Below are positions 1-64,000 of a DNA stretch of 64,000 nucleotides, piece after piece; within the stretch, counting starts at the first letter, position 1; every line of letters begins with the position of its first letter. The position numbers and the translations under genes were made by a program. This DNA comes from Salinisphaera orenii subsp. orenii MK-B5. GTDB taxonomy: Bacteria; Pseudomonadota; Gammaproteobacteria; Nevskiales; Salinisphaeraceae. The notes beneath the pieces are model-generated. The model made no database searches and was not told the DNA's origin. It saw nothing but the letters and a program-made list of their open reading frames with translations. Location: NCBI RefSeq assembly GCF_003788635.1, contig NZ_AYKH01000001.1, positions 124,001 through 188,000 on the forward strand. Reading direction: 5' to 3'.

Positions 1-57
1 CTGCGCGACCGGCGAATCGACGCCTTCGGCGAGCTGACGCGGCGTTTCCGCGACTGA
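1..57 (+). CDS. C-terminal end of an unidentified gene
   Basis: An open frame enters from the left edge and ends with TGA at 55-57, giving 18 residues that finish in RRFRD. The piece is too short to name. It reads toward mfd and stops 56 bases before it. It could equally be a chance open frame, because the window gives no start. Confidence 0.35.
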   Translation: MRDRRIDAFGELTRRFRD

Positions 58-113
58 AGCACGCGCGGCCAGTCGTCTCGAGCGCGGGTCTGTGCAATAA
101 TCCGCGCCCTCAA

Positions 114-3100
114 ATGGCCGCTGCAGACGACATCGACGCGCGCACCTCCCCGCTGTCACCGCCGGCGCTGACACCCGGTGCGCACGACCACTGGCAGGGG
201 CTGGCCGGCTGTGCGTCCTCGCTGGCGCTGGTTCAGGCCGCCGAGGCCGCGGACGCGCTCACGGTGGCGGTCGTGGCCGATGAGCATCGCGCCTACCGGC
301 TCGAGGAGGAACTGCGCTTCTTCGCCGGCGATTCGCTGGTCATCCGGCATTTTCCCGACTGGGAGACGCTGCCCTACGACGTCTTCTCGCCGCACGCCGA
401 CATCGTCTCGGAACGCCTCGCGCTGCTGCACGCCCTGCCCGGCATGGGTCGCGGCATTCTCATCGTCGCCGCGGACACGCTGCTCCAGCCCCTGCCGCCG
501 ACGACCTTCGTCGACGCGCGTGCGATGGTCTTCGAGGTCGGCCAGCAGCTCGATTTTCACGCCCTGCGGCAACGCCTGGAAGCCGCCGGCTATGCCGCGG
601 TGTCCGAGGTGCGCACGCACGGCGAATACGCCATCCGCGGCGCGGTCATGGATCTCTATCCCATGGGCGCGGCCACGCCATATCGGCTGGATCTGTTCGA
701 CGACGAGATCGACACCATCCGGGCGTTCGATCCGGAGACGCAGCGCTCGACCGACCGCATCGACACGATCCGGCTGCTGCCGGCGCGCGAATTCCCGCTG
801 GACGACGAGGCCATCAAGGCCTTCCGGCAGCGCTACCGGCAGGCGCTGGAGGGCGACCCGGGCAACAGCGTGATCTATCGCGATGTCTCCCGCGGCGTGC
901 CGCCGGGGGGCATCGAGTCCTATCTGACGCTGTTCTTCGACGGCACCGCCTCCCTGTTCGACTATCTGCCGGCGCACGCCCGTGCGGTCGAGCTCGGCGA
1001 CGTCGCCGCGGCCGTCGACAGCGCCTGGATGGCTCTATCGGCGCGCTACGAGCAGCGCGGCGTCAATCCCGAGCGGCCGCTGCTGCCGCCCGAGGCCGCG
1101 TTCGTGAACCCCGCGACCGTGCGCTCGGCGCTGGACGGGCTCACCGCCGCCCGCATCGAGGTCGGCCGCGACGGCATCGACTTCGGCGCCACCGACGTGC
1201 CCGCGCTCACCGGCGCCGACATCGCCGCCACCGGCCATGCGCTGCGCGATTTCTTCGAGGGCTTCGACGGCCGGATCCTGATCACCGGCGACTCCGCCGG
1301 CCGCCGCGAGGCGCTGCGCGACTGGCTCACCACGCTGGGGCTGGCCCCGGCGCGCTGCGAGGACTGGGCGGATTTCCGCACCCAGAACAAGCGCATCGCC
1401 GTGACCAGCGCACCGCTGGAGGCCGGCTGCGTGATCGCCGCCGACGGGCTGGCGATCATCGCCGAGACCCAGCTCACCGGCAGCCGGCCGCCGGCCAAGA
1501 AACGCCGCCGCGTGGTGCGCGATCCCGAGACGGCCATCCGCGAGCTCACGGACCTCGCCCCCGGCGCCCCGGTGGTGCACCAGGACAACGGCGTCGGCCG
1601 CTACCGCGGGCTGATCAAGCTCTCCGCAGGCGGCGTGGAGAACGAGTTCGTCACCATCGAGTACGCCGGCGGCGACCTGCTCTACGTGCCGGTGGCCTCG
1701 CTGCATCTCGTGCACCGCTTCACCGGCGCCGACGGCGACAGCGCGCCGCTGCATCGGCTCGGCAACGAGCGCTGGTCGAAGGCGCGCAAGAAGGCCGCGG
1801 AGCGCGCCCGCGACACCGCGGCCGAACTGCTGGAGGTCCAGGCCCGTCGGGCCGCGCGTCAGGGCACCTCGATGGTGGCCGATGCCGACGACTACGCCCG
1901 GTTCGCCGCCGATTTCCCCTTCACCGAGACGCCCGACCAGCAGCGGGCCATCGACGAGGTGCTGGCCGATCTCGCCGCCGGCACGCCGATGGATCGCGTG
2001 GTCTGCGGCGATGTCGGCTTCGGCAAGACCGAAGTCGCGCTGCGCTCGGCCTTCACCGCGGCCTCCGCCGGCTATCAGGTCTGCGTGCTGGTGCCGACCA
2101 CCCTGCTCGCCCAGCAGCATTACCAGAGCTTCGCCGATCGTTTCGCCGACTGGCCCGTCCGGGTGGCCGCACTCAGCCGCATGCGCACCGGCAAGCAGCG
2201 CGAGAGCCTGCTCGCCGAGATGGCCGACGGCCGTCTGGACATCGTCATCGGCACCCATCGGCTGCTGCAGAAAGACATCCGCTTCAAGCGGCTCGGCCTG
2301 CTGATCGTCGACGAGGAGCACCGCTTCGGCGTGCGCCACAAGGAGCGCATCAAGGCACTGCGCGCCCAGGTCGATCTGCTCACGCTCACCGCGACCCCGA
2401 TCCCGCGGACGCTCAACATGAGCCTGTCGGGCCTGCGCGACCTGTCGATCATCGCCACCCCGCCGGAATCGCGGCTAGCGATCCAGACCTTCGTGTCCCG
2501 CCACGACGGCGCCCTGATCCAGGAGGCCGCCCGCCGCGAGATGCGCCGCGGCGGGCAGATCTACTATCTCCACAACAAGGTCAAGGACATCGAGGGCGTC
2601 GCCCGCGATCTGGCGGCGCTGCTGCCGGAGGCCCGCATCCGCGTCGCCCACGGCCAGATGCACGAGCGCGAGCTGGAGTCGGTGATGCTCGACTTCTATC
2701 ACCGGCGCTTCGATATTCTGCTGTGCACGACGATCGTGGAATCGGGGATCGACGTGCCCAGCGCGAACACCATCATCATCGACCGCGCCGACACCTTCGG
2801 TCTCGCCCAGCTGCATCAGCTGCGCGGGCGCGTGGGCCGTTCGCACCATCGCGCCTATGCCTACCTGCTGACGCCGCCGCGCGAATCAATGACGCCGGAC
2901 GCCGAGAAGCGCCTCGACGCACTCGCCTCGCTGGACGATCTGGGCGCGGGATTCGCCTTGGCCACCCACGACCTCGAGATCCGCGGCGCCGGTGAACTGC
3001 TCGGCGAAGGCCAGTCCGGCCAGATCCAGGAGATCGGTTTCGATCTCTACCGGCAGATGCTCGATCGTGCGGTGGCCGCCTATCGCCGGGGCGATGTGCC

Positions 3101-3602
3101 CGATATCGACGCCGACGGCCTGATGGGCGCCACCGAGGTCGAGCTCGGCGCCACCGCCCTGCTGCCCGAGGACTACATCCCCGATGTGCACATGCGGCTG
3201 GTGCTCTACAAGCGCATCAGCGCGGCCCAGGACGCCGCCGGCCTGCGGGCGCTCAAGGTCGAGCTGATCGACCGCTTCGGGCTGCTGCCGGAGGCCACGG
3301 AGACACTGTTCGCCGCGACCGGCGTCAAGCTGCTCGCCGCGGGGCTGGGCATCGCCAAGATCGAGGCCGGCCCCGACGTCGGCCGCCTGCACTTCGGCCG
3401 CGACAGCCGCATCGACCCGGCCCGGCTGATCGCCATGGTGCAGTCGGACGCCCGAGCCTATCGGCTCGAGGGCGACGCCCGGCTGGTGTTCTTCAAGGAC
3501 ATGCCGGACGTCGACACGCGCGTGGCGCGCCTGACCGAGCTGCTCGGCAAGCTGGGGGCGCAGACCGAGGACGCCGCAGGGGCCGCCGTCGCCGAAGGCT
3601 GA
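114..3602 (+). CDS. mfd: Transcription-repair coupling factor Mfd
   Basis: A 1162-residue protein of normal Mfd length. Mfd binds RNA polymerase stalled at DNA damage, pushes it off with its translocase and recruits UvrA for nucleotide excision repair. Visible parts are the UvrB-like N-terminal region, the polymerase-interaction/CarD-like segment (about 480-560), a RecG-like helicase with Walker A GDVGFGKTE near residue 632 and DEEH near 733, helicase motif VI with LHQLRGRVGRS, and the C-terminal TRCF domain. The ATG at 114 is the only good start. It is monocistronic by position. uvrB, of the same repair pathway, lies at the other end of the window. Confidence 0.97.
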   Translation: MAAADDIDARTSPLSPPALTPGAHDHWQGLAGCASSLALVQAAEAADALTVAVVADEHRAYRLEEELRFFAGDSLVIRHFPDWETLPYDVFSPHADIVSERLALLHALPGMGRGILIVAADTLLQPLPPTTFVDARAMVFEVGQQLDFHALRQRLEAAGYAAVSEVRTHGEYAIRGAVMDLYPMGAATPYRLDLFDDEIDTIRAFDPETQRSTDRIDTIRLLPAREFPLDDEAIKAFRQRYRQALEGDPGNSVIYRDVSRGVPPGGIESYLTLFFDGTASLFDYLPAHARAVELGDVAAAVDSAWMALSARYEQRGVNPERPLLPPEAAFVNPATVRSALDGLTAARIEVGRDGIDFGATDVPALTGADIAATGHALRDFFEGFDGRILITGDSAGRREALRDWLTTLGLAPARCEDWADFRTQNKRIAVTSAPLEAGCVIAADGLAIIAETQLTGSRPPAKKRRRVVRDPETAIRELTDLAPGAPVVHQDNGVGRYRGLIKLSAGGVENEFVTIEYAGGDLLYVPVASLHLVHRFTGADGDSAPLHRLGNERWSKARKKAAERARDTAAELLEVQARRAARQGTSMVADADDYARFAADFPFTETPDQQRAIDEVLADLAAGTPMDRVVCGDVGFGKTEVALRSAFTAASAGYQVCVLVPTTLLAQQHYQSFADRFADWPVRVAALSRMRTGKQRESLLAEMADGRLDIVIGTHRLLQKDIRFKRLGLLIVDEEHRFGVRHKERIKALRAQVDLLTLTATPIPRTLNMSLSGLRDLSIIATPPESRLAIQTFVSRHDGALIQEAARREMRRGGQIYYLHNKVKDIEGVARDLAALLPEARIRVAHGQMHERELESVMLDFYHRRFDILLCTTIVESGIDVPSANTIIIDRADTFGLAQLHQLRGRVGRSHHRAYAYLLTPPRESMTPDAEKRLDALASLDDLGAGFALATHDLEIRGAGELLGEGQSGQIQEIGFDLYRQMLDRAVAAYRRGDVPDIDADGLMGATEVELGATALLPEDYIPDVHMRLVLYKRISAAQDAAGLRALKVELIDRFGLLPEATETLFAATGVKLLAAGLGIAKIEAGPDVGRLHFGRDSRIDPARLIAMVQSDARAYRLEGDARLVFFKDMPDVDTRVARLTELLGKLGAQTEDAAGAAVAEG

Positions 3603-3906
3603 GCGGGCCGAGCGGGCCGAGCGGGCGCAACACACCACCGCCAAATCCTTGACGCAGGACGCGCCACCGGGCGTCAGCAGGTCAACCGCGAGTCGCGATG
3701 CCGCGCGGCACGAGCCCGCGACGACGCAGGCTCGCTATCTCGTCGGGATCGGATCAGATCAGGGCGGCTGCCGGCGCGGGCCCAACTCACCGCCGGCGAG
3801 CGGGGCTCGCATGTGGCATCGGGTCAGCGAATCGCGCCCAGGGCCAAAGGGCTACACAGCCGGAGTGGAGACCAAACGTGGCCCGCACGGGACGCCTGAA
3901 TGCCTT
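3603..3906. other. Gap between convergent genes
   Basis: 304 bases between the converging mfd and methylthioinosine phosphorylase genes. Just after the mfd stop there are three tandem copies of the 9-mer GAGCGGGCC (about 3601-3627). No protein with convincing codon use, no RNA gene and no hairpin with a T tract was seen. Confidence 0.5.
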
Positions 3907-4656
3907 CTAGAGCGAGGGCAACAGCTGTTCGAGAATGCGTTCCACGTTCGCCATGCCCCGGGTCAGCGTCGCCTCGATCTCGGCGTGGATCGCGCTGCCG
4001 CCGCTGCGGCCGGCGGCCTTGTTCACCACCACCGCGCAGCAGGCGTAGTCGAGGCCGGCTTCGCGGGCGAGTGCGGCTTCGGGCATGCCGGTCATGCCGA
4101 CGATGTCGCAGCCGTCCCGCTCCATGCGGTCGATCTCGGCCGCCGTTTCCAGGCGCGGACCCTGGGTCACACCGTGCACGCCGCCATCCGCCGGCGCGAG
4201 ATCGAGACGCCGCGCGGTCTCCAGAATGGCCGTACGCAGCGCCGAATCGTAGGGCTCGGTGAAATCTATGTGATCGAGACTGCCGCCGGCCGGATCGTCG
4301 TGGAAGCTGTGGGCGCGGCCCCAGCTGTAATCGATGATCTGATCCGGCACCACGATACGGCCCGCCCGCATCGCCGGTGTGATGCCGCCCACCGCCGCGA
4401 CCGCGATGACCTGCCGGCAGCCCGCATCGGCCAGCGCGCGGATGTTGGCGCGGTAGTTGATGCGATGCGGCGCGAGCCGGTGTCCGGGGCCGTGGCGCAT
4501 GACGAAGCAGGTGTCACGGCCCGCGAAGCGCCCACACACCAGCGGCCCCGACGACGGACCGTAGGGTGTGGAGGCCGGCGCCGGGTTGCCGGCGGCCTCG
4601 AGCGCGGTGAGCTCGGCGAGCGCGGTGCCGCCGATGACGCCGATCGGCGCCGTCAT
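3907..4656 (-). CDS. S-methyl-5'-thioinosine phosphorylase (MTAP/PNP family)
   Basis: A 249-residue nucleoside phosphorylase that splits 5'-methylthio-nucleosides with phosphate in purine and methionine salvage. It has the N-terminal phosphate loop GVIGGTAL, the central MRHGPGH and RINYRANI blocks, and MTGMPEAALARE near the base-binding site. That last block is characteristic of the Pseudomonas-type enzymes that prefer methylthioinosine over methylthioadenosine (family knowledge; the specificity is inferred). The start at 4656 follows the hpt stop by one base, so the two are translationally linked. A longer frame back to 4737 would overlap hpt and adds no conserved residues. A hypoxanthine product would feed directly into the adjacent Hpt. 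Confidence 0.85.
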   Translation of the reverse strand: MTAPIGVIGGTALAELTALEAAGNPAPASTPYGPSSGPLVCGRFAGRDTCFVMRHGPGHRLAPHRINYRANIRALADAGCRQVIAVAAVGGITPAMRAGRIVVPDQIIDYSWGRAHSFHDDPAGGSLDHIDFTEPYDSALRTAILETARRLDLAPADGGVHGVTQGPRLETAAEIDRMERDGCDIVGMTGMPEAALAREAGLDYACCAVVVNKAAGRSGGSAIHAEIEATLTRGMANVERILEQLLPSL

Positions 4657-4657
4657 G

Positions 4658-5227
4658 TCAGCCGCCGCGGCCGACCGCGTAGACGGCCGGCAGCTGCCGG
4701 AAATAGCCCTTGTAGTCCATCCCGGCGCCGAAGACATAGCGATCCTCGACCGGGCTGCCGAGAATGTCGGCGTTCATGCCCGGCTCGCGACGATCATGGT
4801 CCTTCTGCAGCAGCATCGCGGTCCGCACCGAGGCCGCGCCCTGGGCCTCAATGGCGCGCAGGATCGCGGCCAGCGTATGGCCCTCGTCGAGGATGTCGTC
4901 GATGATCAGCACGTGCCGGTCCGCCAGCCGGATGCCGGGGCTGACCTTCCACACCAGTTCGCCGCCATCGGTGTCGCCGCGATAGCGCGTGGCGTGCAGG
5001 TAGTCGAACTCGAAGGGAAACGCCAGCCGCTTGGTGATCTCGGCCGTCGGCTGCAGCCCGCCGAGCATGACGCACATGATCACCGGATCGCGATCGGCGA
5101 GCTGATCGCTGATCTCGATCGCCATGCGGTCATAGCACTGCTTGAGCGCCGTCTCGTCGAGCACACAGTCGGCGCCGGCGTAGACCGCGCAGGCCTCCTC
5201 GTAGCGCTCGGGATCGAATCCGCTCAT
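4658..5227 (-). CDS. hpt: Hypoxanthine-guanine phosphoribosyltransferase
   Basis: A 189-residue purine salvage enzyme that joins hypoxanthine or guanine to PRPP. The PRPP-binding signature LIIDDILDEGHT is at about 107-118 and the LGGLQP loop at about 55-60. Its ATG overlaps the mscS stop by 4 bases (ATGA), and the phosphorylase gene begins one base after its own stop. The pairing with the thioinosine phosphorylase suggests a salvage route from methylthioinosine through hypoxanthine to IMP. Confidence 0.93.
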   Translation of the reverse strand: MSGFDPERYEEACAVYAGADCVLDETALKQCYDRMAIEISDQLADRDPVIMCVMLGGLQPTAEITKRLAFPFEFDYLHATRYRGDTDGGELVWKVSPGIRLADRHVLIIDDILDEGHTLAAILRAIEAQGAASVRTAMLLQKDHDRREPGMNADILGSPVEDRYVFGAGMDYKGYFRQLPAVYAVGRGG

Positions 5228-6477
5228 GCCTCTCCTTCCTCGGTCGGGCTGTCCGGGCCCCGTTCATCGGTATGGTGACGTTCGCGGGCCTCGGCCCGCC
5301 GCCGCTCGGATTGTACCTTGTCGGGGTCGATCTCTTCCTGCGTGGCCGCCGCTTCGGCGGTCGCCCGCTCGGCGCCGAGCACGCGCAGGACATCCGGCAC
5401 GTGCAGGGTGGAGGTCGGATAGGCGATCGTCGCATCGTGCTCGCGGACGATGTCCTGGATGCGCTGGAGCACGCTCTGCTTCACCGCGAGATACTCGGTC
5501 CAGTCCGTGGTCCGCGTGTAGCAGTAGACCAGCAGATTGAGCGCACTCTCGCCCAGGCTGTCTAGATAAGTGAGGATGATCTGGTCGCTGTCGATGCCCT
5601 CGTCGGCGTCGAGCATGTGCCGCACCGCGGTCACGATGTCGGGCACGGCCGCGGCGTCGTCGTAGCGCAGCGCCACCGTCTCCATGATCCGGCGGTGGGT
5701 CATGCGCGAGGGGTTTTCCAGGGCCACGTTGGAGAACACGGCGTTGGGCACGTACAGCGGCCGCATGTCGAAGCGCCGCACGGTCGTCGCGCGCCAGCCG
5801 ATGGCCTCGACCACGCCCTCGATGTCGCGATCAGGCGAGCGGATCCAGTCGCCCACGGAGAACGGCCGGTTCAGGTAGATGGTCAGGCCGCCGAAGATGT
5901 TGGCGAGCACGTCGCGCGCCGCGAAACCGACGGCGATGCCGCCGACGCCGGAGAACGCCAGCAGCGCGGAAGGCGCGACGCCGAAGGCCTGCAGCAGCAA
6001 CAGCGCCGCCACGATCAACACGACGATGCGCAGCAGTTTCGCCAGCGCGTCGGCCGTGGTGGCATCGATGCGGTTTCGTCGTGTCGCCGCCCGCGACAGC
6101 GCGTTGGCGCCCACCGAGCGGATGATGCGAAACGCCAGCCAGGTGCCGATCAGAATCAGCGCGATCTGTCGCACCCGGGGCAGATAGGCGAGCCAGCCCT
6201 CCGGATCCTCGGGCGCTGCGATTCGGACCGCCACCGAGATGCCGATGACCCAGATCGCGGCCTGCAGCGGGCCGTTGACGCTGCGATAGATCGCATCGTC
6301 CCAGATGTTGGCCGTGTGGCGCACGCGCCGGTGCAGCAGTGCGAGCGCACCCCGGGTGATCAGATCCAGCGCGACGGTTGCCGCGAGCACGGCGGCCAGG
6401 TCGAGCCAGACGCCCCAGGTGCCGCGCAGATCGCCGTAGGCGGCGACCAGATCTGCGATGAGCGTCTCGCCCGGCAT
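5224..6477 (-). CDS. MscS-family mechanosensitive ion channel
   Basis: A 417-residue inner-membrane protein. Hydrophobic segments lie near residues 25-45, 65-85, 105-125 and 150-172. They are followed by the pore-lining Gly/Ala-rich helix (GVGGIAVGFAARDVLANI) and the MscS beta domain (RPFSVGDWI). The C-terminal tail is charged and rich in Glu and Arg. It should open under membrane tension and release solutes after osmotic downshock. Length and topology are closer to the mid-size MscS relatives than to the 286-residue E. coli MscS. It lies between nagZ (1-base gap) and hpt (4-base overlap). Confidence 0.88.
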   Translation of the reverse strand: MPGETLIADLVAAYGDLRGTWGVWLDLAAVLAATVALDLITRGALALLHRRVRHTANIWDDAIYRSVNGPLQAAIWVIGISVAVRIAAPEDPEGWLAYLPRVRQIALILIGTWLAFRIIRSVGANALSRAATRRNRIDATTADALAKLLRIVVLIVAALLLLQAFGVAPSALLAFSGVGGIAVGFAARDVLANIFGGLTIYLNRPFSVGDWIRSPDRDIEGVVEAIGWRATTVRRFDMRPLYVPNAVFSNVALENPSRMTHRRIMETVALRYDDAAAVPDIVTAVRHMLDADEGIDSDQIILTYLDSLGESALNLLVYCYTRTTDWTEYLAVKQSVLQRIQDIVREHDATIAYPTSTLHVPDVLRVLGAERATAEAAATQEEIDPDKVQSERRRAEARERHHTDERGPDSPTEEGEA

Positions 6478-6478
6478 G

Positions 6479-7537
6479 TCAGGCGCGTGTGTACTCGTCG
6501 TCGCGCAGGCGCTCGAGTTCGGCGTGCGCCCGCCGCCAGCGCGGGTCGGCCCGCAGCGCCTTGAGATCGGGTGCGGGCGTCTCGCGCCCGCAGTCGGCGA
6601 TCAGGCGCTCGCGGCGCGCGACGCCGGGCCCGTCGAGCGCCACCGCCTCGAGCAGGCCGTCGACGGCCGCGCGATCGTTGCAGACCGGCAGAAAATCGCA
6701 GCCCGCGGCCTGTGCCCGGCGGGCGCGCTCGCGGTGATCGCCGACGACCGCCGCGCCGCCCATGCTGAGATCGTCGCAGAACACGCAGCCCGAGAATCCG
6801 AGTTCACCGCGCAGCACCGTGTCGATCCAGTAGTGCGACAAGCTGGCCGGCTCGGCGTCGAGGGCCGGGTAGCGCACATGGGCCATCATCACCGAAGCCA
6901 GTCCCGACTCGATGAGTCCGGCGTAGGGCGCCATGTCGGCGCGAACGTCGCGGGCCTCACGTCGGTCCACCGGCAATTCCGCATGCGAGTCCGCGGCGAC
7001 GAAGCCATGACCCGGGAAATGCTTGGCCGTGGCCGCGCTGCCGGCCTCGACGAGGCCGCCGGCGAAGGCGTCGGCGAGCGCGGCCACCGTCGCGGCGTCG
7101 GCGGCGAAGGCGCGATCGCCGATCACGGTGGAGGCGCCGTGATCGAGGTCGAGCACCGGAGCGAAGGGCACGTCGACGCCCACGGCCGCGAGCTCCGCGG
7201 CCATCAGCCAGGCGAGCTCGCCGGCGGCACGCCGCGCCGCATCGCGATCGGTGACCGCAAGCCGGCCGAGCGCACGCATCGGCGGCACGCGGGTGAAGCC
7301 GTCGCGAAAGCGCTGCACGCGGCCGCCCTCCTGATCCGCGGTGATCAGCAGGTTCGGCCGCGCCGCGCGCATGGCTGCGGTGAGCGCGGCCAGCTGGGCC
7401 GGGTCGGCGTAGTTGCGCGTGAACAGGATCGCCGCCCCGACCGCGGGGTGCGCCAGCAGCTCGACGTCGGCCGCGCTCAGTTCGGTGCCGGCGACATCGA
7501 CCACCAGCGGCCCGGGGCGCGCCGGAGCGCTACTCAT
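6479..7537 (-). CDS. nagZ: Beta-N-acetylhexosaminidase NagZ (GH3)
   Basis: A 352-residue cytoplasmic glycoside hydrolase that removes N-acetylglucosamine from anhydro-muropeptides during cell-wall recycling. The signature KHFPGHG is at 172-178 with the catalytic Asp-His pair at 183/185 (DSH). The nucleophile region CDDLSMGG is near 254-261, and TADQEGGRV near 66-74 is typical of bacterial NagZ. No signal peptide. It starts 8 bases inside the end of the L,D-transpeptidase gene, so two wall-related genes are coupled. Confidence 0.95.
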   Translation of the reverse strand: MSSAPARPGPLVVDVAGTELSAADVELLAHPAVGAAILFTRNYADPAQLAALTAAMRAARPNLLITADQEGGRVQRFRDGFTRVPPMRALGRLAVTDRDAARRAAGELAWLMAAELAAVGVDVPFAPVLDLDHGASTVIGDRAFAADAATVAALADAFAGGLVEAGSAATAKHFPGHGFVAADSHAELPVDRREARDVRADMAPYAGLIESGLASVMMAHVRYPALDAEPASLSHYWIDTVLRGELGFSGCVFCDDLSMGGAAVVGDHRERARRAQAAGCDFLPVCNDRAAVDGLLEAVALDGPGVARRERLIADCGRETPAPDLKALRADPRWRRAHAELERLRDDEYTRA

Positions 7538-8024
7538 GGATATTGACCTTCGTGCCCACGACCACGCGGTCGAATAGATCGATCACGTCGTCGCTGGTCA
7601 TGCGGATGCAGCCGATCGAGCCGGGCTTGCCCATGACCGCAGTATCGGCCGCGCCGTGGATATAAATGTAGCGGCGCATGGTGTCCATGGCGCCGAGCCG
7701 GTTGACGCCGACCTCCTCGCCGCACAGCCATAAGATCCGCGTGAGGATCCAGTCGCGCCGCGGCGCGGCCTCGGCCAGTTCCGGCGAATAGATCTCGCCG
7801 GTCGGGCGTCGCCCCTTGAACACCGTGCCGCGCGGCGCGTCGGCACCGATCTTGGCGCGGATGCGATGACGACCGCGGGGCGTCTGGTTGCTGCCCTCGA
7901 ACTCGCCGCCGCCCTTGGTCGCGGTGGAGACCAGATAGCGCCGGAGCTCGTGATCCCCCGCATCCAGCACGACCAGCGTCTGCTGACCCAGATCGATATC
8001 GACATGCACACCCGCAGCATTCAT
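7530..8024 (-). CDS. Small L,D-transpeptidase (YkuD domain)
   Basis: A 164-residue protein consisting almost only of a YkuD catalytic domain. The signature is at its C-terminal end: the His in YIHGAADT and the catalytic Cys in PGSIGCIRM. The family forms 3-3 peptidoglycan cross-links or trims wall peptides. There is no signal peptide or membrane anchor, as in the small YkuD proteins of many gammaproteobacteria, so the location is uncertain. The ATG at 8024 overlaps the CYTH stop by 4 bases (ATGA), which favours it over the GTG at 8033. Confidence 0.87.
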   Translation of the reverse strand: MNAAGVHVDIDLGQQTLVVLDAGDHELRRYLVSTATKGGGEFEGSNQTPRGRHRIRAKIGADAPRGTVFKGRRPTGEIYSPELAEAAPRRDWILTRILWLCGEEVGVNRLGAMDTMRRYIYIHGAADTAVMGKPGSIGCIRMTSDDVIDLFDRVVVGTKVNIHE

Positions 8025-8494
8025 CCGCGCCACCGCCCGTAGGGTTCAAAGGAAAGCGCGTGATTGTAGTACCGCCGATCGTCGGAGACCTCGTCCCCGA
8101 GCCAGTCGGGGCGCGCGAAGGTCTCGTCGGCCGCGCTCAGCTCGATCTCGGCGACCACCAGCGGCGCGTTTTCGCCTTCGAAGACATCGATCTCCCAGGT
8201 ATGGCCGTCGTGATCCACCCAGTGGCGCGTCTTGATCACGGGCGGGGCGACACACAGCGAGGCCAGCATCTCGCGCGCTTCGGTCAGCGGGATCGGGTAC
8301 TCGTACTCGGCGCGAGCGGTGCCGATCACCGCCGCCTTGACGTTGAGATTGGCCCGCGTGTCCTCGACGCGGACCCGTACCGAGGCCGGCCCCTCGCCGC
8401 AGAGATAGCCCTGCTCGAAACGGGCGCTGGCGCGCACGTGGTCGCGCCAGCCGTCCCCCGCCACCAGAAACTTGCGTTCGATTTCCGTCGCCAT
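8021..8494 (-). CDS. CYTH-domain protein (triphosphatase-like)
   Basis: A 157-residue single CYTH domain. It starts MATEIERKFLV, which carries the ExExK signature that binds triphosphate and metal in this fold, followed by the expected charged strands (RVRVEDTRANLNVKAA) and a final DEVSDDRRYYN block. Members include inorganic triphosphatases and adenylate cyclases; short bacterial ones are most often triphosphatases, which is the inferred role. It lacks the CHAD domain of E. coli YgiF. Three bases separate it from rlmD. Confidence 0.85.
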   Translation of the reverse strand: MATEIERKFLVAGDGWRDHVRASARFEQGYLCGEGPASVRVRVEDTRANLNVKAAVIGTARAEYEYPIPLTEAREMLASLCVAPPVIKTRHWVDHDGHTWEIDVFEGENAPLVVAEIELSAADETFARPDWLGDEVSDDRRYYNHALSFEPYGRWRG

Positions 8495-8497
8495 CCG

Positions 8498-9829
8498 TCA
8501 GCCGTTCCTCTCGAAGACCGCCATCGATTCGATGTGCGCGGTATGCGGAAACATGTCCATGACGCCGGCGTGCGTCAATCGGTAGCCGTACCGATGCACG
8601 AGCTCGCCCGCATCCCGGGCCAGGGTGGCCGGATGACAGGAACAGTAGACGATGCGCTTCGCCTCGCTCGCCGCCACCTGCGGGAGCACTTCGGCCGCAC
8701 CGGAGCGCGGCGGGTCGATCAGCACCTTGTCGATGGGCGGCTGCGCCCAGGACGGCGATGCCTCGGGCTCGAACAGATTGGCGACATGGGCCTCAATGTT
8801 GTCCACGCCGTTGGCCCCTGCGTTGACCCGCGCGCGCTCGACCAGGCCGGCCTCGCCTTCGACGGTGACCACACGCGCGGCCCGCCGCGCCAGCGGGACC
8901 GAGAAGTTGCCGAGACCGGCGAACAGCTCGAGCACGGTCTCGTCGGCCTGCACATCGAGCCGCGCCAGTGCCTGATCAACCATGCGGGCGTTGATCCCGG
9001 CGTGGATCTGGACGAAGTCGTTGGGCTGGAAATACAGCCGCGCATCATGCGCCGGCAGCGTGTAATAGAGCGCCGGCGCGTCAGCCGACAGCGGCGCGAT
9101 CGTGTCCTCGTTGCCGGGCTGCAGATAGATCGAGAAGCCGTGCTCGGCGCCGAACGTCGCCAACCGCTCGCGATCGGCCGCCGTGGGCTCATCGAGCACC
9201 CGAAAGACCAGCGCGATGGCATTGTCACCGGCCGCGACCTCGATCTGCGGGATGCGCTCGCGGATCGACAGCCCGTCGATCAGGTGCGCGAGGGCCACCA
9301 GCCGCGTGCCGACCGGCTCGACCAGCACCTCGCAGCGCTGAAGGAGCGCGATGAACGGCGCGCCGCGCTCGCGGAATCCGACCAGCGTGCCGCCTTTTTT
9401 CGGCACGTATTTCACGCCCAGCCGGGCCCGGCGCCGATAATGCCAGCGCTCGGCGACCAGCGGCGCCAGGGTCGCATCGGGCTCGACCTTGCCGATGCGC
9501 GCCAGCGCCTGCATCAGCTGGTCCTGCTTGAACGCCAGCTGGGCATCCTCGCCGGCGTGCTGCAGGGCACAGCCCCCGCAGACGCCGAAATGGGCGCAGC
9601 GCGGGGTGACCCGATCCGCGGAGGCCGACAGCAGCGTCTCCAGCGCGGCCTCCTCGTAGTCGCGTTTCTGCCGGGTCGGGCGATAGAGTGCGCGCTCGCC
9701 CGGCAGCGTGTCAGCCACGAAAACCGCCTTGCCGTCGACATGGCCCACGCCGCGGGCATTGCTGGCCAGATCGACGATGTCGGCGATGTTGCGCTCGACC
9801 GGACGGCCGCGCCGGCGCCGTCGACTCAT
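8498..9829 (-). CDS. rlmD: 23S rRNA (uracil-1939-C5)-methyltransferase RlmD
   Basis: A 443-residue methyltransferase with an N-terminal TRAM/OB region, a 4Fe-4S cluster motif (Cys78, Cys84, Cys87 in RCAHFGVCGGC and a later Cys in LLQRCEV), an SAM-binding ELFAGLGNFSVPLA and the catalytic-Cys block YCSCHPATLARD near residue 395. It methylates U1939 of 23S rRNA. The start at 9829 overlaps the upstream gene's stop by 4 bases; the open frame runs on to 10303 but that extension is a shadow of the neighbour. The rlmD...cysM neighbourhood is known from Pseudomonas. Confidence 0.95.
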   Translation of the reverse strand: MSRRRRRGRPVERNIADIVDLASNARGVGHVDGKAVFVADTLPGERALYRPTRQKRDYEEAALETLLSASADRVTPRCAHFGVCGGCALQHAGEDAQLAFKQDQLMQALARIGKVEPDATLAPLVAERWHYRRRARLGVKYVPKKGGTLVGFRERGAPFIALLQRCEVLVEPVGTRLVALAHLIDGLSIRERIPQIEVAAGDNAIALVFRVLDEPTAADRERLATFGAEHGFSIYLQPGNEDTIAPLSADAPALYYTLPAHDARLYFQPNDFVQIHAGINARMVDQALARLDVQADETVLELFAGLGNFSVPLARRAARVVTVEGEAGLVERARVNAGANGVDNIEAHVANLFEPEASPSWAQPPIDKVLIDPPRSGAAEVLPQVAASEAKRIVYCSCHPATLARDAGELVHRYGYRLTHAGVMDMFPHTAHIESMAVFERNG

Positions 9830-10449
9830 GCCGCGCCCTCCGCCGGCCACGCCGCCTCTCGCTGATGGCGCTCCTCCGGGCTCATGCGGCCGCGGGCGAC
9901 CTGCAGACGCAGCCAGAGCCGGTAGCGCCCTTCCGCGCGCGCGGCCGGCCCACGATCGGCCATTGCGCCGACACCGAGCAACTCGTGGTATTCGAGCTCT
10001 GCGTCCGGCTCGGCCTCGGCCGTCGGGAAGCCCAGCGCATCGGCGAGGCCGAGAAATCCGTCCGGACACCAGCCCTCCGGCAGCGGCAGATCGTGCATCA
10101 GGGCCCGCGCGGCCAGCAGCTGCAGGTCCGCAGCGCACCAGGCCACGGCCTCCGCGCCCGGGTCCGGCCAGGCCGCGAACAGACGGCGCAACCGCGTGGC
10201 CTCGTCCACGCCGGCATCGGCGTCGACGTCCAGCCGGCGGATCGCCCGCCCCGAATCGATCACCGCAGCGAGCCCACGCACCGCGCGCAGATGCGGCGGC
10301 CACGCGATACGTCCGGTGCGCTGCAGACGCACCTGCTCGAAGGCGCTGGTCAGGTCGGCGTCGTCGAGCCGCTCGTAGTCGCCCAGCCGGCGCGCCGCGC
10401 CGACATCGAGACCCGTGTCCAGCGCCAGCGCCACCACGCCGACGGTCAC
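9826..10449 (-). CDS. PolB-exonuclease-like protein with degenerate active site
   Basis: A 207-residue protein in the rlmD-cysM gap. Its layout resembles the predicted 3'-5' exonucleases related to the PolB proofreading domain: a short beta strand ending in D, then the LGDYERLDDADL, PPHLRAVRGLAAVID and WCAADLQLLAARALMHDLPLP segments. The usual first motif DxE reads LDTGL here, so the Glu is absent, and the Asn/Gly of the middle motif is also replaced. I see the resemblance by eye only. It may be a catalytically dead paralogue or an unrelated fold. It overlaps both cysM and rlmD by 4 bases. Confidence 0.6.
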   Translation of the reverse strand: MTVGVVALALDTGLDVGAARRLGDYERLDDADLTSAFEQVRLQRTGRIAWPPHLRAVRGLAAVIDSGRAIRRLDVDADAGVDEATRLRRLFAAWPDPGAEAVAWCAADLQLLAARALMHDLPLPEGWCPDGFLGLADALGFPTAEAEPDAELEYHELLGVGAMADRGPAARAEGRYRLWLRLQVARGRMSPEERHQREAAWPAEGAA

Positions 10450-11354
10450 GGCTTGTCGTACACGCCGGTGGACAGGTAGCGATCGCCGCGGTCGCAGATG
10501 ATCATGGCGATGGTCGCGTTCTCGACCTCGCGGGCCAGGGACAGCGCCGCGAACGCACTGCCGCCGGAGGACGGGCCGGCGAATATGCCCTCCTCGCGCG
10601 CCATTCGCTTCATCGTGGCTTCGGCATCGGCCTGTTCGACGTTGATGACCCGATCGACCCGCTCGGGCTCGAAGATCTTCGGCAGGTACTCCTCGGGCCA
10701 GCGCCGGATGCCGGGAATCTTGGATTCCCCGGCCGGCTGCACGCCGATGATCTGGATGTCGGGATTCTGCTCCTTGAGATAGCGAGAGCAGCCCATGATC
10801 GTGCCGGTCGTGCCCATGGTGGCCACGAAATGGGTGATCTCGCCGCCGGTGGCCTGCCAGAGCTCGGGGCCGGTGGTCTCGTAGTGCGCGCGCGGATTGT
10901 CGGGATTGGCGAACTGGTCCAGCACCACCCCCTCACCGTCGGCGTGCATGCGCGCAGCGAGATCACGGGCGCCCTCCATGCCCTCGGACTCGGAGACCGA
11001 GACGATCTCCGCGCCGTAGGCACGCATGGACGCGCGTCGCTCCTCGCTCATGTTCTCGGGCATGATCAACTTCATCCGGAAGCCCTGCATGGCCGCCACC
11101 ATCGCCAACGCGATGCCGGTATTGCCGCTGGTCGCCTCGATGAGCGTATCGCCCGGGCGGATGTCGCCGCGTTCGGCGGCACGCCGGATCATGCTGTAGG
11201 CCGGTCGGTCCTTGACCGAGCCCGCGGGGTTGTCGCCTTCGAGCTTGGCCAGCAGCGTGTTCGAGGCATTACTGCCATAGCCTTCGGGCAGGCGCTGCAA
11301 ACGCGTGAGCGCGGAATTGCCGACGAAGTGATCGAGCGTGGGATAGTCTTTCAT
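10446..11354 (-). CDS. cysM: O-acetylserine sulfhydrylase B CysM
   Basis: A 302-residue PLP enzyme that makes cysteine (or S-sulfocysteine from thiosulfate) from O-acetylserine. The PLP lysine is Lys48 in NPAGSVKDR, the phosphate loop and substrate loop are in EATSGNTGIAL, and the C-terminal GPSSGGSAFA binds the cofactor ring. Length and the KDYPTLDHFVGN start are CysM-like rather than CysK-like. It is 27 bases downstream of pdxJ, which makes the PLP cofactor it needs; that link is an observation of context only. Confidence 0.95.
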   Translation of the reverse strand: MKDYPTLDHFVGNSALTRLQRLPEGYGSNASNTLLAKLEGDNPAGSVKDRPAYSMIRRAAERGDIRPGDTLIEATSGNTGIALAMVAAMQGFRMKLIMPENMSEERRASMRAYGAEIVSVSESEGMEGARDLAARMHADGEGVVLDQFANPDNPRAHYETTGPELWQATGGEITHFVATMGTTGTIMGCSRYLKEQNPDIQIIGVQPAGESKIPGIRRWPEEYLPKIFEPERVDRVINVEQADAEATMKRMAREEGIFAGPSSGGSAFAALSLAREVENATIAMIICDRGDRYLSTGVYDKP

Positions 11355-11381
11355 GGCGCGATTCTAGCAGCGCACCCGCGC

Positions 11382-12146
11382 TCAGCGCAGTGCCCGACGG
11401 CCGGTATCCATGGCCGCCCGCATCTCGCGCACGGCCTCGGACAGGCCCACGAACACCGCGCGCGCGACGATGGCGTGACCGATGTTGAGTTCAACGATTT
11501 CGCCGATCGCCGCGATCGCCTCCACGTTGTCGACGTGCAACCCGTGCCCGGCGTGGACCTCCATGCCGAGCCCGGCGGCGTGTTGCGCCGCGGTGGCGAT
11601 ACGGCGGCGCTGATCGTCGCGCTCGGCCGTGCCGCGGGCATCGGCGTAGGCGCCGGTGTGCAGTTCGATGTGGCGGGCCCCGGCCGCGGCAGCCGCCTCG
11701 ATCTGACGTGAATCGGGGTCGATGAACAGCGCCGCTCGGATGCCGGCGGTATGCAGTCGCCCGAGCGCCTCGGCCACGGCACCGACCTGACCGGCGATGT
11801 CCAGCCCGCCCTCGGTGGTCAGTTCGGCCCGCCGCTCGGGCACGAGACAGCAGTCGCGCGGATGGCCGTGCACGGCGATCTCGAGCATCTCGGCGGTCAT
11901 CGCCATCTCCAGGTTGACCGCGATGTCGGTACCCTGCAGCAGCGCCTCGACGTCGGCGTCCTGAATGTGGCGACGGTCCTCCCGCAGATGGACGGTGATG
12001 CTGTCCGCACCGGCGGCCACGGCCTGACGCGCGGCCTGCACCACATCGGGATAGACCGTGCCGCGCGCCTGCCGCAGGGTGGCGACATGGTCGACGTTGA
12101 CGCCCAGCCGCAGGGGCTTGGTTGACGTTCGGGTGCTTGCGTTCAA
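11382..12146 (-). CDS. pdxJ: Pyridoxine 5'-phosphate synthase PdxJ
   Basis: A 254-residue TIM-barrel enzyme that condenses aminoacetone-phosphate product and deoxyxylulose 5-phosphate into pyridoxine phosphate. The N-terminal signature [17 protein letters not shown], the central [13 protein letters not shown] and the C-terminal [23 protein letters not shown] are all present. The apparent start is TTG at 12146, sharing bases with the recO stop (TTGA); no ATG or GTG lies between it and the conserved core, so a weak coupled start is likely. Confidence 0.96.
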
Positions 12147-12898
12147 GTCGGGTCTCCCCTGGCGGTTCGTTGGGTGTCGGTGCCGGCGGCGAACTGCTGC
12201 ATCGCCTGGAGCGTGGCCACGGACTTCAGCGGTCGGCCGCCCAGATGCGGCGCGATCGCGGCCTGCATGAGGTCGCGCGCCGCGCGCACGTCGGCGCGGC
12301 TGTCGAAGCGCCCGGCGGCCAGCCCGCGCAGGGCGTCACCGGCGATCTGGACCTCGCCGGGCCCAGACGCGCCGCGGGCCTGCCGCAGGCCGGTATCGGG
12401 ATGATAGAGATAGCGCCCGCCCGCGACCACCGCCGTGTCGTCGTCGCTGGTGGCCTCCAGCGAGATGCCGTAGCCGAGCACGTCGAGCAGATCGCGCTCG
12501 AAGAATCGCAGCGCGACGATCGCCGGCGCTCCCGCGTCGAGTCCGTCGAGCAGCGCGATCAGGCTGTCGTAGAGCGGCGGATGCGGATCGTCACGCGCCA
12601 GCAGGCGCATGATCAGCTCGCTGGCGTAGAAGCCGCCCATCAGCGCGTGACCGCTCAGGCGGTAGCGCCGCGGCGCGTCCACGTCGGTCAGCGTATGCAG
12701 TTCGCCCCGGCCGGTCCAGGACAGGGCGAGACCGGTCAGCGGCTCCAGCACCCCCTGCCAGCGCGACTTCGGGCGCCGCGCCCCCTTGGCCAGCAGCCCG
12801 ATCCGGCCGTGCTCGCGGGCGAAGGCCTCGACCAGCACGCTGGTATCGCGCCAGGCGCGGCGGTGCAGGATCAGTGCCGGGGCGAGTTCGACGCGCAT
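12143..12898 (-). CDS. recO: DNA repair protein RecO
   Basis: A 251-residue RecO: an N-terminal OB fold ([34 protein letters not shown]) followed by the helical domain with [15 protein letters not shown]. It anneals SSB-coated single strands and loads RecA with RecR. The zinc cysteines of some RecO proteins are not present, as in other gammaproteobacteria. The ATG at 12898 gives the family N-terminus; the frame back to 12967 is not conserved. Order era-recO-pdxJ is standard. Confidence 0.93.
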
Positions 12899-13167
12899 AG
12901 CGCTGACATCGGCGACGGGGGCATCACATCTGCGAGCACGCGATCGGCCGACGGCGCACCGTCCCACGGCCCGGCGGCGGCCGGCACGGGCTCGGGGCCA
13001 GGTCCGACCGGATCCGGCAATCCGCGCTGCGGGCGCGATTCGAGCGAGGCGTTGACGAGTGGAATCGGATGTTGCGGACGTTCGAAACGCATGGTGACGC
13101 GCGTGGGACAGGCCGTGAGAAACGGGGCCCAGGCGCGGCAGCCCGGTCGGCCGGTTTCGGCAAGCAC
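12871..13167 (-). CDS. Possible small Pro-rich ORF between era and recO
   Basis: The 275 bases between era and recO hold a 98-residue minus-strand frame with a GTG start, six bases after the era stop, and overlapping the recO start by 28 bases. It is Pro-, Ala- and Arg-rich, has no recognisable domain, and its third-position GC looks lower than in the flanking genes. An internal ATG at about 13092 would give a 73-residue product. It may be spacer DNA rather than a gene. Confidence 0.3.
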   Translation of the reverse strand: MLAETGRPGCRAWAPFLTACPTRVTMRFERPQHPIPLVNASLESRPQRGLPDPVGPGPEPVPAAAGPWDGAPSADRVLADVMPPSPMSALCASNSPRH

Positions 13168-13173
13168 GAGTGG

Positions 13174-14067
13174 CTAGTGGCCGAGATCGCGCACGCTGGC
13201 CTCGGAATCGATCCAGTTCTCGCGCACCTTGACCCAGAGCCGCAGATCGACCCGCGTATCCAGCCGCGAAACCAGATCCAGCCGCGCCGCCCGGCCGATC
13301 TTCTTGAGCATCTGGCCACCGCGACCGATCACCATCGCCTTGTGGTTCTCACGCGAGACCCAGATACAGGCGTGGATCTCGATCGGCACGTCGCTGCTGT
13401 CGAAGCGCTCGATCTCGACCGCCGCCGAATACGGCAGCTCCTGCTGCAAAAACAGCGTGAGTTTCTCGCGCACGGTCTCGGCGGCGATGAAGCGCAGATT
13501 GCGGTCGGTGTACTCGTCGTCGGGAAACAGAAACGGGCCCGCCGGCATGCGGGTTCCGCACTCGGCGATGATAGCGTCCAGATTGCGACCCTTCTGCGCG
13601 GATATCGGCGCCACGAAGGCGAATTCGCGCTTCTCGCTGACCGACTGTATGAAAGGCAGCAGCTCGGTCTTGTCCGCGACCCGGTCGACCTTGTTGATGA
13701 CCAGCCCCACCGGCGCCTCGACCCGCGCCAACCGCGCGAGCGCCGCGGCATCCTCGTCGCGCCAGCGGCCCGCCTCGACCATGAAGAGCACGAGATCGAT
13801 GCCCGCGAGGCTGGCCACCGCAGTCTCGTTGAGCACGCGATTGAGCGCGCTCTTGGCGGTCGTGTGCAGGCCCGGCGTGTCGACCAGCGCGATCTGCAGA
13901 TCCTCGCGCGTATAAACGCCGATGATGCGATGACGGGTGGTTTGCGGCTTGGGGGTGACGATGCTCACCTTCTCGCCCACCAGCGCGTTGACCAGTGTGG
14001 ACTTGCCCACGTTGGGTCGGCCCACGAGGGCCACCATGCCGCTGCGTGTATCTCGGGTCTCGCTCAT
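13174..14067 (-). CDS. era: GTPase Era
   Basis: A 297-residue essential GTPase that helps mature 16S rRNA and assemble the 30S subunit. The GTP-binding motifs are G1 GRPNVGKSTL, G3 DTPGLH and G4 NKVD. The C-terminal KH domain has the VIGRGGQMLKKIG loop that binds the 3' end of 16S rRNA. The ATG at 14067 overlaps the rnc stop by 4 bases; the longer frame to 14265 is the shadow of rnc. Coupling of rnc and era matches the E. coli operon. Confidence 0.97.
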   Translation of the reverse strand: MSETRDTRSGMVALVGRPNVGKSTLVNALVGEKVSIVTPKPQTTRHRIIGVYTREDLQIALVDTPGLHTTAKSALNRVLNETAVASLAGIDLVLFMVEAGRWRDEDAAALARLARVEAPVGLVINKVDRVADKTELLPFIQSVSEKREFAFVAPISAQKGRNLDAIIAECGTRMPAGPFLFPDDEYTDRNLRFIAAETVREKLTLFLQQELPYSAAVEIERFDSSDVPIEIHACIWVSRENHKAMVIGRGGQMLKKIGRAARLDLVSRLDTRVDLRLWVKVRENWIDSEASVRDLGH

Positions 14068-14762
14068 TGATCGTCCGCGTGAAGTCGTTCGAGCATGCGC
14101 CGGGCCGCGTCCTGTTCGGCCTTGCGGCGGCCGCCGCCCTCGCCGTCCACCGTGTCTCCGGTGTCGGCGAGATGACAGCGTGCCACGAAGTGCTGACAGT
14201 GGTCGGCGCCGGTGACGCTCACCAGGGTGTATTCCGGCCGCTCGCGGGCGCGCGCCTGCAGCCACTCCTGCAGCCGGGTCTTGGCGTCCTTGAGGCTGTC
14301 GGCGCTGGGCAGCGCGGCCAGGCGGCTGGCGTACAGCGCGTGCACGACCGTCTGGGCGGCGGCGAAACCGCCGTCGCAGTAGATCGCGCCCAGCACGGCC
14401 TCGACGCCGTCGGCCAGGATCGAGGCCCGCCGACGGCTGCCGTCGCGGTTCTCGCCCGGGCCCAGTACCAGCGCCTCGCCCAGATCGATCTCCTCGGCGA
14501 TCGCGGCGAGCGTGCGTTCGCGCACCAGCGCAGCGCGCAGCCGCGACAGATCACCCTCCGGCGCCTCGGGGCAGCGCTCGAACAGCGCCGCGGCGATGAC
14601 GAAGTTGAGCACGCCGTCGCCGAGGAATTCCAGCCTCTCGTTGTGATCGGAGGCCGCGCTCCGATGGGTGAGCGCGCGCGCGAGCAGCGCCGGACGCTCG
14701 AACGCGTAGTCCAGCCGGCGTTCCAGCCGGCCACCGGCGTCGCGCGGCGCGCTAGCGCTCAT
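14064..14762 (-). CDS. rnc: Ribonuclease III
   Basis: A 232-residue double-strand RNA endonuclease for rRNA and mRNA processing. The RNase III signature ERLEFLGDGVLNFVIA and the second acidic site in ADGVEAVLGAIYCDGG are intact, followed by a double-stranded RNA-binding domain (DAKTRLQEWLQARA ... RRKAEQDAARRML). The ATG at 14762 is preferred; a GTG two codons earlier (14768) is possible. It overlaps the DUF4845 gene end by 11 bases. Confidence 0.96.
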   Translation of the reverse strand: MSASAPRDAGGRLERRLDYAFERPALLARALTHRSAASDHNERLEFLGDGVLNFVIAAALFERCPEAPEGDLSRLRAALVRERTLAAIAEEIDLGEALVLGPGENRDGSRRRASILADGVEAVLGAIYCDGGFAAAQTVVHALYASRLAALPSADSLKDAKTRLQEWLQARARERPEYTLVSVTGADHCQHFVARCHLADTGDTVDGEGGGRRKAEQDAARRMLERLHADDQ

Positions 14763-15165
14763 CGCCACCGGCCAGCATGGCGCTTTCCTCGAACGAATAG
14801 ACCAGCGACAGATTGAGCAGCATCGGCCGGCGCACTTCGTAGCTCAGCGAGATCCGGCGGCCGTCGCCGGCCCGCTCCACGGCTACATCGCGGCCGCTGA
14901 GGTTGTCGACATAGCCGGCGTCGAAGCGGCGCTGGACGGCCTGCTGGATCTCGCCGGCGCTGGCCCGACGCAGATCGGGGTCGTCGGCGACCGCCTGCAG
15001 CGTGGTGCGCACGTCGTAGGCGTTGAGATAAACGGGCACGCTCTTGATCGCCACCAGCGCGATCAGGCCGAGCGTGATCAGCACATAGAGCAATCCCCAG
15101 ATGGTGATGCCGCGCTGAGCGCGGCGGTTCCGCATGCGTGTCGCTCGCTGCACTTCGCCTCGCAT
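14752..15165 (-). CDS. DUF4845 membrane protein
   Basis: A 137-residue protein with one N-terminal membrane segment (GITIWGLLYVLITLGLIALV, about residues 19-38) and a periplasmic domain. It fits the DUF4845 family that sits between lepB and rnc in Pseudomonas-like bacteria. The N-terminus RAQRGITIWGLL looks like a type IV pilin-type prepilin start (RG before the helix), a feature of the family whose meaning is unknown. A second ATG at 15135 would keep this segment. Function unknown. Confidence 0.8.
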   Translation of the reverse strand: MRGEVQRATRMRNRRAQRGITIWGLLYVLITLGLIALVAIKSVPVYLNAYDVRTTLQAVADDPDLRRASAGEIQQAVQRRFDAGYVDNLSGRDVAVERAGDGRRISLSYEVRRPMLLNLSLVYSFEESAMLAGGDER

Positions 15166-15186
15166 CCCCGCTCGTCCCCGTCGCCG

Positions 15187-15966
15187 CTAGTGAAGAATAT
15201 GGCCGATGCGCGAAAAGCGCACATCGAAATCGTCGAAATCGATGCTCATCCAAGTCATGAACGCCTTGCCGACGAGATGGTCCTCGGGCACGAAGCCCCA
15301 GACGCGCGAGTCGGCGCTGTTGTCGCGGTTGTCGCCCATGACGAAATAATGTCCTTCAGGCACGGTCACGCTTACGTTCGGGCCGTTACGTCCGACCACC
15401 TGCAGCACCGGATGATCGGTGCCACCCGGCAGCTGCTCGATAAAACGCAGCATACGGGCGTTGGCGTCGGCGTCGGGACCGTCGTAGACGCCCCGCTCGG
15501 CCAGCGGCACGCGTTCGCCGTTCAGGTAGAGATGCTCGTCGCGATAGGCGACGCGGTCGCCCGGCAGCCCGATCACACGCTTGATGTAGTCCTTGGTCGG
15601 GTCCGGCGGGTAACGAAAGACGACGATGTCGCCGCGTTCCGGTTCGCCCAGATCGAGAAACTTGGTGTGAAAGACCGGCGCACGCAGGCCGTAGCTGAAC
15701 TTGTTGACCAGCACGAAGTCGCCGACCAGCAGCGTCGGCACCATTGAGCGTGAGGGAATCCGGAACGGCTCGAACACGAACGCGCGCAGCACCAGCACCG
15801 CGAGCAGCACGGGAAAGAACGAACGCGCGAACTCGATCGCCCAATTGGCATCCACGCCGGCCGCACGCCGTCGTGCGAGCACGAGTCGATCGATCAGCCA
15901 GATCACGCCGGTCAGCACGGTGGCCAGCGCGAGCCAGGCCTCGAAGTCGAGATGTACGGTGTTCAT
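15187..15966 (-). CDS. lepB: Signal peptidase I
   Basis: A 259-residue inner-membrane protease that cleaves secretory signal peptides. It has an N-terminal membrane segment (about 8-28), a second one (about 51-67), the catalytic Ser74 in IPSRSMVPTL and Lys129 in DYIKRVIGLPGD, and the box E block YFVMGDNRDNSADSR. It is directly downstream of lepA as in most proteobacteria. Confidence 0.96.
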   Translation of the reverse strand: MNTVHLDFEAWLALATVLTGVIWLIDRLVLARRRAAGVDANWAIEFARSFFPVLLAVLVLRAFVFEPFRIPSRSMVPTLLVGDFVLVNKFSYGLRAPVFHTKFLDLGEPERGDIVVFRYPPDPTKDYIKRVIGLPGDRVAYRDEHLYLNGERVPLAERGVYDGPDADANARMLRFIEQLPGGTDHPVLQVVGRNGPNVSVTVPEGHYFVMGDNRDNSADSRVWGFVPEDHLVGKAFMTWMSIDFDDFDVRFSRIGHILH

Positions 15967-15990
15967 GGGCAGTTCGCGGCGGCGCCGGGC

Positions 15991-17790
15991 CTAGTCGGAA
16001 TCGTCGGTCGACAGCACCGCGAGGAAGGCCTCCTGCGGTATCTCCACGCTCCCGAGCTGTTTCATCCGGCGCTTGCCTTCCTTCTGTTTTTCCAGCAACT
16101 TGCGTTTGCGCGAGACGTCGCCGCCGTAGCATTTGGCCGTGACGTTCTTGCGCATGGCCTTGACCGTGGACCGGGCGATGATGCGGGTGCCGATGGTCGC
16201 CTGGATGGCGACGTCGAACATCTGCCGCGGAACGATGTTCTTGAGCTTCTCGACCAGCGCCTTGCCGCGCTCGTAGGCGCGGTCGCGGTGCACGATGTGG
16301 GCCAGCGCATCGACCGCGTCGCCGTTGATGAGCACGTCCAGGCGCACGAGCTTGGCCGCCTGGAAACGGGCGAAATCGTATTCGAACGACGCGAAGCCGC
16401 GCGAGACCGACTTCAGGCGGTCGAAGAAGTCGAGCACCACCTCCGACAGCGGCAGCTCGAAGCTCATGGACACCGAATTGCCCATGTAGCTCATGTCCTT
16501 CTGCACGCCGCGCTTTTCCATGCACAGCTGCATGACAGGGCCGACGAAATCGTTGGGCATGAGGATCGAGGCGTGGATGATCGGCTCGCGTATCTCCTCG
16601 ATGTCACCCGGATCGGGCAGCGCCTGCGGGTTGCTGATCGACAGCACCTCCCCGCCGGTCGTCAGCACTTCATAGATCACGGTGGGCGCGGTCGTGATCA
16701 GGTCGAGGTTGTATTCGCGCTCCAGGCGCTCCTGCACGATCTCCATGTGGAGCATGCCCAGAAAGCCGATACGGAAGCCGAAACCCAGGGCGGCCGACGT
16801 CTCGGGCTCGTAGTTGAGCGAGGAGTCGTTGAGCCGCAGCTTGGCCAGCGCGTCGCGGAAGTCCTCGTAGTCGTCTGAATTGACGGTGTAGACCCCGGCG
16901 AAGACCCGCGGCTGGATCTGGCGAAAGCCGGGCAGACGCGCCTCGCAGGGGGCATGCGCGTGGGTCAGCGTGTCACCCACGGGCGCGCCGTCGATGTCCT
17001 TGATGCCGGCGATGACGTAGCCGACCTCGCCCACCTCGAGCGCCTTGCGCGGCGTCTTCTTGGGCGTGAAGATGCCGACGTCGTCGACCTCGTACTCGCG
17101 CTCGGTGGCCAGCACCTTGATGCGGTCGCGCGGGGTCATGCGACCGTTGACGATACGCACCAGCGAGACCACGCCCAGGTAGTTGTCGAACCAGGAGTCC
17201 ACGATCAGCGCCTGCAGCGGCGCGTCGGCACTGCCGACCGGCGGCGGAATGCGCCGGATGATCGCCTCCAGTACGTCGGTGACGCCCTCGCCGGACTTCG
17301 CGGAGACCAGCAGCCGGTCGGTCGCGTCCAGGCCGATCACATCCTCGATCTGCTGGGAGACGCCGTCGGGATCGGAAGCCGGCAGATCGATCTTGTTGAG
17401 CACCGGCACGATCTCGAGATCCTGCTCGATGGCGGTGTAGCAGTTGGCCACACTCTGGGCTTCGACGCCCTGCGAGGCGTCCACCACCAGCAGGGCGCCC
17501 TCGCAGGCCGCCAGGGAGCGCGAGACCTCGTAGGAGAAGTCGACGTGGCCCGGCGTGTCGATGAAGTTGAGCTTGTAGGTCTCGCCGTCGGCGGCCTGAT
17601 AGTCCAGCGTGACCGCCTGCGCCTTGATGGTGATGCCGCGCTCACGCTCTAGATCCATCGAATCGAGGACCTGCTCGGCCATCTCCCGCTCGGTCAGGCC
17701 ACGACAGGCCTGGATGAAGCGATCGGCGAGCGTCGACTTGCCGTGATCGATATGGGCGATGATCGAGAAGTTGCGGATGCGTGACTGCAT
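15991..17790 (-). CDS. lepA: Elongation factor 4 (LepA)
   Basis: A 599-residue translational GTPase that back-translocates or rescues stalled ribosomes and affects initiation. GTPase motifs: [13 protein letters not shown] (14-26), [15 protein letters not shown] and NKIDLP. The C-terminal LepA-specific domain ends with [21 protein letters not shown], the family hallmark. Length equals E. coli LepA. It is the first gene of the long minus-strand run; the terminator at 17818-17849 lies just upstream of it. Confidence 0.97.
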
Positions 17791-17817
17791 GAACGGTCCG
17801 GCGCGGCAATTAAGCCC

Positions 17818-17849
17818 AAAACAATCGCCCCGGCAGGCGCCGGGGCGAT
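17818..17849 (-). terminator. Rho-independent terminator after mucD
   Basis: A perfect 11-bp hairpin (17824-17834 with 17839-17849, loop of 4) followed on the minus strand by TGTTTT. It lies between mucD and lepA and separates the stress operon from the lepA operon. Confidence 0.75.
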
Positions 17850-17905
17850 ACGATGAAGCGTCGTAGTATACGCCGAGGCCCGCCGCAGTTTCAGCGGCGG
17901 CGCCC

Positions 17906-19369
17906 TCAGTCGTCGCCCGGCCGCATGGCGAGATACAGTCGATTGCCCTCGCGCACCACGAGCAGCGCTACCGGGCCGTCAGCCGCCTCGAGTGCTTCAC
18001 GCAGGGCCTCGGGCGACCCGACCTTCTCCGATCCGACCGCGAGCACGACATCGCCGGGCTGCAGGCCCGCCTCAGCCCCGGCGCCCTCCGCGACCGCTCC
18101 GATGCGAACGCCGTCCTGCTCCAGATCGAGCCGGCGTCGCTCCGTCTCGTCCAGAGGCTCCAGCGTCAGGCCGTAGGGGCGGCTCCGCTCGCGCCTTGGC
18201 TCGCCGCCGCCGGCGCGGGTCATCAGATCCTCGGGCAGCGCCTCGATGGTGACGTCGATAGTCTGTTCGTCGCCGTCACGCAGCAGCGTCACGCTCGCCT
18301 GCTCGCCCGGGGCGATGGTGCCCACCAGCGGCGGCAGGGCGGCGGCATCGCCCACCGCGTGATCGTTGAACGAGAGGATCACGTCCCCGGCCTGGATGTC
18401 GGCCGAAGCCGCCGGACTCTCGGGCACCACCCGTGCCACCAGCGCGCCCTCCGGGCGCTTGAGGTCAAAGGATTCGGCGAGTTCCCGGTTGACGTCCTGG
18501 ATCTGCACGCCGAGCCAGCCGCGGGTCACGCTGCCGGAGTCGCGCAGCTGGCCGGCGACGTCCATGGCGATGTCGATCGGAATCGCGAAGGACACGCCCT
18601 GGTAACCACCGGTCTGGCTGTAGATCTGCGAGTTGATGCCCACGACCTCACCGGCGAGATTGAACAGCGGCCCGCCCGAGTTGCCGGGATTGATGGCCAC
18701 GTCCGTCTGCAGAAACGGCACGTACTGGTCGCTGGCCAGGCTGCGCTGCTTCGCCGAGACGATGCCGGCGGTCACCGAGGTCTCGAAGCCGAAGGGCGAG
18801 CCGATCGCCACCACCCAGGAGCCCACCTGCAGCGCCTTGGGATCGCCGATCTCGACCGTGGGCAGGTCGTCGGCGTCGACCTTGAGCACCGCGAGGTCGC
18901 TGTAGCGATCCTGGCCGACGACCCGCGCGACCAGTTGGCGCCTGTCGTTGAGCTTGACGATGATCTGGCCGGCGTCGGAGACCACATGACGATTGGTGAG
19001 AATGTAGCCGTCTTCGGAGATGATGAAGCCCGAACCGCGCGACGGATGCGGCGTCGACTCCGGCCCGCGCGGCATCGGCATCTCGTCGTCGCCGCGGCCG
19101 GAGCCCTCCTCGAAGAAGCGACGCAGCCAGTCCTCCATCGGGTTGCCGTCATCGCCTTCGCCGCCGCGCTCCCCGCTGCCGTCGCTGCCGGGTTCCGGCG
19201 GCACCGCGCTGATGTTGACCACGGCCGGTGACACCGACTCGACGAGACCCGTGAAGTCCGGCAGCTGACTGACCGGCCGGCTCTCGTCCTCGCCGCCACA
19301 GCCCGAAAGCGCGAGCAGCGCGACGATCAGAAGCGTGTACAGGCGCAGTGGATGACGTAGTCGCTGCAT
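17906..19369 (-). CDS. mucD: Periplasmic serine protease MucD (DegP/HtrA family)
   Basis: A 487-residue envelope protease/chaperone with a lipobox (LSGC, Cys24), so it is probably a lipoprotein. The trypsin-like domain carries His128 (TNRHVV), Asp158 (YSDLAVL) and Ser231 ([10 protein letters not shown]), followed by two PDZ domains (about 280-370 and 390-480). An acidic Gly/Glu/Asp-rich linker at about 62-100 precedes the catalytic domain. In Pseudomonas, MucD degrades misfolded proteins and limits activation of AlgU. It is the last gene of the rpoE-mucA-mucB-mucD set. Confidence 0.94.
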
Positions 19370-19448
19370 GAGGAAATGCCTATCGATTGCGTGCGGACGA
19401 GTTTCTGAAGGTCAACCCGAACAGCATGCCACGCCCCGGCCGGCGCAG

Positions 19449-20465
19449 TCACCCGTCGCCGTCGGCCGGCGCGCGAACCTGAGCCCGCTCACCGCCACGC
19501 TCCAGATTCTCCGCGATCTCGCGTACCGTCACCGCCGGCACCTCGCCGACGACGGTGATCTGCGTGTCGTCGATCACGTGGCCGTAGGCGTTGACCGCGC
19601 CCATCGTAGTCGCGCCGTCCAGCGGCTTGCGCAGCCCCGCGGGCGCGATGAACGCGGACACGGTGGCCACGCCGTCGGTGAACAGCATCTGACGCACGAA
19701 ACCATCCTCGGTGACACGGCGCACGCCGTCCTCGGCCAGCTCGAAGCCCGGTGGCAGCGATGTCGGCGTCCATGCCTCCTTCGGCACGGATTCCTCGGCG
19801 ACCTCGACGGCCCGGTGCTTGATCACGCGGAAACCTTCGATATCGAAGCCCGGCTCGAACGCGCTGTCGGGGATGGATTCCGGGAACTCGATCTCGGTGA
19901 ACATCAGCTGCTCGAGGACGTCGCCATTACGCAGCAGATCGAGCTTGAGCGGCAGGCGCGTCTTTTCGTCGATGAGCATGCGGTAGCCGTAGCGGTACTG
20001 GTCCATCGGCTGGATGCTGATCAGACGGCCGACACGGTCGGCGAGCCGACGCTGGCCTTCGTCGCTCACCTTGTAGTGACGGCGCATCCGCTCGGCCGAG
20101 AATTCGGTGACGCTGCCCAGAAGGCCGTCTCGCTTGCGACGCGAGATGAGCACGACCTGGCTGTCGGGCAGAATCGAGGTCACAACGCCGCCGCGGCGGA
20201 TGACCTCGCGCGGCTGCCCGGTCAGCGAGACCAGTCGCTCCTGCTCGAGGCCGTCGGCAAAGCGGTGCGTGACGCGGAGCGTGTCGAGCTGGTCCTCGCG
20301 CAGGTACACCATGACGCCGCGGTAGTTCTCGCGGCCCACGGCCTGCGAGGCACTGGCCAGCAGCTCGTTGACGGACTGATCGGACGAGGGCGGCGGATCC
20401 GACGCCGCGGCCGCCTGTCCGATAAAAACGAATAACAGGAAGAACGCTGAAAGCGCCCGGGTCAC
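19449..20465 (-). CDS. mucB: Sigma-E regulator MucB/RseB
   Basis: A 338-residue periplasmic protein that binds the anti-sigma factor and protects it from proteolysis until lipids or misfolded lipoproteins release it. It has an N-terminal signal peptide (LSAFFLLFVFIGQAAA), an LolA-like large domain and a smaller C-terminal domain (GFELAEDGVRRV onward). The 4-base overlap with mucA indicates translational coupling, matching its complex with MucA. Confidence 0.9.
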   Translation of the reverse strand: MTRALSAFFLLFVFIGQAAAASDPPPSSDQSVNELLASASQAVGRENYRGVMVYLREDQLDTLRVTHRFADGLEQERLVSLTGQPREVIRRGGVVTSILPDSQVVLISRRKRDGLLGSVTEFSAERMRRHYKVSDEGQRRLADRVGRLISIQPMDQYRYGYRMLIDEKTRLPLKLDLLRNGDVLEQLMFTEIEFPESIPDSAFEPGFDIEGFRVIKHRAVEVAEESVPKEAWTPTSLPPGFELAEDGVRRVTEDGFVRQMLFTDGVATVSAFIAPAGLRKPLDGATTMGAVNAYGHVIDDTQITVVGEVPAVTVREIAENLERGGERAQVRAPADGDG

Positions 20466-21154
20466 TGCGTCGATTCCTGCCCATACGTCGCTACCCGAAC
20501 GAACGCCGGCGTCGTGCCCGACAGGCCGTAGCCGCGGGCCAACCCGTTGTGTTCGACGAGATAGCTGTTGAGTTCATCCTCCAGCGCGGGGTCGGACACG
20601 GACCAATGATCGGCCGGCCCCTCCCGAACCGTCTGCCGCGCGCTCGCATCACCGACCACCGCGGCATCCATGCCGCCGCGCGCCGCAACTTCTTCCGTGG
20701 TCTCGAAGCGCGCACCGGCAGCCGTGGCGTCCGCGGAGGCGACGCTCGTGGCACTCATGGGCCGCGTCGAGCCGTCCGACTCGCTCTCCTGCTGCAGCGG
20801 CGGGTTCACCAGGAAGACGAAACCGGCCGCGGAGGCCGCCACGGCGAGGCCGGCCATGTTGCGCCAGCGGCGACGGCGCGGCGTGCGGGCACGCGGCAGT
20901 GACACGACCCGCGACGAGGGCGCTTCGACCGCCTCGCCGTCCTCGGCCGCGATCGCCTGCATGACCCGATCGGAAAAACCGGTATCCAGCGGCACCGCGA
21001 TCTCGCCGCGATGCGCCCGCAGGGTGGTTCGAAGCCAGTGCTGACGACTCCAGCTGTCACGCAATTCCGGATCGCTCAACAGTCGGTTGACCACCGAGTC
21101 GGCTTCGTCGCGCGTGGCCTCGTTATCCAGAAATGCCGAAAAGCGCTCGTTCAT
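20462..21154 (-). CDS. mucA: Anti-sigma-E factor MucA/RseA
   Basis: A 230-residue anti-sigma factor. The N-terminal cytoplasmic part has the RseA pattern (MNERFSAFLDNEATRDEAD, then RDSWSRQHWLRTTLRAHRG). One membrane segment lies at about 99-116, and a periplasmic tail would contact MucB. It holds RpoE at the membrane until DegS/RseP-type proteolysis. The ATG at 21154 is the family start and is 7 bases after the rpoE stop; the frame back to 21262 is a shadow. Confidence 0.9.
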   Translation of the reverse strand: MNERFSAFLDNEATRDEADSVVNRLLSDPELRDSWSRQHWLRTTLRAHRGEIAVPLDTGFSDRVMQAIAAEDGEAVEAPSSRVVSLPRARTPRRRRWRNMAGLAVAASAAGFVFLVNPPLQQESESDGSTRPMSATSVASADATAAGARFETTEEVAARGGMDAAVVGDASARQTVREGPADHWSVSDPALEDELNSYLVEHNGLARGYGLSGTTPAFVRVATYGQESTQ

Positions 21155-21161
21155 GCTGACC

Positions 21162-21737
21162 TCACTTGTCCGCCAGGGACACCAGTTTCTGCTCGATCGC
21201 CGCGCGTGCGCGGAAGATGCGCGAACGGACCGTCCCGACCGGGCAATCCATTGATTGTGCAATCTCTTCGTAACTCATACCGTCCAGTTCGCGCAACATG
21301 ATCGCGGTGCGCAGATCCTCCGGGAGATCGCGTATAGCACCGATCACGGTGTCCCGGATCTCCTCGCTTTCCAGCAACGCCTCGGGCGTGTCCCGCTCCG
21401 AGAACCGGTCGGTGTGGCCGAACGCCTCGGCATCGGCCACGTCGATGTCCTGACTGGCCGGGCGCCGCGAGCGCGCGACCAGAAAGTTCTTCGCCGTGTT
21501 GATCGATATGCGGTATAGCCATGTGTAGAACGCGCTGTCGCCCTTGAATCCGTCGAGCGCCCGATAGGCCTTGATGAAGGCCTCCTGCGCCACGTCCGGT
21601 GCATCCGCCGGATTCACGTAGCGTGCGGTCAGCTTGATGACCTTGTGCTGGTACTTGCGTATGAGCAAGTCGAAGGCACGCGGGTCGCCGGCCTGAGCAC
21701 GGGCCACGAGCTGCTCGTCGCTGGCGTCTTCGTTCAT
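21162..21737 (-). CDS. rpoE: Extracytoplasmic sigma factor RpoE/AlgU
   Basis: A 191-residue ECF sigma factor almost colinear with E. coli RpoE and Pseudomonas AlgU. Region 2 contains DLLIRKYQHKVIKLTARYV and FIKAYRALDGFKGDSAFYTWLYRI; region 4 contains LPEDLRTAIMLRELDGMSYEEIA and an HTH that reads the -35 element. It directs the envelope stress response and is controlled by the next two genes. I found no clean autoregulatory promoter by eye in the 210 bases shared with divergent nadB. Confidence 0.96.
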   Translation of the reverse strand: MNEDASDEQLVARAQAGDPRAFDLLIRKYQHKVIKLTARYVNPADAPDVAQEAFIKAYRALDGFKGDSAFYTWLYRISINTAKNFLVARSRRPASQDIDVADAEAFGHTDRFSERDTPEALLESEEIRDTVIGAIRDLPEDLRTAIMLRELDGMSYEEIAQSMDCPVGTVRSRIFRARAAIEQKLVSLADK

Positions 21738-21947
21738 CTAGGAAAGACGCGAGCCGCAGCGGATTCCAAGGCAGCTGTCGCGCGAGAATACCTCGTCTGT
21801 CTGCGTTACCCGATGGGCGATGACACTATGGACCGCATCCGCGTCAGATAGTTCGCACCGGATTTGCGCTATGCTGCAAGCGTTCATCGATCTAGTCACC
21901 GTCAGGAAGCCATACCCCCGCGCCGAGGCGACAGTCTAGCGACGCGG

Positions 21948-23618
21948 ATGCGTTTCGTCATGCCAATGCCCGAAGACAGTACCCACCGATCCTTCGATGT
22001 CGTGGTCGTCGGCAGCGGCGCCGCCGGACTCACGCTCGCCCTGCGCCTGGCGTCCAGCGGGCGCCGTATCGGCGTGATTTCCAAGGGCGCCCTCGCCGAG
22101 GGCAGTACACTTTACGCTCAGGGCGGCATCTCCGCCGTACTCGACGCCTCCGACAGCATCGACGCCCATGTGGCCGACACCCTGCGCGCCGGTGCCGGCC
22201 TGTGCGACGAGCCGGCCGTGCGCTTCACGGTGGAGCATTCCCGGGCCGCGATCGAGTGGCTGATCGATCGCGGCGTGCCGTTCACGCCGGCCGACGAGAG
22301 CGACGAGACACCGGCCGGCTATGCCTACCATCTCAATCGCGAGGGCGGACACAGCCATCGCCGCATCATCCACGCCGACGATGCCACTGGCCGCGCCGTG
22401 GAGACGACGCTCGAGGGCCTGACCCGGCGGGCCCCGGAGATCACGGTGTTCGAGCACCACATGGCCGTCGAGCTGATCATGACCCGGACGCCGGCGGCGG
22501 CGCGGGGGCACTGCCAGGGCGTCTACGTACTCGACATCAACCGGGATACGGTCCGCACCTTCGCCGCACGGCACGTCGTACTGGCCACCGGCGGCGCCAA
22601 CCTCGCCTATCTCTACAGCAGCAACCCGCACGCGGCCAGCGGCGACGGTATCGCCATGGCCTGGCGGGCGGGCGCGCGGGTCGCGAACATGGAGTTCATG
22701 CAGTTCCACCCGACCTGCCTGTACCACCCGAGGGCGCGCTCGTTTCTCATCAGCGAGGCGCTGCGCGGCGAGGGCGCGGTGCTGCGGCTGGCCGACGGCC
22801 ACCGCTTCATGCCGGATCACGACGAGCGCGGCGAACTCGCCCCGCGCGACATCGTCGCCCGGGCCATCGACGCCGAGATGAAACGCACCGGCCAGCCGCA
22901 CGTCTGGCTGGATATCAGCCACCGCGACAAGGCATTCATCGAGAAGCACTTTCCCGCGATCAACGCGCAGTGCCTTGAGCTCGGGCTCGACATGAGCGGG
23001 GAGCCCCTGCCCGTGGTGCCCGCAGCGCACTATACCTGCGGCGGCGTGATCACCGATGCGCACGGCTGCACCGATCTCGACGGCGTCTACGCCGTCGGCG
23101 AATGCGCCTTCACCGGCCTGCACGGCGCCAATCGCATGGCGAGCAACTCGCTGCTCGAGTGCATCGTCTACGCGAGTGCGGCCGCCGACGACATCGCTGG
23201 CCGCGATACCACGCCGCTCTGCGCGGATCTGCCCGACTGGGACGAGTCGCGGGTGACCGATTCCGACGAAGAAGTGGTCGTGGCCCATAACTGGCAGGAG
23301 CTGCGCCGATTCATGTGGGACTACGTGGGCATCGTACGCACGACCAAGCGCCTGGAACGCGCCCTGCACCGCATCGAGCTGCTGCGCCGCGAGATCCACG
23401 ACTACTACGGCAGCTTCCGCGTCACCCCCGGGCTGCTCGAACTGCGCAATCTCGCCCAGGTCGCGGAACTGATCATCCGCAGCGCCCTGTCCCGTCGCGA
23501 GAGCCGCGGCCTGCATTACATCAGCGACTATCCGAAACCGCTGCCGCGGGCGATGCACACCGTGCTCTCACCGGAGCTCGGCACGGAATCGGCGACAGCC
23601 GGCTACCGCCCGCTCTGA
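21948..23618 (+). CDS. nadB: L-aspartate oxidase
   Basis: An approximately 556-residue flavoprotein that makes iminoaspartate for NAD synthesis. The FAD-binding [17 protein letters not shown] is at the start, followed by [11 protein letters not shown], the active-site [14 protein letters not shown], the substrate block HPTCLYHP and the C-terminal FAD contact [15 protein letters not shown]. Three in-frame ATGs (21948, 21960, 21966) precede the core and none has a strong ribosome site; the earliest is given. nadB divergent from rpoE is the Pseudomonas and E. coli arrangement. Confidence 0.95.
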
Positions 23619-23619
23619 A

Positions 23620-25059
23620 TCAGTCCGAGCCCGCGCAGGAGACGCGCAGTGGCTCGGCCGGCGCCGCCCAGAAATCGCCGATGGCGGCGATCGCGCAGGC
23701 GTTGGTGAAGCTGGCGCCGTGGCCCGCGCCGGCGACCGTCAGCAACCTCGCTAGCGGATGCCGATCGGCGAATGCCCGCGCCCAGTCCGGCGGTGTGACG
23801 GCGTCTTCGCTGCCGCTGACGACCAGCGCAGGGGCGGCCAGCGATGCGTCATGCGCGGGCGTCGCCGTTCGAGGCACCTGCCAGACGTCGCAGACCGGCG
23901 CGCCGCGGGCCGGCGCCAGATAGGCTGCGATGGCGGGATGGCGCGAGAGCGCGTCGCGCCACGCCGACATCGAGGGAACCGTGCCGCCGAGGGCACAGCG
24001 CGTGCTCCAGAAGACCGCTTCGTTGCGGGCGCTGTCGAGGGCCTGACGCCACAGCCGTTCGGCCAGCGGTCGCAGCGCGTCGGCCGAGCCGGCGCGTGCC
24101 CGCTGCAGGCGTGCGCGGGTATCGGCCGCGTTGTTGGCGTCGTAGCTCGCCATGAGCACCATCAGCAACAGGCGATACGGTGTGACCTTGAATCGCGTCT
24201 CCACGGGCATCTCCGGCCCGGCCAGCGCGAGCGTCGGCGGTCGCGACGCGTAACGCGCGAGCAAATTGTCCACGAGATCACTGGGCACCGCGTCGCTTTT
24301 CCGACCGCAGGCGGGCGCCGCCGCACAGCTCGCATCGAGACGCGCCAGTGCCCCGCCGATCTGCGCTGGCAGGGCAAGCAGGTCGTTGCGCGCGAACGGA
24401 TAGACCGAGTCGAGCACCATCGCGCGCACCTGCGCCGGCTTCGCCTGCGCGTAGACACGCGCGATCCGGGTGCCGTAGGACACCGCCCAGAGATTGACCG
24501 CGTCGACGCCGAGCGCGGCCACCAGCGCCTCCAGATCGCCCCGCTGCGCCGCCGGCCCGAGGGCCGCGGCGGTCTCGCGCCCGAGCGATCGGTAGCAGCC
24601 TTCGGCGGCGCGCGCCTCCTGATCGAATTCGACGCCCGCCGAGGGCGCCTGCGCTGCGGCCGCCAGCCGGCGGCTGCGTATCGACTCGCAGGTCGGGCGC
24701 GGACGACTGCGGCCGGTTGCCCGCGGGTCGAACAGCACGATGTCGCGAGGCCAGCGCGCCCGCTGCTGCCAGCGCTGCCAGCCCGACAACGCCTCGGGCC
24801 CCAGGCCTGCAGCCGAGCCCGGCCCGCCCGGCACGTAGACCACCGGCGTTGCATCGATCCGGTCGGGCCGTGCACGCAACCGCACCACGCGCAGCCGCAC
24901 CGCCTCGCCAGCCAGGCGATCGCCCGTCTCCAGCCAGCCGCAGTCGATCGCCGCGGCGCTGGCTTCTGGGGTGGCGAGGTCGCAATCGCCCCACGTGATC
25001 GATGCGGCCATCGCCGACCGCGGGCTGGCGAGCATGACGGTGATGCCGAGCAGCGCCAT
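23620..25059 (-). CDS. Secreted alpha/beta hydrolase (tripeptidyl aminopeptidase-like)
   Basis: A 479-residue alpha/beta hydrolase with a signal peptide ending in SAMA (about residue 17). It has the oxyanion stretch YVPGGPGSA, the nucleophile Ser in LWAVSYGTRIA, the acid in SGSEDAVTPP and the His in GAGHGASF, with the TAP-type C-terminal domain. Paired cysteines suggest disulfides outside the cytoplasm. Likely an exported aminopeptidase or esterase; the substrate is unknown. The ATG at 25059 is chosen because it begins the signal peptide; the frame back to 25164 overlaps ygfX. It is the last gene of the sdh cluster. Confidence 0.8.
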   Translation of the reverse strand: MALLGITVMLASPRSAMAASITWGDCDLATPEASAAAIDCGWLETGDRLAGEAVRLRVVRLRARPDRIDATPVVYVPGGPGSAAGLGPEALSGWQRWQQRARWPRDIVLFDPRATGRSRPRPTCESIRSRRLAAAAQAPSAGVEFDQEARAAEGCYRSLGRETAAALGPAAQRGDLEALVAALGVDAVNLWAVSYGTRIARVYAQAKPAQVRAMVLDSVYPFARNDLLALPAQIGGALARLDASCAAAPACGRKSDAVPSDLVDNLLARYASRPPTLALAGPEMPVETRFKVTPYRLLLMVLMASYDANNAADTRARLQRARAGSADALRPLAERLWRQALDSARNEAVFWSTRCALGGTVPSMSAWRDALSRHPAIAAYLAPARGAPVCDVWQVPRTATPAHDASLAAPALVVSGSEDAVTPPDWARAFADRHPLARLLTVAGAGHGASFTNACAIAAIGDFWAAPAEPLRVSCAGSD

Positions 25060-25078
25060 CACGGCAGCCTTAGCCGCG

Positions 25079-25546
25079 CTAATTCGTCGCTTCACGGGCG
25101 TCGCGGGGCGGGGCCACGCGCAGGCGCGCGCGCAGACGGCGATGGTGCGCCGGGTCGGTGGCATCGCGAAAGACGATGCAGCGGCGGCGACGGCCGGCGG
25201 CGTATGGCTCGAGTGTCAGCACGACCAGCGCATCGCCGAGCGTCAGCGCCTCGACGCAGCGGCCCTCGACCCAGCCGCCGTCACCGGCCTGGCGCCAGCG
25301 GCAGTCGCCGTCGAGCAGAAAACGCAGGCGATCGATCGCACGGGGATGGCTGCGGCGGGCGTGGCGCCACGCCCGCACCGCGGGCACTGACAACATGACC
25401 AGCAACAGACCAACCACGGGCCGCGACAGCGCAAGCATCGCGCACACCAGCTCTGCACCGCCGTAGCTGCCCAGTACCAGCATGGACTCACAGCGCGATG
25501 GCCGTATGACCAGGTCCAGCGCCTGCATCATCGGGCTGCGAGGCAT
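25079..25546 (-). CDS. YgfX-like membrane protein
   Basis: A 155-residue protein with the YgfX pattern: a short LVIRPSR start, two closely spaced membrane segments (about 20-55) and a soluble C-terminal part with RFLLDGDCRWRQ and IVFRDATDP. In E. coli YgfX is encoded next to SdhE, has been described both as its partner and as a toxin-like inhibitor of cell-division filaments, and is linked to flavinylation. Here it follows sdhE by 12 bases, in the same order. Alternative ATGs lie at 25531 and 25528. Confidence 0.72.
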   Translation of the reverse strand: MPRSPMMQALDLVIRPSRCESMLVLGSYGGAELVCAMLALSRPVVGLLLVMLSVPAVRAWRHARRSHPRAIDRLRFLLDGDCRWRQAGDGGWVEGRCVEALTLGDALVVLTLEPYAAGRRRRCIVFRDATDPAHHRRLRARLRVAPPRDAREATN

Positions 25547-25558
25547 GTGCGTCGCGCG

Positions 25559-25813
25559 TCAGCCGGCGCCCGGGGGCCGCTTGAACTGCCGGATGCGCCG
25601 CAGCAGGTCCGCCTGGATCGCATCGGCCGGCTGCTCGCGTTCCATGATCAGGGCGTAGAGGTCCGGGTCCTCGAGCTGCACCAGCGCCAGCAGCCCCGCC
25701 CGTTCGCGCTCGTCCAGATCGTCGTACTCGGTTGCGACGAAACGCTCGAGAAGCACATCGAGCTCCTTCATGCCGCGACGACACAACCAGCGGATACGCG
25801 ATTTCTCGCTCAT
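25559..25813 (-). CDS. sdhE: FAD assembly factor SdhE
   Basis: An 84-residue helical protein with the SdhE/Sdh5 signature IRWLCRRGMKELDVLLERF, whose RGMKE helix contacts SdhA, and LLALVQLEDPDLYALIM. It helps attach FAD covalently to SdhA. The ATG at 25813 gives the conserved N-terminus. Immediately downstream of sdhB. Confidence 0.93.
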   Translation of the reverse strand: MSEKSRIRWLCRRGMKELDVLLERFVATEYDDLDERERAGLLALVQLEDPDLYALIMEREQPADAIQADLLRRIRQFKRPPGAG

Positions 25814-25876
25814 CGGACAAAGATCCTGCTGCGAGGCGGCGGGCGGCCCGCGGCGGGCCACCCGCGACGCCGGAAA

Positions 25877-26656
25877 TCAGCTGCGGCGTTCAAGCAGCAG
25901 CTTCTTGGTTTCCTGAATGGCCTTGGCCGGATTCAGCCCCTTTGGACAGGTATTGGTGCAGTTCATGATCGTGTGGCACCGATACAGCTTGAACGGATCC
26001 TCGAGCTCGTCCAGGCGATCGCCCGTGGCCTCGTCGCGCGAGTCCACGATCCAGCGATAGGCCTGCAGCAGCACGGCCGGACCCAGATAACGCTCCGGAT
26101 TCCACCAGTAGCTCGGGCAGGCGGTCGAGCAGCACGCACACAGGATGCATTCATACAGACCGTCGAGCTTGGCCCGGTCTTCCGGTGTCTGCAGACGCTC
26201 ACGCGTGGGCGCCGGCGTGTCGGTCTTGATCCACGGCTCGATCGATTCGAGCTGGGCGTAGAAGTGGGTCAGATCCGGCACGAGGTCCTTGACCACCGGC
26301 ATGTGCGGCAGCGGATAGATGCGGACGTCGCCCTCGATGTCCTCGATGCGCGTCGTGCAGGCCAGCGTGTTCTTGCCGTCGATGTTGAACGCGCACGACC
26401 CGCAGATCCCTTCGCGGCAGGAACGCCGGAAGGTCAGCGTCGGGTCGATCTCGTTCTTGATCTTGATGACGGCGTCCAGAACCATGGGCCCGCACCGGTC
26501 GAGATCGATGGTGAAACTGTCGACGCGCGGATTCTCTCCGGCCTCGGGCTCCCAGCGATAGATGCGAAACGTCTTGGTGTTCTTCGCGTCGGCCGGCGCG
26601 TCGTGACGCCGACCCTTGGTGATGCGCGAATTCTTCGGCAGTCGGAATTGAGCCAT
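25877..26656 (-). CDS. sdhB: Succinate dehydrogenase iron-sulfur subunit
   Basis: A 259-residue subunit carrying electrons from FAD to quinone. All three cluster motifs are intact: 2Fe-2S in [21 protein letters not shown], 4Fe-4S in [13 protein letters not shown] and 3Fe-4S in [14 protein letters not shown]. It forms complex II with the sdhA, sdhC and sdhD products encoded just upstream. Confidence 0.97.
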
Positions 26657-26712
26657 GAGCGGTCTCCGTTACTAAAACCGTGGTGCGGGCGCAGCGCCGC
26701 GGACGGCGAACC

Positions 26713-28503
26713 TCAGTAGGTCCGCTTCTTCGGCGGGATGTGTTCCATCTCGCCCGTCATCGGCTGCATGTGCACCGGCCGATAATCGATGCGTACGTTC
26801 GCGCCGCCGTCGTGCCAGGTGAGCGTGTGCTTCATCCAGTTCTCGTCGTCGCGCTCGGTGTATTCCTCGTGCGCGTGCGCGCCGCGGCTTTCCTTGCGGT
26901 TGGCGGCGGCGTGCATCGTGGTGATCGCGCAGCCGAGCAGATTTTCGAGCTCCAGCGTCTCGACCAGATCGCTGTTCCAGGTCATGGAGCGATCGGTCAC
27001 GCCCACGTTGACGAAGGATTCGACCTCGGCGTTGATCTGCTCGACGCCCTTGTCGAGATTCTCGGTATTGCGAAAGACCGCGGCGTATTTCTGCATCGAG
27101 CTCTGGAGGCTGTCACGCAGCTGCGCCGTGGGCGTATCGCCATCGGCGTGACGCAGCCGGTCGAAGCGTTCGAGCGCGCGCGTCTCGGCGGCCTGGGTGT
27201 CGGCGCGGTGCGCCGCCCCCTTCTTGACCACCTCCGTGCAGCGATGCGCCGCGGCGCGACCGAAGACCACCAGATCCAGCAGCGAGTTCGAACCCAGCCG
27301 GTTGGCGCCATGAACGGACACGCAGCCCGCCTCACCGACGGCCATCAGGCCCGGCACGATCGAATCCGGATCGCCGTCCTTGAGGGTCACGACCTCGCCG
27401 AAGGCATTGGTCGGCACGCCGCCCATGTTGTAGTGCACGGTGGGCAGCACCGGGATCGGCTCCTTGGTGGCATCCACGCCAGAGAAGATCTTGGCGGTCT
27501 CGGTGATCCCCGGCAGCCGCTCGTGCAGCACTTCAGGGCCGAGGTGCTCCAGATGCAGCAGCGTGTGGTCGGCGTTCTCGCCCACGCCGCGGCCTTCCTG
27601 AATCTCGACCATCTCGGCGCGACTGACGACGTCCCGCGAGGCCAGATCCTTGGCGTTGGGCGCATAGCGCTCCATGAAGCGCTCGCCCTCGGAGTTGGTC
27701 AGGTAGCCACCCTCGCCGCGCGCGCCCTCGGTGATCAGACAGCCGGCGCCATAGATGCCGGTCGGATGGAACTGGACGAACTCCGGATCCTGAAGCGGCA
27801 GGCCGGCGCGCAGCGCCATGCCCATGCCGTCGCCCGTGCAGGTGTGCGCGGACGTGCAGGAGAAATAGGCCCGCCCGTAGCCGCCGGTGGCCAGAATCAC
27901 CTGATGCGCGCGGAACCGATGCAGCTGCCCGCCCTGCAGATCCCAGGCCAGCACGCCGCGGCACTCGCCGTCCTCGGTCATGAGCAGATCGATGGCGAAG
28001 TATTCGATGAAGAACTCCGCCCGCGCCTTGAGCGACTGCTGATAGAGCGTGTGCAGGATGGCGTGGCCGGTCCGGTCGGCGGCCGCACAGGTGCGCTGGG
28101 CCGTGCCTTCGCCGAAATGCGTGGTCATGCCGCCGAACGGACGCTGGTAGATGTGGCCGTCCTCGGTGCGCGAGAACGGCACGCCATCGTGCTCGAGCTC
28201 GATGATCGCCGGCACGGCTTCCTTGGTCATGTACTCGATGGCGTCCTGATCGCCGAGCCAGTCGCCGCCCTTGATCGTGTCGTAGGCGTGCCAGCGCCAG
28301 TCGTCCTCGCCCATGTTGCCCAGCGAGGAGGCGATGCCGCCCTGGGCCGCCACGGTGTGGCTGCGGGTCGGGAAGACCTTGGTCACGCAGGCCGTGGACA
28401 GGCCGGCGTCGGCCAGACCGCGGGTGGCCCGCAGGCCCGAACCGCCCGCGCCGACGACCACGACGTCGTGCTGATGTTCGATGATGTCGTAGCTCTCGCT
28501 CAT
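26713..28503 (-). CDS. sdhA: Succinate dehydrogenase flavoprotein subunit
   Basis: A 596-residue catalytic subunit that oxidises succinate to fumarate. The FAD loop [13 protein letters not shown] is at 15-27, the covalent FAD His is in [10 protein letters not shown], and the active-site stretch HPTGIYGAG and the C-terminal [19 protein letters not shown] are present. The ATG at 28503 overlaps the sdhD stop by 4 bases; the open frame continues to 28818 but that is a shadow. Confidence 0.97.
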
Positions 28504-28889
28504 CGGGCGGCTCCCACAAGAATCATGATCACGGAAAAGATGGCGGCGACGGCCAGCAGAATGTTGGTCAGCTGCAGCGCGATGAGCGCGGCGATCTTGA
28601 CGGACTCGATGTGGACATAGTCCTCGATCACCACCTGCAGGCCGAGCTGCGAGTGATAGAAGATCGCGGCCAGATAGATCGCCAGCAGCGACGCCTGCAG
28701 CGGCGACGACAGCCACTCGGTGACGCTGGCGTAGTCGGCGCCGAACTGTGAGGCGAGGCAGGCGACGAACCACAGCGTCAGGGGCACAAGGGCCACGGCA
28801 CTCACGCGCTGCGCCCACCAGTGGGCCACGCCCACCTTCGCACTGCCCAGGCCACGCGCCTGCGCGAGCGAGGATCGGATACTGCTCAT
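28500..28889 (-). CDS. sdhD: Succinate dehydrogenase membrane anchor SdhD
   Basis: A 129-residue protein with three membrane segments (about 27-47, 65-85 and 97-120). The heme-axial His is in [17 protein letters not shown], the family hallmark. It binds heme b and quinone with SdhC. The ATG at 28889 is preceded by a GAAAGG-like ribosome site and yields the usual length. Confidence 0.93.
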
Positions 28890-28923
28890 GTCGGAATCTC
28901 CGAAAGGACTGGAAAACGCGGGA

Positions 28924-29310
28924 TCAGGCGATGAGGGCCCAGATCCAGACAAACAGGGTCAGCGCGGCGGCGACGCCGATCGCGACATAGCCGGTCAGTT
29001 TCGCGGTCTCGAGATCCAGCCCGACGCCGACGTCCCAGACCAGGTGCCGGATGCCGTTGCACAGATGATAGAACAGCGCGAACGACCAGCAGAACATGAG
29101 CAGTTGCCCGAACCATGAGGCCGCGAAGCCGTTCACGCCCGCGAACGCCTCCGGCCCGCTGGCCGCAGCGATCAGCCAGACCGCGAGAAACACGCTGCCC
29201 AGCGACAGCACGATGCCGGACGCGCGGTGCGCGATCGAAGTCAGCATCGAGATCTGCCAGCGGTAGATCTGCAGGTGTGGCGACAGCGGGCGGTTGGCCT
29301 GTTGGTTCAT
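28924..29310 (-). CDS. sdhC: Succinate dehydrogenase cytochrome b556 subunit SdhC
   Basis: A 128-residue anchor starting MNQQANRPLSPHLQIYRW, with SIAHRASGIVLS containing the quinone-site Ser/Arg and FALFYHLCNGIRHLVWDVG containing the heme His. Three membrane helices at about 30-50, 68-88 and 107-127. The ATG at 29310 gives the conserved start; the longer frame is not conserved. First of the four sdh subunits. Confidence 0.94.
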   Translation of the reverse strand: MNQQANRPLSPHLQIYRWQISMLTSIAHRASGIVLSLGSVFLAVWLIAAASGPEAFAGVNGFAASWFGQLLMFCWSFALFYHLCNGIRHLVWDVGVGLDLETAKLTGYVAIGVAAALTLFVWIWALIA

Positions 29311-29341
29311 GGTGGTCCCCGGACGGCGTGAAGGAAAAGCG

Positions 29342-29554
29342 CTAGAAATCGATGCAGCGCCCGTTCTTCTCCCAATCGCCGTAGCGCACGGGCTCGGGGC
29401 CCTTGCGACCGCCATATTCGCGCGGGCTCTCGGGCGCCTCGGCGGCAGCATCGTCGGGTGATTCGGAACGGACGGCGCGGTCGTTCGGCTCGGTCGGGGC
29501 ATCGGGGGTGGATGCGTCGCGCGACACCGAGTCTGATGAACGTTGCTCTGACAT
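29342..29554 (-). CDS. SdhAF4-like assembly factor (DUF1674)
   Basis: A 70-residue protein with a low-complexity acidic N-terminus and the diagnostic C-terminal block YGGRKGPEPVRYGDWEKNGR ending in CIDF. This is the DUF1674/SDHAF4 motif; the eukaryotic relatives chaperone flavinylated SdhA to SdhB. It is 31 bases upstream of sdhC, so the operon encodes two different SdhA assembly factors (this and sdhE). The second ATG (29554) is used; a start at 29560 adds two residues. Confidence 0.85.
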   Translation of the reverse strand: MSEQRSSDSVSRDASTPDAPTEPNDRAVRSESPDDAAAEAPESPREYGGRKGPEPVRYGDWEKNGRCIDF

Positions 29555-29662
29555 GGTCATACTCTAAACCTCGAGGCCGCAGCTGGCAACGTGAACGACG
29601 GCTGAATCGCTGCCCGGACGCGCCGCTGCGGCTATCTTTACGGGCGGTCTAGAATACGGACG

Positions 29663-30556
29663 ATGATCGATTTGGATGCAGCCATGAGCGAAGCCGGACG
29701 AGCCCCGTTGGGTGTGATCGAGGTCAGCGGCGACGACGCCGGGACGTTCCTGCGCGCCCAGCTGACCAACGATGTGCTGCGGCTCGGCAGCGACCGACAT
29801 TTTCTCGCCGCCTGGTGCGATGCCAAGGGGCGCGCCATCCTGCTCGCGCAGGTCCTCGAGCAGGCGGACGACGGCTATCTGCTCATACTGCCGTCCACGC
29901 TCATCGACGCCGTGCTGCAACGGCTGCGCATGTATGTGCTGCGCGCCCGCGTCACGCTGACCGATGTCTCCGACCGCTATCGACTCGCCGGCCTCCTCGG
30001 CCCCGACCTGCCGTCGGCGAATCGACTGACCGCGCTCGACGATGCCCGACTGCTCGGGCTGCCGCCGACCGCGGACGGCGCAGCGCGCGCGTTGTGGATC
30101 GGCACGGCCGACGCGCATCCGCCCGAGAACTCGCTGAGCACCGAGGCTCCGGAATGGGCGCTGGCGTGCATCGACGCGGGCGTGCCGGAGCTCGTGGGCG
30201 CGACCCGGGGGCTGTTCGTGCCGCAGATGCTCAACCTTCACTGGCTGCTCGCCATCGATTTCGACAAGGGCTGCTATCCGGGCCAGGAGGTCATCGCGCG
30301 GCTGCATTACCGTGGCCGTCTCACACGCCGGCTGCATCGGCTGGCCTGGCGTGGCGACGAGCCGGCCCCGGGCGACGAGATCATCGACGACGCCGACCGC
30401 GTCCAGGGCACCGTGGTCAGCGCGGCGCCCACAGCGGGCGACGGCGGACACGGTCGCCTGCTCGCCGTGCTGCGGATCGACGGCGCCGGCTCGGCGCTGA
30501 GGGCGGGATCGACCGCACTCGAATTGCTGGACCTGCCCTACGCGACGCCCGACTAG
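29663..30556 (+). CDS. ygfZ: Iron-sulfur assembly protein YgfZ (CAF17/GcvT-like)
   Basis: A 297-residue folate-binding protein that helps assemble or repair 4Fe-4S enzymes. The defining [17 protein letters not shown] motif, with its reactive Cys, is near residue 200. It is divergent from the sdh operon and overlaps lysS tail to tail by 4 bases. A TAGAAT at 29650-29655 sits only 7 bases before the ATG, so transcription could begin at or near the start codon (weak inference). Confidence 0.93.
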
Positions 30557-32067
30557 GACGCCCCCCCGCCCTGCGGGCGCAGCTGCGGGAACAGGAGCAC
30601 GTCGCGGATCGCGCTGCGACCGGTGAGCAGCATCACCAGCCGATCGATACCGATTCCGGCGCCGGCCGTCGGGGGCAGGCCGTACTCGAGCGCGGCGACG
30701 TAGTCGGCGTCGTAGTACATCGCCTCGTCGTCGCCGGCGGCTTTGGCATCGGCCTGGGCGGCGAACCGCTCGGCCTGGTCCTCGGCGTCATTGAGTTCGG
30801 AAAAGCCGTTGGCGATCTCGCGACCCGCGATGAACAGCTCGAAGCGCTCGGTGACCTCGGGAGCGTCGTCGCGCCGGCGCGCCAGCGGCGACACTTCGGC
30901 GGGATAATCGGTGATGAAGGTCGGCTCGATCAGCCGGTGTTCCACGGTCGCCTCGAAGAGTTCGGTCAACCATTTGCCGTGGCCCCAGCTCGCTTCACCC
31001 TTGACGCCCGCCGCCTCGGCGGCTGATTTGAGCGCGGCTTCATCATCAACGATCTGCGGCGTGATCCTGTCGTTGTACTTCAACACCGCATCACGCATCG
31101 AGAGCCGCTCGAATGCCGCTTCGAGGCGCACTGCGTCCGCGTTGCAGGCATCGGCGTGCCGGGTGGCCATGCGTTCCGACAGCCCGCGCAGGAGAGTCTC
31201 GATCAGATCCATCAGATCGCGGTAATCCGCGTAGGCCTGATAGAACTCGAGCATGGTGAATTCGGGGTTGTGCCGTGTCGACAGGCCCTCGTTGCGGAAG
31301 TTGCGATTGAGTTCGAACACGCGCTCGAGCCCCCCGACCACCAGCCGCTTGAGATAGAGCTCGGGCGCCACACGCAGGTAGAAGTCGTGATCGAGCGCGT
31401 TGTAGTGGGTCACGAACGGCCGCGCGCTGGCCCCGCCCGGAATCGCCTGCAGCATGGGCGTTTCGACTTCGAGGAAATCGCGATCTTCGAAAAAGTCGCG
31501 CACGCCGCGCACGAGCGCGCTGCGGGCCCGGAACACCGCCCGGACCTCCGGATTCATGATCAGATCGACATAACGCTGCCGGTAGCGGGCCTCGGTGTCC
31601 GACAGGCCGTGCCATTTCTCGGGCAGCGGGCGCAGCGACTTGGTCAGCAGCCGCAGCTCCGTCGCGCGCACGGACAGCTCGCCCTTGTTCGTACGCGACA
31701 GCGCGCCCGCGGCACCGACCACGTCGCCGATGTCGAGCTGCTTGAACGCCTGGTAGGCCTCCGCGCCGAGCAGATCCCGCTGCACGAACAGCTGAATGCG
31801 GCCGCTACGATCCTGCAGGGTCGCGAAACTGAGCTTGCCCATGACCCGTTTGGCCAGCAGGCGGCCGGCCACCGCGACCCGACGACCGGCGCTGTCCAGC
31901 GTCTCGGCATCGTCGTCGACGTGCGCACGCTGCAGCTCCCCGGCGAGCGCATCGGGCCGGAAGTCGTTGGGAAAGGCCGCACCCGCCTCGCGCCAGCGCG
32001 CGAGCTTTTCCTTGCGCTGAGCCACCAGACGGTGGGTATCGCCGTCACCGGCGTTGGAATCGGTCAT
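30553..32067 (-). CDS. lysS: Lysyl-tRNA synthetase, class II
   Basis: A 504-residue class II synthetase: an N-terminal OB fold for the anticodon ([26 protein letters not shown] region) and a catalytic domain with motif 2 [20 protein letters not shown] and motif 3 [12 protein letters not shown]. Length equals the bacterial enzyme. It is 9 bases downstream of prfB, the normal prfB-lysS pairing. Confidence 0.97.
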
Positions 32068-32076
32068 CGGATGTCC

Positions 32077-33175
32077 TCAGAGACCTTGCTTGAGACTTTC
32101 TTCCACGAACTGATCCAGATCGCCGTCGAGCACGCCCTGCGTGTTGCCGACCTCGACGCCGGTGCGCAGATCCTTGATACGGGACTGATCCAGCACGTAC
32201 GAGCGGATCTGGCTGCCCCAGCCGATGTCGGACTTGCCCGCCTCGGTGGCTTCCGCGGCCTCGCGTCGTGCCGCCAGTTCGCGCTCGTAGAGCTTCGACT
32301 GCAACTGCTTCATCGCCGTCGCGCGGTTCTTGTGCTGCGAGCGGTCGTTCTGACACTGGACCACGATCCCCGTGGGGGCGTGCGTGATACGCACGGCCGA
32401 CTCCGTGCGGTTGACGTGCTGGCCGCCGGCGCCGCTGGCGCGATAGACGTCGACACGCAGATCCGACGGGTCGATCTCGATATCGATCTCGTCGTCGATC
32501 TCAGGGGCGACGAAGACCGCCGCGAACGACGTATGCCGGCGCGCGCCCGAGTCGAACGGCGATTTTCGCACCAGGCGGTGTACGCCCGTCTCCGTGCGCA
32601 GCCAGCCGTAGGCGTAGCTGCCGGTGACCGCCACCGTCGCGCTCTTGATGCCGGCCACGTCGCCCGGTGAGTACTCGGTGACCTCGGTGGCGAACCCCCG
32701 CCGTTCGAACCAGCGCAGGTACATTCGCAGCAGCATCTCGGCCCAATCCTGCGCCTCGGTGCCGCCGGATCCCGCCTGGATATCGACGAACGCGTTGCTC
32801 GAATCCGCCTCGCCGGAGAACATGCGCTGGAACTCGAGCGCCTTGATGTGGGACTCGACCTTGTCGAGGTCGGTCTCGATATCCGCTATCACGGACTCGT
32901 CATCCTCGGCCGCGGCGAGCTCCAGTAATTCGGTATTGTCCTCGATCGTGGTCACGGCCTCGTCCATGGGGCCCACGATCTCTTCCAGACGCACCTTCTC
33001 CTGGCCGAACGCCTGCGCCTGATCGGGGTTCTCGGCCCACAGCTCGCCGCGCGCGAGCTCGGCGTCGATCTCGGTCAGCCGCTCTTTCTTGTCGGCATAG
33101 TCAAAGATACCCCCTGAGGTCGCTAAGCCGCTCGCGCAGCGTTTCCATGCGGCTTTTCACAGCGTTCGTGTCCAT
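32077..33175 (-). CDS. prfB: Peptide chain release factor 2 (programmed +1 frameshift)
   Basis: RF2, which ends translation at UGA and UAA. The gene starts with ATG at 33175, reads 24 codons to an in-frame TGA at 33101-33103, and resumes in the +1 frame to give 365 residues, the E. coli length. The site reads AGG GGG TAT CTT TGA C, with the internal AGGGGG ribosome-binding element at the right distance, identical to the classical autoregulatory signal. GGQ is present (GAGGQHVNR) and the stop-codon motif SPF is in RKSPFDSG. When RF2 is scarce the ribosome shifts and makes more RF2. An annotation starting at 32994 would lose 60 residues. Confidence 0.97.
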
Positions 33176-33254
33176 TCCGACTCCGGGTTCCGGCGGCAGC
33201 AAAAGGGCGAGGATCATTGCAGTTTCGTTTTTTCGGCACAAGCCACCTGTCACA

Positions 33255-33284
33255 TTGCCATTGGCCACCGGAACCCTCTATAAT
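33255..33284 (+). promoter_or_regulatory. Strong sigma-70 promoter for ompA
   Basis: TTGCCA at 33255-33260, an 18-base spacer and a perfect TATAAT at 33279-33284, about 97 bases before the ompA start. It is the best-matching promoter seen in the window and fits an abundant outer-membrane protein. The leader of about 90 bases may carry post-transcriptional control. Confidence 0.75.
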
Positions 33285-33380
33285 CCGATTGCACGTCACC
33301 GGTTTGGGAACCTTAGTTCGCCACTTCGGTGAATGGGACCGCACAACAATCCCCAAACCCGCTCAAGGGAGTTAGAACCT

Positions 33381-34538
33381 ATGCAATTCAAGCAACCGCT
33401 AACCGCATGTGTTGCCGGTGCGCTTGGCCTGGCCGTTTCGGCCGGCGCCATGGCGCAGGACAACACGCCGCAGGACAAGCGTTTTTACGTCGCGCCGATG
33501 GTCAGCTACGGCTTCTTCGACAACGACACGATCGGCGGCAGCGATTCGTCCTTCGGTCAGCTCAACGTCGACAGCGACGACAGCATCGGCGGGACGCTGG
33601 CGATCGGCAAGCCGATCAACAGCTGGCTGAATCTCGAGCTGTTCGGCTTCTATTTCAATCCGGATCAGGATCTGAGCAACTCCGCAGGCAGCGATAACGC
33701 GGGCGATGCGGATCTGTACGGGTTCGGCCTGGACGCCCTGTTCTTCCCCGCGCGCGACACCCTGCCGGTCTACGGCATCCTGGGTGCCTCCTGGGGCAAG
33801 TACGAGCCGGGCTTCGGTTCGATCAACGGCGCCGAGGTCGGCGACGACGCCGATGCCGACTTCCTGGACGCGGGTCTGGGTTACATGTACCAGATCAACG
33901 ATTATGGTCTCGCGGTGCGCGCGGAATATCGCTACCGCTACACCACGGTCGACAGCGCCGACGTGCTGGGCTCGGACTACGAGGATGCGCGCTTCGACGA
34001 TCACATCGTTTCGCTCGGTCTTCAGGTTCCGCTGGGCGCGCCGCCGAGTGCACCTGCGCCCGAGCCGGCACCCGAGCCGGCCCAGCCGCAGGATAGCGAC
34101 GGCGACGGCGTGATCGACGCCAACGACCAGTGCCCCGGCACGCCGCGCGGCACCGAAGTCGACGCACGTGGCTGCCCGATCGAGAAGAAGGCGCCGATCG
34201 TTCTCAGGGGTGTCACCTTCGAGTTCGATTCCTCCAAGCTCACGATGCAGGCCGAGAATCGCCTCGACAACGTCGTGGACGCGCTGGAGGCCAGCCCGGA
34301 CGTCACATTCCGCATCGATGGCTACACCGATAGCATCGGCACGGAACAGTACAACCTGGGTCTGTCGCAGCGTCGTGTCGACTCCGTGCGTGAATATCTG
34401 GTCGAGCACGGCATTCGCACGACCCGCATCACCGGTACGGAAGGCCACGGCGAATCCAACCCGGTTGCGACCAACGAGACGGCCGCCGGCCGCGCTCAGA
34501 ACCGTCGAGTCGAGCTGAACGTCACCAGCGACGAATAA
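33381..34538 (+). CDS. OmpA-family outer-membrane protein
   Basis: A 385-residue outer-membrane protein. Signal peptide ends at AGAMA (about 24). The N-terminal half is an 8-strand-type barrel with alternating aromatic residues. A Pro/Ala/Glu linker (PAPEPAPEPAQPQ) and a calcium-binding thrombospondin type 3 repeat (DSDGDGVIDANDQCPGTPRG) follow, then a C-terminal peptidoglycan-binding OmpA domain (FEFDSSKLT, YTDSIGTEQYN, LSQRRVDSVREYL, NRRVELN). The layout is that of OprF-like porins. The ATG at 33381 is preceded by AAGGGAG. A strong promoter and a strong terminator frame it as a single unit. Confidence 0.93.
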   Translation: MQFKQPLTACVAGALGLAVSAGAMAQDNTPQDKRFYVAPMVSYGFFDNDTIGGSDSSFGQLNVDSDDSIGGTLAIGKPINSWLNLELFGFYFNPDQDLSNSAGSDNAGDADLYGFGLDALFFPARDTLPVYGILGASWGKYEPGFGSINGAEVGDDADADFLDAGLGYMYQINDYGLAVRAEYRYRYTTVDSADVLGSDYEDARFDDHIVSLGLQVPLGAPPSAPAPEPAPEPAQPQDSDGDGVIDANDQCPGTPRGTEVDARGCPIEKKAPIVLRGVTFEFDSSKLTMQAENRLDNVVDALEASPDVTFRIDGYTDSIGTEQYNLGLSQRRVDSVREYLVEHGIRTTRITGTEGHGESNPVATNETAAGRAQNRRVELNVTSDE

Positions 34539-34570
34539 GCACGACCCGACCTGACCGCATCATCTGCGGG

Positions 34571-34600
34571 GCCCGGCCTCTTCTGAGGCCGGGCTTTTTT
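34571..34600 (+). terminator. Rho-independent terminator after ompA
   Basis: A perfect 10-bp stem (GCCCGGCCTC with GAGGCCGGGC), loop TTCT, followed by six T. It starts 32 bases after the ompA stop. Confidence 0.9.
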
Positions 34601-34672
34601 GTGCGCGGCATCGCCAGCGCATCGCCTATCCCCATGCGATCATGAAAGCCCATTCGGCATAGCCCGTCCGTC

Positions 34673-35185
34673 ATGTCGCAGATCCCCGCCGCCATTCGCG
34701 ACCACTTGCAGGACATCATCATCCGGCACGCACCGGAGCGTCTGATGATCGTCGCCCCCGCCGGGCGCGGAGCGGATCTCGCCAAGCGCGTGGCCGACCA
34801 GGCGGGCGAAGTGGTGCAGAGCGAGCCCGCGGCGGTGTTCCAAGAGCTTGGCGACACGGCTCGCTACGATCTCGCCGTGGTATTCGCGATGCACGGCGAC
34901 AAAGATGCCACGGTCGACACGCGCGTGATCGGCCGGCTGCGGGACGTGAATGCCGGCAGTGTCGTGGTGGCAGCCGCGCTGCAGGAGGCAACCCCGGCGG
35001 ACCGCCATCCCTGGCGGACTCAGGATTTCATCGCCCTCGGTTTCCGGCGAGCTCCGGAGACGCGGGATCTCGCGCCCGGCTGGGGCGTATTCCGCTACGA
35101 CATACACGACTACAAGACCACGCCGAGCTGGCTGAACTCGCGTTACTGGGCCAACCCGGGGCGGTGGGACAAGGAACGCTGGTGA
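34673..35185 (+). CDS. Conserved hypothetical protein (DUF6231-like)
   Basis: A 170-residue soluble protein. The first half has a Rossmann-like rhythm (LMIVAPAGRG, YDLAVVFAMHGDKD, GSVVVAAALQE), and the C-terminal part ends in an aromatic block (WGVFRYDIHDYKTTPSWLN, RYWANPGRWDKERW). I recall similar proteins of gammaproteobacteria under DUF6231; this is from memory. Function unknown. It converges with gluQ. Confidence 0.7.
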   Translation: MSQIPAAIRDHLQDIIIRHAPERLMIVAPAGRGADLAKRVADQAGEVVQSEPAAVFQELGDTARYDLAVVFAMHGDKDATVDTRVIGRLRDVNAGSVVVAAALQEATPADRHPWRTQDFIALGFRRAPETRDLAPGWGVFRYDIHDYKTTPSWLNSRYWANPGRWDKERW

Positions 35186-35188
35186 GGC

Positions 35189-36085
35189 TCAGCCTTGGGG
35201 CACGATGAGCGCGTCCAAGCGCGGCACGGCCTCTCGGCTCCAGTGATCGATCGCCCACCGCAGAATCGCGGCCGGCGTGCGGCATGCGAGTGTCGCGAGC
35301 GGCCGCTGGCCGAGCAGGCTGAGACAGCGTACGAGCTGCGGCCCGAGCGCATCGTCGGCGAGACCCAGCGCACCCGTACTCTTACTGAGCTTGCGGCCCT
35401 GATCATCCACGAGAACCGGGATGTGGGCATAGACCGGCGCCGCCAGGTCGAGCATCTCGGCCAGATACATCTGTCTAGGTGCAGACGACAGCAGATCGGC
35501 GCCGCGCACCACATGCGTGACGCCCTGCCAGGCATCGTCGACCACCGTCGCCAACTGATAGGCCGCGTGGCCCTCGACGCGGCCTAGCACGAAATCGCCT
35601 ACATCGCGCGCCAGCCGCTGCGTATATCGCCCCTGAATCGCGTCCGGGCACGTAACGGTCACATCAGCGACGCGTAATCGCGTCGATCGTGCGCGACGGC
35701 CTGCCGGCATGCCTCGACGGCAGGTTCCCGGATAGATCGGCCCTTCAAGGCCTTCCGGCCCTCCGCTCTGCTCCCGGCGCGTACAGGCGCAGCGAAACGC
35801 GCGGCCCGTGGCAAGCAGTGATGCGATCGCCTTGGCATGCGCCCCGTGGCGCTGACTCTGATAGAGGATGTCCCCATCCCACTCGAAGCCGAAACGCCGG
35901 AGTGTCGCGATGATGTCCTCGCTCGCACCGGCCACGGTACGTGCCGCGTCGAGGTCGTCGATACGCAGCAGCCAGGCACCGCCATGGGCCCGGGCATCAA
36001 CGTAGCTCGCGGTCGCGGCCAGCAGTGAGCCCAGATGGAGCGGGCCGCTGGGCGTGGGTGCGTAGCGACCCACATACGCCGTCAC
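35189..36085 (-). CDS. gluQ: Glutamyl-Q tRNA(Asp) synthetase GluQ
   Basis: A 298-residue paralogue of glutamyl-tRNA synthetase lacking the anticodon-binding domain; it attaches glutamate to queuosine in the tRNA(Asp) anticodon. The HIGH-type motif is PTPSGPLHLGSL (11-22), the KMSKS-type motif is KLSKSTGALG (about 238), and the zinc-site segment CRRG/CACTRRE is present. Length fits GluQ and not GltX. Confidence 0.94.
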   Translation of the reverse strand: MTAYVGRYAPTPSGPLHLGSLLAATASYVDARAHGGAWLLRIDDLDAARTVAGASEDIIATLRRFGFEWDGDILYQSQRHGAHAKAIASLLATGRAFRCACTRREQSGGPEGLEGPIYPGTCRRGMPAGRRARSTRLRVADVTVTCPDAIQGRYTQRLARDVGDFVLGRVEGHAAYQLATVVDDAWQGVTHVVRGADLLSSAPRQMYLAEMLDLAAPVYAHIPVLVDDQGRKLSKSTGALGLADDALGPQLVRCLSLLGQRPLATLACRTPAAILRWAIDHWSREAVPRLDALIVPQG

Positions 36086-36255
36086 GTCGACACGCCTGGT
36101 TGCGGCTGCGACGTCGGACGACCGCCCGACGTGACGCCGCGGCGCAGATTGTCGATGGTACAGGCATGCACAACGTGATTATCGCGTTTGCTGCGGCGTC
36201 GGGACAACCGGCGCGCGCGCCGTGGGTTCATCCGCAGGGACGCCTCTCGGACACG

Positions 36256-36284
36256 AAAAAGCCCGCACCATGAATGATGCGGGC
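36256..36284 (-). terminator. Original tRNA-Pro terminator, now displaced
   Basis: On the minus strand a GCCCGCA/TGCGGGC stem with a 10-base loop, followed by TTTTT. It lies just beyond the 3'-end fragment of tRNA-Pro at 36305, where the tRNA terminator would have been before the island inserted. Confidence 0.75.
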
Positions 36285-36304
36285 CGCGCTGACTTATCCG
36301 GTTC

Positions 36305-36349
36305 TGGTCGGGGTAGCAGGATTTGAACCTGCGACCTTCTGCACCCCAT
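36305..36349 (-). repeat. Left attachment site (tRNA-Pro 3' fragment)
   Basis: 45 bases identical to 46742-46786, covering the CCA end, T arm and anticodon-stem 3' side of tRNA-Pro. The match stops abruptly at 36350. This is the displaced 3' end of the original gene; it cannot be a functional tRNA because the D arm and acceptor 5' strand are missing. Confidence 0.93.
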
Positions 36350-36447
36350 CCTTTCCAAGCAATGCATTCCAAGCTGTTGTCAGCACTACCGATGCTTATC
36401 TAACCGCCTGCGAACCCTACGAAACCTATTGCCGACCCTATGTAATC

Positions 36448-36505
36448 GTGTGACACTAAATGTCACCGAATACACGCCCGTTTGCTGACACTGTGCTGAC
36501 ACGGG
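36448..36505. promoter_or_regulatory. Candidate integrase arm-binding repeats
   Basis: Upstream of the integrase there is an inverted TGACA...TGTCA pair (36451-36469, reading tgacactaaatgtca) and two direct copies of GCTGACAC at 36484-36491 and 36494-36503. A near copy of the same doublet (GCTGACATAGCGCTGACACG) occurs at 46679-46698 beside the right attachment site. Repeats on both arms of the site are what a tyrosine integrase or excisionase would bind. This is inference. Confidence 0.5.
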
Positions 36506-36526
36506 CGACAACATGGGCCGTCTGTA

Positions 36527-37798
36527 ATGGGACACAGGTTAACCGATCGAGTCGTTAAGGCGCTCGAAACGCCAGACGGAAAATACACGATCGTATGGGA
36601 TGACAAGACGCCCGGCTTCGCCGTGCGCGTAACCAAAACGGGCGCCAAGTCTTTCATCCTGAATTACCGCACACATGGTCGGGAGCGCCGATACACCATC
36701 GGTAAATATCCCGCATGGTCGGTCGCCGCGGCGAGGGAACAAGCTGCAAAGCTGCGTCGGCAGATTGACCTGGGCGAAGACCCGCTCGGCGAGCGCAAGG
36801 CGGCGGCCGGCGAGCTGACGGTCGGCGACCTGATCGACCAGTACCTTGCCGAGCATGTCGCGCATAAGAATGCGGCCGGCACGGCGACCAACTACACGTA
36901 TTGGCTTAATAGCCTGGTCCGGCCCGATCTGGGTAAGCGCAAGATCACGGCAATCAAACCGGCCGACCTCCGGCGGATTCATCGCGACCTGAGCAAAGGC
37001 CGGCCGATTCTGGCGAACCGCACCATTAGCACGGTGCAGCGAATGTATAACTACGCCATCGCCGAAGACCTTTGCAGCGACAACCCGGCCAAGGGCATCG
37101 AGAAGAACCCCGAGGCCGGCCGCGAACGTTATCTGTCCGGGGACGAGCTGCGCCGGCTGTGCAAGGCACTGGCCGACTATCCCTATATGCACAAGGTGCG
37201 CCTGAGCCGCGAGGAAGCGCTCGCCACCGGCAGTAAATCCGCATGGCGGCGACGCGAGAATCCGCTGGCCGACAGAATCCAGTCGTGCAACGCGATCCGA
37301 TTATTGATGCTGACCGGCGCGCGCAAAGGCGAACTGCTATCCGCCAAGTGGGCCGACATAGACCTACAAGCCGGCGTCTGGATCAAGCCGGGGGCGACCA
37401 CGAAGCAACGAACAACGCATCGCGTCCCCCTGTCCGCGCCGGCAATGGAACTGCTCGCCGGCATCGAGCCATCGAGCGAATACGTGTTCCCCGGCTCCGG
37501 TGGTCAGCCACAGAAAGACCTGAAAAAGACTTGGGCGAGCGTCTGCGAGCTGGCCGAGATCGAGGGCGTGCGTATCCACGATCTACGCCACACCTACGCC
37601 GCACAACTGGTCAGCGCCGGGCTATCTCTACCGATCATCGGCGCCCTACTCGGCCATACGCAGGCCGACACAACGCAGCGCTACGCCCATCTAATGGATG
37701 ACCCCTTGCGAGAGGCAACAGAGCGCGTCGGCTCAATTGTTAGCGGCGCTGAAGGTGGCGAGCGCGCTGAGGTAGTGAATATCCGAGGGCGCACGTAA
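36527..37798 (+). CDS. int: Tyrosine integrase (P4-type)
   Basis: A 423-residue site-specific recombinase. The N-terminal DUF4102-type domain (LTDRVVKALETPDGKYTIVW ... TIGKYPAWSVAAAREQA) is followed by a SAM-like core-binding domain and the catalytic domain with Arg266 (LTGARKGELL), His351 and Arg354 (HDLRHTYA), a His in LLGHTQADTT and the nucleophile Tyr386 (RYAHL). It should insert and excise the island at tRNA-Pro. It lies 178 bases from the left attachment site and shares its last base with the next start (TAATG). Confidence 0.95.
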   Translation: MGHRLTDRVVKALETPDGKYTIVWDDKTPGFAVRVTKTGAKSFILNYRTHGRERRYTIGKYPAWSVAAAREQAAKLRRQIDLGEDPLGERKAAAGELTVGDLIDQYLAEHVAHKNAAGTATNYTYWLNSLVRPDLGKRKITAIKPADLRRIHRDLSKGRPILANRTISTVQRMYNYAIAEDLCSDNPAKGIEKNPEAGRERYLSGDELRRLCKALADYPYMHKVRLSREEALATGSKSAWRRRENPLADRIQSCNAIRLLMLTGARKGELLSAKWADIDLQAGVWIKPGATTKQRTTHRVPLSAPAMELLAGIEPSSEYVFPGSGGQPQKDLKKTWASVCELAEIEGVRIHDLRHTYAAQLVSAGLSLPIIGALLGHTQADTTQRYAHLMDDPLREATERVGSIVSGAEGGERAEVVNIRGRT

Positions 37799-38325
37799 TG
37801 GCGATAACACGAGAATCTCTAGACCGGCATCGCGGGTTGCCCGAAGGGCTCGTATTGATGCGCAAGTTTACTCGACAGGTATCCGCCGGCAATACACCCG
37901 ACGCCGATTTGCTGCTGGCCATCGCGGAGATGTTTCGCGATGTCGAGGCGGCAGCCGATAGCGGCAGCACCGATGCGCAGAGCGTTAAAAAGGCGATGAA
38001 ACTGGAAGCAGGACGAGGACGAAAAGCGTCTAATTCCGCTTCTGACACCTGGCCACAAAGATCATTCTGCATCGCGGTAGAGCGGAGACGACGCGAATAT
38101 GGCGAGTCCAAGCCGAAAGCGCTCGAGGCTGTATGTAATGAGCGATACGTTGCCGAGGCTACCGCTAAGCGCTGGCACGAAAAACATTGGAAGTCCGCGC
38201 AGTCTCATCTCGACCGCATGGCCGCGATTGAGCGCTGGGTAGATGAACAAGACAGCAAAACGCAAGCATGGATCGAATTGCTGGCCCGATCGCTCGGCGA
38301 CGCCGAAGGCGACCCCACGAAATAA
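37798..38325 (+). CDS. Hypothetical satellite protein
   Basis: A 175-residue soluble, basic, helix-rich protein with no domain I recognise. It contains a DADLLLAIAEMFRDVEAA segment near 40 and a possible HTH around ERYVAEATAKRWHEKHW (near 125). It starts within the integrase stop (TAATG), so it is translated with it. Its position next to int suggests a regulatory or accessory role, but a small-terminase role cannot be excluded. Confidence 0.7.
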   Translation: MAITRESLDRHRGLPEGLVLMRKFTRQVSAGNTPDADLLLAIAEMFRDVEAAADSGSTDAQSVKKAMKLEAGRGRKASNSASDTWPQRSFCIAVERRRREYGESKPKALEAVCNERYVAEATAKRWHEKHWKSAQSHLDRMAAIERWVDEQDSKTQAWIELLARSLGDAEGDPTK

Positions 38326-38362
38326 GTTATTTAATGGGGATCGGCATCGGATGACACCGACT

Positions 38363-38479
38363 GCAACCTGATATCCACATTCACCGGATTGGGTATCAGT
38401 ATTTAGGCGGTCGGGATCACACAACGATCCACCGGCCTCGCCGCAACCTGATACCCACATTCACAGCAACGGGTATCAG
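38363..38479. promoter_or_regulatory. Duplicated palindromic operator-like sites
   Basis: Two 37-bp near-identical repeats (38363-38399 and 38443-38479, 80 bases apart) lie just before the HTH gene at 38484. Each contains an inverted repeat: CTGATACCC/GGGTATCAG with a 14-base centre in the second copy, and one mismatch in the first. A third half-like CTGATAAC follows at about 38490. These look like binding sites for a dimeric regulator or the replication protein. Confidence 0.6.
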
Positions 38480-38483
38480 CACG

Positions 38484-38687
38484 ATGCAATCTGATAACAC
38501 CGGCATTCTCGCCGACTACTACACCCGCGACGAGTTGGCCGCCGAGCTTGGCCGCTGTCGCCGCACCCTTGCCCGCTGGGCATGGCTTCGCACCGGCCCG
38601 CGAATCACTCGCCTTCAAGGTCGCGTGCTCTACCACCGCGACGATGTAAAGGCATGGCTTCGTAGCCAAGCGGAGGGCGCGGCATGA
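38484..38687 (+). CDS. AlpA/MerR-type helix-turn-helix regulator
   Basis: A 67-residue DNA-binding protein of the winged-helix excisionase/AlpA type: YTRDELAAELGRCRRTLARWAWLRTGPRITRLQGRVLYHRDDVKAWL. AlpA-like proteins switch on P4-family satellites and PICIs by activating integrase or replication genes. It directly follows the duplicated operator sites and overlaps the next gene by 4 bases. Confidence 0.85.
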   Translation: MQSDNTGILADYYTRDELAAELGRCRRTLARWAWLRTGPRITRLQGRVLYHRDDVKAWLRSQAEGAA

Positions 38688-39199
38688 GCGGCGCCCAAAA
38701 AGAAAACCCCGGCGCGGCGGCAACCGCGACCGAGGCCAATAATGTCAGTACCCCTGACGGCTTCAAGCATACCGAATCGCCGATCAGCAAACTACTCCAT
38801 CGGCTCGACAAGGTGCGACAAACCGGCCGCGGGCAGCATCTCGCCCGCTGCCCTGCGCATGATGATGGCAGCCCAAGTCTGTCGGTACGGGAGAGCAGCG
38901 ACGGCACCGTGCTTATGCACTGTTTCGCGGGCTGTCCGGCCAGTGACGTGCTGGCGGCCGTGGGCATGGAGCTGGCCGAGCTGTTCCCCGATTACGGCCG
39001 GCGAGAGGCCCGCCCCAAGCGGCGCGGTGAACGGCGTATCAACCCGCTGGATACGCTGCGAGCTGTCGACCACGAGGTGCATATCGTCGCTGTTGTAGCG
39101 GCGGACATGCGAGCGCACCGGACGGTAGACGACGCCACCATGCGGCGGCTCACACTGGCGGTATCGCGCATTGGTGCGGCTCGGGGGCTGTATGAATAG
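38684..39199 (+). CDS. Zinc-ribbon primase-like protein
   Basis: A 171-residue protein with a CHC2-type zinc finger, ARCPAHDDGSPSLSVRESS ... VLMHCFAGCPASDVLAAVGM (about 55-95), as at the N-terminus of DNA primases and P4 alpha-like proteins. The catalytic TOPRIM or AEP core is absent, so it probably supplies the DNA-reading part for the primase-helicase encoded next, which it overlaps by 8 bases. Confidence 0.8.
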   Translation: MSGAQKENPGAAATATEANNVSTPDGFKHTESPISKLLHRLDKVRQTGRGQHLARCPAHDDGSPSLSVRESSDGTVLMHCFAGCPASDVLAAVGMELAELFPDYGRREARPKRRGERRINPLDTLRAVDHEVHIVAVVAADMRAHRTVDDATMRRLTLAVSRIGAARGLYE

Positions 39200-40604
39200 C
39201 AGCGTTCAGCTTGCCCGAATCAATACCGAGGCCGACAGGCAGCGCCAGGCGACCGCCAATCTCGACGCCAGCGATTTAAGTCACGATGCGCTCGCCAATC
39301 GGTTTTCTACCGAACGGCTGCGCGGTAACGGGCTATATGTCGCGCCTTGGAATCGATGGATGCTGTGGACCGGCGCGCGATGGGAGGCCGATGACCGATT
39401 GCGCCACATGACGATGGTGCGCGCGTTTTTGCGAGACGTGGCACAGGCGGCCAGCGACAAGGATGCGGATAACCTGCGATCCGACGCGATGCGGGCCGCT
39501 GTCGAGCGTATGGCGCGAAGCAACGAGGAAATCGCCGCGAGCGCGGACCAGTGGGACGCCGACCCGTGGCTGGTGGGCACGCCCGGCGGCACGGTGGATC
39601 TACGGACCGGGCAGCTGCGACCCGCACGGCGCGACGACTACATCACCAAGCTGACGGCGGTGACGCCCGCCGACACGGCGGACTGCCCGCAGTGGCGCGC
39701 GTTTCTCGCCCGCATCTTCCGGTCGCAGCCTGACATCGTGCCGTTTCTGCAGCGGGCGGCCGGCTATGCGCTGACCGGGCAGACCACCGAGCACAAACTG
39801 TTGTTCGCGTTCGGCACGGGCCGCAATGGCAAGGGCGTGTTTTTCAATACACTGGACGGGATCATTGGAGATTACTCGACTGTGGCCGCGTCGAGCACGT
39901 TTCTCGCTTCCGGCGCAGATTCGCACCCGACCGATCTGGCCAGCCTGGCGGGCGCGCGTCTTGTGACCGCCAGTGAACTACCACCCGGAAAGGCGTGGAA
40001 TGAAGCGCGAATCAAGTCACTGACTGGCGGCGATCCGATCACGGCACGGCGGATGCGGCAGGACTTCTTTACGTTCGAGCCGCAATTCACGCTGTTTATC
40101 GCGGGCAACCACATGCCGAGCTTTCGCGGCATAGACGAGGCCACCCGCGCCCGTGTGCTGATGATCCCGTTCGCCGAGACCATCCCGGCCGACGAGCGCG
40201 ACCCCGACCTGTCCGACAAGCTGCGGGCTGAATGGCCGGCGATACTGCGATGGGCGATCGATGGTGCGCTCGAATGGCAGGACGCTGGGCTGGCTCCCCC
40301 GCCCGCCGTGGATGCGGCCTCCGAGGAATACATGGACGACGAGGACGAGCTGGGGCAGTTCGTTGCCGAATGCCTGCACCCGGACGCCGAGGCGTTCGTG
40401 CTCAATCGCGAGCTATACCAGACCTTCAGGCAATGGAGCGAGGACCGCGGTATGCGATCGCCCTGGACGCAGCGGGCACTGACGCAGGCGCTTATCGAAC
40501 GCGGTTATGCGATCAAGCGGCGCAACAGCGGGCGCGGACTGGCTGGCTATCGCCTGATGCCATACGAATCAGCGCCTTACGCCAAGGCAACACGGGGATG
40601 GTGA
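39192..40604 (+). CDS. P4-type primase-helicase (D5-like, SF3)
   Basis: A 470-residue replication protein with the D5_N region (about 60-200), an SF3 helicase with Walker A FAFGTGRNGKGVFFNTL near 215-231, Walker B-like LVTASELPPGKAWNEARIKSLTGGD, and TLFIAGNHMPSFRGIDEATRAR. A C-terminal winged region follows (YQTFRQWSEDRG). It drives replication of satellites such as P4. The ATG at 39192 overlaps the previous gene; the first Met at 39171 lacks a ribosome site. Its stop lies inside the first iteron of the candidate origin. Confidence 0.9.
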   Translation: MNSSVQLARINTEADRQRQATANLDASDLSHDALANRFSTERLRGNGLYVAPWNRWMLWTGARWEADDRLRHMTMVRAFLRDVAQAASDKDADNLRSDAMRAAVERMARSNEEIAASADQWDADPWLVGTPGGTVDLRTGQLRPARRDDYITKLTAVTPADTADCPQWRAFLARIFRSQPDIVPFLQRAAGYALTGQTTEHKLLFAFGTGRNGKGVFFNTLDGIIGDYSTVAASSTFLASGADSHPTDLASLAGARLVTASELPPGKAWNEARIKSLTGGDPITARRMRQDFFTFEPQFTLFIAGNHMPSFRGIDEATRARVLMIPFAETIPADERDPDLSDKLRAEWPAILRWAIDGALEWQDAGLAPPPAVDAASEEYMDDEDELGQFVAECLHPDAEAFVLNRELYQTFRQWSEDRGMRSPWTQRALTQALIERGYAIKRRNSGRGLAGYRLMPYESAPYAKATRGW

Positions 40605-40705
40605 CGCAGGTGACGCAAGCTCCTATATCAGACGCATACGCGCGTGCGCGCGCGTGCGCATGGCGGGTTATATGGGGCAATCCGTCACCTGCGTCACTTG
40701 CGTCA
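40601..40705. other. Candidate replication origin of the satellite
   Basis: Immediately after the primase gene, TGACGCA units occur twice on the plus strand (40602-40608, 40611-40617) and twice on the minus strand (40690-40696, 40699-40705), with a degenerate fifth at 40683-40689. Between them is a 31-base strictly alternating purine-pyrimidine tract (40632-40662) followed by an AT-richer patch. Inverted iteron clusters around an easily opened segment, next to the replication gene, fit an origin (inference). Confidence 0.5.
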
Positions 40706-40786
40706 TGGTCCCAATACTCAGGTTTGGCCCTACCCGCGTTGTCGCCTGTCAAGTTTCGTTTTTATATTTAGCCGAGGCTAAGTTTC

Positions 40787-42301
40787 ATGTCTGACTCAAA
40801 AAAGGCGATCGACTTTATCCAGTCGCTGGAAATCCCCGAGGGGCCGAAGGCGGGCAAGCCGATCAAGCTGGCGAAGTTCCAGAAACAGTTCATCCGCGGC
40901 GCGCTCAAGAAATCGACAGCGGTGGCCGTGCTGTCTGTCGGGCGCGGCAACGGCAAGTCGGCACTGACGGCCGGCCTCGCGCTCGGCGAACTGCTGGGCG
41001 CCTGGGACACCCAGCCCCGGCGCGAAGTCCTGACCGCGGCGCGTACACGCGAGCAGGCCAAGATCGTGTGGCAATTCATGTTCGGGCTGGCGGCAACGCT
41101 CCCCGACGAGATACAGGATCAACTGCACTGGCGCCGCGCCCCGTACACCGAAGTCGAGTTCGACGGCGACGGCGGCGGGCATATCTGCAAATGCATCGCG
41201 GCCGATCCCAAGAACGCGCTCGGCACCGCGCCGACGCTCGCCATCATGGATGAGCGCGGACACTGGCCCAGCGACAAGGGCGACGACCTCGAGGCCGCGC
41301 TGTTGTCCGGCCTGGGCAAACGCGGCGGGCGCGCGGTCATCATCTCGACCAGCGCCAGCGACGACACACACAGCCTGTCGCAGTGGCTCGACGACCCGCC
41401 CCCCGGCACCTACGTTCAAGAGCACCGCCCGGCGCCCGGTCTGCCGGCCGACGACTTCGACAGCATCATCGAGGCCAACCCCGGCGCCAAGGCGGGCATC
41501 GGTTCCTCGCCCCAATGGCTCCAGGCACAGGCGCAACGGGCGATCGCCCGCGGCGGCTCCGCGCTGGCGTCTTTCCGGCTCTACAACCGCAACGAACGCA
41601 CGAGCGCCGAGAACCGCGACGTATTGTTGACCGTGGATGACTGGCTGGCTGCCGAGACCAGCGAGCTTCCCCCGCGCGAAGGCGGCGCCATCGTGGGCGT
41701 CGATCTGGGCGGCAGTGCCTCCATGTCCGCGGCGGCGCTCTACTGGCCGAATACCGGCCGGCTGGAAGCCGTGGGCGCCTTCCCGTCAAATCCGAGCCTC
41801 GCCGATCGCGGCCAGCGTGACGGCGTACGCGATCGCTATGTCGAGATGAAAGACCGCGATGAACTGCTGGTCATGGGCGAAAAGATCGTGCCGGCGCCGC
41901 AATTCCTGCAAGCGATCACCGACCGGCTGGATACCGCGCCCGTCACGTGCTTCGTGGCTGACCGCTACCGACAGAGCGAGTTCGAGGAAGCCTTGCAGGC
42001 CGCAGGCCTGCGCGTGCCCGTGGTCTGGCGCGGGATGGGCTTCAAGGACGGCGGCGAGGACTGCGAGCGATTCCGTAGCGCCGTATTCGACGGGCTGGTG
42101 CAGGTGCGGGCGTCCCTGCTGCTGCGATCCGCCTTTGCCGATGCCGTGACCCTGCGCGACCCGGCCAACAACATGAAGCTGGCCAAGGCGCGCTCGACGG
42201 GGCGAATTGATGCGGCGGCAGCGACGATCCTGGCGGTGGCCGAGGGACGCCGGCGCAGTGCGCGGCCGGCCTATCGTGCCCGCTCGGCGCTATGGGCGTG
42301 A
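40787..42301 (+). CDS. terL: Phage terminase large subunit
   Basis: A 504-residue DNA-packaging motor. Walker A is VGRGNGKSAL (about 51-60), Walker B TLAIMDERG (about 140), and the nuclease domain begins with VGVDLGGSAS (about 305) and ends with DAAAATILAVAEG. It is of the HK97-type terminase group. No small subunit was recognised nearby. It overlaps the HNH gene by 10 bases. Confidence 0.9.
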   Translation: MSDSKKAIDFIQSLEIPEGPKAGKPIKLAKFQKQFIRGALKKSTAVAVLSVGRGNGKSALTAGLALGELLGAWDTQPRREVLTAARTREQAKIVWQFMFGLAATLPDEIQDQLHWRRAPYTEVEFDGDGGGHICKCIAADPKNALGTAPTLAIMDERGHWPSDKGDDLEAALLSGLGKRGGRAVIISTSASDDTHSLSQWLDDPPPGTYVQEHRPAPGLPADDFDSIIEANPGAKAGIGSSPQWLQAQAQRAIARGGSALASFRLYNRNERTSAENRDVLLTVDDWLAAETSELPPREGGAIVGVDLGGSASMSAAALYWPNTGRLEAVGAFPSNPSLADRGQRDGVRDRYVEMKDRDELLVMGEKIVPAPQFLQAITDRLDTAPVTCFVADRYRQSEFEEALQAAGLRVPVVWRGMGFKDGGEDCERFRSAVFDGLVQVRASLLLRSAFADAVTLRDPANNMKLAKARSTGRIDAAAATILAVAEGRRRSARPAYRARSALWA

Positions 42302-42597
42302 GGAAATATCGCCCCAATCGCCCCAGCGAACTGGCCCAGCGCGATCGACGCTGGCCGGGCCTACGGCTGGCCGCGCTCCGGCGCGACGATTGGCGTTGTG
42401 TTCAATGCGCCAGCAAGCGCCGGCTCGAAGTGGATCACGTCGAGAGCGTGCGCAAGCGGCCCGACCTGGCGTTCGACCTGACGAACCTGCAAACGCTCTG
42501 CGCCGTATGCCACGGAAAGAAAACCCGTTTCGAGATGACCGGGCGCGAGCCGAACCCAGAGCTTGACAAATGGCGAGAACTTATAACCAACACTTGA
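42292..42597 (+). CDS. HNH endonuclease (packaging type)
   Basis: A 101-residue protein with an HNH core: CVQCASKRRLEVDHVESVRKR, then DLTNLQTLCAVCHGKKT, giving two CxxC pairs and the catalytic His. Such nucleases are encoded beside terminases in HK97-like phages and are needed for cos cleavage. The start lies inside terL (coupled). Confidence 0.88.
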   Translation: MGVRKYRPNRPSELAQRDRRWPGLRLAALRRDDWRCVQCASKRRLEVDHVESVRKRPDLAFDLTNLQTLCAVCHGKKTRFEMTGREPNPELDKWRELITNT

Positions 42598-42623
42598 ACA
42601 GTTGTTTTATTGTATGGGATACT
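42594..42623 (+). promoter_or_regulatory. Possible promoter before capsid gene
   Basis: TTGAAC (42594-42599), 18-base spacer, GATACT (42618-42623), about 32 bases before the capsid ATG at 42655, in an AT-rich patch unusual for this window. It could give extra transcription of the head genes. Confidence 0.4.
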
Positions 42624-42654
42624 GTACGGGTATACACCACTCGCGAGTATCCGT

Positions 42655-43908
42655 ATGTTGCAGTCGCAGAAGATCGCCCGCCGGCAGTCCGAGATCCGGC
42701 AGAACCTGGCCGAACTGGCCGCCAACGACGCCCCGACCGAAGAGCAGCGCAGCCAGATGGACGCGCTCGACGGTGAGTATCAGGCCAACGAATCGCGCTA
42801 TCGCGCCAGCCTGATCGCCGAGGACGACGAGCGGCGCGACGCCGACCGCGACCTAGAAACCCGCGAGGCGGGCGAATGGGACAAGCTGATCGCGCAGTAC
42901 GAGATGCGCCAGGCCGCGCTGCACCTCGACGAGGGCCGACAGTTCGACGGCGCCACCGCCGAGGTCGTGCAGGAGTTGCGACAGGCCGGCGGCTATCGCG
43001 GCGTACCCGTACCGTTCGCGGCTTTCGAGACCCGCGCCGGTGAGACCACCTCCGCGACCGTGCCCGATCCGGTTGCCACCATGCCGATGATCGACCGGCT
43101 GTTCCCGCAGAGCGTGGCCGGCGCGATGGGCGCGCAGATGGTCAACGTCACGGCCGGCGGCATCGAATATCCGGTGAGCACCTCACAGGTGACCGCGGGC
43201 TGGGCCTCGACCGAGGGCGGCGACGTGGCCGGCCCGACCGAGTTCTCGACCGTCGACCGGCCGCTGGCGCCCGACCACACGCTCGGCATTCAGATGCGGC
43301 TGACCCGCAAGGCGATGAAGCAGTCGGCGGGCATCGAGGCCGCGATCCGGCGCGACATGCAGGGCGCCATGCAGGTCGAGATCGACAAGGCGGTATTCCA
43401 GGGTAGTGGCAGCAACGGCCAGCCGGCCGGCGTCGTCGCCCAAGCCGCCGACTACGGTATCGACTCGACCGCCGTGGACGCAGCGGCCAGTTACGGCGCC
43501 TTCCGCAAGGCGGTGACCGAGTTCATGCTCGCCAACGCGGCCACCGGCCCCGGCAGCGTCCGGGCGCTGATCCGCCCGGAAATCTGGGACGCGATGGACG
43601 ACGTGATTTTCGACGCCGGCAGCGGCGTAACCGAATACGACCGCCTCGCGGCGAAGCTGGGCAGCGTCACGCAGTCGCACAACGCACTGGCCGCCCCCAG
43701 CGGCAGCACCCCGGCGAGCAAGGCGCTGTTGACCACCAACGCGGGCGGTCAGTCGCCGATCTTCGTGGCGACGTGGGGCGCGGTCGATTTGATCCGCGAT
43801 CCGTATTCCGATGCCCAGAGCGGCGGGCTGCGGCTGACCGGGCTGGTCACGATGGACGTATCCATTAGTCGCGCCGAACAACTGCGCGTGCTGTCGGGCT
43901 TGCAGTAA
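42655..43908 (+). CDS. HK97-type major capsid protein
   Basis: A 417-residue capsid protein. Residues about 1-75 form a charged coiled-coil delta domain (RRQSEIRQNLAELAAN ...) expected to be cleaved by the protease. The body shows the HK97-fold pattern with ETTSATVPDPVATMPMIDRL and QPAGVV, and a final segment DVSISRAEQLRVLSGLQ. It forms the procapsid shell. Its stop overlaps the protease start (TAATG). It is unusual in preceding the protease gene. Confidence 0.92.
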   Translation: MLQSQKIARRQSEIRQNLAELAANDAPTEEQRSQMDALDGEYQANESRYRASLIAEDDERRDADRDLETREAGEWDKLIAQYEMRQAALHLDEGRQFDGATAEVVQELRQAGGYRGVPVPFAAFETRAGETTSATVPDPVATMPMIDRLFPQSVAGAMGAQMVNVTAGGIEYPVSTSQVTAGWASTEGGDVAGPTEFSTVDRPLAPDHTLGIQMRLTRKAMKQSAGIEAAIRRDMQGAMQVEIDKAVFQGSGSNGQPAGVVAQAADYGIDSTAVDAAASYGAFRKAVTEFMLANAATGPGSVRALIRPEIWDAMDDVIFDAGSGVTEYDRLAAKLGSVTQSHNALAAPSGSTPASKALLTTNAGGQSPIFVATWGAVDLIRDPYSDAQSGGLRLTGLVTMDVSISRAEQLRVLSGLQ

Positions 43909-44453
43909 TGCTATTCGCGCCGATCAACGGCGGTCTGGAGCTACGCGCAGAGGCGGACGGCTCGCACACGATCGCGGGCCGATTCCCCTACGGTACGCTG
44001 GCCGAGCTGGGGCGCGGGCGTCGCGAGACATTCGCCCCCGGCGCCTTCACGTTGCAGGACGACGTGCATTTACTGGCCGGCCACGACTACAACCGGCCGC
44101 TGGCGTCGCGTCGGTCCGGTTCGCTGACGCTGACCGATGCCGACGATGGGCTGGCGTTCGAGGCGCGTATCAGTGCCGACGTGGCGGATACATCGCACGG
44201 CCGCGACACCCTGGCGCTGGTGCGTGCGGGCTTGTCCGTGGGCCTGTCCCCCGGCTTTCGTGTTCGCCCCAATGGTGAGCGCGTTGAGCGCCGCTCTGGC
44301 GGCCTGCTGCGCACGGTGCACGGTGCCGATCTGTTCGAGCTATCCGTTGTCACGCGGCCAGCCTACGACAGCGCGCAGGTGGAAGCCCGATCGTGGCAGC
44401 CGGAAAACCCGGCCGGTTCCCGTTCGGTTCCGGCGGCTTGGAGGTGGCGCTAA
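43908..44453 (+). CDS. Prohead protease (HK97 family)
   Basis: A 181-residue serine protease of the herpesvirus-assemblin/HK97 gp4 type: GRFPYGTLAELGRGRRETFAPGAF, the catalytic His in LLAGHDYNRPLA, the Ser in RAGLSVGLSPGF and the VHGADLFELSVVTRPAY strand. It processes the capsid delta domain. Linked by TAATG overlaps to the capsid and adaptor genes. Confidence 0.9.
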   Translation: MLFAPINGGLELRAEADGSHTIAGRFPYGTLAELGRGRRETFAPGAFTLQDDVHLLAGHDYNRPLASRRSGSLTLTDADDGLAFEARISADVADTSHGRDTLALVRAGLSVGLSPGFRVRPNGERVERRSGGLLRTVHGADLFELSVVTRPAYDSAQVEARSWQPENPAGSRSVPAAWRWR

Positions 44454-44968
44454 TGCCTGTCGAGATCGTCCGCGAAGATGAAGACCTGCCGAGCGACTAT
44501 CCGGCAGAGCCTGCCGATCTGAGCCCCGCCGCCCAAGCGATCGACGCGACGGCGGTCTGGGCGCGCATCGAACAGTGGATCATCCGGCGCTGGCCGGCGC
44601 GTGAAGTCCAGTGGATTACCGAGGGCGAAGGCTACTTCGTGCCCCGGCTCCAGCCGGCCGAGCTCACCAAGGCCGAGCAGTGGAACGGCAAGGACTGGAT
44701 CGAAGTCCAGCCCGACCCGGCGCCGATGGGTCTGTACCTGAATCACGGCACGCACCGGCTGACTTATCAGGTCGGCGAGGCCGAGCCCCCGGCGCCCGTC
44801 ATGCGTGCTTATATCCGCCTGGCGGAGTATTGGGCCGAAGTCCAGCCCGAGGGCGGCGCCACGTCGGTATCCGATGGCGATTACTCGTTCACCCGATCCG
44901 CCAATGCGGTCGCGCGCGCGTTGCAGTATTCCGGCGCGGCCGATCTGCTGCGGCGCTACCGGTCATGA
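44453..44968 (+). CDS. Head-tail adaptor-like protein
   Basis: A 171-residue acidic protein between protease and head-closure protein. The C-terminal part (VMRAYIRLAEYWAEV, then SANAVARALQYSGAADLLRRYR) resembles gp6-like connector proteins whose helices clamp the portal. The central segment (AREVQWITEGEGYFVPRLQP) is strand-rich. Assignment rests on position, size and pattern. The ATG at 44453 sits in the previous stop. Confidence 0.65.
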   Translation: MPVEIVREDEDLPSDYPAEPADLSPAAQAIDATAVWARIEQWIIRRWPAREVQWITEGEGYFVPRLQPAELTKAEQWNGKDWIEVQPDPAPMGLYLNHGTHRLTYQVGEAEPPAPVMRAYIRLAEYWAEVQPEGGATSVSDGDYSFTRSANAVARALQYSGAADLLRRYRS

Positions 44969-45288
44969 GCGCAGGCTACTTCAAGCGCACCTATCCGGTC
45001 TGGCGCAAGACCACGACCGACGGCCCCTATGGTGAGCCTGTCGAGGAATGGAACAAGATTGCCGACGCACCGGGGCGGGCCTATCCGGCGCGCATGAATG
45101 ACACGTTCGCCGCCCAGCAACAGGCCGGGATCGTGACATGGACGTTCGCCACCCCGGCGGATACCGACATACAGACCAGCGACCAAGTGCGCTTCGATGG
45201 GCGCACGCTCAACGTGCTGGCGGTATCGGTCACGTCCCGAGGCGATCGCATCGAGGCACTGGCCGAAGAACAACAGGCGGGATCATGA
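44965..45288 (+). CDS. Head closure (head-tail joining) protein
   Basis: A 107-residue beta-rich protein, MSAGYFKRTYPVWRKTTTDG, with strands VTWTFATPADTDIQTSDQVRFDGRTLNVLAVS. This is the SPP1 gp16/HK97 gp7-type head-tail joining fold. It would give the tail-less satellite a docking surface for a helper's tail. The ATG overlaps the adaptor stop by 4 bases, and its own stop overlaps the portal start. Confidence 0.75.
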   Translation: MSAGYFKRTYPVWRKTTTDGPYGEPVEEWNKIADAPGRAYPARMNDTFAAQQQAGIVTWTFATPADTDIQTSDQVRFDGRTLNVLAVSVTSRGDRIEALAEEQQAGS

Positions 45289-46355
45289 GCATTCTCGATC
45301 GTTTTCGACGCACCAAGGCCCCCGACGAAACGCGCAACTACACGTCGCAGATGATGGCGTCGCGGTTCGTGGAGATCACCGGCCAACGCGGCATCGCCGA
45401 TCTGACGGCGACGGTGCAGGGCTGTATCAGTCTGTGGGAGTCCGGCCTGTCCCTGGCCGACGTGAACGGCACGGATGCGCTGACACCGCGCGATCTGACG
45501 CTGATGGCCCGGCAACTGGGCCTGAAAGGCGAAAGCGTGTTTCTCATGGGCGACGACCGGCTGATTCCGGTCTCACAGTGGGATCTTAAGACTCGAGACG
45601 GTATCCCGACCGCCTACCGGCTGACCTTGCCCGACGTGGCCGGGGGGCGATCGTTCACGGCTCTGGCCGGCGAAGTGCTGCATATCCGCGTCGGCTCGAC
45701 CGTTGAAGCCCCGTGGCGTGGCACGGCCCCGTTGATGCGCGCCAGTCTCACCGCCGGGCTGCTGCATGCCGTCGAGTCCGCGCTTTCCGACGTATACGCC
45801 GATAGTCCGCTCGGTAGCCAAGTGGTGCCGATGCCCGAAGACCCGAATATCAGCAACGAACAACTGGCCCGGTCATTCCGAGGCCAGCGGGGCCGCGTAC
45901 TGCTGCGCGAATCCACCGCGGTCACGGCAGCCGGCGGCCCGGCCCCGACGACCGACTGGCGCCCGTCCGACCTGTCGCCCGATCTATCGCGCACCATGAG
46001 CACCGAGAGCATGGCCGCAGCCCGCCAAGCCATTCTCGGCGTCTACGGCGTCCTGCCGAGCCTGATGGATGCACAAGCCGCCGGGCCGTCTGTACGCGAA
46101 GGCCAGCGGCATCTCGCACAGTGGCAACTGCAACCGATCGCCACGCTGATCGCCCAGGAGGCCAGCGAGAAGCTGGGCACGGCCGTATCGCTGGATACCC
46201 TGCGGCCGACGCAAGCCTACGATGCCGGCGGCCGTGCGCGCACGCTCGCGGGCGTCATCGAGGGCATGGCGGCTGCGAAGGAGGCCGGCTTGTCCGATGA
46301 GCAGGTAACGGCCGCGCTCAACTTCGCGGGTATCACTGACCGGGCTTATCCCTAG
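45285..46355 (+). CDS. Portal protein (HK97 family)
   Basis: A 356-residue portal with the family pattern: QGCISLWESGLSLADVNG at the start, GVYGVLPSLMDAQAAG and a long helix near the C-terminus (LAQWQLQPIATLIAQEASEKLG). It is short for a portal (usually about 400 or more), possibly lacking part of the clip or crown. The ATG at 45285 is chosen by the 4-base overlap. It is last in the head operon, where phages usually place it first. Confidence 0.88.
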   Translation: MSILDRFRRTKAPDETRNYTSQMMASRFVEITGQRGIADLTATVQGCISLWESGLSLADVNGTDALTPRDLTLMARQLGLKGESVFLMGDDRLIPVSQWDLKTRDGIPTAYRLTLPDVAGGRSFTALAGEVLHIRVGSTVEAPWRGTAPLMRASLTAGLLHAVESALSDVYADSPLGSQVVPMPEDPNISNEQLARSFRGQRGRVLLRESTAVTAAGGPAPTTDWRPSDLSPDLSRTMSTESMAAARQAILGVYGVLPSLMDAQAAGPSVREGQRHLAQWQLQPIATLIAQEASEKLGTAVSLDTLRPTQAYDAGGRARTLAGVIEGMAAAKEAGLSDEQVTAALNFAGITDRAYP

Positions 46356-46486
46356 ACTCCCCCGAGCCAGACGGGCCGGCGCTTTCCCGGTAGGTGGCGC
46401 TGGATAATCTGGACGCGGCTTTGTCGATCTGTGCCGCGTACGGAAATCATCGACAGCCGAAGGCGTTTAAGGCGCGCACGATCGGC

Positions 46487-46517
46487 AGCCCCTACGCCAT
46501 GCGCTGGGGGCTTTTTT
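46487..46517 (+). terminator. Terminator after the satellite head operon
   Basis: AGCCCC (46487-46492) pairs with GGGGCT (46507-46512), with an inner CGC/GCG pair around CAT, followed by TTTTTT. It closes the plus-strand operon before the repeat pair. Confidence 0.7.
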
Positions 46518-46532
46518 GTGTCTACCGGTAGA

Positions 46533-46621
46533 GGTTCGCCCGTGCGCGCGGGGAGCGCAGCGAGAATAGTGGGACAACTTGTCCCACTAATCCGGTTCGC
46601 CCGTGCGCGCGGGGAGCGCAG
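46533..46621 (-). CRISPR. Possible one-spacer type I-E-like mini-array
   Basis: Two identical 28-bp repeats (46533-46560, 46594-46621) beginning GGTTCGCCCGTGCGCGCGGG, separated by 33 bases, giving a 61-bp period. On the minus strand the repeat reads ...CTCCCCGCGCGCACGGGCG then AACCG, close to the type I-E consensus, including the AACCG handle; the 46533 copy has AACCTC, like a degenerate terminal repeat. The spacer is dominated by a perfect 23-bp palindrome (46567-46589). There are no cas genes in the window. A repeat-flanked operator or recombination site is the alternative. Confidence 0.5.
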
Positions 46622-46698
46622 GGTTATAGAGCCTTGTCGGCACCGTCGAGGCTGCATGCTGATACGCCATGCCGAACTGCTGACATAGCGCTGACACG

Positions 46699-46720
46699 AA
46701 AAACCCGGCGCTTGGCCGGG
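46699..46720 (-). terminator. Satellite-borne replacement terminator for tRNA-Pro
   Basis: On the minus strand CCCGGC/GCCGGG with a 5-base loop followed by TTTTT, 22 bases downstream of the tRNA CCA end. It lies within the island, so the element brings its own terminator to the tRNA it disrupts. Confidence 0.7.
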
Positions 46721-46741
46721 CTCTGTAAGTTCCTGTTTTTA

Positions 46742-46786
46742 TGGTCGGGGTAGCAGGATTTGAACCTGCGACCTTCTGCACCCCAT
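46742..46786 (-). repeat. Right attachment site (inside tRNA-Pro)
   Basis: 45 bases identical to 36305-36349. Identity ends at 46787 in the anticodon loop region, the common crossover zone for integrases that use tRNA genes. Confidence 0.92.
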
Positions 46787-46818
46787 GCAGACGCGCTACC
46801 AAGCTGCGCCATACCCCG
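46742..46818 (-). tRNA. tRNA-Pro(GGG)
   Basis: 77 bases including encoded CCA. The acceptor stem CGGGGTA/TACCCCG is followed by A-CCA, D arm GCGC...GCGC, and an anticodon stem TCTGC/GCAGA enclosing the loop ATGGGGT with anticodon GGG (reads CCC). The 3' 45 bases are duplicated at 36305-36349. The island restores the gene, so the tRNA stays functional. Confidence 0.95.
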
Positions 46819-47165
46819 ATTACAGAGCGCGCATGATACCAGAACTCGCCCCTGCGTCGACCATCTCGCGCCGGCGTCTGCCAGCACTTCATGCGAACGC
46901 CGCGTTTAAGAGTGCATGTCGCATGCGGCAAGGTGTGGAGTCGCCGATCGTGGCGAGTCCCGATCGAGACTGGCAACGCCGCAGCACTCCCATGGTCAGG
47001 TTTCATGGGCAGCCCAAGCCGAATGGCCAAGCGCTGTTGTCGGCAAGCCAGCGTTGTCGCACGCTGGCGCAGAACAAGTGCGCGGCGTGCACGGTGCCTC
47101 GTCTCGCCGCCCATCATCACTTCTCACGAAGCGATTGGCGCGGGCTCACGTGCAATGGGGCAGCC
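46819..47165. other. Gap between tRNA-Pro and merR
   Basis: 347 bases. Apart from the tRNA promoter at its left end I see no gene with plausible codon use and no RNA structure. Short direct repeats such as CGCATGCGGCA are not organised. Confidence 0.4.
46833..46861 (-). promoter_or_regulatory. Promoter of tRNA-Pro
   Basis: On the minus strand GTCGAC, 17 bases, TATCAT, then a GC-rich GCGCGC discriminator typical of growth-controlled stable RNA genes, ending about 14 bases before the tRNA. Confidence 0.55.
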
Positions 47166-47537
47166 CTAGTCGAGCCTTTGAAGTATGGCCTCGAGTTCAC
47201 GCCGAACCGCCGCCAGCGAATCCGCCGCGCTCGCGGCCGGCAGCGAAGCGAGCGTACGGCCCTTGCTCCGCAGCTGAAGCCGCGCACCCTGGATCGTGAA
47301 CCCCTGCTCATAGAGCAGCATGCGGATGTCGCGCGCGATGAGCACGTCGTGCTGCTGATAGTAGCGGCGATTGCCGCGCCGCTTCACCGGCTTGAGCTGC
47401 GTGAACTCCTGTTCCCAGTAGCGCAGCACATGCGGTTTGACGCGACAGAGCTCGCTGACTTCACCGATGGTGAAGTAGCGTTTGTCTGGAATGTCCGGCA
47501 GCGATTCAGCGGGCTGCGTCAACGCTGGACTCGACAC
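47166..47537 (-). CDS. MerR-family regulator beside ihfA
   Basis: A 123-residue MerR-type protein: [24 protein letters not shown] (winged HTH, about 22-45), [26 protein letters not shown] and a dimerising helix at the end. No metal-binding cysteine cluster. It is the conserved MerR gene found downstream of ihfA in Pseudomonas-like genomes; its target is unknown. It overlaps ihfA by 32 bases. Confidence 0.9.
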
Positions 47538-47805
47538 GGGCGCGCATCTTCTGGCCGGGCTTGAAGCTCACGACACGGCGCGCGGAAATCGGTATTTCCT
47601 CGCCCGTCTTCGGATTGCGGCCGGGCCGCTCGTTCTTGTCCCGCAGTTCGAAGTTGCCGAAACCGGAGAGCTTCACATAGTCGCCGTCCTCGAGCGTCGA
47701 CCGCACTTCCTCGAAGAAACAATCGACAAACTCCTTGGACTCGCGCTTGTTGAACCCGAGCTGCTCGAAGAGATACTCGGTCAGATCTGCCTTGGTCAGT
47801 GCCAC
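47506..47805 (-). CDS. ihfA: Integration host factor alpha subunit
   Basis: A 99-residue DNA-bending protein: [22 protein letters not shown] at the start and [26 protein letters not shown], with the intercalating Pro. It acts with IHF-beta in recombination, transcription and phage integration and packaging, and so may serve both nearby mobile elements. It directly follows pheT. Confidence 0.96.
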
Positions 47806-47807
47806 CG

Positions 47808-50195
47808 CTATTCACCCCTGATGTGCGCACCGCATCGGCGTCCCAGAGCCTCGACCACGGCGCTTATTGTTGTATCCACGCTGCTGTCGGTAAGCGTGCT
47901 CGCTTTATCTTGGAAAATCAAGCCTAAAGCGACGCTCTTGAATCCTCTCTCAAGGCCCTCTCCGCGAAAGACGTCGAAGACGTCGATCGACTGCAACGCC
48001 GGCGGATCCAGGTCCTCGATCACATCGATCAGTTCGGCCACCGGCCGCTCCTCGGCAACGACTACGGCGAGGTCGCGTCGTATCCGTGGCTGCTCGGAAA
48101 GCGATTCGAAGCGAATGCCGCCGCGATCACTCAGCGCATGCGAATCGACTTCAAAAAGATACGGCAAATCACTTTTTTTGCTTAGCTTCTTGAATTCCGG
48201 AGCGAGCTGCCCCAGCCAGCCGACGGCTTCGCCGTCCAAACGGATGCGTGCACTTCGACCCGGATGCAGCGCGGGATGGCTGGCCGCGTCGAAGCGCAGG
48301 CGACCGGAAACGCCGGCGAACAGCGCCTCGACATCGCCCTTGATGTCGAAGAAATCCACGGCCCGCGACGGGCGGTCCCAGTGTGTGTTTTCGGCCTGTC
48401 CCCATATCAAGCCGGCCAGCGTCGAAATCTGGGCGATCCCGTGTTCGGCCGCCGTATCAGGCTCGAACCGCAGGCCCGCTTCGTAGAGACGCACATCCGT
48501 ATGCTGCCGCCGCACGTTGTGCTGCCAGCTGGGCAGCAGCCCGGCCCAGAGGGTACGGCGCATTTCCGCGTACTGCTCCGAAATGGGGTTGTCCAGCGCG
48601 ACCACCGCGCCCTCGCCCATCAGCGCACGATGCAGCCCCGGCTCGACGAAACTGTAGGTGATGGCTTCACTGTAGCCGCGCTGTCGCAGCGTCTCGTGCC
48701 AACGCGCCTCGTCGTCGACGGCGGCCCCGGCGTCGGCTGGCGGCAGATCTACGCCCTGCGTGCCGCTCTGGAGACGCTCGTAGCCGTAGATCCGTGCGAC
48801 CTCCTCGATCAGATCCGCCTCGAGCTCGATGTCGTAGCGCCAGCTCGGCGGCACCACGTGCCAGCGATCTTCATCCGTTGTTTCGACGACCATGCCGAGT
48901 GCGCCGAGGATCCGCTCGATCTCGACCGCGGCCACCGGCTGGCCGAGCAGGCGCTCGACGTGGGCGCCTTCCAGCGCGATCTCGCGCGACTGCGGCCAGA
49001 CGGGCTCGCCGCTGACATGCGTCACCGGACCGACCTCGCCGCCACCGTGGGCGATCAGCAGCGCGCTGGCCCGCTCCAGTGCCGGTCTGCGCAGTGCGGG
49101 ATCGACGCCGCGCTCGAAGCGATGCAGCGCGTCCGTGTGAATCTTGTAGCGTCGGCCCTGGCCGGCGACGGCCGACGGCGTGAAGCAGGCCGATTCGAAC
49201 ACCACATGCGTCGTGGTGGCGTCGACGGCGGTGCGCTGGCCCCCGATGACGCCCGCGATGGCGACGGGCCCCTCGTCGTCGGCAATGACCAGCGTATCGT
49301 CGGCAAGTGCGACCGTCTCGCCGTCGAGGGTCTCGATCCGTTCGCCCGGCGCCGCGAGCCGCACGCGGATCGCGCCCACCAGCCGATCGCCATCGAAGGC
49401 GTGCATCGGCTGACCGAGCTCCAGCATCACATAGTTGCCGACGTCCACCGGCAGGTTGATGCGACGAACGCCGGCCCGCCGCAGGCGCTCCGCCATCCAG
49501 AGAGGTGTCGCCGCATCCGCGCCTACCGACGTGATGCAGCGTGCCGCATAGCCGGCGCAGCGTTCCGGCGCATCGATCCCCACGTCGCGCCGCACCGTGC
49601 TCACAACGGCGCAGGGGGTGACGTCCGGCTCGCCCAGCGGCAGATCCTCGTCGATCGCCACCTCGCGGGCGATGCCGCGCATACTCAGACAATCCCCCCG
49701 GTTGGGCGTCAGATCGATCTCGAGCACGTGATCAGGCAGCTGGAGATAATCGGCGAGCGGCGTGCCCACCGGGGCATCGTCAGGCAGCTGCCAGAGGCCG
49801 TCGTCGTCCGTCCCCAGGCCGAGCTCGCTCGCGCTGCAGAGCATGCCGCTGGATGCGACGCCGCGAATGGTCGTGGCCTCGATCGCGACCCCGCCCGCCA
49901 GCACGGCGCCGACGCGCGCAACCGGGACACGGGCGCCGGTCTGGGCGTTGGCCGCACCGCAGACGATCGACAGCGGCTCGGCTCCCCCCACGGCAACCGT
50001 GCACACTCGCAGGCGGTCGGCCTCCGGATGGGGCGCCGTATCTTCGATCCGCCCGATCACGACCCGGTCGAGCGACGGCGCGGCCGCCTCGACGGAGTCC
50101 ACCTCGAGGCCGGCCATGGTCAGGCGTTCGGCGATCGTGTCGATATCGGCGCGCGAGGCGACCCATTCGCGCAGCCATTGCTCACTGACTTGCAT
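47808..50195 (-). CDS. pheT: Phenylalanyl-tRNA synthetase beta subunit
   Basis: A 795-residue subunit with the EMAP/tRNA-binding domain ([23 protein letters not shown]), the B3/4 editing domain, the B5 domain ([24 protein letters not shown]), the catalytic-like core and the C-terminal anticodon-binding FDX domain ([16 protein letters not shown]). It forms the alpha2beta2 enzyme with PheS. The ATG at 50195 is the family start. Confidence 0.97.
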
Positions 50196-50223
50196 CGCGA
50201 CTCCCGGGGCCTTGGATGATCGA

Positions 50224-51709
<1,486 letters not shown>

Positions 51710-51786
51710 TTTCGCGTTACCTGCTGTATTTCAAACCGAAGCAGTCCGCCGACGGCGGACTGCGCGAACACTCTCGGGCGATGCGC

Positions 51787-51984
51787 CTACTTGTACGGAA
51801 TCAACCGATCCATGGACGGCTGATCGGCCTCGGCCACCAACGCGCCCTGCGCGAAGCGACGCTTACGCTTGGTCGCCTTCTTGGTCAGGATATGGTTGCC
51901 GAACGCACGGCGCCGGCGCAGCTTGCCGCTGCCGGTCCGCTTGAATCGCTTGGCCGCGCCGCGGTTGGTCTTGAGCTTGGGCAT
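51787..51984 (-). CDS. rpmI: Ribosomal protein L35
   Basis: A 65-residue basic protein, [20 protein letters not shown] then [23 protein letters not shown], standard for L35. Lies between infC and rplT as usual. Confidence 0.96.
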
Positions 51985-52010
51985 AGTAGATCTCTGACTC
52001 GAACTGTGCG

Positions 52011-52550
52011 TTATTTCTTGCTGTGCTTCGGCACGCCCTTGAGCGGCGACATCACCATCGTCATCAGCCGCCCCTGCATTTCGGGGCGCTGCTCGACCGA
52101 CGCCAGCTCTTCAAGGTCGTCCCGTACACGGTCCATCAACTCTTTGCCGAGCTCCTGATGGGCCATCTCACGACCACGAAAACGCAGCGTGATCTTGATC
52201 TTGTCGCCCTCTTCCAGAAACTCCTTCAACTTACGCAGCTTGATGTTGTAGTCGCCGGTATCCGTACCCGGTCGAAACTTCACTTCCTTGAGCTGCGTCT
52301 GTTTCTGCTTCTGCTTGCCGGCCTGCTGTGTCTTCTTCTTCTCGAAGATGTGCTTGCCGTAGTCCATGATTCGGGCGACCGGCGGCGAGGCATTCGGCGA
52401 CACCTCGACCAGATCGAGATCGTACGCGCCGGCACGCTCGAGCGCCTCCTCGATCGGCAGTATCCCGATCTGTTCCCCGTCCGGGGCGATCACGCGGACT
52501 TCGCGCGCAGTTATCGCATCGTTGCGACGATCCTTTTGTCCAGAAGCGAT
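52011..52550 (-). CDS. infC: Translation initiation factor IF-3 (ATC start)
   Basis: A 179-residue IF-3. The conserved N-terminus [22 protein letters not shown] extends upstream of the first GTG (52493), and in frame the only suitable initiator is ATC at 52548-52550. It is preceded by a perfect AAGGAGG (52559-52565) eight bases away. IF-3 rejects non-standard starts, so infC commonly uses AUU, AUC or AUA to regulate itself; E. coli uses AUU. The C-terminal domain ([26 protein letters not shown]) is intact. Confidence 0.94.
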
Positions 52551-52654
52551 TTCGGCGTCCTCCTTAGCTTAGCCGGTCGTCCGCGCGGGCAGTCCACCCG
52601 ACGCGAAGCGCGCGAGTATAGCAGATGCGCACGAACGTTCCAGCCATCGAACCG

Positions 52655-54562
52655 TTATTTTCTTTCCGAGACACGCTGCAGCGCCATCGCCACGAAGTCC
52701 GCCACGGTCATGCGTCCCAGATCCTCGCCTTCGCGGGTCCGGACCGCCACCGCGCCGGCCTCGACCTCGCGGTCGCCGACCACGAGCAGATACGGCACGC
52801 GCTGCATCGTATGTTCCCGGATCTTGTAGCCGATCTTTTCGTTTCTCAAGTCCGTTTCCACACGGAGACCGGAATCGCGGAGCTGTTTCTCGGTTTCCTG
52901 CAGGTAATCGCGCTGGGCATCGGTGATGTTGAGCAGCACCGCCTGGCTCGGCGACAGCCACAGCGGCAGAGACCCCGCATAGTGCTCGATCAGGATCCCG
53001 ATGAAACGCTCCAGCGAGCCGAGGATGGCCCGATGGATCATCACCGGCACCTGCCGATCGCCCTGCTCGTCGACATAGCCGGCGCCCAGCCGCTCGGGCA
53101 TGGAGAAATCGAGCTGGGCAGTGCCGAGCTGCCAGACCCGGTTGAGGCAGTCGCGCAGCGAGAACTCGATCTTGGGCCCGTAGAACGCGCCTTCGCCGGG
53201 CTGCAGGTCGAAGGCGAGGCCCTTGTCCTCGAGACACTGTTGCAGCGCGGCCTCGGACTTGTCCCATACCGCGTCGGAGCCCACGCGTTTTTCCGGACGC
53301 GTTGAGAGCTTGATCAGCACCTCGTCGAAGCCGAAGTCGGCATAGACTTCGTACAGCAGATCTATGAACCTGGAGACCTCGTCGCCGATCTGGGATTCGG
53401 TGCAGAAGATATGCGCATCGTCCTGCGTGAATCCGCGCACGCGCATCAGGCCGTGCAGCGTGCCCGAGGCCTCGTTGCGATGACAGGAGCCGAATTCGGC
53501 CAGGCGCAACGGCAGGTCGCGGTAGCTCTTCAAGCCCCGGTTGTAGATCTGCACATGCGCCGGGCAGTTCATCGGCTTGACCGCGAACTGGCGGTCCTCC
53601 GAGCCGGTGATGAACATGTCGTCGGCGAATTTCTCGGCGTGGCCGGATTTCTCCCACAGGGACAGGTCGATCAGCGACGGCGTGTGGACTTCCTTGTAGC
53701 CTTCGCGATCCAGCCGCGCACGGATATAGTCGGTGATCTGCAGATAGATCTGCCAACCGCGGTCGTGCCAGAAGATCATGCCCGGCGCTTCTTCCTGAAT
53801 ATGGAAGAGATCCTGCTTGCGGGCGATCAGGCGATGGTCGCGCTTCTTGGCCTCCTCGAGGAATGCCAGGTGCGCCTTGAAATCCTTTTCGGTGGCCCAG
53901 GCGGTACCGTAGATGCGCGTGAGCATCTCGTTGTCGGAGTCGCCGCGCCAGTAGGCGCCGGCCAGGCTCATCAGCTTGAAGTGGCGCAGATGCCGCGAGT
54001 TGGGCACGTGCGGGCCCGTGCACATGTCCACGTAGTCTTCGTGGTGATACAGCGCGATCGTCTCGCCTTCCGGAATCTCGCGGACGATTTCCTGCTTGTA
54101 GGGCTCGCCACGATCGACGAACGTCGCCAGCGCCTTGTCGCGGGTGACCACTTCGCGGATCACCTCGTGATCGCGGTCGGCCAGCTCGTGCATGCGCGCC
54201 TCGATGGATTCGAGATCCTCGGGCGTGAGCGTGCGGCCGATGTTGATGTCGTAGTAGAACCCGTCGTCGATGACCGGGCCGATGGCCATCTGCACATCGG
54301 GATACATCGTCTTGAGCGCCTGGCCGAGCAGATGCGCACACGAGTGACGAATGATATCGAGACCGTCCTGCTCGCGGGCTGTGACCAGTTCGACTTTCGC
54401 ATCGTGATCAATGGGAACCGACGCATCGGCCAGTTCACCATCGATGCGCGCGGCGAGCGTGGCCCTGGCCAGGCCGGCGCCGATCGATTCGGCGACCTGC
54501 ATGCCGGTCACGGCATGATCGAACTGTTTGACGGTACCGTCGGGGAGCGTGATCGCGGGCAT
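52655..54562 (-). CDS. thrS: Threonyl-tRNA synthetase
   Basis: A 635-residue synthetase: N-terminal TGS domain ([20 protein letters not shown]), an editing domain with the [12 protein letters not shown] metal motif, class II motifs ([30 protein letters not shown]), the zinc His/Cys (MNCPAHV) and a C-terminal anticodon-binding domain. First gene of the infC-rpmI-rplT-pheST-ihfA cluster, 104 bases from infC. Confidence 0.97.
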
Positions 54563-54610
54563 CGCGGTGTCCTTTCAGTGGCGGCCGATACCAGGGGCCG
54601 CGTGCGTGGC

Positions 54611-54665
54611 GCCAGCGGAGACGGACCGCTGGAACGTAAAAGGCCGCCAACATGTGTCGGCGGCC
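54611..54665 (-). terminator. Terminator after tRNA-Val plus thrS leader hairpin
   Basis: On the minus strand GGCCGCC/GGCGGCC (54659-54665 with 54642-54648) with a 10-base loop and TTTT closes the tRNA-Val transcript. Directly after it a 7-bp stem CCAGCGG/CCGCTGG (54612-54632) stands about 50 bases before thrS; it may be part of a thrS leader. Confidence 0.55.
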
Positions 54666-54782
54666 GATCCGAAGTCCGGCTTGCACGACTCGGGAGACCG
54701 GGCGGATCCGACCTCGCAAAGCCGGATACCGACGTCGTGTGACCGAACGGCAACCGAGACAAGGCCGCGGTTGCGAAAGATC

Positions 54783-54859
<77 letters not shown>

Positions 54860-54872
54860 AGCGAAGTGCGAG

Positions 54873-54901
54873 ACGATACCGCCATCAGAACGGCGGGACA
54901 A
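54873..54901 (-). promoter_or_regulatory. Promoter of tRNA-Val
   Basis: On the minus strand TTGTCC, 17-base spacer, TATCGT, ending 14 bases before the tRNA 5' end. Confidence 0.65.
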
Positions 54902-55356
54902 CCCTTTCGACGCAAAAAATCGCCTGCACGGCGCCGACGAAGCCGCCCACCGAGACATTCCGAACGCCGCCATAGCGGCAGACGCTTCCGGGCGGCCGTA
55001 AGGACGGCTCGAGGTCGTCGTCGTTCCTGGCCACCGCGTTACACCGCTGCGTTTTCATGCGGCCCTCTTTGCGCAGGCGAGACGACCGCATCGCCCCCTC
55101 TTGCGCCAGTCGATCGCCGCTCCCCGCCGGCCAGCGCGCAGCCTACGCCTTGGTCGCGATACGTCAAACACATGGCGAAGCGGCGACCGGACACGCGAGA
55201 ATCGGTCAGGCGCGCCGCAAACAGCGGCTGGACGCATCGCGCGGGTCGACGCCTGCAATAATTCGGAGCGGCTCGGCACCGACCGCAAAGCACCGCCCCG
55301 GCCTGTTCGCCGATCGCGTGTGCCGCGGCTCGATCGTCACGAGCCGCGAAATCGAA
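54902..55356. other. Gap between tRNA-Val and uvrB
   Basis: About 455 bases downstream of uvrB and upstream of tRNA-Val. A 57-residue minus-strand frame (ATG at 55058) has a GAGGG-like ribosome site but no recognisable domain. No RNA structure or repeat was seen. The region looks like decayed or spacer DNA. Confidence 0.4.
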
Positions 55357-57375
<2,019 letters not shown>

Positions 57376-57504
57376 GAGATGGAGGTTCGGCCTGTGCACT
57401 AAAAATACAAGTGGGCGCGCCGAGGAAAGCCGCGTGGCCGGGCCGACGCGAACGCGTCCGAGAACAAGCTGACGCATCGCCGCCCGATTCACCGGCCGGA
57501 CGGC

Positions 57505-57533
57505 TTGCCAAGTACCGCATGTCACCCTAGAAT
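57505..57533 (+). promoter_or_regulatory. Promoter of tRNA-Asn
   Basis: TTGCCA (57505-57510), 17-base spacer, TAGAAT (57528-57533), a GC-rich discriminator, then the tRNA 39 bases on. Confidence 0.75.
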
Positions 57534-57572
57534 ACGCGACCTTCGCCGCAGGGCGATGCATGCCAACGCCGT

Positions 57573-57648
57573 TCCCCGGTAGCTCAGTTGGTAGAGCGGG
57601 TGACTGTTAATCACTAGGTCGGCGGTTCGAGCCCGTCCCGGGGAGCCA
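57573..57648 (+). tRNA. tRNA-Asn(GTT)
   Basis: 76 bases with encoded CCA: acceptor TCCCCGG/CCGGGGA, anticodon loop CTGTTAA (GTT), T loop GGTTCGAGCC. Phage-type genes begin right after it, so it is the likely insertion site of the second prophage; the other end is outside the window. Confidence 0.96.
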
Positions 57649-57657
57649 ACAAAATCA

Positions 57658-57699
57658 AGGGTTTAGAGAAAATTTCCAGCTTCTCTAAGCCCTTTTTTT
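57658..57699 (+). terminator. Terminator after tRNA-Asn
   Basis: A 12-13-bp stem (AGGGTTTAGAGAA with TTCTCTAAGCCCT, one G-T pair), 10-base loop, then a T tract of six or more. Confidence 0.85.
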
Positions 57700-57703
57700 A
57701 TGG

Positions 57704-57726
57704 CCGGGGTACAAACCGGGGTACAA
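57704..57726. repeat. Tandem CCGGGGTACAA repeat at prophage border
   Basis: Two direct copies of CCGGGGTACAA (57704-57714, 57716-57726) a few bases after the tRNA-Asn terminator. Short tandem repeats here could be integrase arm sites of the second prophage (inference). Confidence 0.45.
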
Positions 57727-57787
57727 CCGGATTTCCCCAAACCGCGAGGCTTGCACGCTGCTCTCGCCGAGCGCACAGACGACGCCT

Positions 57788-58150
57788 TCACTCCAGCTTT
57801 GGAGCCCCGAACACTCGGCACAGGTCGGCATAAGACCTTGGCCCGAGATTGGGCATAGACTCCGGCCGGATTGAGCCGTCTCGCAGCCCCGCCCGGATCG
57901 CTTCCGGCGTGTCATAGCCTGCGCGCTTCAGCATCGTGACCGTCTGCGGCCTCAAGCCGTCGTACCAACGTGGATCCCGAGCCCGCCGGCGCATGACGCG
58001 GTCGTAACGCTTCACAATCTCGGACGCGCGCTGACTGGACGTCCTCGGCCGCCCCTGAAACCTCGCCAGCCGTTCGGCGATCGCCGGGTAGGTATATCCC
58101 CGCTGCCTCAACAGCCAGGCCAGTCGGTCGCGCCGTTTGAGCTTTGCCAT
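57788..58150 (-). CDS. Phage HTH protein with alpha-CTD-like C-terminus
   Basis: A 120-residue basic protein. Residues about 1-55 form an HTH-like region (LAWLLRQRGYTYPAIAERLARF ... RASEIVKRYDRVM). Residues about 70-118 (GLRPQTVTMLKRAGYDTPEA ... RPESMPNLGPRSYADLCRVFG) follow the helix-hairpin-helix pattern of the RNA polymerase alpha C-terminal domain, including the NLGxxS turn. It may touch DNA or polymerase. It is the gene nearest the tRNA border. The ATG at 58150 begins the conserved-looking part. Confidence 0.7.
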   Translation of the reverse strand: MAKLKRRDRLAWLLRQRGYTYPAIAERLARFQGRPRTSSQRASEIVKRYDRVMRRRARDPRWYDGLRPQTVTMLKRAGYDTPEAIRAGLRDGSIRPESMPNLGPRSYADLCRVFGAPKLE

Positions 58151-58204
58151 GGGCGAGAATTTAGCACCTCGCTGGCGCAGCGCCATCCCACCGTGATGCG
58201 ACGT

Positions 58205-58228
58205 AAAAAAAGCCCGCCGAAGCGGGCT
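58205..58228 (-). terminator. Terminator after the phage lipoprotein gene
   Basis: On the minus strand AGCCCGC/GCGGGCT with loop TTCG and a run of six or more T, 29 bases after the lipoprotein stop. Confidence 0.85.
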
Positions 58229-58256
58229 CGTTATCAACTGCGTGGGCGCGTCGCGT

Positions 58257-58451
58257 TTATCGGACCTGAATCGACTGCGACGTGCAGTCCCCATTCGATA
58301 CAGTCCCCATAAAGGCATTGAGCTTGACAGTGCACTTTTCGACGTTGAGACCACTGCGGCCGTCACTAGAGATGTTCGTGACGTACGGGCCAGCGGTCGT
58401 GCATCCGACCAAACCGGCTGCGATCACGGTAAGTGCCATTATTTGCTTCAT
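58257..58451 (-). CDS. Small phage lipoprotein
   Basis: A 64-residue protein, MKQIMALTVIAAGLVGC then TTAGPYVTNISSDG, with a lipobox at residues 14-17 and two further cysteines (EKCTVKL and NGDCTSQS) that could pair. The start is supported by GGGAG six bases upstream. It has its own promoter and terminators. Small prophage lipoproteins of this kind (for example Cor-like ones) can block phage receptors; that role is only a possibility here. Confidence 0.8.
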   Translation of the reverse strand: MKQIMALTVIAAGLVGCTTAGPYVTNISSDGRSGLNVEKCTVKLNAFMGTVSNGDCTSQSIQVR

Positions 58452-58490
58452 TTTTCTCCCTCGGTTTTTGCGCGCATATCGCGCCCGAGG

Positions 58491-58519
58491 AGCGTAAAAG
58501 CGAGCAAAGTCCCATGCAA
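58491..58519 (-). promoter_or_regulatory. Promoter of the phage lipoprotein gene
   Basis: On the minus strand TTGCAT, 17-base spacer, TACGCT, about 40 bases before the lipoprotein ATG. Confidence 0.5.
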
Positions 58520-58593
58520 GCATCAAGTCACAAGCTGGGCCTTCGGCAGCCCCAGAGATAGAAAGCCCCCACCGGCACCGCCGATAGGGGCTA

Positions 58594-58736
58594 TGTCGGC
58601 CACGCGGTCAAGGAGCATGCCCGTAGGCAAAAAACCGCTGCCGGCCGTCGGGGTTTTGTCATGCACGGCACTCGCCGACTAATCCGCGTCCGTCCTAGAG
58701 CCTGGCTCGGGCGACGGCAGCCCACTCGATTGTTGG
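58594..58736. repeat. Direct repeat copy A with terminator
   Basis: About 140 bases matching 59823-59964 at roughly 85-90% by eye, including a 45-base identical core. The core contains a terminator-like element with AAAACC/GGTTTT arms around a GC-rich centre. It lies just past the 224-residue gene. Together with copy B it brackets two genes. Confidence 0.8.
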
Positions 58737-58747
58737 TAATAACCCCG

Positions 58748-59422
58748 CTAGGCAACTGCGGCCGCTTCAGCGCCCTGCACGACCCGCGCGCCGTCCGAAT
58801 CGACCGACGCCAGGGTGTAGTCGTCGGAGAGCAGCACACCGGCCCGCAGGCGGCGATGTTCACACTGCCATTTCTGATTGGCGAACATGGCGTCGAAGAA
58901 CTCGGGAACACGCCGGCCGCAGCGCGCCTGTTCGGCCAATGCCTCGGCGCGATCAATACCCGGCGCGTCTCCGCTGAGATGTGGCGAGTGCATGACCGCG
59001 CCCGCCGGCAACCGGACCGGCACGAAGTCGTTCTCGGCCTGATAGAGCAGACCGATCACACGCCCCTCGGCGGCACTGAACCCGGCATGCAGGACATAGC
59101 ATTCACGCAACGCGGGCTTGTAGTGATGGAAGATCCGCCGAAGCTCGTCGGTCGCATAGCCCGCCAGCCCGTCAATGTCGTCGCCGCGCTGATCGAGCAC
59201 ATGAAGCCACGCCATGCCGTACACGACCGATCCGGCGATCCCCATGAGCAGGCGCCGGTCCGGAAATACTTGAACCTTGCACGCCTCGCCGAGCGATTGC
59301 GCCCGAAAGACGTAATCGGATGCGGTGACATCCTTCGCCGGCATGCCGCGCGAGTCATACGTGGAATGATCCTGTGCCATCCAGGCACGGTCATCAGTAA
59401 TCAGGCAATTCAGGACCGTCAT
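58748..59422 (-). CDS. Phage accessory protein, possible Ntn-hydrolase fold
   Basis: A 224-residue soluble protein in the repeat-bounded cassette. It begins MTVLNCLITDDRAWMAQDHS; a Thr after the initiator Met, followed by an alternating hydrophobic strand and an acidic turn, resembles the start of proteasome-like Ntn hydrolases, with GIAGSVVYGMAWLH as a possible later glycine turn. This is a weak resemblance. No membrane segment. Nine bases from the upstream gene, so co-transcribed. Function unknown. Confidence 0.6.
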   Translation of the reverse strand: MTVLNCLITDDRAWMAQDHSTYDSRGMPAKDVTASDYVFRAQSLGEACKVQVFPDRRLLMGIAGSVVYGMAWLHVLDQRGDDIDGLAGYATDELRRIFHHYKPALRECYVLHAGFSAAEGRVIGLLYQAENDFVPVRLPAGAVMHSPHLSGDAPGIDRAEALAEQARCGRRVPEFFDAMFANQKWQCEHRRLRAGVLLSDDYTLASVDSDGARVVQGAEAAAVA

Positions 59423-59431
59423 AGAAACACC

Positions 59432-59794
59432 TCAAGTGAGTCGGGACGTGGATAGGCGGATCGTCAACGCTGTCCATGCCACTGTTGCTGCTAGGCCGCT
59501 CAAGCCGAGGAAACCAACACTGCCCGCAGCTGCAGCACCGGCCGCCGCAGAGCCAATCGCCGCAGCCGCCGCAACGACCAGGCCCGTCGGCACAGCCCGG
59601 ATCACCACATAATCGCCCTCGATGGGCTCATGCGTGGCGTACTGTTCGAGCGGGATCACGCGGTTGTTGACGATCACAATCGCGTGGCGCTCGGGCGGAA
59701 CCATGTCCGCCACGGTGCAACCCGTATCGACCGTCAAAACGTGGCGCGTGTCTTCGAGAACCACGGGATAGACTTCTGCCGTGAACGTACTCAT
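59432..59794 (-). CDS. Beta-grasp tail-tip protein fragment
   Basis: A 120-residue protein. Residues about 1-70 form a MoaD/ThiS-like beta-grasp pattern (VDTGCTVADMV, HAIVIVNNRVIPLEQYA, GDYVVIRAVPTG). Then come two Gly/Ala-rich membrane-like stretches (about 71-112). In siphophages this pair of regions forms the N-terminus of large tail-tip/host-specificity proteins or a small tip-assembly factor. Here the frame stops right after the hydrophobic part, so it is either the short form or a truncated larger protein. Confidence 0.65.
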   Translation of the reverse strand: MSTFTAEVYPVVLEDTRHVLTVDTGCTVADMVPPERHAIVIVNNRVIPLEQYATHEPIEGDYVVIRAVPTGLVVAAAAAIGSAAAGAAAAGSVGFLGLSGLAATVAWTALTIRLSTSRLT

Positions 59795-59822
59795 GGTCGC
59801 TCCATCAGCGAAACGAAATAGA

Positions 59823-59964
59823 TGCCGGCCACGCGGTCAGGAGGGCCCGTAGGCAAAAAAACCGCTGCCGGCCGTCGGGGTTTTGTCATGCACGGCACTC
59901 ACCGACTAATCCGTGTCCGTCCTAAGAGCTTTCGCCCGGGCGACGGCAACCCTCTCACTTGTTG
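59823..59964. repeat. Direct repeat copy B with terminator
   Basis: Partner of 58594-58736. Its right end covers the last codons and stop of the 64-residue gene at 59955. The same terminator-like core lies at about 59853-59885. Differences from copy A are single bases and a few small indels. Confidence 0.8.
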
Positions 59965-60149
59965 CGCTCGTAATACTCGACCATGCGGTCATAGACGCCG
60001 CGTATGGCGCGCTCCCGCACGTCGTCGGATTCAAAGGATTCATCCGCGATCTTGACGATCGCCAAGCCCAATATGGCGGCGGCGCTTTCGGGTTTCTCGG
60101 TGCGCAGCAGCTCCCGTGCAATCCAGCTCGCCCGCTGTTCGTACATCAC
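59955..60149 (-). CDS. Small phage protein after the tape measure
   Basis: A 64-residue charged helical protein (MMYEQRASWIARELL ... RGVYDRMVEYYERNK). It overlaps the tape-measure stop by 4 bases (ATGA), so it is translated with it. No known domain. Position suggests a tail accessory factor. Confidence 0.7.
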   Translation of the reverse strand: MMYEQRASWIARELLRTEKPESAAAILGLAIVKIADESFESDDVRERAIRGVYDRMVEYYERNK

Positions 60150-62551
60150 GCCGCTCCCTTGCGTTTGAGGTTGAAAATGTTCTGGAAACTGCGACTCATC
60201 GGGCCACGCTGGGCCATGTCGCTAACGACCACGCTCGTGATCTGATTCTCAAGCGTCTTCGCAAGGCTCTGCTGATCGCGTTGACGTTCTTCGCCCGTCT
60301 TGCCTTCGGCTTCGTTATAAGTCACGTACTGATTCACGACCGGGCCGCTATTCGAGCCACCTTGAGGAATCGCATGGTTGGGAATGACAGTCGTCGGCGT
60401 ACGCGGGACGATCAATTCCGGGCCGTTCTCGCCGACGATCGAACCCTTCCCGATAGGCGGATTGCCGCCCTTGGCGAAGAAGCCGCCGAACTGAGACTGG
60501 ACGCCCGTGCCGATGCCGCCGATGCCCGCGTCGGCAAACGACGTGCCGATGCTGGCCGAGCTGGGGCCAAACATGCTGCCGAACATGCCGCCGAGCGATT
60601 TGCCAGCGGCGCCCAGCAGGCCGCCGAGCTTGCCGTCGGACGCGAAGGAGTCACCCAGCAGCGCCCGGTTGAGCTGCGCCGCCTGCGCCTGCGCGGCCAT
60701 TTCGAGCAGCATATTGCTCCAGCTCTCGAGAATGCCGTCGAAGTTGCCCGCCAGGGTCTGCTTGAGCGTGCGGCCGAGCGTGTCCTGCACGTTACGCGCC
60801 GCCTGCTGGGCGAACTCACTCATGCGGTTGTATTGCTCGCCCGTCATCTGGGCCACTGCCTTGGCGCGCTCGGACTGGATACGGGCCAGCACCTCGGCCT
60901 TTTTGCCCGCATCGTTGTAGTAGAGCCGCGCATACTCGGCGAGCTTGTCGTACTTGGCCTTCACGGACTCGACCGTGCGGTTGCCCTGGTTGAATTGATC
61001 CAGGGCATCGCGGGCGCGATCGGACATGCTGTAGATTTCGGGCCGCTTCGGAACCTCGACGCGCTGAACGGACGTGCCGGAGGCGGTGCCGCCGGTCGGA
61101 GTCGTCGGCGTGGGCTTCGGCGGGCCACCGCCAAAGTCGGCCATATCAATGTCGCCGGACTTGAGCTGCTGGAGGCGTTTCCGCTCCTTGTATAGCCGCT
61201 GGCTGATATCGGCGAGCTTCGATTGATTCTCGATCGCCTGCCGGTCGTAATCGTTCGCCAGCTTCTGGCTGGTCGCCTGATTCGTGGTGGCGTCGGTCAC
61301 GAGCCGCCGCGACATGGCGACCTTTTCCATCTCCTGCGCCTGCTGCGAGACCTGTTCCTGCAGCTTCGTGACGACTTCCTGCTGCTGGAATATCGCGTTC
61401 TGGCGCTGTGCCTTGGTCAGCTCACCCCACTTGCGGGCGAGCGTGTCGATCTTGTTGGCCTGTTCGTTGACCTCGGAGCGGACATCGTTGGAGCTGCTGA
61501 TCCACTGATACGCGGCACTGGCGGCCAGCAACAGCACACCCGCCGGCCCGCCGAGCAGCGCCAGAGCACCCTTGAGGCCGCGTATCGCCACGGCCGCCGT
61601 TGAGGCCGCCACACCCGCGCTGCGGACCGCTGCGGCGGCACTCCGGGCGGCCAGAGCGAAGGCCGACCAGCCGACGTTCACCACGGCCGCGGTCAGGCGC
61701 GCACCGATGAGCGTTGCGGCGACCTCGACCACACGGATGATGCGGTCCATGTTCTCCACAACCGCCTGCGTGGCGCGGGTAAACGCTTTGGCGAAGGACT
61801 GGATTGTCGGGGCGAGCTCGACGATCAGGGCATTGATCACGCCCGTGATCGAGGCGCCCATCTGATCGAACGACCGGGCCGCGTCGGTGATCCGGTTGGT
61901 CTCGAACGCAGACAGGGCCGTATTCATCTCGACGGCTTCGCCGGCAAATCGCCGGAGCTCCGTCGCGCCCTCCCGTAGCAGCGGCAACAGCGCCGAGCTT
62001 TCAGAGGCCAGGCTCTCGAGGATGTAGACCTGTTGTGCCTTGGGCAGCCCCTTGATGGCCTCGCCGATGCGCGTGAGCTGATCGACGATACTCAGCTTTT
62101 GCAGTTTCTCGGCATCAAGGCCGATCTGCTGCAGGACTTCGTAGCCTTCGCCCGACTGCGACATGGCCGCTTCGCCGATGCGCTCCTGCAGATCCTTGAC
62201 CAGCCCCAGCGCGTCGTCGGCCTGACCGCCCACCATCGTTATCGCGTACTGGAGCTGCTGGAACTCGCCGGTTGCCACACCCGTGGCCTGCGCCATGGCG
62301 TTGGTACGCTGGACGGCCTGCGCCTGCTGGGACGCGAAGTAACCCAGCGCCGTGGCTGCGCCGCCCACGACCGTGCCGAGACGGGCGAACGTCCGCCCGA
62401 GTTGCCGCGCATCATCCGCGACCTTGCGAAAGTCACGCCGCGCCCGACGGGCAAAGCGTTCCATCTCGCTTTCGGCGCCTTTCAGATTCCGCGTGAACCC
62501 GCCCGTGCGGGCGATCAGGTCGATGCTGAGTGTGCCGAGACTGCCCGCCAT
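60146..62551 (-). CDS. Tail tape measure protein
   Basis: An 801-residue protein that sets tail length and is ejected with DNA. It has the typical N-terminus (LSIDLIARTGGFTRNLKGAE), a coiled coil (about 22-60), hydrophobic segments (about 305-345), a long charged coiled coil (about 370-460) and the lambda gpH-like C-terminal motif FFAKGGNPPIGKGSIVGENG. By the family rule of about 0.15 nm per residue the tail would be near 120 nm (estimate). It follows the gpGT end by one base. Confidence 0.92.
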   Translation of the reverse strand: MAGSLGTLSIDLIARTGGFTRNLKGAESEMERFARRARRDFRKVADDARQLGRTFARLGTVVGGAATALGYFASQQAQAVQRTNAMAQATGVATGEFQQLQYAITMVGGQADDALGLVKDLQERIGEAAMSQSGEGYEVLQQIGLDAEKLQKLSIVDQLTRIGEAIKGLPKAQQVYILESLASESSALLPLLREGATELRRFAGEAVEMNTALSAFETNRITDAARSFDQMGASITGVINALIVELAPTIQSFAKAFTRATQAVVENMDRIIRVVEVAATLIGARLTAAVVNVGWSAFALAARSAAAAVRSAGVAASTAAVAIRGLKGALALLGGPAGVLLLAASAAYQWISSSNDVRSEVNEQANKIDTLARKWGELTKAQRQNAIFQQQEVVTKLQEQVSQQAQEMEKVAMSRRLVTDATTNQATSQKLANDYDRQAIENQSKLADISQRLYKERKRLQQLKSGDIDMADFGGGPPKPTPTTPTGGTASGTSVQRVEVPKRPEIYSMSDRARDALDQFNQGNRTVESVKAKYDKLAEYARLYYNDAGKKAEVLARIQSERAKAVAQMTGEQYNRMSEFAQQAARNVQDTLGRTLKQTLAGNFDGILESWSNMLLEMAAQAQAAQLNRALLGDSFASDGKLGGLLGAAGKSLGGMFGSMFGPSSASIGTSFADAGIGGIGTGVQSQFGGFFAKGGNPPIGKGSIVGENGPELIVPRTPTTVIPNHAIPQGGSNSGPVVNQYVTYNEAEGKTGEERQRDQQSLAKTLENQITSVVVSDMAQRGPMSRSFQNIFNLKRKGAA

Positions 62552-62552
62552 G

Positions 62553-63190
62553 TCAGCTCACCAAACCCATCGATTCAAACGCGCCCAGCGCCTGCTCGAA
62601 GTCGATACCCGACGAACGATCCTGTGTCTTCGCCATGCCCGGCATGAAGTCGCTTGGTTCGGCCTTGCCGCCCAATGCCTGCACGATCATCGCCTGCACC
62701 CCGGCCAACTGGACTTCCAGCCGGGGCGCCGTCGCGATCGCGCCGTGCTTATTGCGGTAGGCCAGCCACATCATCGTTTCGGGATAGCTCAGGCGCTCGC
62801 GGGCTTCGGCGACCGTGCAGCCGAGGACTTGCGCGATTTCGAGCCAGAACTCGGTGCGGGCGTCGAGGCTTTTGGGTCGCCGGCATCCTCGCCCACGCCG
62901 TTGACTTCCATGACGTGCTCGGCGAACACCGTCGCAAGGTTCGGATCGAGGCTGTACGCCTGCTCATAGGTCAGCGCCTCGTCACCGTTGTCGCCCAGCC
63001 GAACCGCCTTGCTGATCATCTCGGCGGCCTGCGAGGCGTCCAGGTTCTCGCCGTTATAGATGCGATCCACATCGCCAAACGAGAGCTTGCGGACGTAGAA
63101 CGTGATCTCGCTGCCGTTCCAGTGCGCCATGCGCTGGGTCAGCTGCGATTCGACGATGCCGCCATTGGCCTTCAGGTCCTCGATATTCAT
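62553..63190 (-). CDS. Tail assembly chaperone gpGT (by -1 frameshift)
   Basis: The gpG frame (from 63190) meets the slippery heptamer C CCA AAA at 62870-62876. A -1 shift there continues as SLDARTEFWLEIAQVLG ... ARERLSYPETMMWLAYRNKHG to the stop at 62553, giving about 212 residues. The shifted part has the tail-chaperone T pattern (EFW...LSYPE...WLAY). This is the conserved lambda-type G/GT arrangement just before the tape measure, which the chaperone wraps during assembly. The start-less T frame confirms the shift. Confidence 0.87.
62789..63190 (-). CDS. Tail assembly chaperone gpG
   Basis: A 133-residue protein made when no frameshift occurs: MNIEDLKANGGIVESQLTQR, a helical middle (GENLDASQAAEMISKAVRLG) and a basic low-complexity tail after residue 107 (Ser/Pro/Lys-rich) that is merely the zero-frame reading past the slip site. 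Overlaps the tail tube stop by 4 bases. Confidence 0.87.
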   Translation of the reverse strand: MNIEDLKANGGIVESQLTQRMAHWNGSEITFYVRKLSFGDVDRIYNGENLDASQAAEMISKAVRLGDNGDEALTYEQAYSLDPNLATVFAEHVMEVNGVGEDAGDPKASTPAPSSGSKSRKSSAARSPKPASA

Positions 63191-63654
63191 GCGGCGCTCG
63201 CCTTGCTGACTTCGACTTCACCCGTGATCTGAATGCCGACAGAGGCACTCACGACGCTGTTCTGCTCGAAGGAGAACTCGACGCTGGTGATGAAGCCGTT
63301 GAACGCGATGCCGCTACGCGACGTGAACGTGAGCTTGTCTTCGGCGAAGGTGGGCTCTTCATCGCCGTCGGAAAAACCGATGGCCCAGGCGGCGGTCGTG
63401 CGGTTCTTGCGCATGGTCTCGAGCAGCATGTGCGACGTGTTGCCGGTATCGAACCGCACGTCGAAGCTCAATTCGCCGGGGCTCGACAGGCCGGGAATAT
63501 ACTGGCGGCTCTTGTCGCTGAGGCACGTCGTTTCGATCGATTCCTGCGTCGCGCCCGCACCGCTGATCGAGGTCGGACAGCCGATCTCGACCACCGACGG
63601 GGTGCCGGAATCGTCATGCACATAAAGGGCGGTTTCTTGCGTAGGCGTTGCCAT
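63187..63654 (-). CDS. Major tail tube protein
   Basis: A 155-residue beta-rich protein with the tail-tube pattern: ETTCLSDKSRQYIPGLSSPG, ELSFDVRFDTGN, AAWAIGFSDG and a final strand set FNGFITSVEFSFEQNSVVSA. Tail-tube hexamers of this type stack into a siphophage tail. No C-terminal Ig domain as in lambda gpV. Confidence 0.85.
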   Translation of the reverse strand: MATPTQETALYVHDDSGTPSVVEIGCPTSISGAGATQESIETTCLSDKSRQYIPGLSSPGELSFDVRFDTGNTSHMLLETMRKNRTTAAWAIGFSDGDEEPTFAEDKLTFTSRSGIAFNGFITSVEFSFEQNSVVSASVGIQITGEVEVSKASAA

Positions 63655-63664
63655 CGTGATTCAC

Positions 63665-64000
63665 CTATTCGGTCTGTTTGCGGATGCCATCCCAGAGGTC
63701 GTCTGCGAAGGCGTTGAGAGCTTCGGTCTGCTTGGTGTCGGCCGATCGGCGCAGCACCGGGTTGGCCTGAATCTGGCTGGTGCCGAGCAGCACGAACTTG
63801 GCGTAATGAAATGTTTCGCCCGGCTTGGAGTCCTTCACGCCGACGGCAACGCCCAGGTCGCCGCCGCTGGCCTTAACGGCGCGCTTGGGCAGCGATCGCG
63901 TGGTGATCTGCTTCCACACCCGGTCAGGCGTTTCCGGCCGGTCGAATTGCTTGGCCTGTCGCCGCGCCTCGGCCTGTATGGGCTTGGCGGCGGCGCGCAG
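63665..64000 (-). CDS. Tail completion protein (HK97 gp10-like), partial
   Basis: 112 codons of a frame entering from the right edge: LRAAAKPIQAEARRQAKQFD, then KASGGDLGVAVGVKDSK, HYAKFVLLGTSQIQANPVLRR and a C-terminal helix ALNAFADDLWDGI. This is the HK97 gp10-like pattern (helix, strands, YAxFxxxGT, PxLRR, C-terminal helix). The start lies beyond 64000. It is 10 bases upstream of the tail tube gene. Confidence 0.82.
   Translation of the reverse strand: MRAAAKPIQAEARRQAKQFDRPETPDRVWKQITTRSLPKRAVKASGGDLGVAVGVKDSKPGETFHYAKFVLLGTSQIQANPVLRRSADTKQTEALNAFADDLWDGIRKQTE

Follow-up and report, generated by a model that had tools for sequence, protein, structure and literature searches.

A tRNA-Pro island of Salinisphaera orenii: a probable phage satellite with its own head genes and no recognised tail

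A genomic island of 10.4 kb with 12 ORFs (36305-46786) occupies the tRNA-Pro gene of Salinisphaera orenii subsp. orenii MK-B5, within the stretch of 64,000 nucleotides analysed here (the window, whose numbering we follow). A repeat search of the window returned a direct repeat of 48 bp at its ends (36302-36349 and 46739-46786, 47/48 identical, spacing 10,437 bp), the right copy of which overlaps the 3' part of tRNA-Pro(GGG). A previous interpretation, the sequence-only reading, had placed the island in tRNA-Pro with sharp ends of 45 bp, and this is confirmed with the slightly longer repeat. In four of eight congeneric genomes gluQ lies ~120-200 bp from tRNA-Pro, which leaves no space for an island, so that these sites are empty; in the other four gluQ fell outside the stretch taken around tRNA-Pro. 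No interrupted genes were seen in the island, and its integrase and att sites are preserved. The features are as follows.

36305-36349, no strand: attL, partial copy of the tRNA-Pro 3' end, in the 48-bp direct repeat
36527-37798, plus: tyrosine integrase, 423 aa (PF00589 E 1.7e-25, PF13356, PF22022; phrog_1 E 4.9e-72)
37798-38325, plus: orf175, low-confidence prediction of a helical fold (IcmW, its best match, is below cut-off with E 0.018)
38484-38687, plus: AlpA/excisionase-type HTH protein, 67 aa (PF12728, HTH_17, E 4.8e-9; phrog_66, excisionase/regulator, E 2.4e-9)
38684-39199, plus: CHC2-type zinc-finger protein, N-terminal part of a primase, 171 aa (phrog_6088 positions 4-92)
39192-40604, plus: P4/D5-type replicative helicase, 470 aa (PF08706, D5_N; PF19263; phrog_6088 positions 333-763)
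40601-40706, no strand: cluster of direct and inverted GTGACGCA iterons, candidate replication origin
40787-42301, plus: terminase large subunit (TerL), 504 aa (PF03354, PF20441; phrog_9 E 3e-52)
42292-42597, plus: HNH endonuclease, 101 aa (PF01844; phrog_144)
42655-43908, plus: HK97-fold major capsid protein, 417 aa (PF05065 E 1.6e-12)
43908-44453, plus: prohead serine protease (S78), 181 aa (PF04586 E 5.9e-24)
44453-44968, plus: head-tail adaptor-like connector, 171 aa (weak, phrog_4931 E 0.011)
44965-45288, plus: head closure protein, 107 aa (PF05521 E 1.1e-10; phrog_25)
45285-46355, plus: portal protein, 356 aa, final gene of the head operon (PF04860, 40.1 bits against a cut-off of 39.1; phrog_12)
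46533-46621, no strand: hairpin array, a perfect palindrome of 23 nt (46567-46589) flanked by two identical GC-rich repeats of 28 nt at 61-bp spacing
46742-46818, minus: tRNA-Pro(GGG), found with ARAGORN; its 3' part, 46742-46786, is attR

The integrase proposed from the letters alone was borne out as a tyrosine integrase (PF00589, phrog_1) and the AlpA-type switch through HTH_17 and phrog_66, PF05930 (AlpA) giving no match to the HTH protein. What had been called a P4-type primase holds as a P4/D5-type helicase, of which one copy was found in the genome, but not as a single protein: zinc finger and helicase are two ORFs covering the two ends of phrog_6088, with the stretch between them unmatched, and the CHC2 zinc finger scores 23.1 bits, slightly below the cut-off of 24.9. 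The GTGACGCANGTGACGCA motif with at most one mismatch has three matches in the window against 0.01 expected. The remaining ORF of this part, orf175, has no PHROGs match and no relative in viral contigs, and its single-sequence structure model reaches a mean pLDDT of 68.5; lacking such relatives and with a low-confidence fold, it was not identified as a small terminase subunit (TerS). A PrimPol at the shared end of C1 and C23 was also considered and dropped, because the match falls on a short ORF (73283-73489, window numbering).

The head set had been described as complete, and we matched TerL, HNH, capsid, protease, closure and portal, with the adaptor matched weakly and named by its position and by relatives at the corresponding place in L004, L005, L011 and L012. 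The capsid start is the probable one, a Met occupying the 42655 position in four aligned relatives, with an upstream TTG at 42610 also open. At E 0.1 the 12 ORFs gave no match to tail, lysis or TerS families, with two weak exceptions: the HTH protein matched phrog_141, a TerS profile, at E 0.049, and HNH matched the TerS-labelled phrog_4581, a profile which holds an HNH part. The earlier statement that tail and lysis genes are missing stands, and the island is not a complete prophage, which would carry both modules between its att sites.

A scan of genome contigs with the capsid alone found no match, and a five-row TerL alignment found 83 relatives. The five core genes follow the order TerL-HNH-capsid-protease-portal in 201 of 226 loci of close relatives, in sets that partly overlap (64/71 genome loci and 137/155 other loci); the other 25 (7 and 18) are without one or more core genes, and the order is broken in none of the 226. 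This order, noted earlier as unusual, is so relative to HK97-type phages, whereas within its own family it is the rule. The search for the same gene set in other genomes showed the core recurring across many genera, and the hosts include many Rhodobacterales, Salinisphaera and some other Alpha- and Betaproteobacteria, with insertions at many different tRNA sites. Relatives bounded by a tRNA measure 10,233 +/- 498 bp (n = 33, leaving out 3 of 36, of 16.2, 4.3 and 6.6 kb), and the largest non-core ORF picked in these 33 has 529 aa. Representatives of non-core clusters (128) matched 81 PHROG families, and the 25 of these that were listed include no tail family. It had been set beforehand that closest relatives in the form of full prophages with tails would speak against a satellite; the bounded relatives are instead islands of about 10 kb with the same head module. 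The nearest relative (G014, a 42-kb viral contig) was considered as a full prophage and this was rejected, the island there adjoining what seems to be another element, a P2-like prophage that has head genes of its own (genes named by eye). The host genome itself holds two further head modules of the island kind, both cut at contig ends.

Among 50,697 phage records the TerL has 99 matches (28% identity at full length, up to 34% over partial lengths) and the capsid 37, of which the 20 listed are at 24-28%, while the portal has none at E 0.01. The TerL of 45 rows of the island's kind, which we call type B, make up one side of a branch with values of 99/98 in a 63-row tree, where long branches were joined, and of 100/100 in a 58-row tree from which the long rows were left out. 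This lineage is separate from the phages and from the type A islands (see below) that were compared, and the choice of phages sequenced so far may in part explain why no complete phage of type B was seen.

We consider it probable (about 0.8) that the island is a phage satellite which makes its own head and borrows its tail, similar to the capsid-forming PICIs (cf-PICIs) but a distinct variant, differing in gene order, in having no recognisable TerS and in its many Rhodobacterales members. The evidence consists of genes without interruption, of att sites and empty sites, of relatives that share the island's layout and length, and of a TerL lineage that stands apart from the phages compared. The sequence-only reading had already pointed to a tail-less capsid-forming satellite, and finding a whole family of equal plan and size, with no listed tail family, supports it. 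The integrase would insert the element into tRNA-Pro, the AlpA-type protein would govern switching and excision, and the zinc-finger/helicase pair would provide its own replication. After induction, capsid, protease, portal and connectors would assemble a small HK97-type head, to be filled by the island's own TerL and HNH nuclease, presumably with cos-type packaging. The tail, and probably lysis too, would be supplied by a tailed phage that is either co-resident or infecting.

One candidate donor lies 11 kb away, a truncated tailed prophage in the form of a 17.9-kb tRNA-Asn element. That the two form a resident pair is an improbable proposal, but it finds some support in the tail tube module of this element (tape measure at 60146-62551, major tail protein, tail completion), in its TerL, the one further copy of phrog_9 type that was found in the genome, and in the head closure proteins of both, which match phrog_25. 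However, most of the tail tip is missing, being represented by a 120-aa protein that matches only positions 132-210 of the 1565-position J (central tail fibre) profile. Since that TerL sits in a truncated prophage, no intact resident helper of the phrog_9 type was found, and this speaks against the satellite reading, as does the absence of a recognised TerS. The genome was surveyed for helpers of this TerL type and with the tape-measure probe PF10145; the zero matches to PF10145 are a false negative for tails, because a tape measure of another family is present at 60146-62551.

The truncated neighbour, with its tape measure and only a fragment of the central tail fibre profile, could also suggest that the island is a decayed prophage, having lost tail, lysis and regulatory genes, and not all of the 36 bounded relatives keep the usual size, three deviating from it and two of these being shortened. 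We find this somewhat less likely still, as no interrupted gene was seen, integrase and att sites have been retained, and the tail-less set recurs at about equal size across many genera. Gene transfer agents (GTAs) are common in Rhodobacterales, where many of the relatives reside, so a domesticated head-making device of this sort, rather than a selfish satellite, has to be weighed. It appears very unlikely, given that integrase, AlpA-type switch and replication genes are marks of a mobile element, as are three head modules in one genome, many tRNA sites among the relatives and an empty site in four of eight congeners. Unlike the island, GTAs have tails and are not known to carry an integrase.

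Among known satellites, cf-PICIs are described in PMC10690885 and PMC10448857 as integrated elements with integrase, alpA, replication genes, TerL, HNH, capsid, protease, portal and connectors and no tail; their prototype is EcCIEDL933, with HK106 and HK446 as helpers (PMC11389934). The island shares the integrase, an AlpA homolog (HTH_17, phrog_66), replication genes, TerL, HNH, capsid, protease, portal, connectors (the adaptor weakly) and the absence of tail genes. It differs in having no recognisable TerS among its 12 ORFs, in the order TerL-HNH-capsid-protease-connectors-portal, and in a TerL lineage separate from the phages and type A islands compared. The Pri-Rep replication initiator of cf-PICIs may have its counterpart in the zinc finger and helicase, which lie on two ORFs with the middle of the profile unmatched. 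Its family measures ~10.2 kb against a cf-PICI average of 14 kb given in a passage of PMC10803314, and has many members in Rhodobacterales, which are absent from the cf-PICI hosts listed there.

Another set of satellite-like islands (type A: L257, L258 and L261-L263), including ones from Vreelandella, Xanthomonas and Rhodoferax, likewise carries int (plus an AlpA, PF05930, in L261) followed by replication and head genes. The portal was confirmed in L258, L261 and L262, no tail gene was recognised by eye, the two bounded ones measure 10.8 and 11.2 kb (L257, L262), and the zinc-finger protein of L258 is 50% identical to that of the island (residues 32-142). Their order is capsid-protease-portal-HNH-TerS-like-TerL, unlike the island, and their TerL, 28-30% identical to the island's, is placed among phages; the TerS-like ORF scores 19.9 (L261) and 22.1 bits (L258) with Terminase_4 (cut-off 24.7), and none was found in L262. 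MulchRoom and MiniFlayer, satellites of Streptomyces phages, have packaging and capsid genes as the island does but are described with no obvious replication genes, and they have virulent helpers and direct terminal repeats; in MulchRoom there is also an integrase, and its tail resembles that of its helper. The cf-PISP satellite-plasmids of Vibrio are also tail-less and head-coding, and SatelliteFinder calls them cf-PICI, but they are episomal with parA/repA, have no integrase, and their capsid falls within Gammaproteobacterial cf-PICIs (PMC13230959, where 900 published cf-PICI capsids are used). P4-like satellites share the tyrosine integrase, AlpA-type switch and D5/P4-type helicase; P4 is reported to be packaged by the P2 terminase into P2-made capsids, whereas the island encodes a TerL and a capsid of its own.

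If the satellite interpretation is true, satellites that make a head and borrow a tail also include a lineage apart, found in many Rhodobacterales, Salinisphaera and some other Alpha- and Betaproteobacteria. None of the titles and abstract beginnings searched dealt with satellites of this sort from Rhodobacterales or Salinisphaera, which is not to claim their absence from print. Their head genes stand apart from those of known phages and their size holds at about 10 kb, which makes them suitable for testing by what route capsid-making satellites come about and how a single head can accept tails from unrelated phages. In IMG/VR the islands show up as short viral contigs that could be mistaken for prophage fragments.

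We tentatively propose, as a possibility rated below even odds, that these islands radiated independently as satellites making their own capsid, with an old TerL/portal lineage of their own, no known complete phage and a fixed 10-kb genome packaged without a conventional small terminase, some members using an alternating-hairpin array beside the att site as a packaging or replication signal. The array of the island has a fold z of -6.4. It resembles a CRISPR mini-array (cas-less type I-E, with 28-nt repeats at 61-bp spacing), which we rejected because the 'spacer' here is perfectly palindromic, and so are several of those in L235, L076, L087 and L261. Against this rejection, palindromy was no better than in shuffles for three of seven tested L235 spacers and the single L037 spacer. 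Among six genomes searched, Cse1 was not found in those of the island host, L235 or L261 and was present in one (G201, the genome of L263). On another contig (L306) there is an array whose spacers appear non-palindromic by eye.

The ends and gene content of the island agree with the sequence-only reading, which had described an element with sharp ends, an integrase, an AlpA-type regulator and a set of head genes in tRNA-Pro. The boundaries are formed by a 48-bp direct repeat, with 47 of 48 positions identical, lying as follows:

36302-36349, left copy of the direct repeat
46739-46786, right copy of the direct repeat
46742-46818, minus strand, tRNA-Pro(GGG), its 3' part overlapped by the right repeat copy

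All assigned genes are on the plus strand and follow one another as integrase, an ORF of 175 amino acids (orf175), AlpA-type HTH, CHC2 zinc finger, D5-type helicase and the head module, itself composed of the large terminase (TerL), HNH, capsid, S78 protease, an adaptor-like connector, head closure and portal. Among the 12 ORFs of the island there was no match to tail or lysis families, confirming the earlier impression that both were absent, and no convincing match to a small terminase (TerS) family. Between the helicase and TerL, a cluster of GTGACGCA (three matches against 0.01 expected) is a candidate origin. The tRNA-Pro locus was taken from eight congeneric genomes, in four of which (G004, G005, G006, and G008) gluQ is located about 120–200 bp from tRNA-Pro, spaced as it would be without the island, while in the other four gluQ fell outside the fetched stretch. 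To the right of the island, a dispersed repeat of about 260 bp (46885-47147) is found in at least 19 other places in the host genome and many times in several congeners.

Capsid, protease and portal are what an HK97-type procapsid would need, TerL with HNH would serve DNA packaging, and adaptor and closure would make the neck; the head module ends just short of the tail. Capsid-forming PICIs (cf-PICIs) build their own heads and take tails, as passages of four papers describe (PMC10690885, PMC10448857, PMC11389934, PMC13230959), and we infer that the island would likewise combine its own head with a borrowed tail. The proposal that this is a capsid-forming satellite is well supported, and the island is best called a new form of that kind. 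It would work like a cf-PICI and may be one in the formal sense, although its ORFs gave no TerS.

A capsid search of 194 genomes around the host gave matches in six, three close (the host itself, G007, and G014) and three distant (27–38% identity). G007, from the same genus, carries a related island on a 13,211-bp contig, with a TerL identical to that of Salinisphaera sp. UBA6602 (L199). In G014, the nearest relative, a 42-kb contig contains an island directly adjoined by what reads, by eye, as a P2-like prophage (L264/L265, G194 10001-41996). Searching IMG/VR with TerL and capsid alignments retrieved 131 relatives in 189 stretches and 328 in 575, respectively, and the TerL alignment retrieved 83 relatives in 185 stretches of genome contigs; 80 were kept from each search. 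The kept genome-contig relatives comprise 71 at 48–71% identity (L184-L254) and nine at 28–30%. Most of the 71 are Rhodobacterales by our assignment from genus names in record titles (Paracoccus, Roseovarius, Thioclava, Ruegeria, Rhodobacter, and others), together with Pusillimonas, a Comamonadaceae bacterium, Methylocystis, Hoeflea, Ponticaulis, and Salinisphaera.

Taking the top-scoring match per core gene no more than 6 kb from the capsid, all five core genes appear in the order TerL-HNH-capsid-protease-portal (type B) in 64 of the 71 genome-contig loci and 137 of 155 other loci; at least one core gene is missing from the other seven and 18, and no locus of either set violates the order. 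These sets partly overlap, some contigs being counted twice (L199 and L012 are on the same contig; L105 and L114 are likewise a single contig, which duplicates the L011 locus). A viral contig of 15.7 kb (L037) carries two head modules of the family as a tandem pair, and the 1.58-Mb plasmid NZ_CP039965 of Pseudorhodobacter turbinis (W01, L033) has two family TerL genes plus a third, distant one. In L194, L219, and L225, a tmRNA gene directly beside the integrase suggests that tmRNA is their integration site.

An automatic search for a tRNA sequence repeated across TerL bounded 36 of the 71 close loci and two of the nine distant ones. Leaving out L213 (16.2 kb, enclosing a second integrase), L218 (4.3 kb), and L231 (6.6 kb), the other 33 have a mean size of 10,233 bp (SD 498, range 9,317–11,731); the bounding repeat is at least 38 bp in 20 of them and 15–29 bp in 13, where each single case is weaker. 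Their ORFs were chosen by our own codon-composition rule, which can err, and the non-core ORFs so picked in the 33 reached at most 529 amino acids. Non-core ORFs of the 36 bounded relatives formed 128 clusters, whose representatives matched 81 PHROGs families; the 25 of these listed cover replication, integration, regulation, partition, connector and unknown functions, with no tail family among them. Connector placement varies: in 20 elements a gp6-like adaptor precedes TerL, and several have head closure positioned between TerL and HNH. A Neck1-type tail completion gene occurs in G007. Replication genes vary too, from the zinc finger and D5 helicase of the window island to primase/PrimPol-type, DnaB-like or helicase-primase families and O-like initiators.

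The head genes are distant from those of the phages compared. Against 50,697 phage records, TerL matched 99 (28% identity at full length, up to 34% over partial stretches), the capsid matched 37 (24–28% among the 20 matches listed), and no record matched the portal at E 0.01. A TerL tree of 63 rows, built from 45 of the 118 collected type-B rows, nine phage and nine type-A rows, drew a program warning of long branches; in it the type-B rows lie together on one side of a branch (99/98). With the five longest rows removed, leaving 58 rows of which four are phage or prophage, the split is 100/100. Both trees sample few phages. The type-A rows are the nine distant genome-contig TerL hits (28–30%), with a satellite layout looked at in five (L257, L258, and L261-L263), which have capsid and protease upstream of TerL. 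The portal was confirmed in L258, L261, and L262, where HNH and a TerS-like ORF separate it from TerL. This ORF falls just short of the Terminase_4 cut-off in L258 and L261 and has no score against it in L262.

The host genome (3.67 Mb, 44 contigs) contains two more relatives of the island capsid, 86% and 62% identical, on short contigs C30 (L004) and C31 (L005), each with TerL, HNH, capsid, protease, one connector and a portal truncated where the contig stops. These contigs share stretches near both ends (92–93% identical), and the ends of C1 (L029) and C23 (L028) are 97% identical over 277 bp, with an integrase on each and an AlpA-type gene also on C23. They are probably pieces of two additional islands of this kind, broken by the assembly at these near-identical stretches. 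One copy of the window island's helicase was found in the genome. Of four phrog_9-type TerL matches in this genome three are type B, and the fourth belongs to a neighboring element (L298), 11 kb to the right of the island:

57604 to about 75552, past the window end, tRNA-Asn element of 17.9 kb, bounded by a 45-bp tRNA-Asn repeat

It encodes integrase, PrimPol, terminase, protease, capsid, portal and closure, and a tail module of the siphovirus tail tube type (major tail protein, assembly chaperone, and an 801-aa tape measure). The sole match to tail fibre J is a 120-aa protein aligning to a fragment of the profile, and no lysis gene was recognized among the ORFs looked at. The element looks truncated; it is a possible tail donor for the island. 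PF10145, a poor tail probe, had no match in the host genome.

After the portal there is a hairpin array, with counterparts of similar build but other repeats and palindromes located after head genes or near element ends, including one in a type-A island (L261):

46533-46621, window array, a GC-rich 28-nt repeat in two identical copies 61 bp apart
L235:11381-11800, array of at least six units
L076:6009-6390, array
L087:7814-7903, array
L037:8242-8450, array
L261:12124-12214, array
L254:14355-14377, single palindrome near the element end, GC-rich motifs on both sides

Between the window repeats the center is a perfect palindrome, TAGTGGGACAA-C-TTGTCCCACTA, and the 28-nt repeat has no other copy in the host genome at up to three mismatches. 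Many array palindromes change in sequence while keeping complementarity, and this favors a hairpin in DNA or RNA over a fixed protein site, although some units do not keep it (three of seven tested in L235). Of eight sequences that were folded, one, L087, stood out little from its shuffles (z −1.6). Such arrays are uncommon: in the 36 bounded relatives plus the window, perfect palindromes with arms of at least 10 occur in the last 700 bp opposite the integrase in three elements (L235, L254, and the window), against six in middle parts and none at integrase ends. Its role may be that of a packaging site, an origin or a regulatory RNA. With GC-rich repeats alternating with mostly palindromic spacers at a period of 60–61 bp, the island arrays have a CRISPR-array-like look. 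Similar 61-bp repeat arrays are present in other IMG/VR contigs (L306, L301, L302, and L303); by eye, the spacers of L306, a 37.7-kb contig, are non-palindromic, as in a real CRISPR array, and those of L301 are palindromic.
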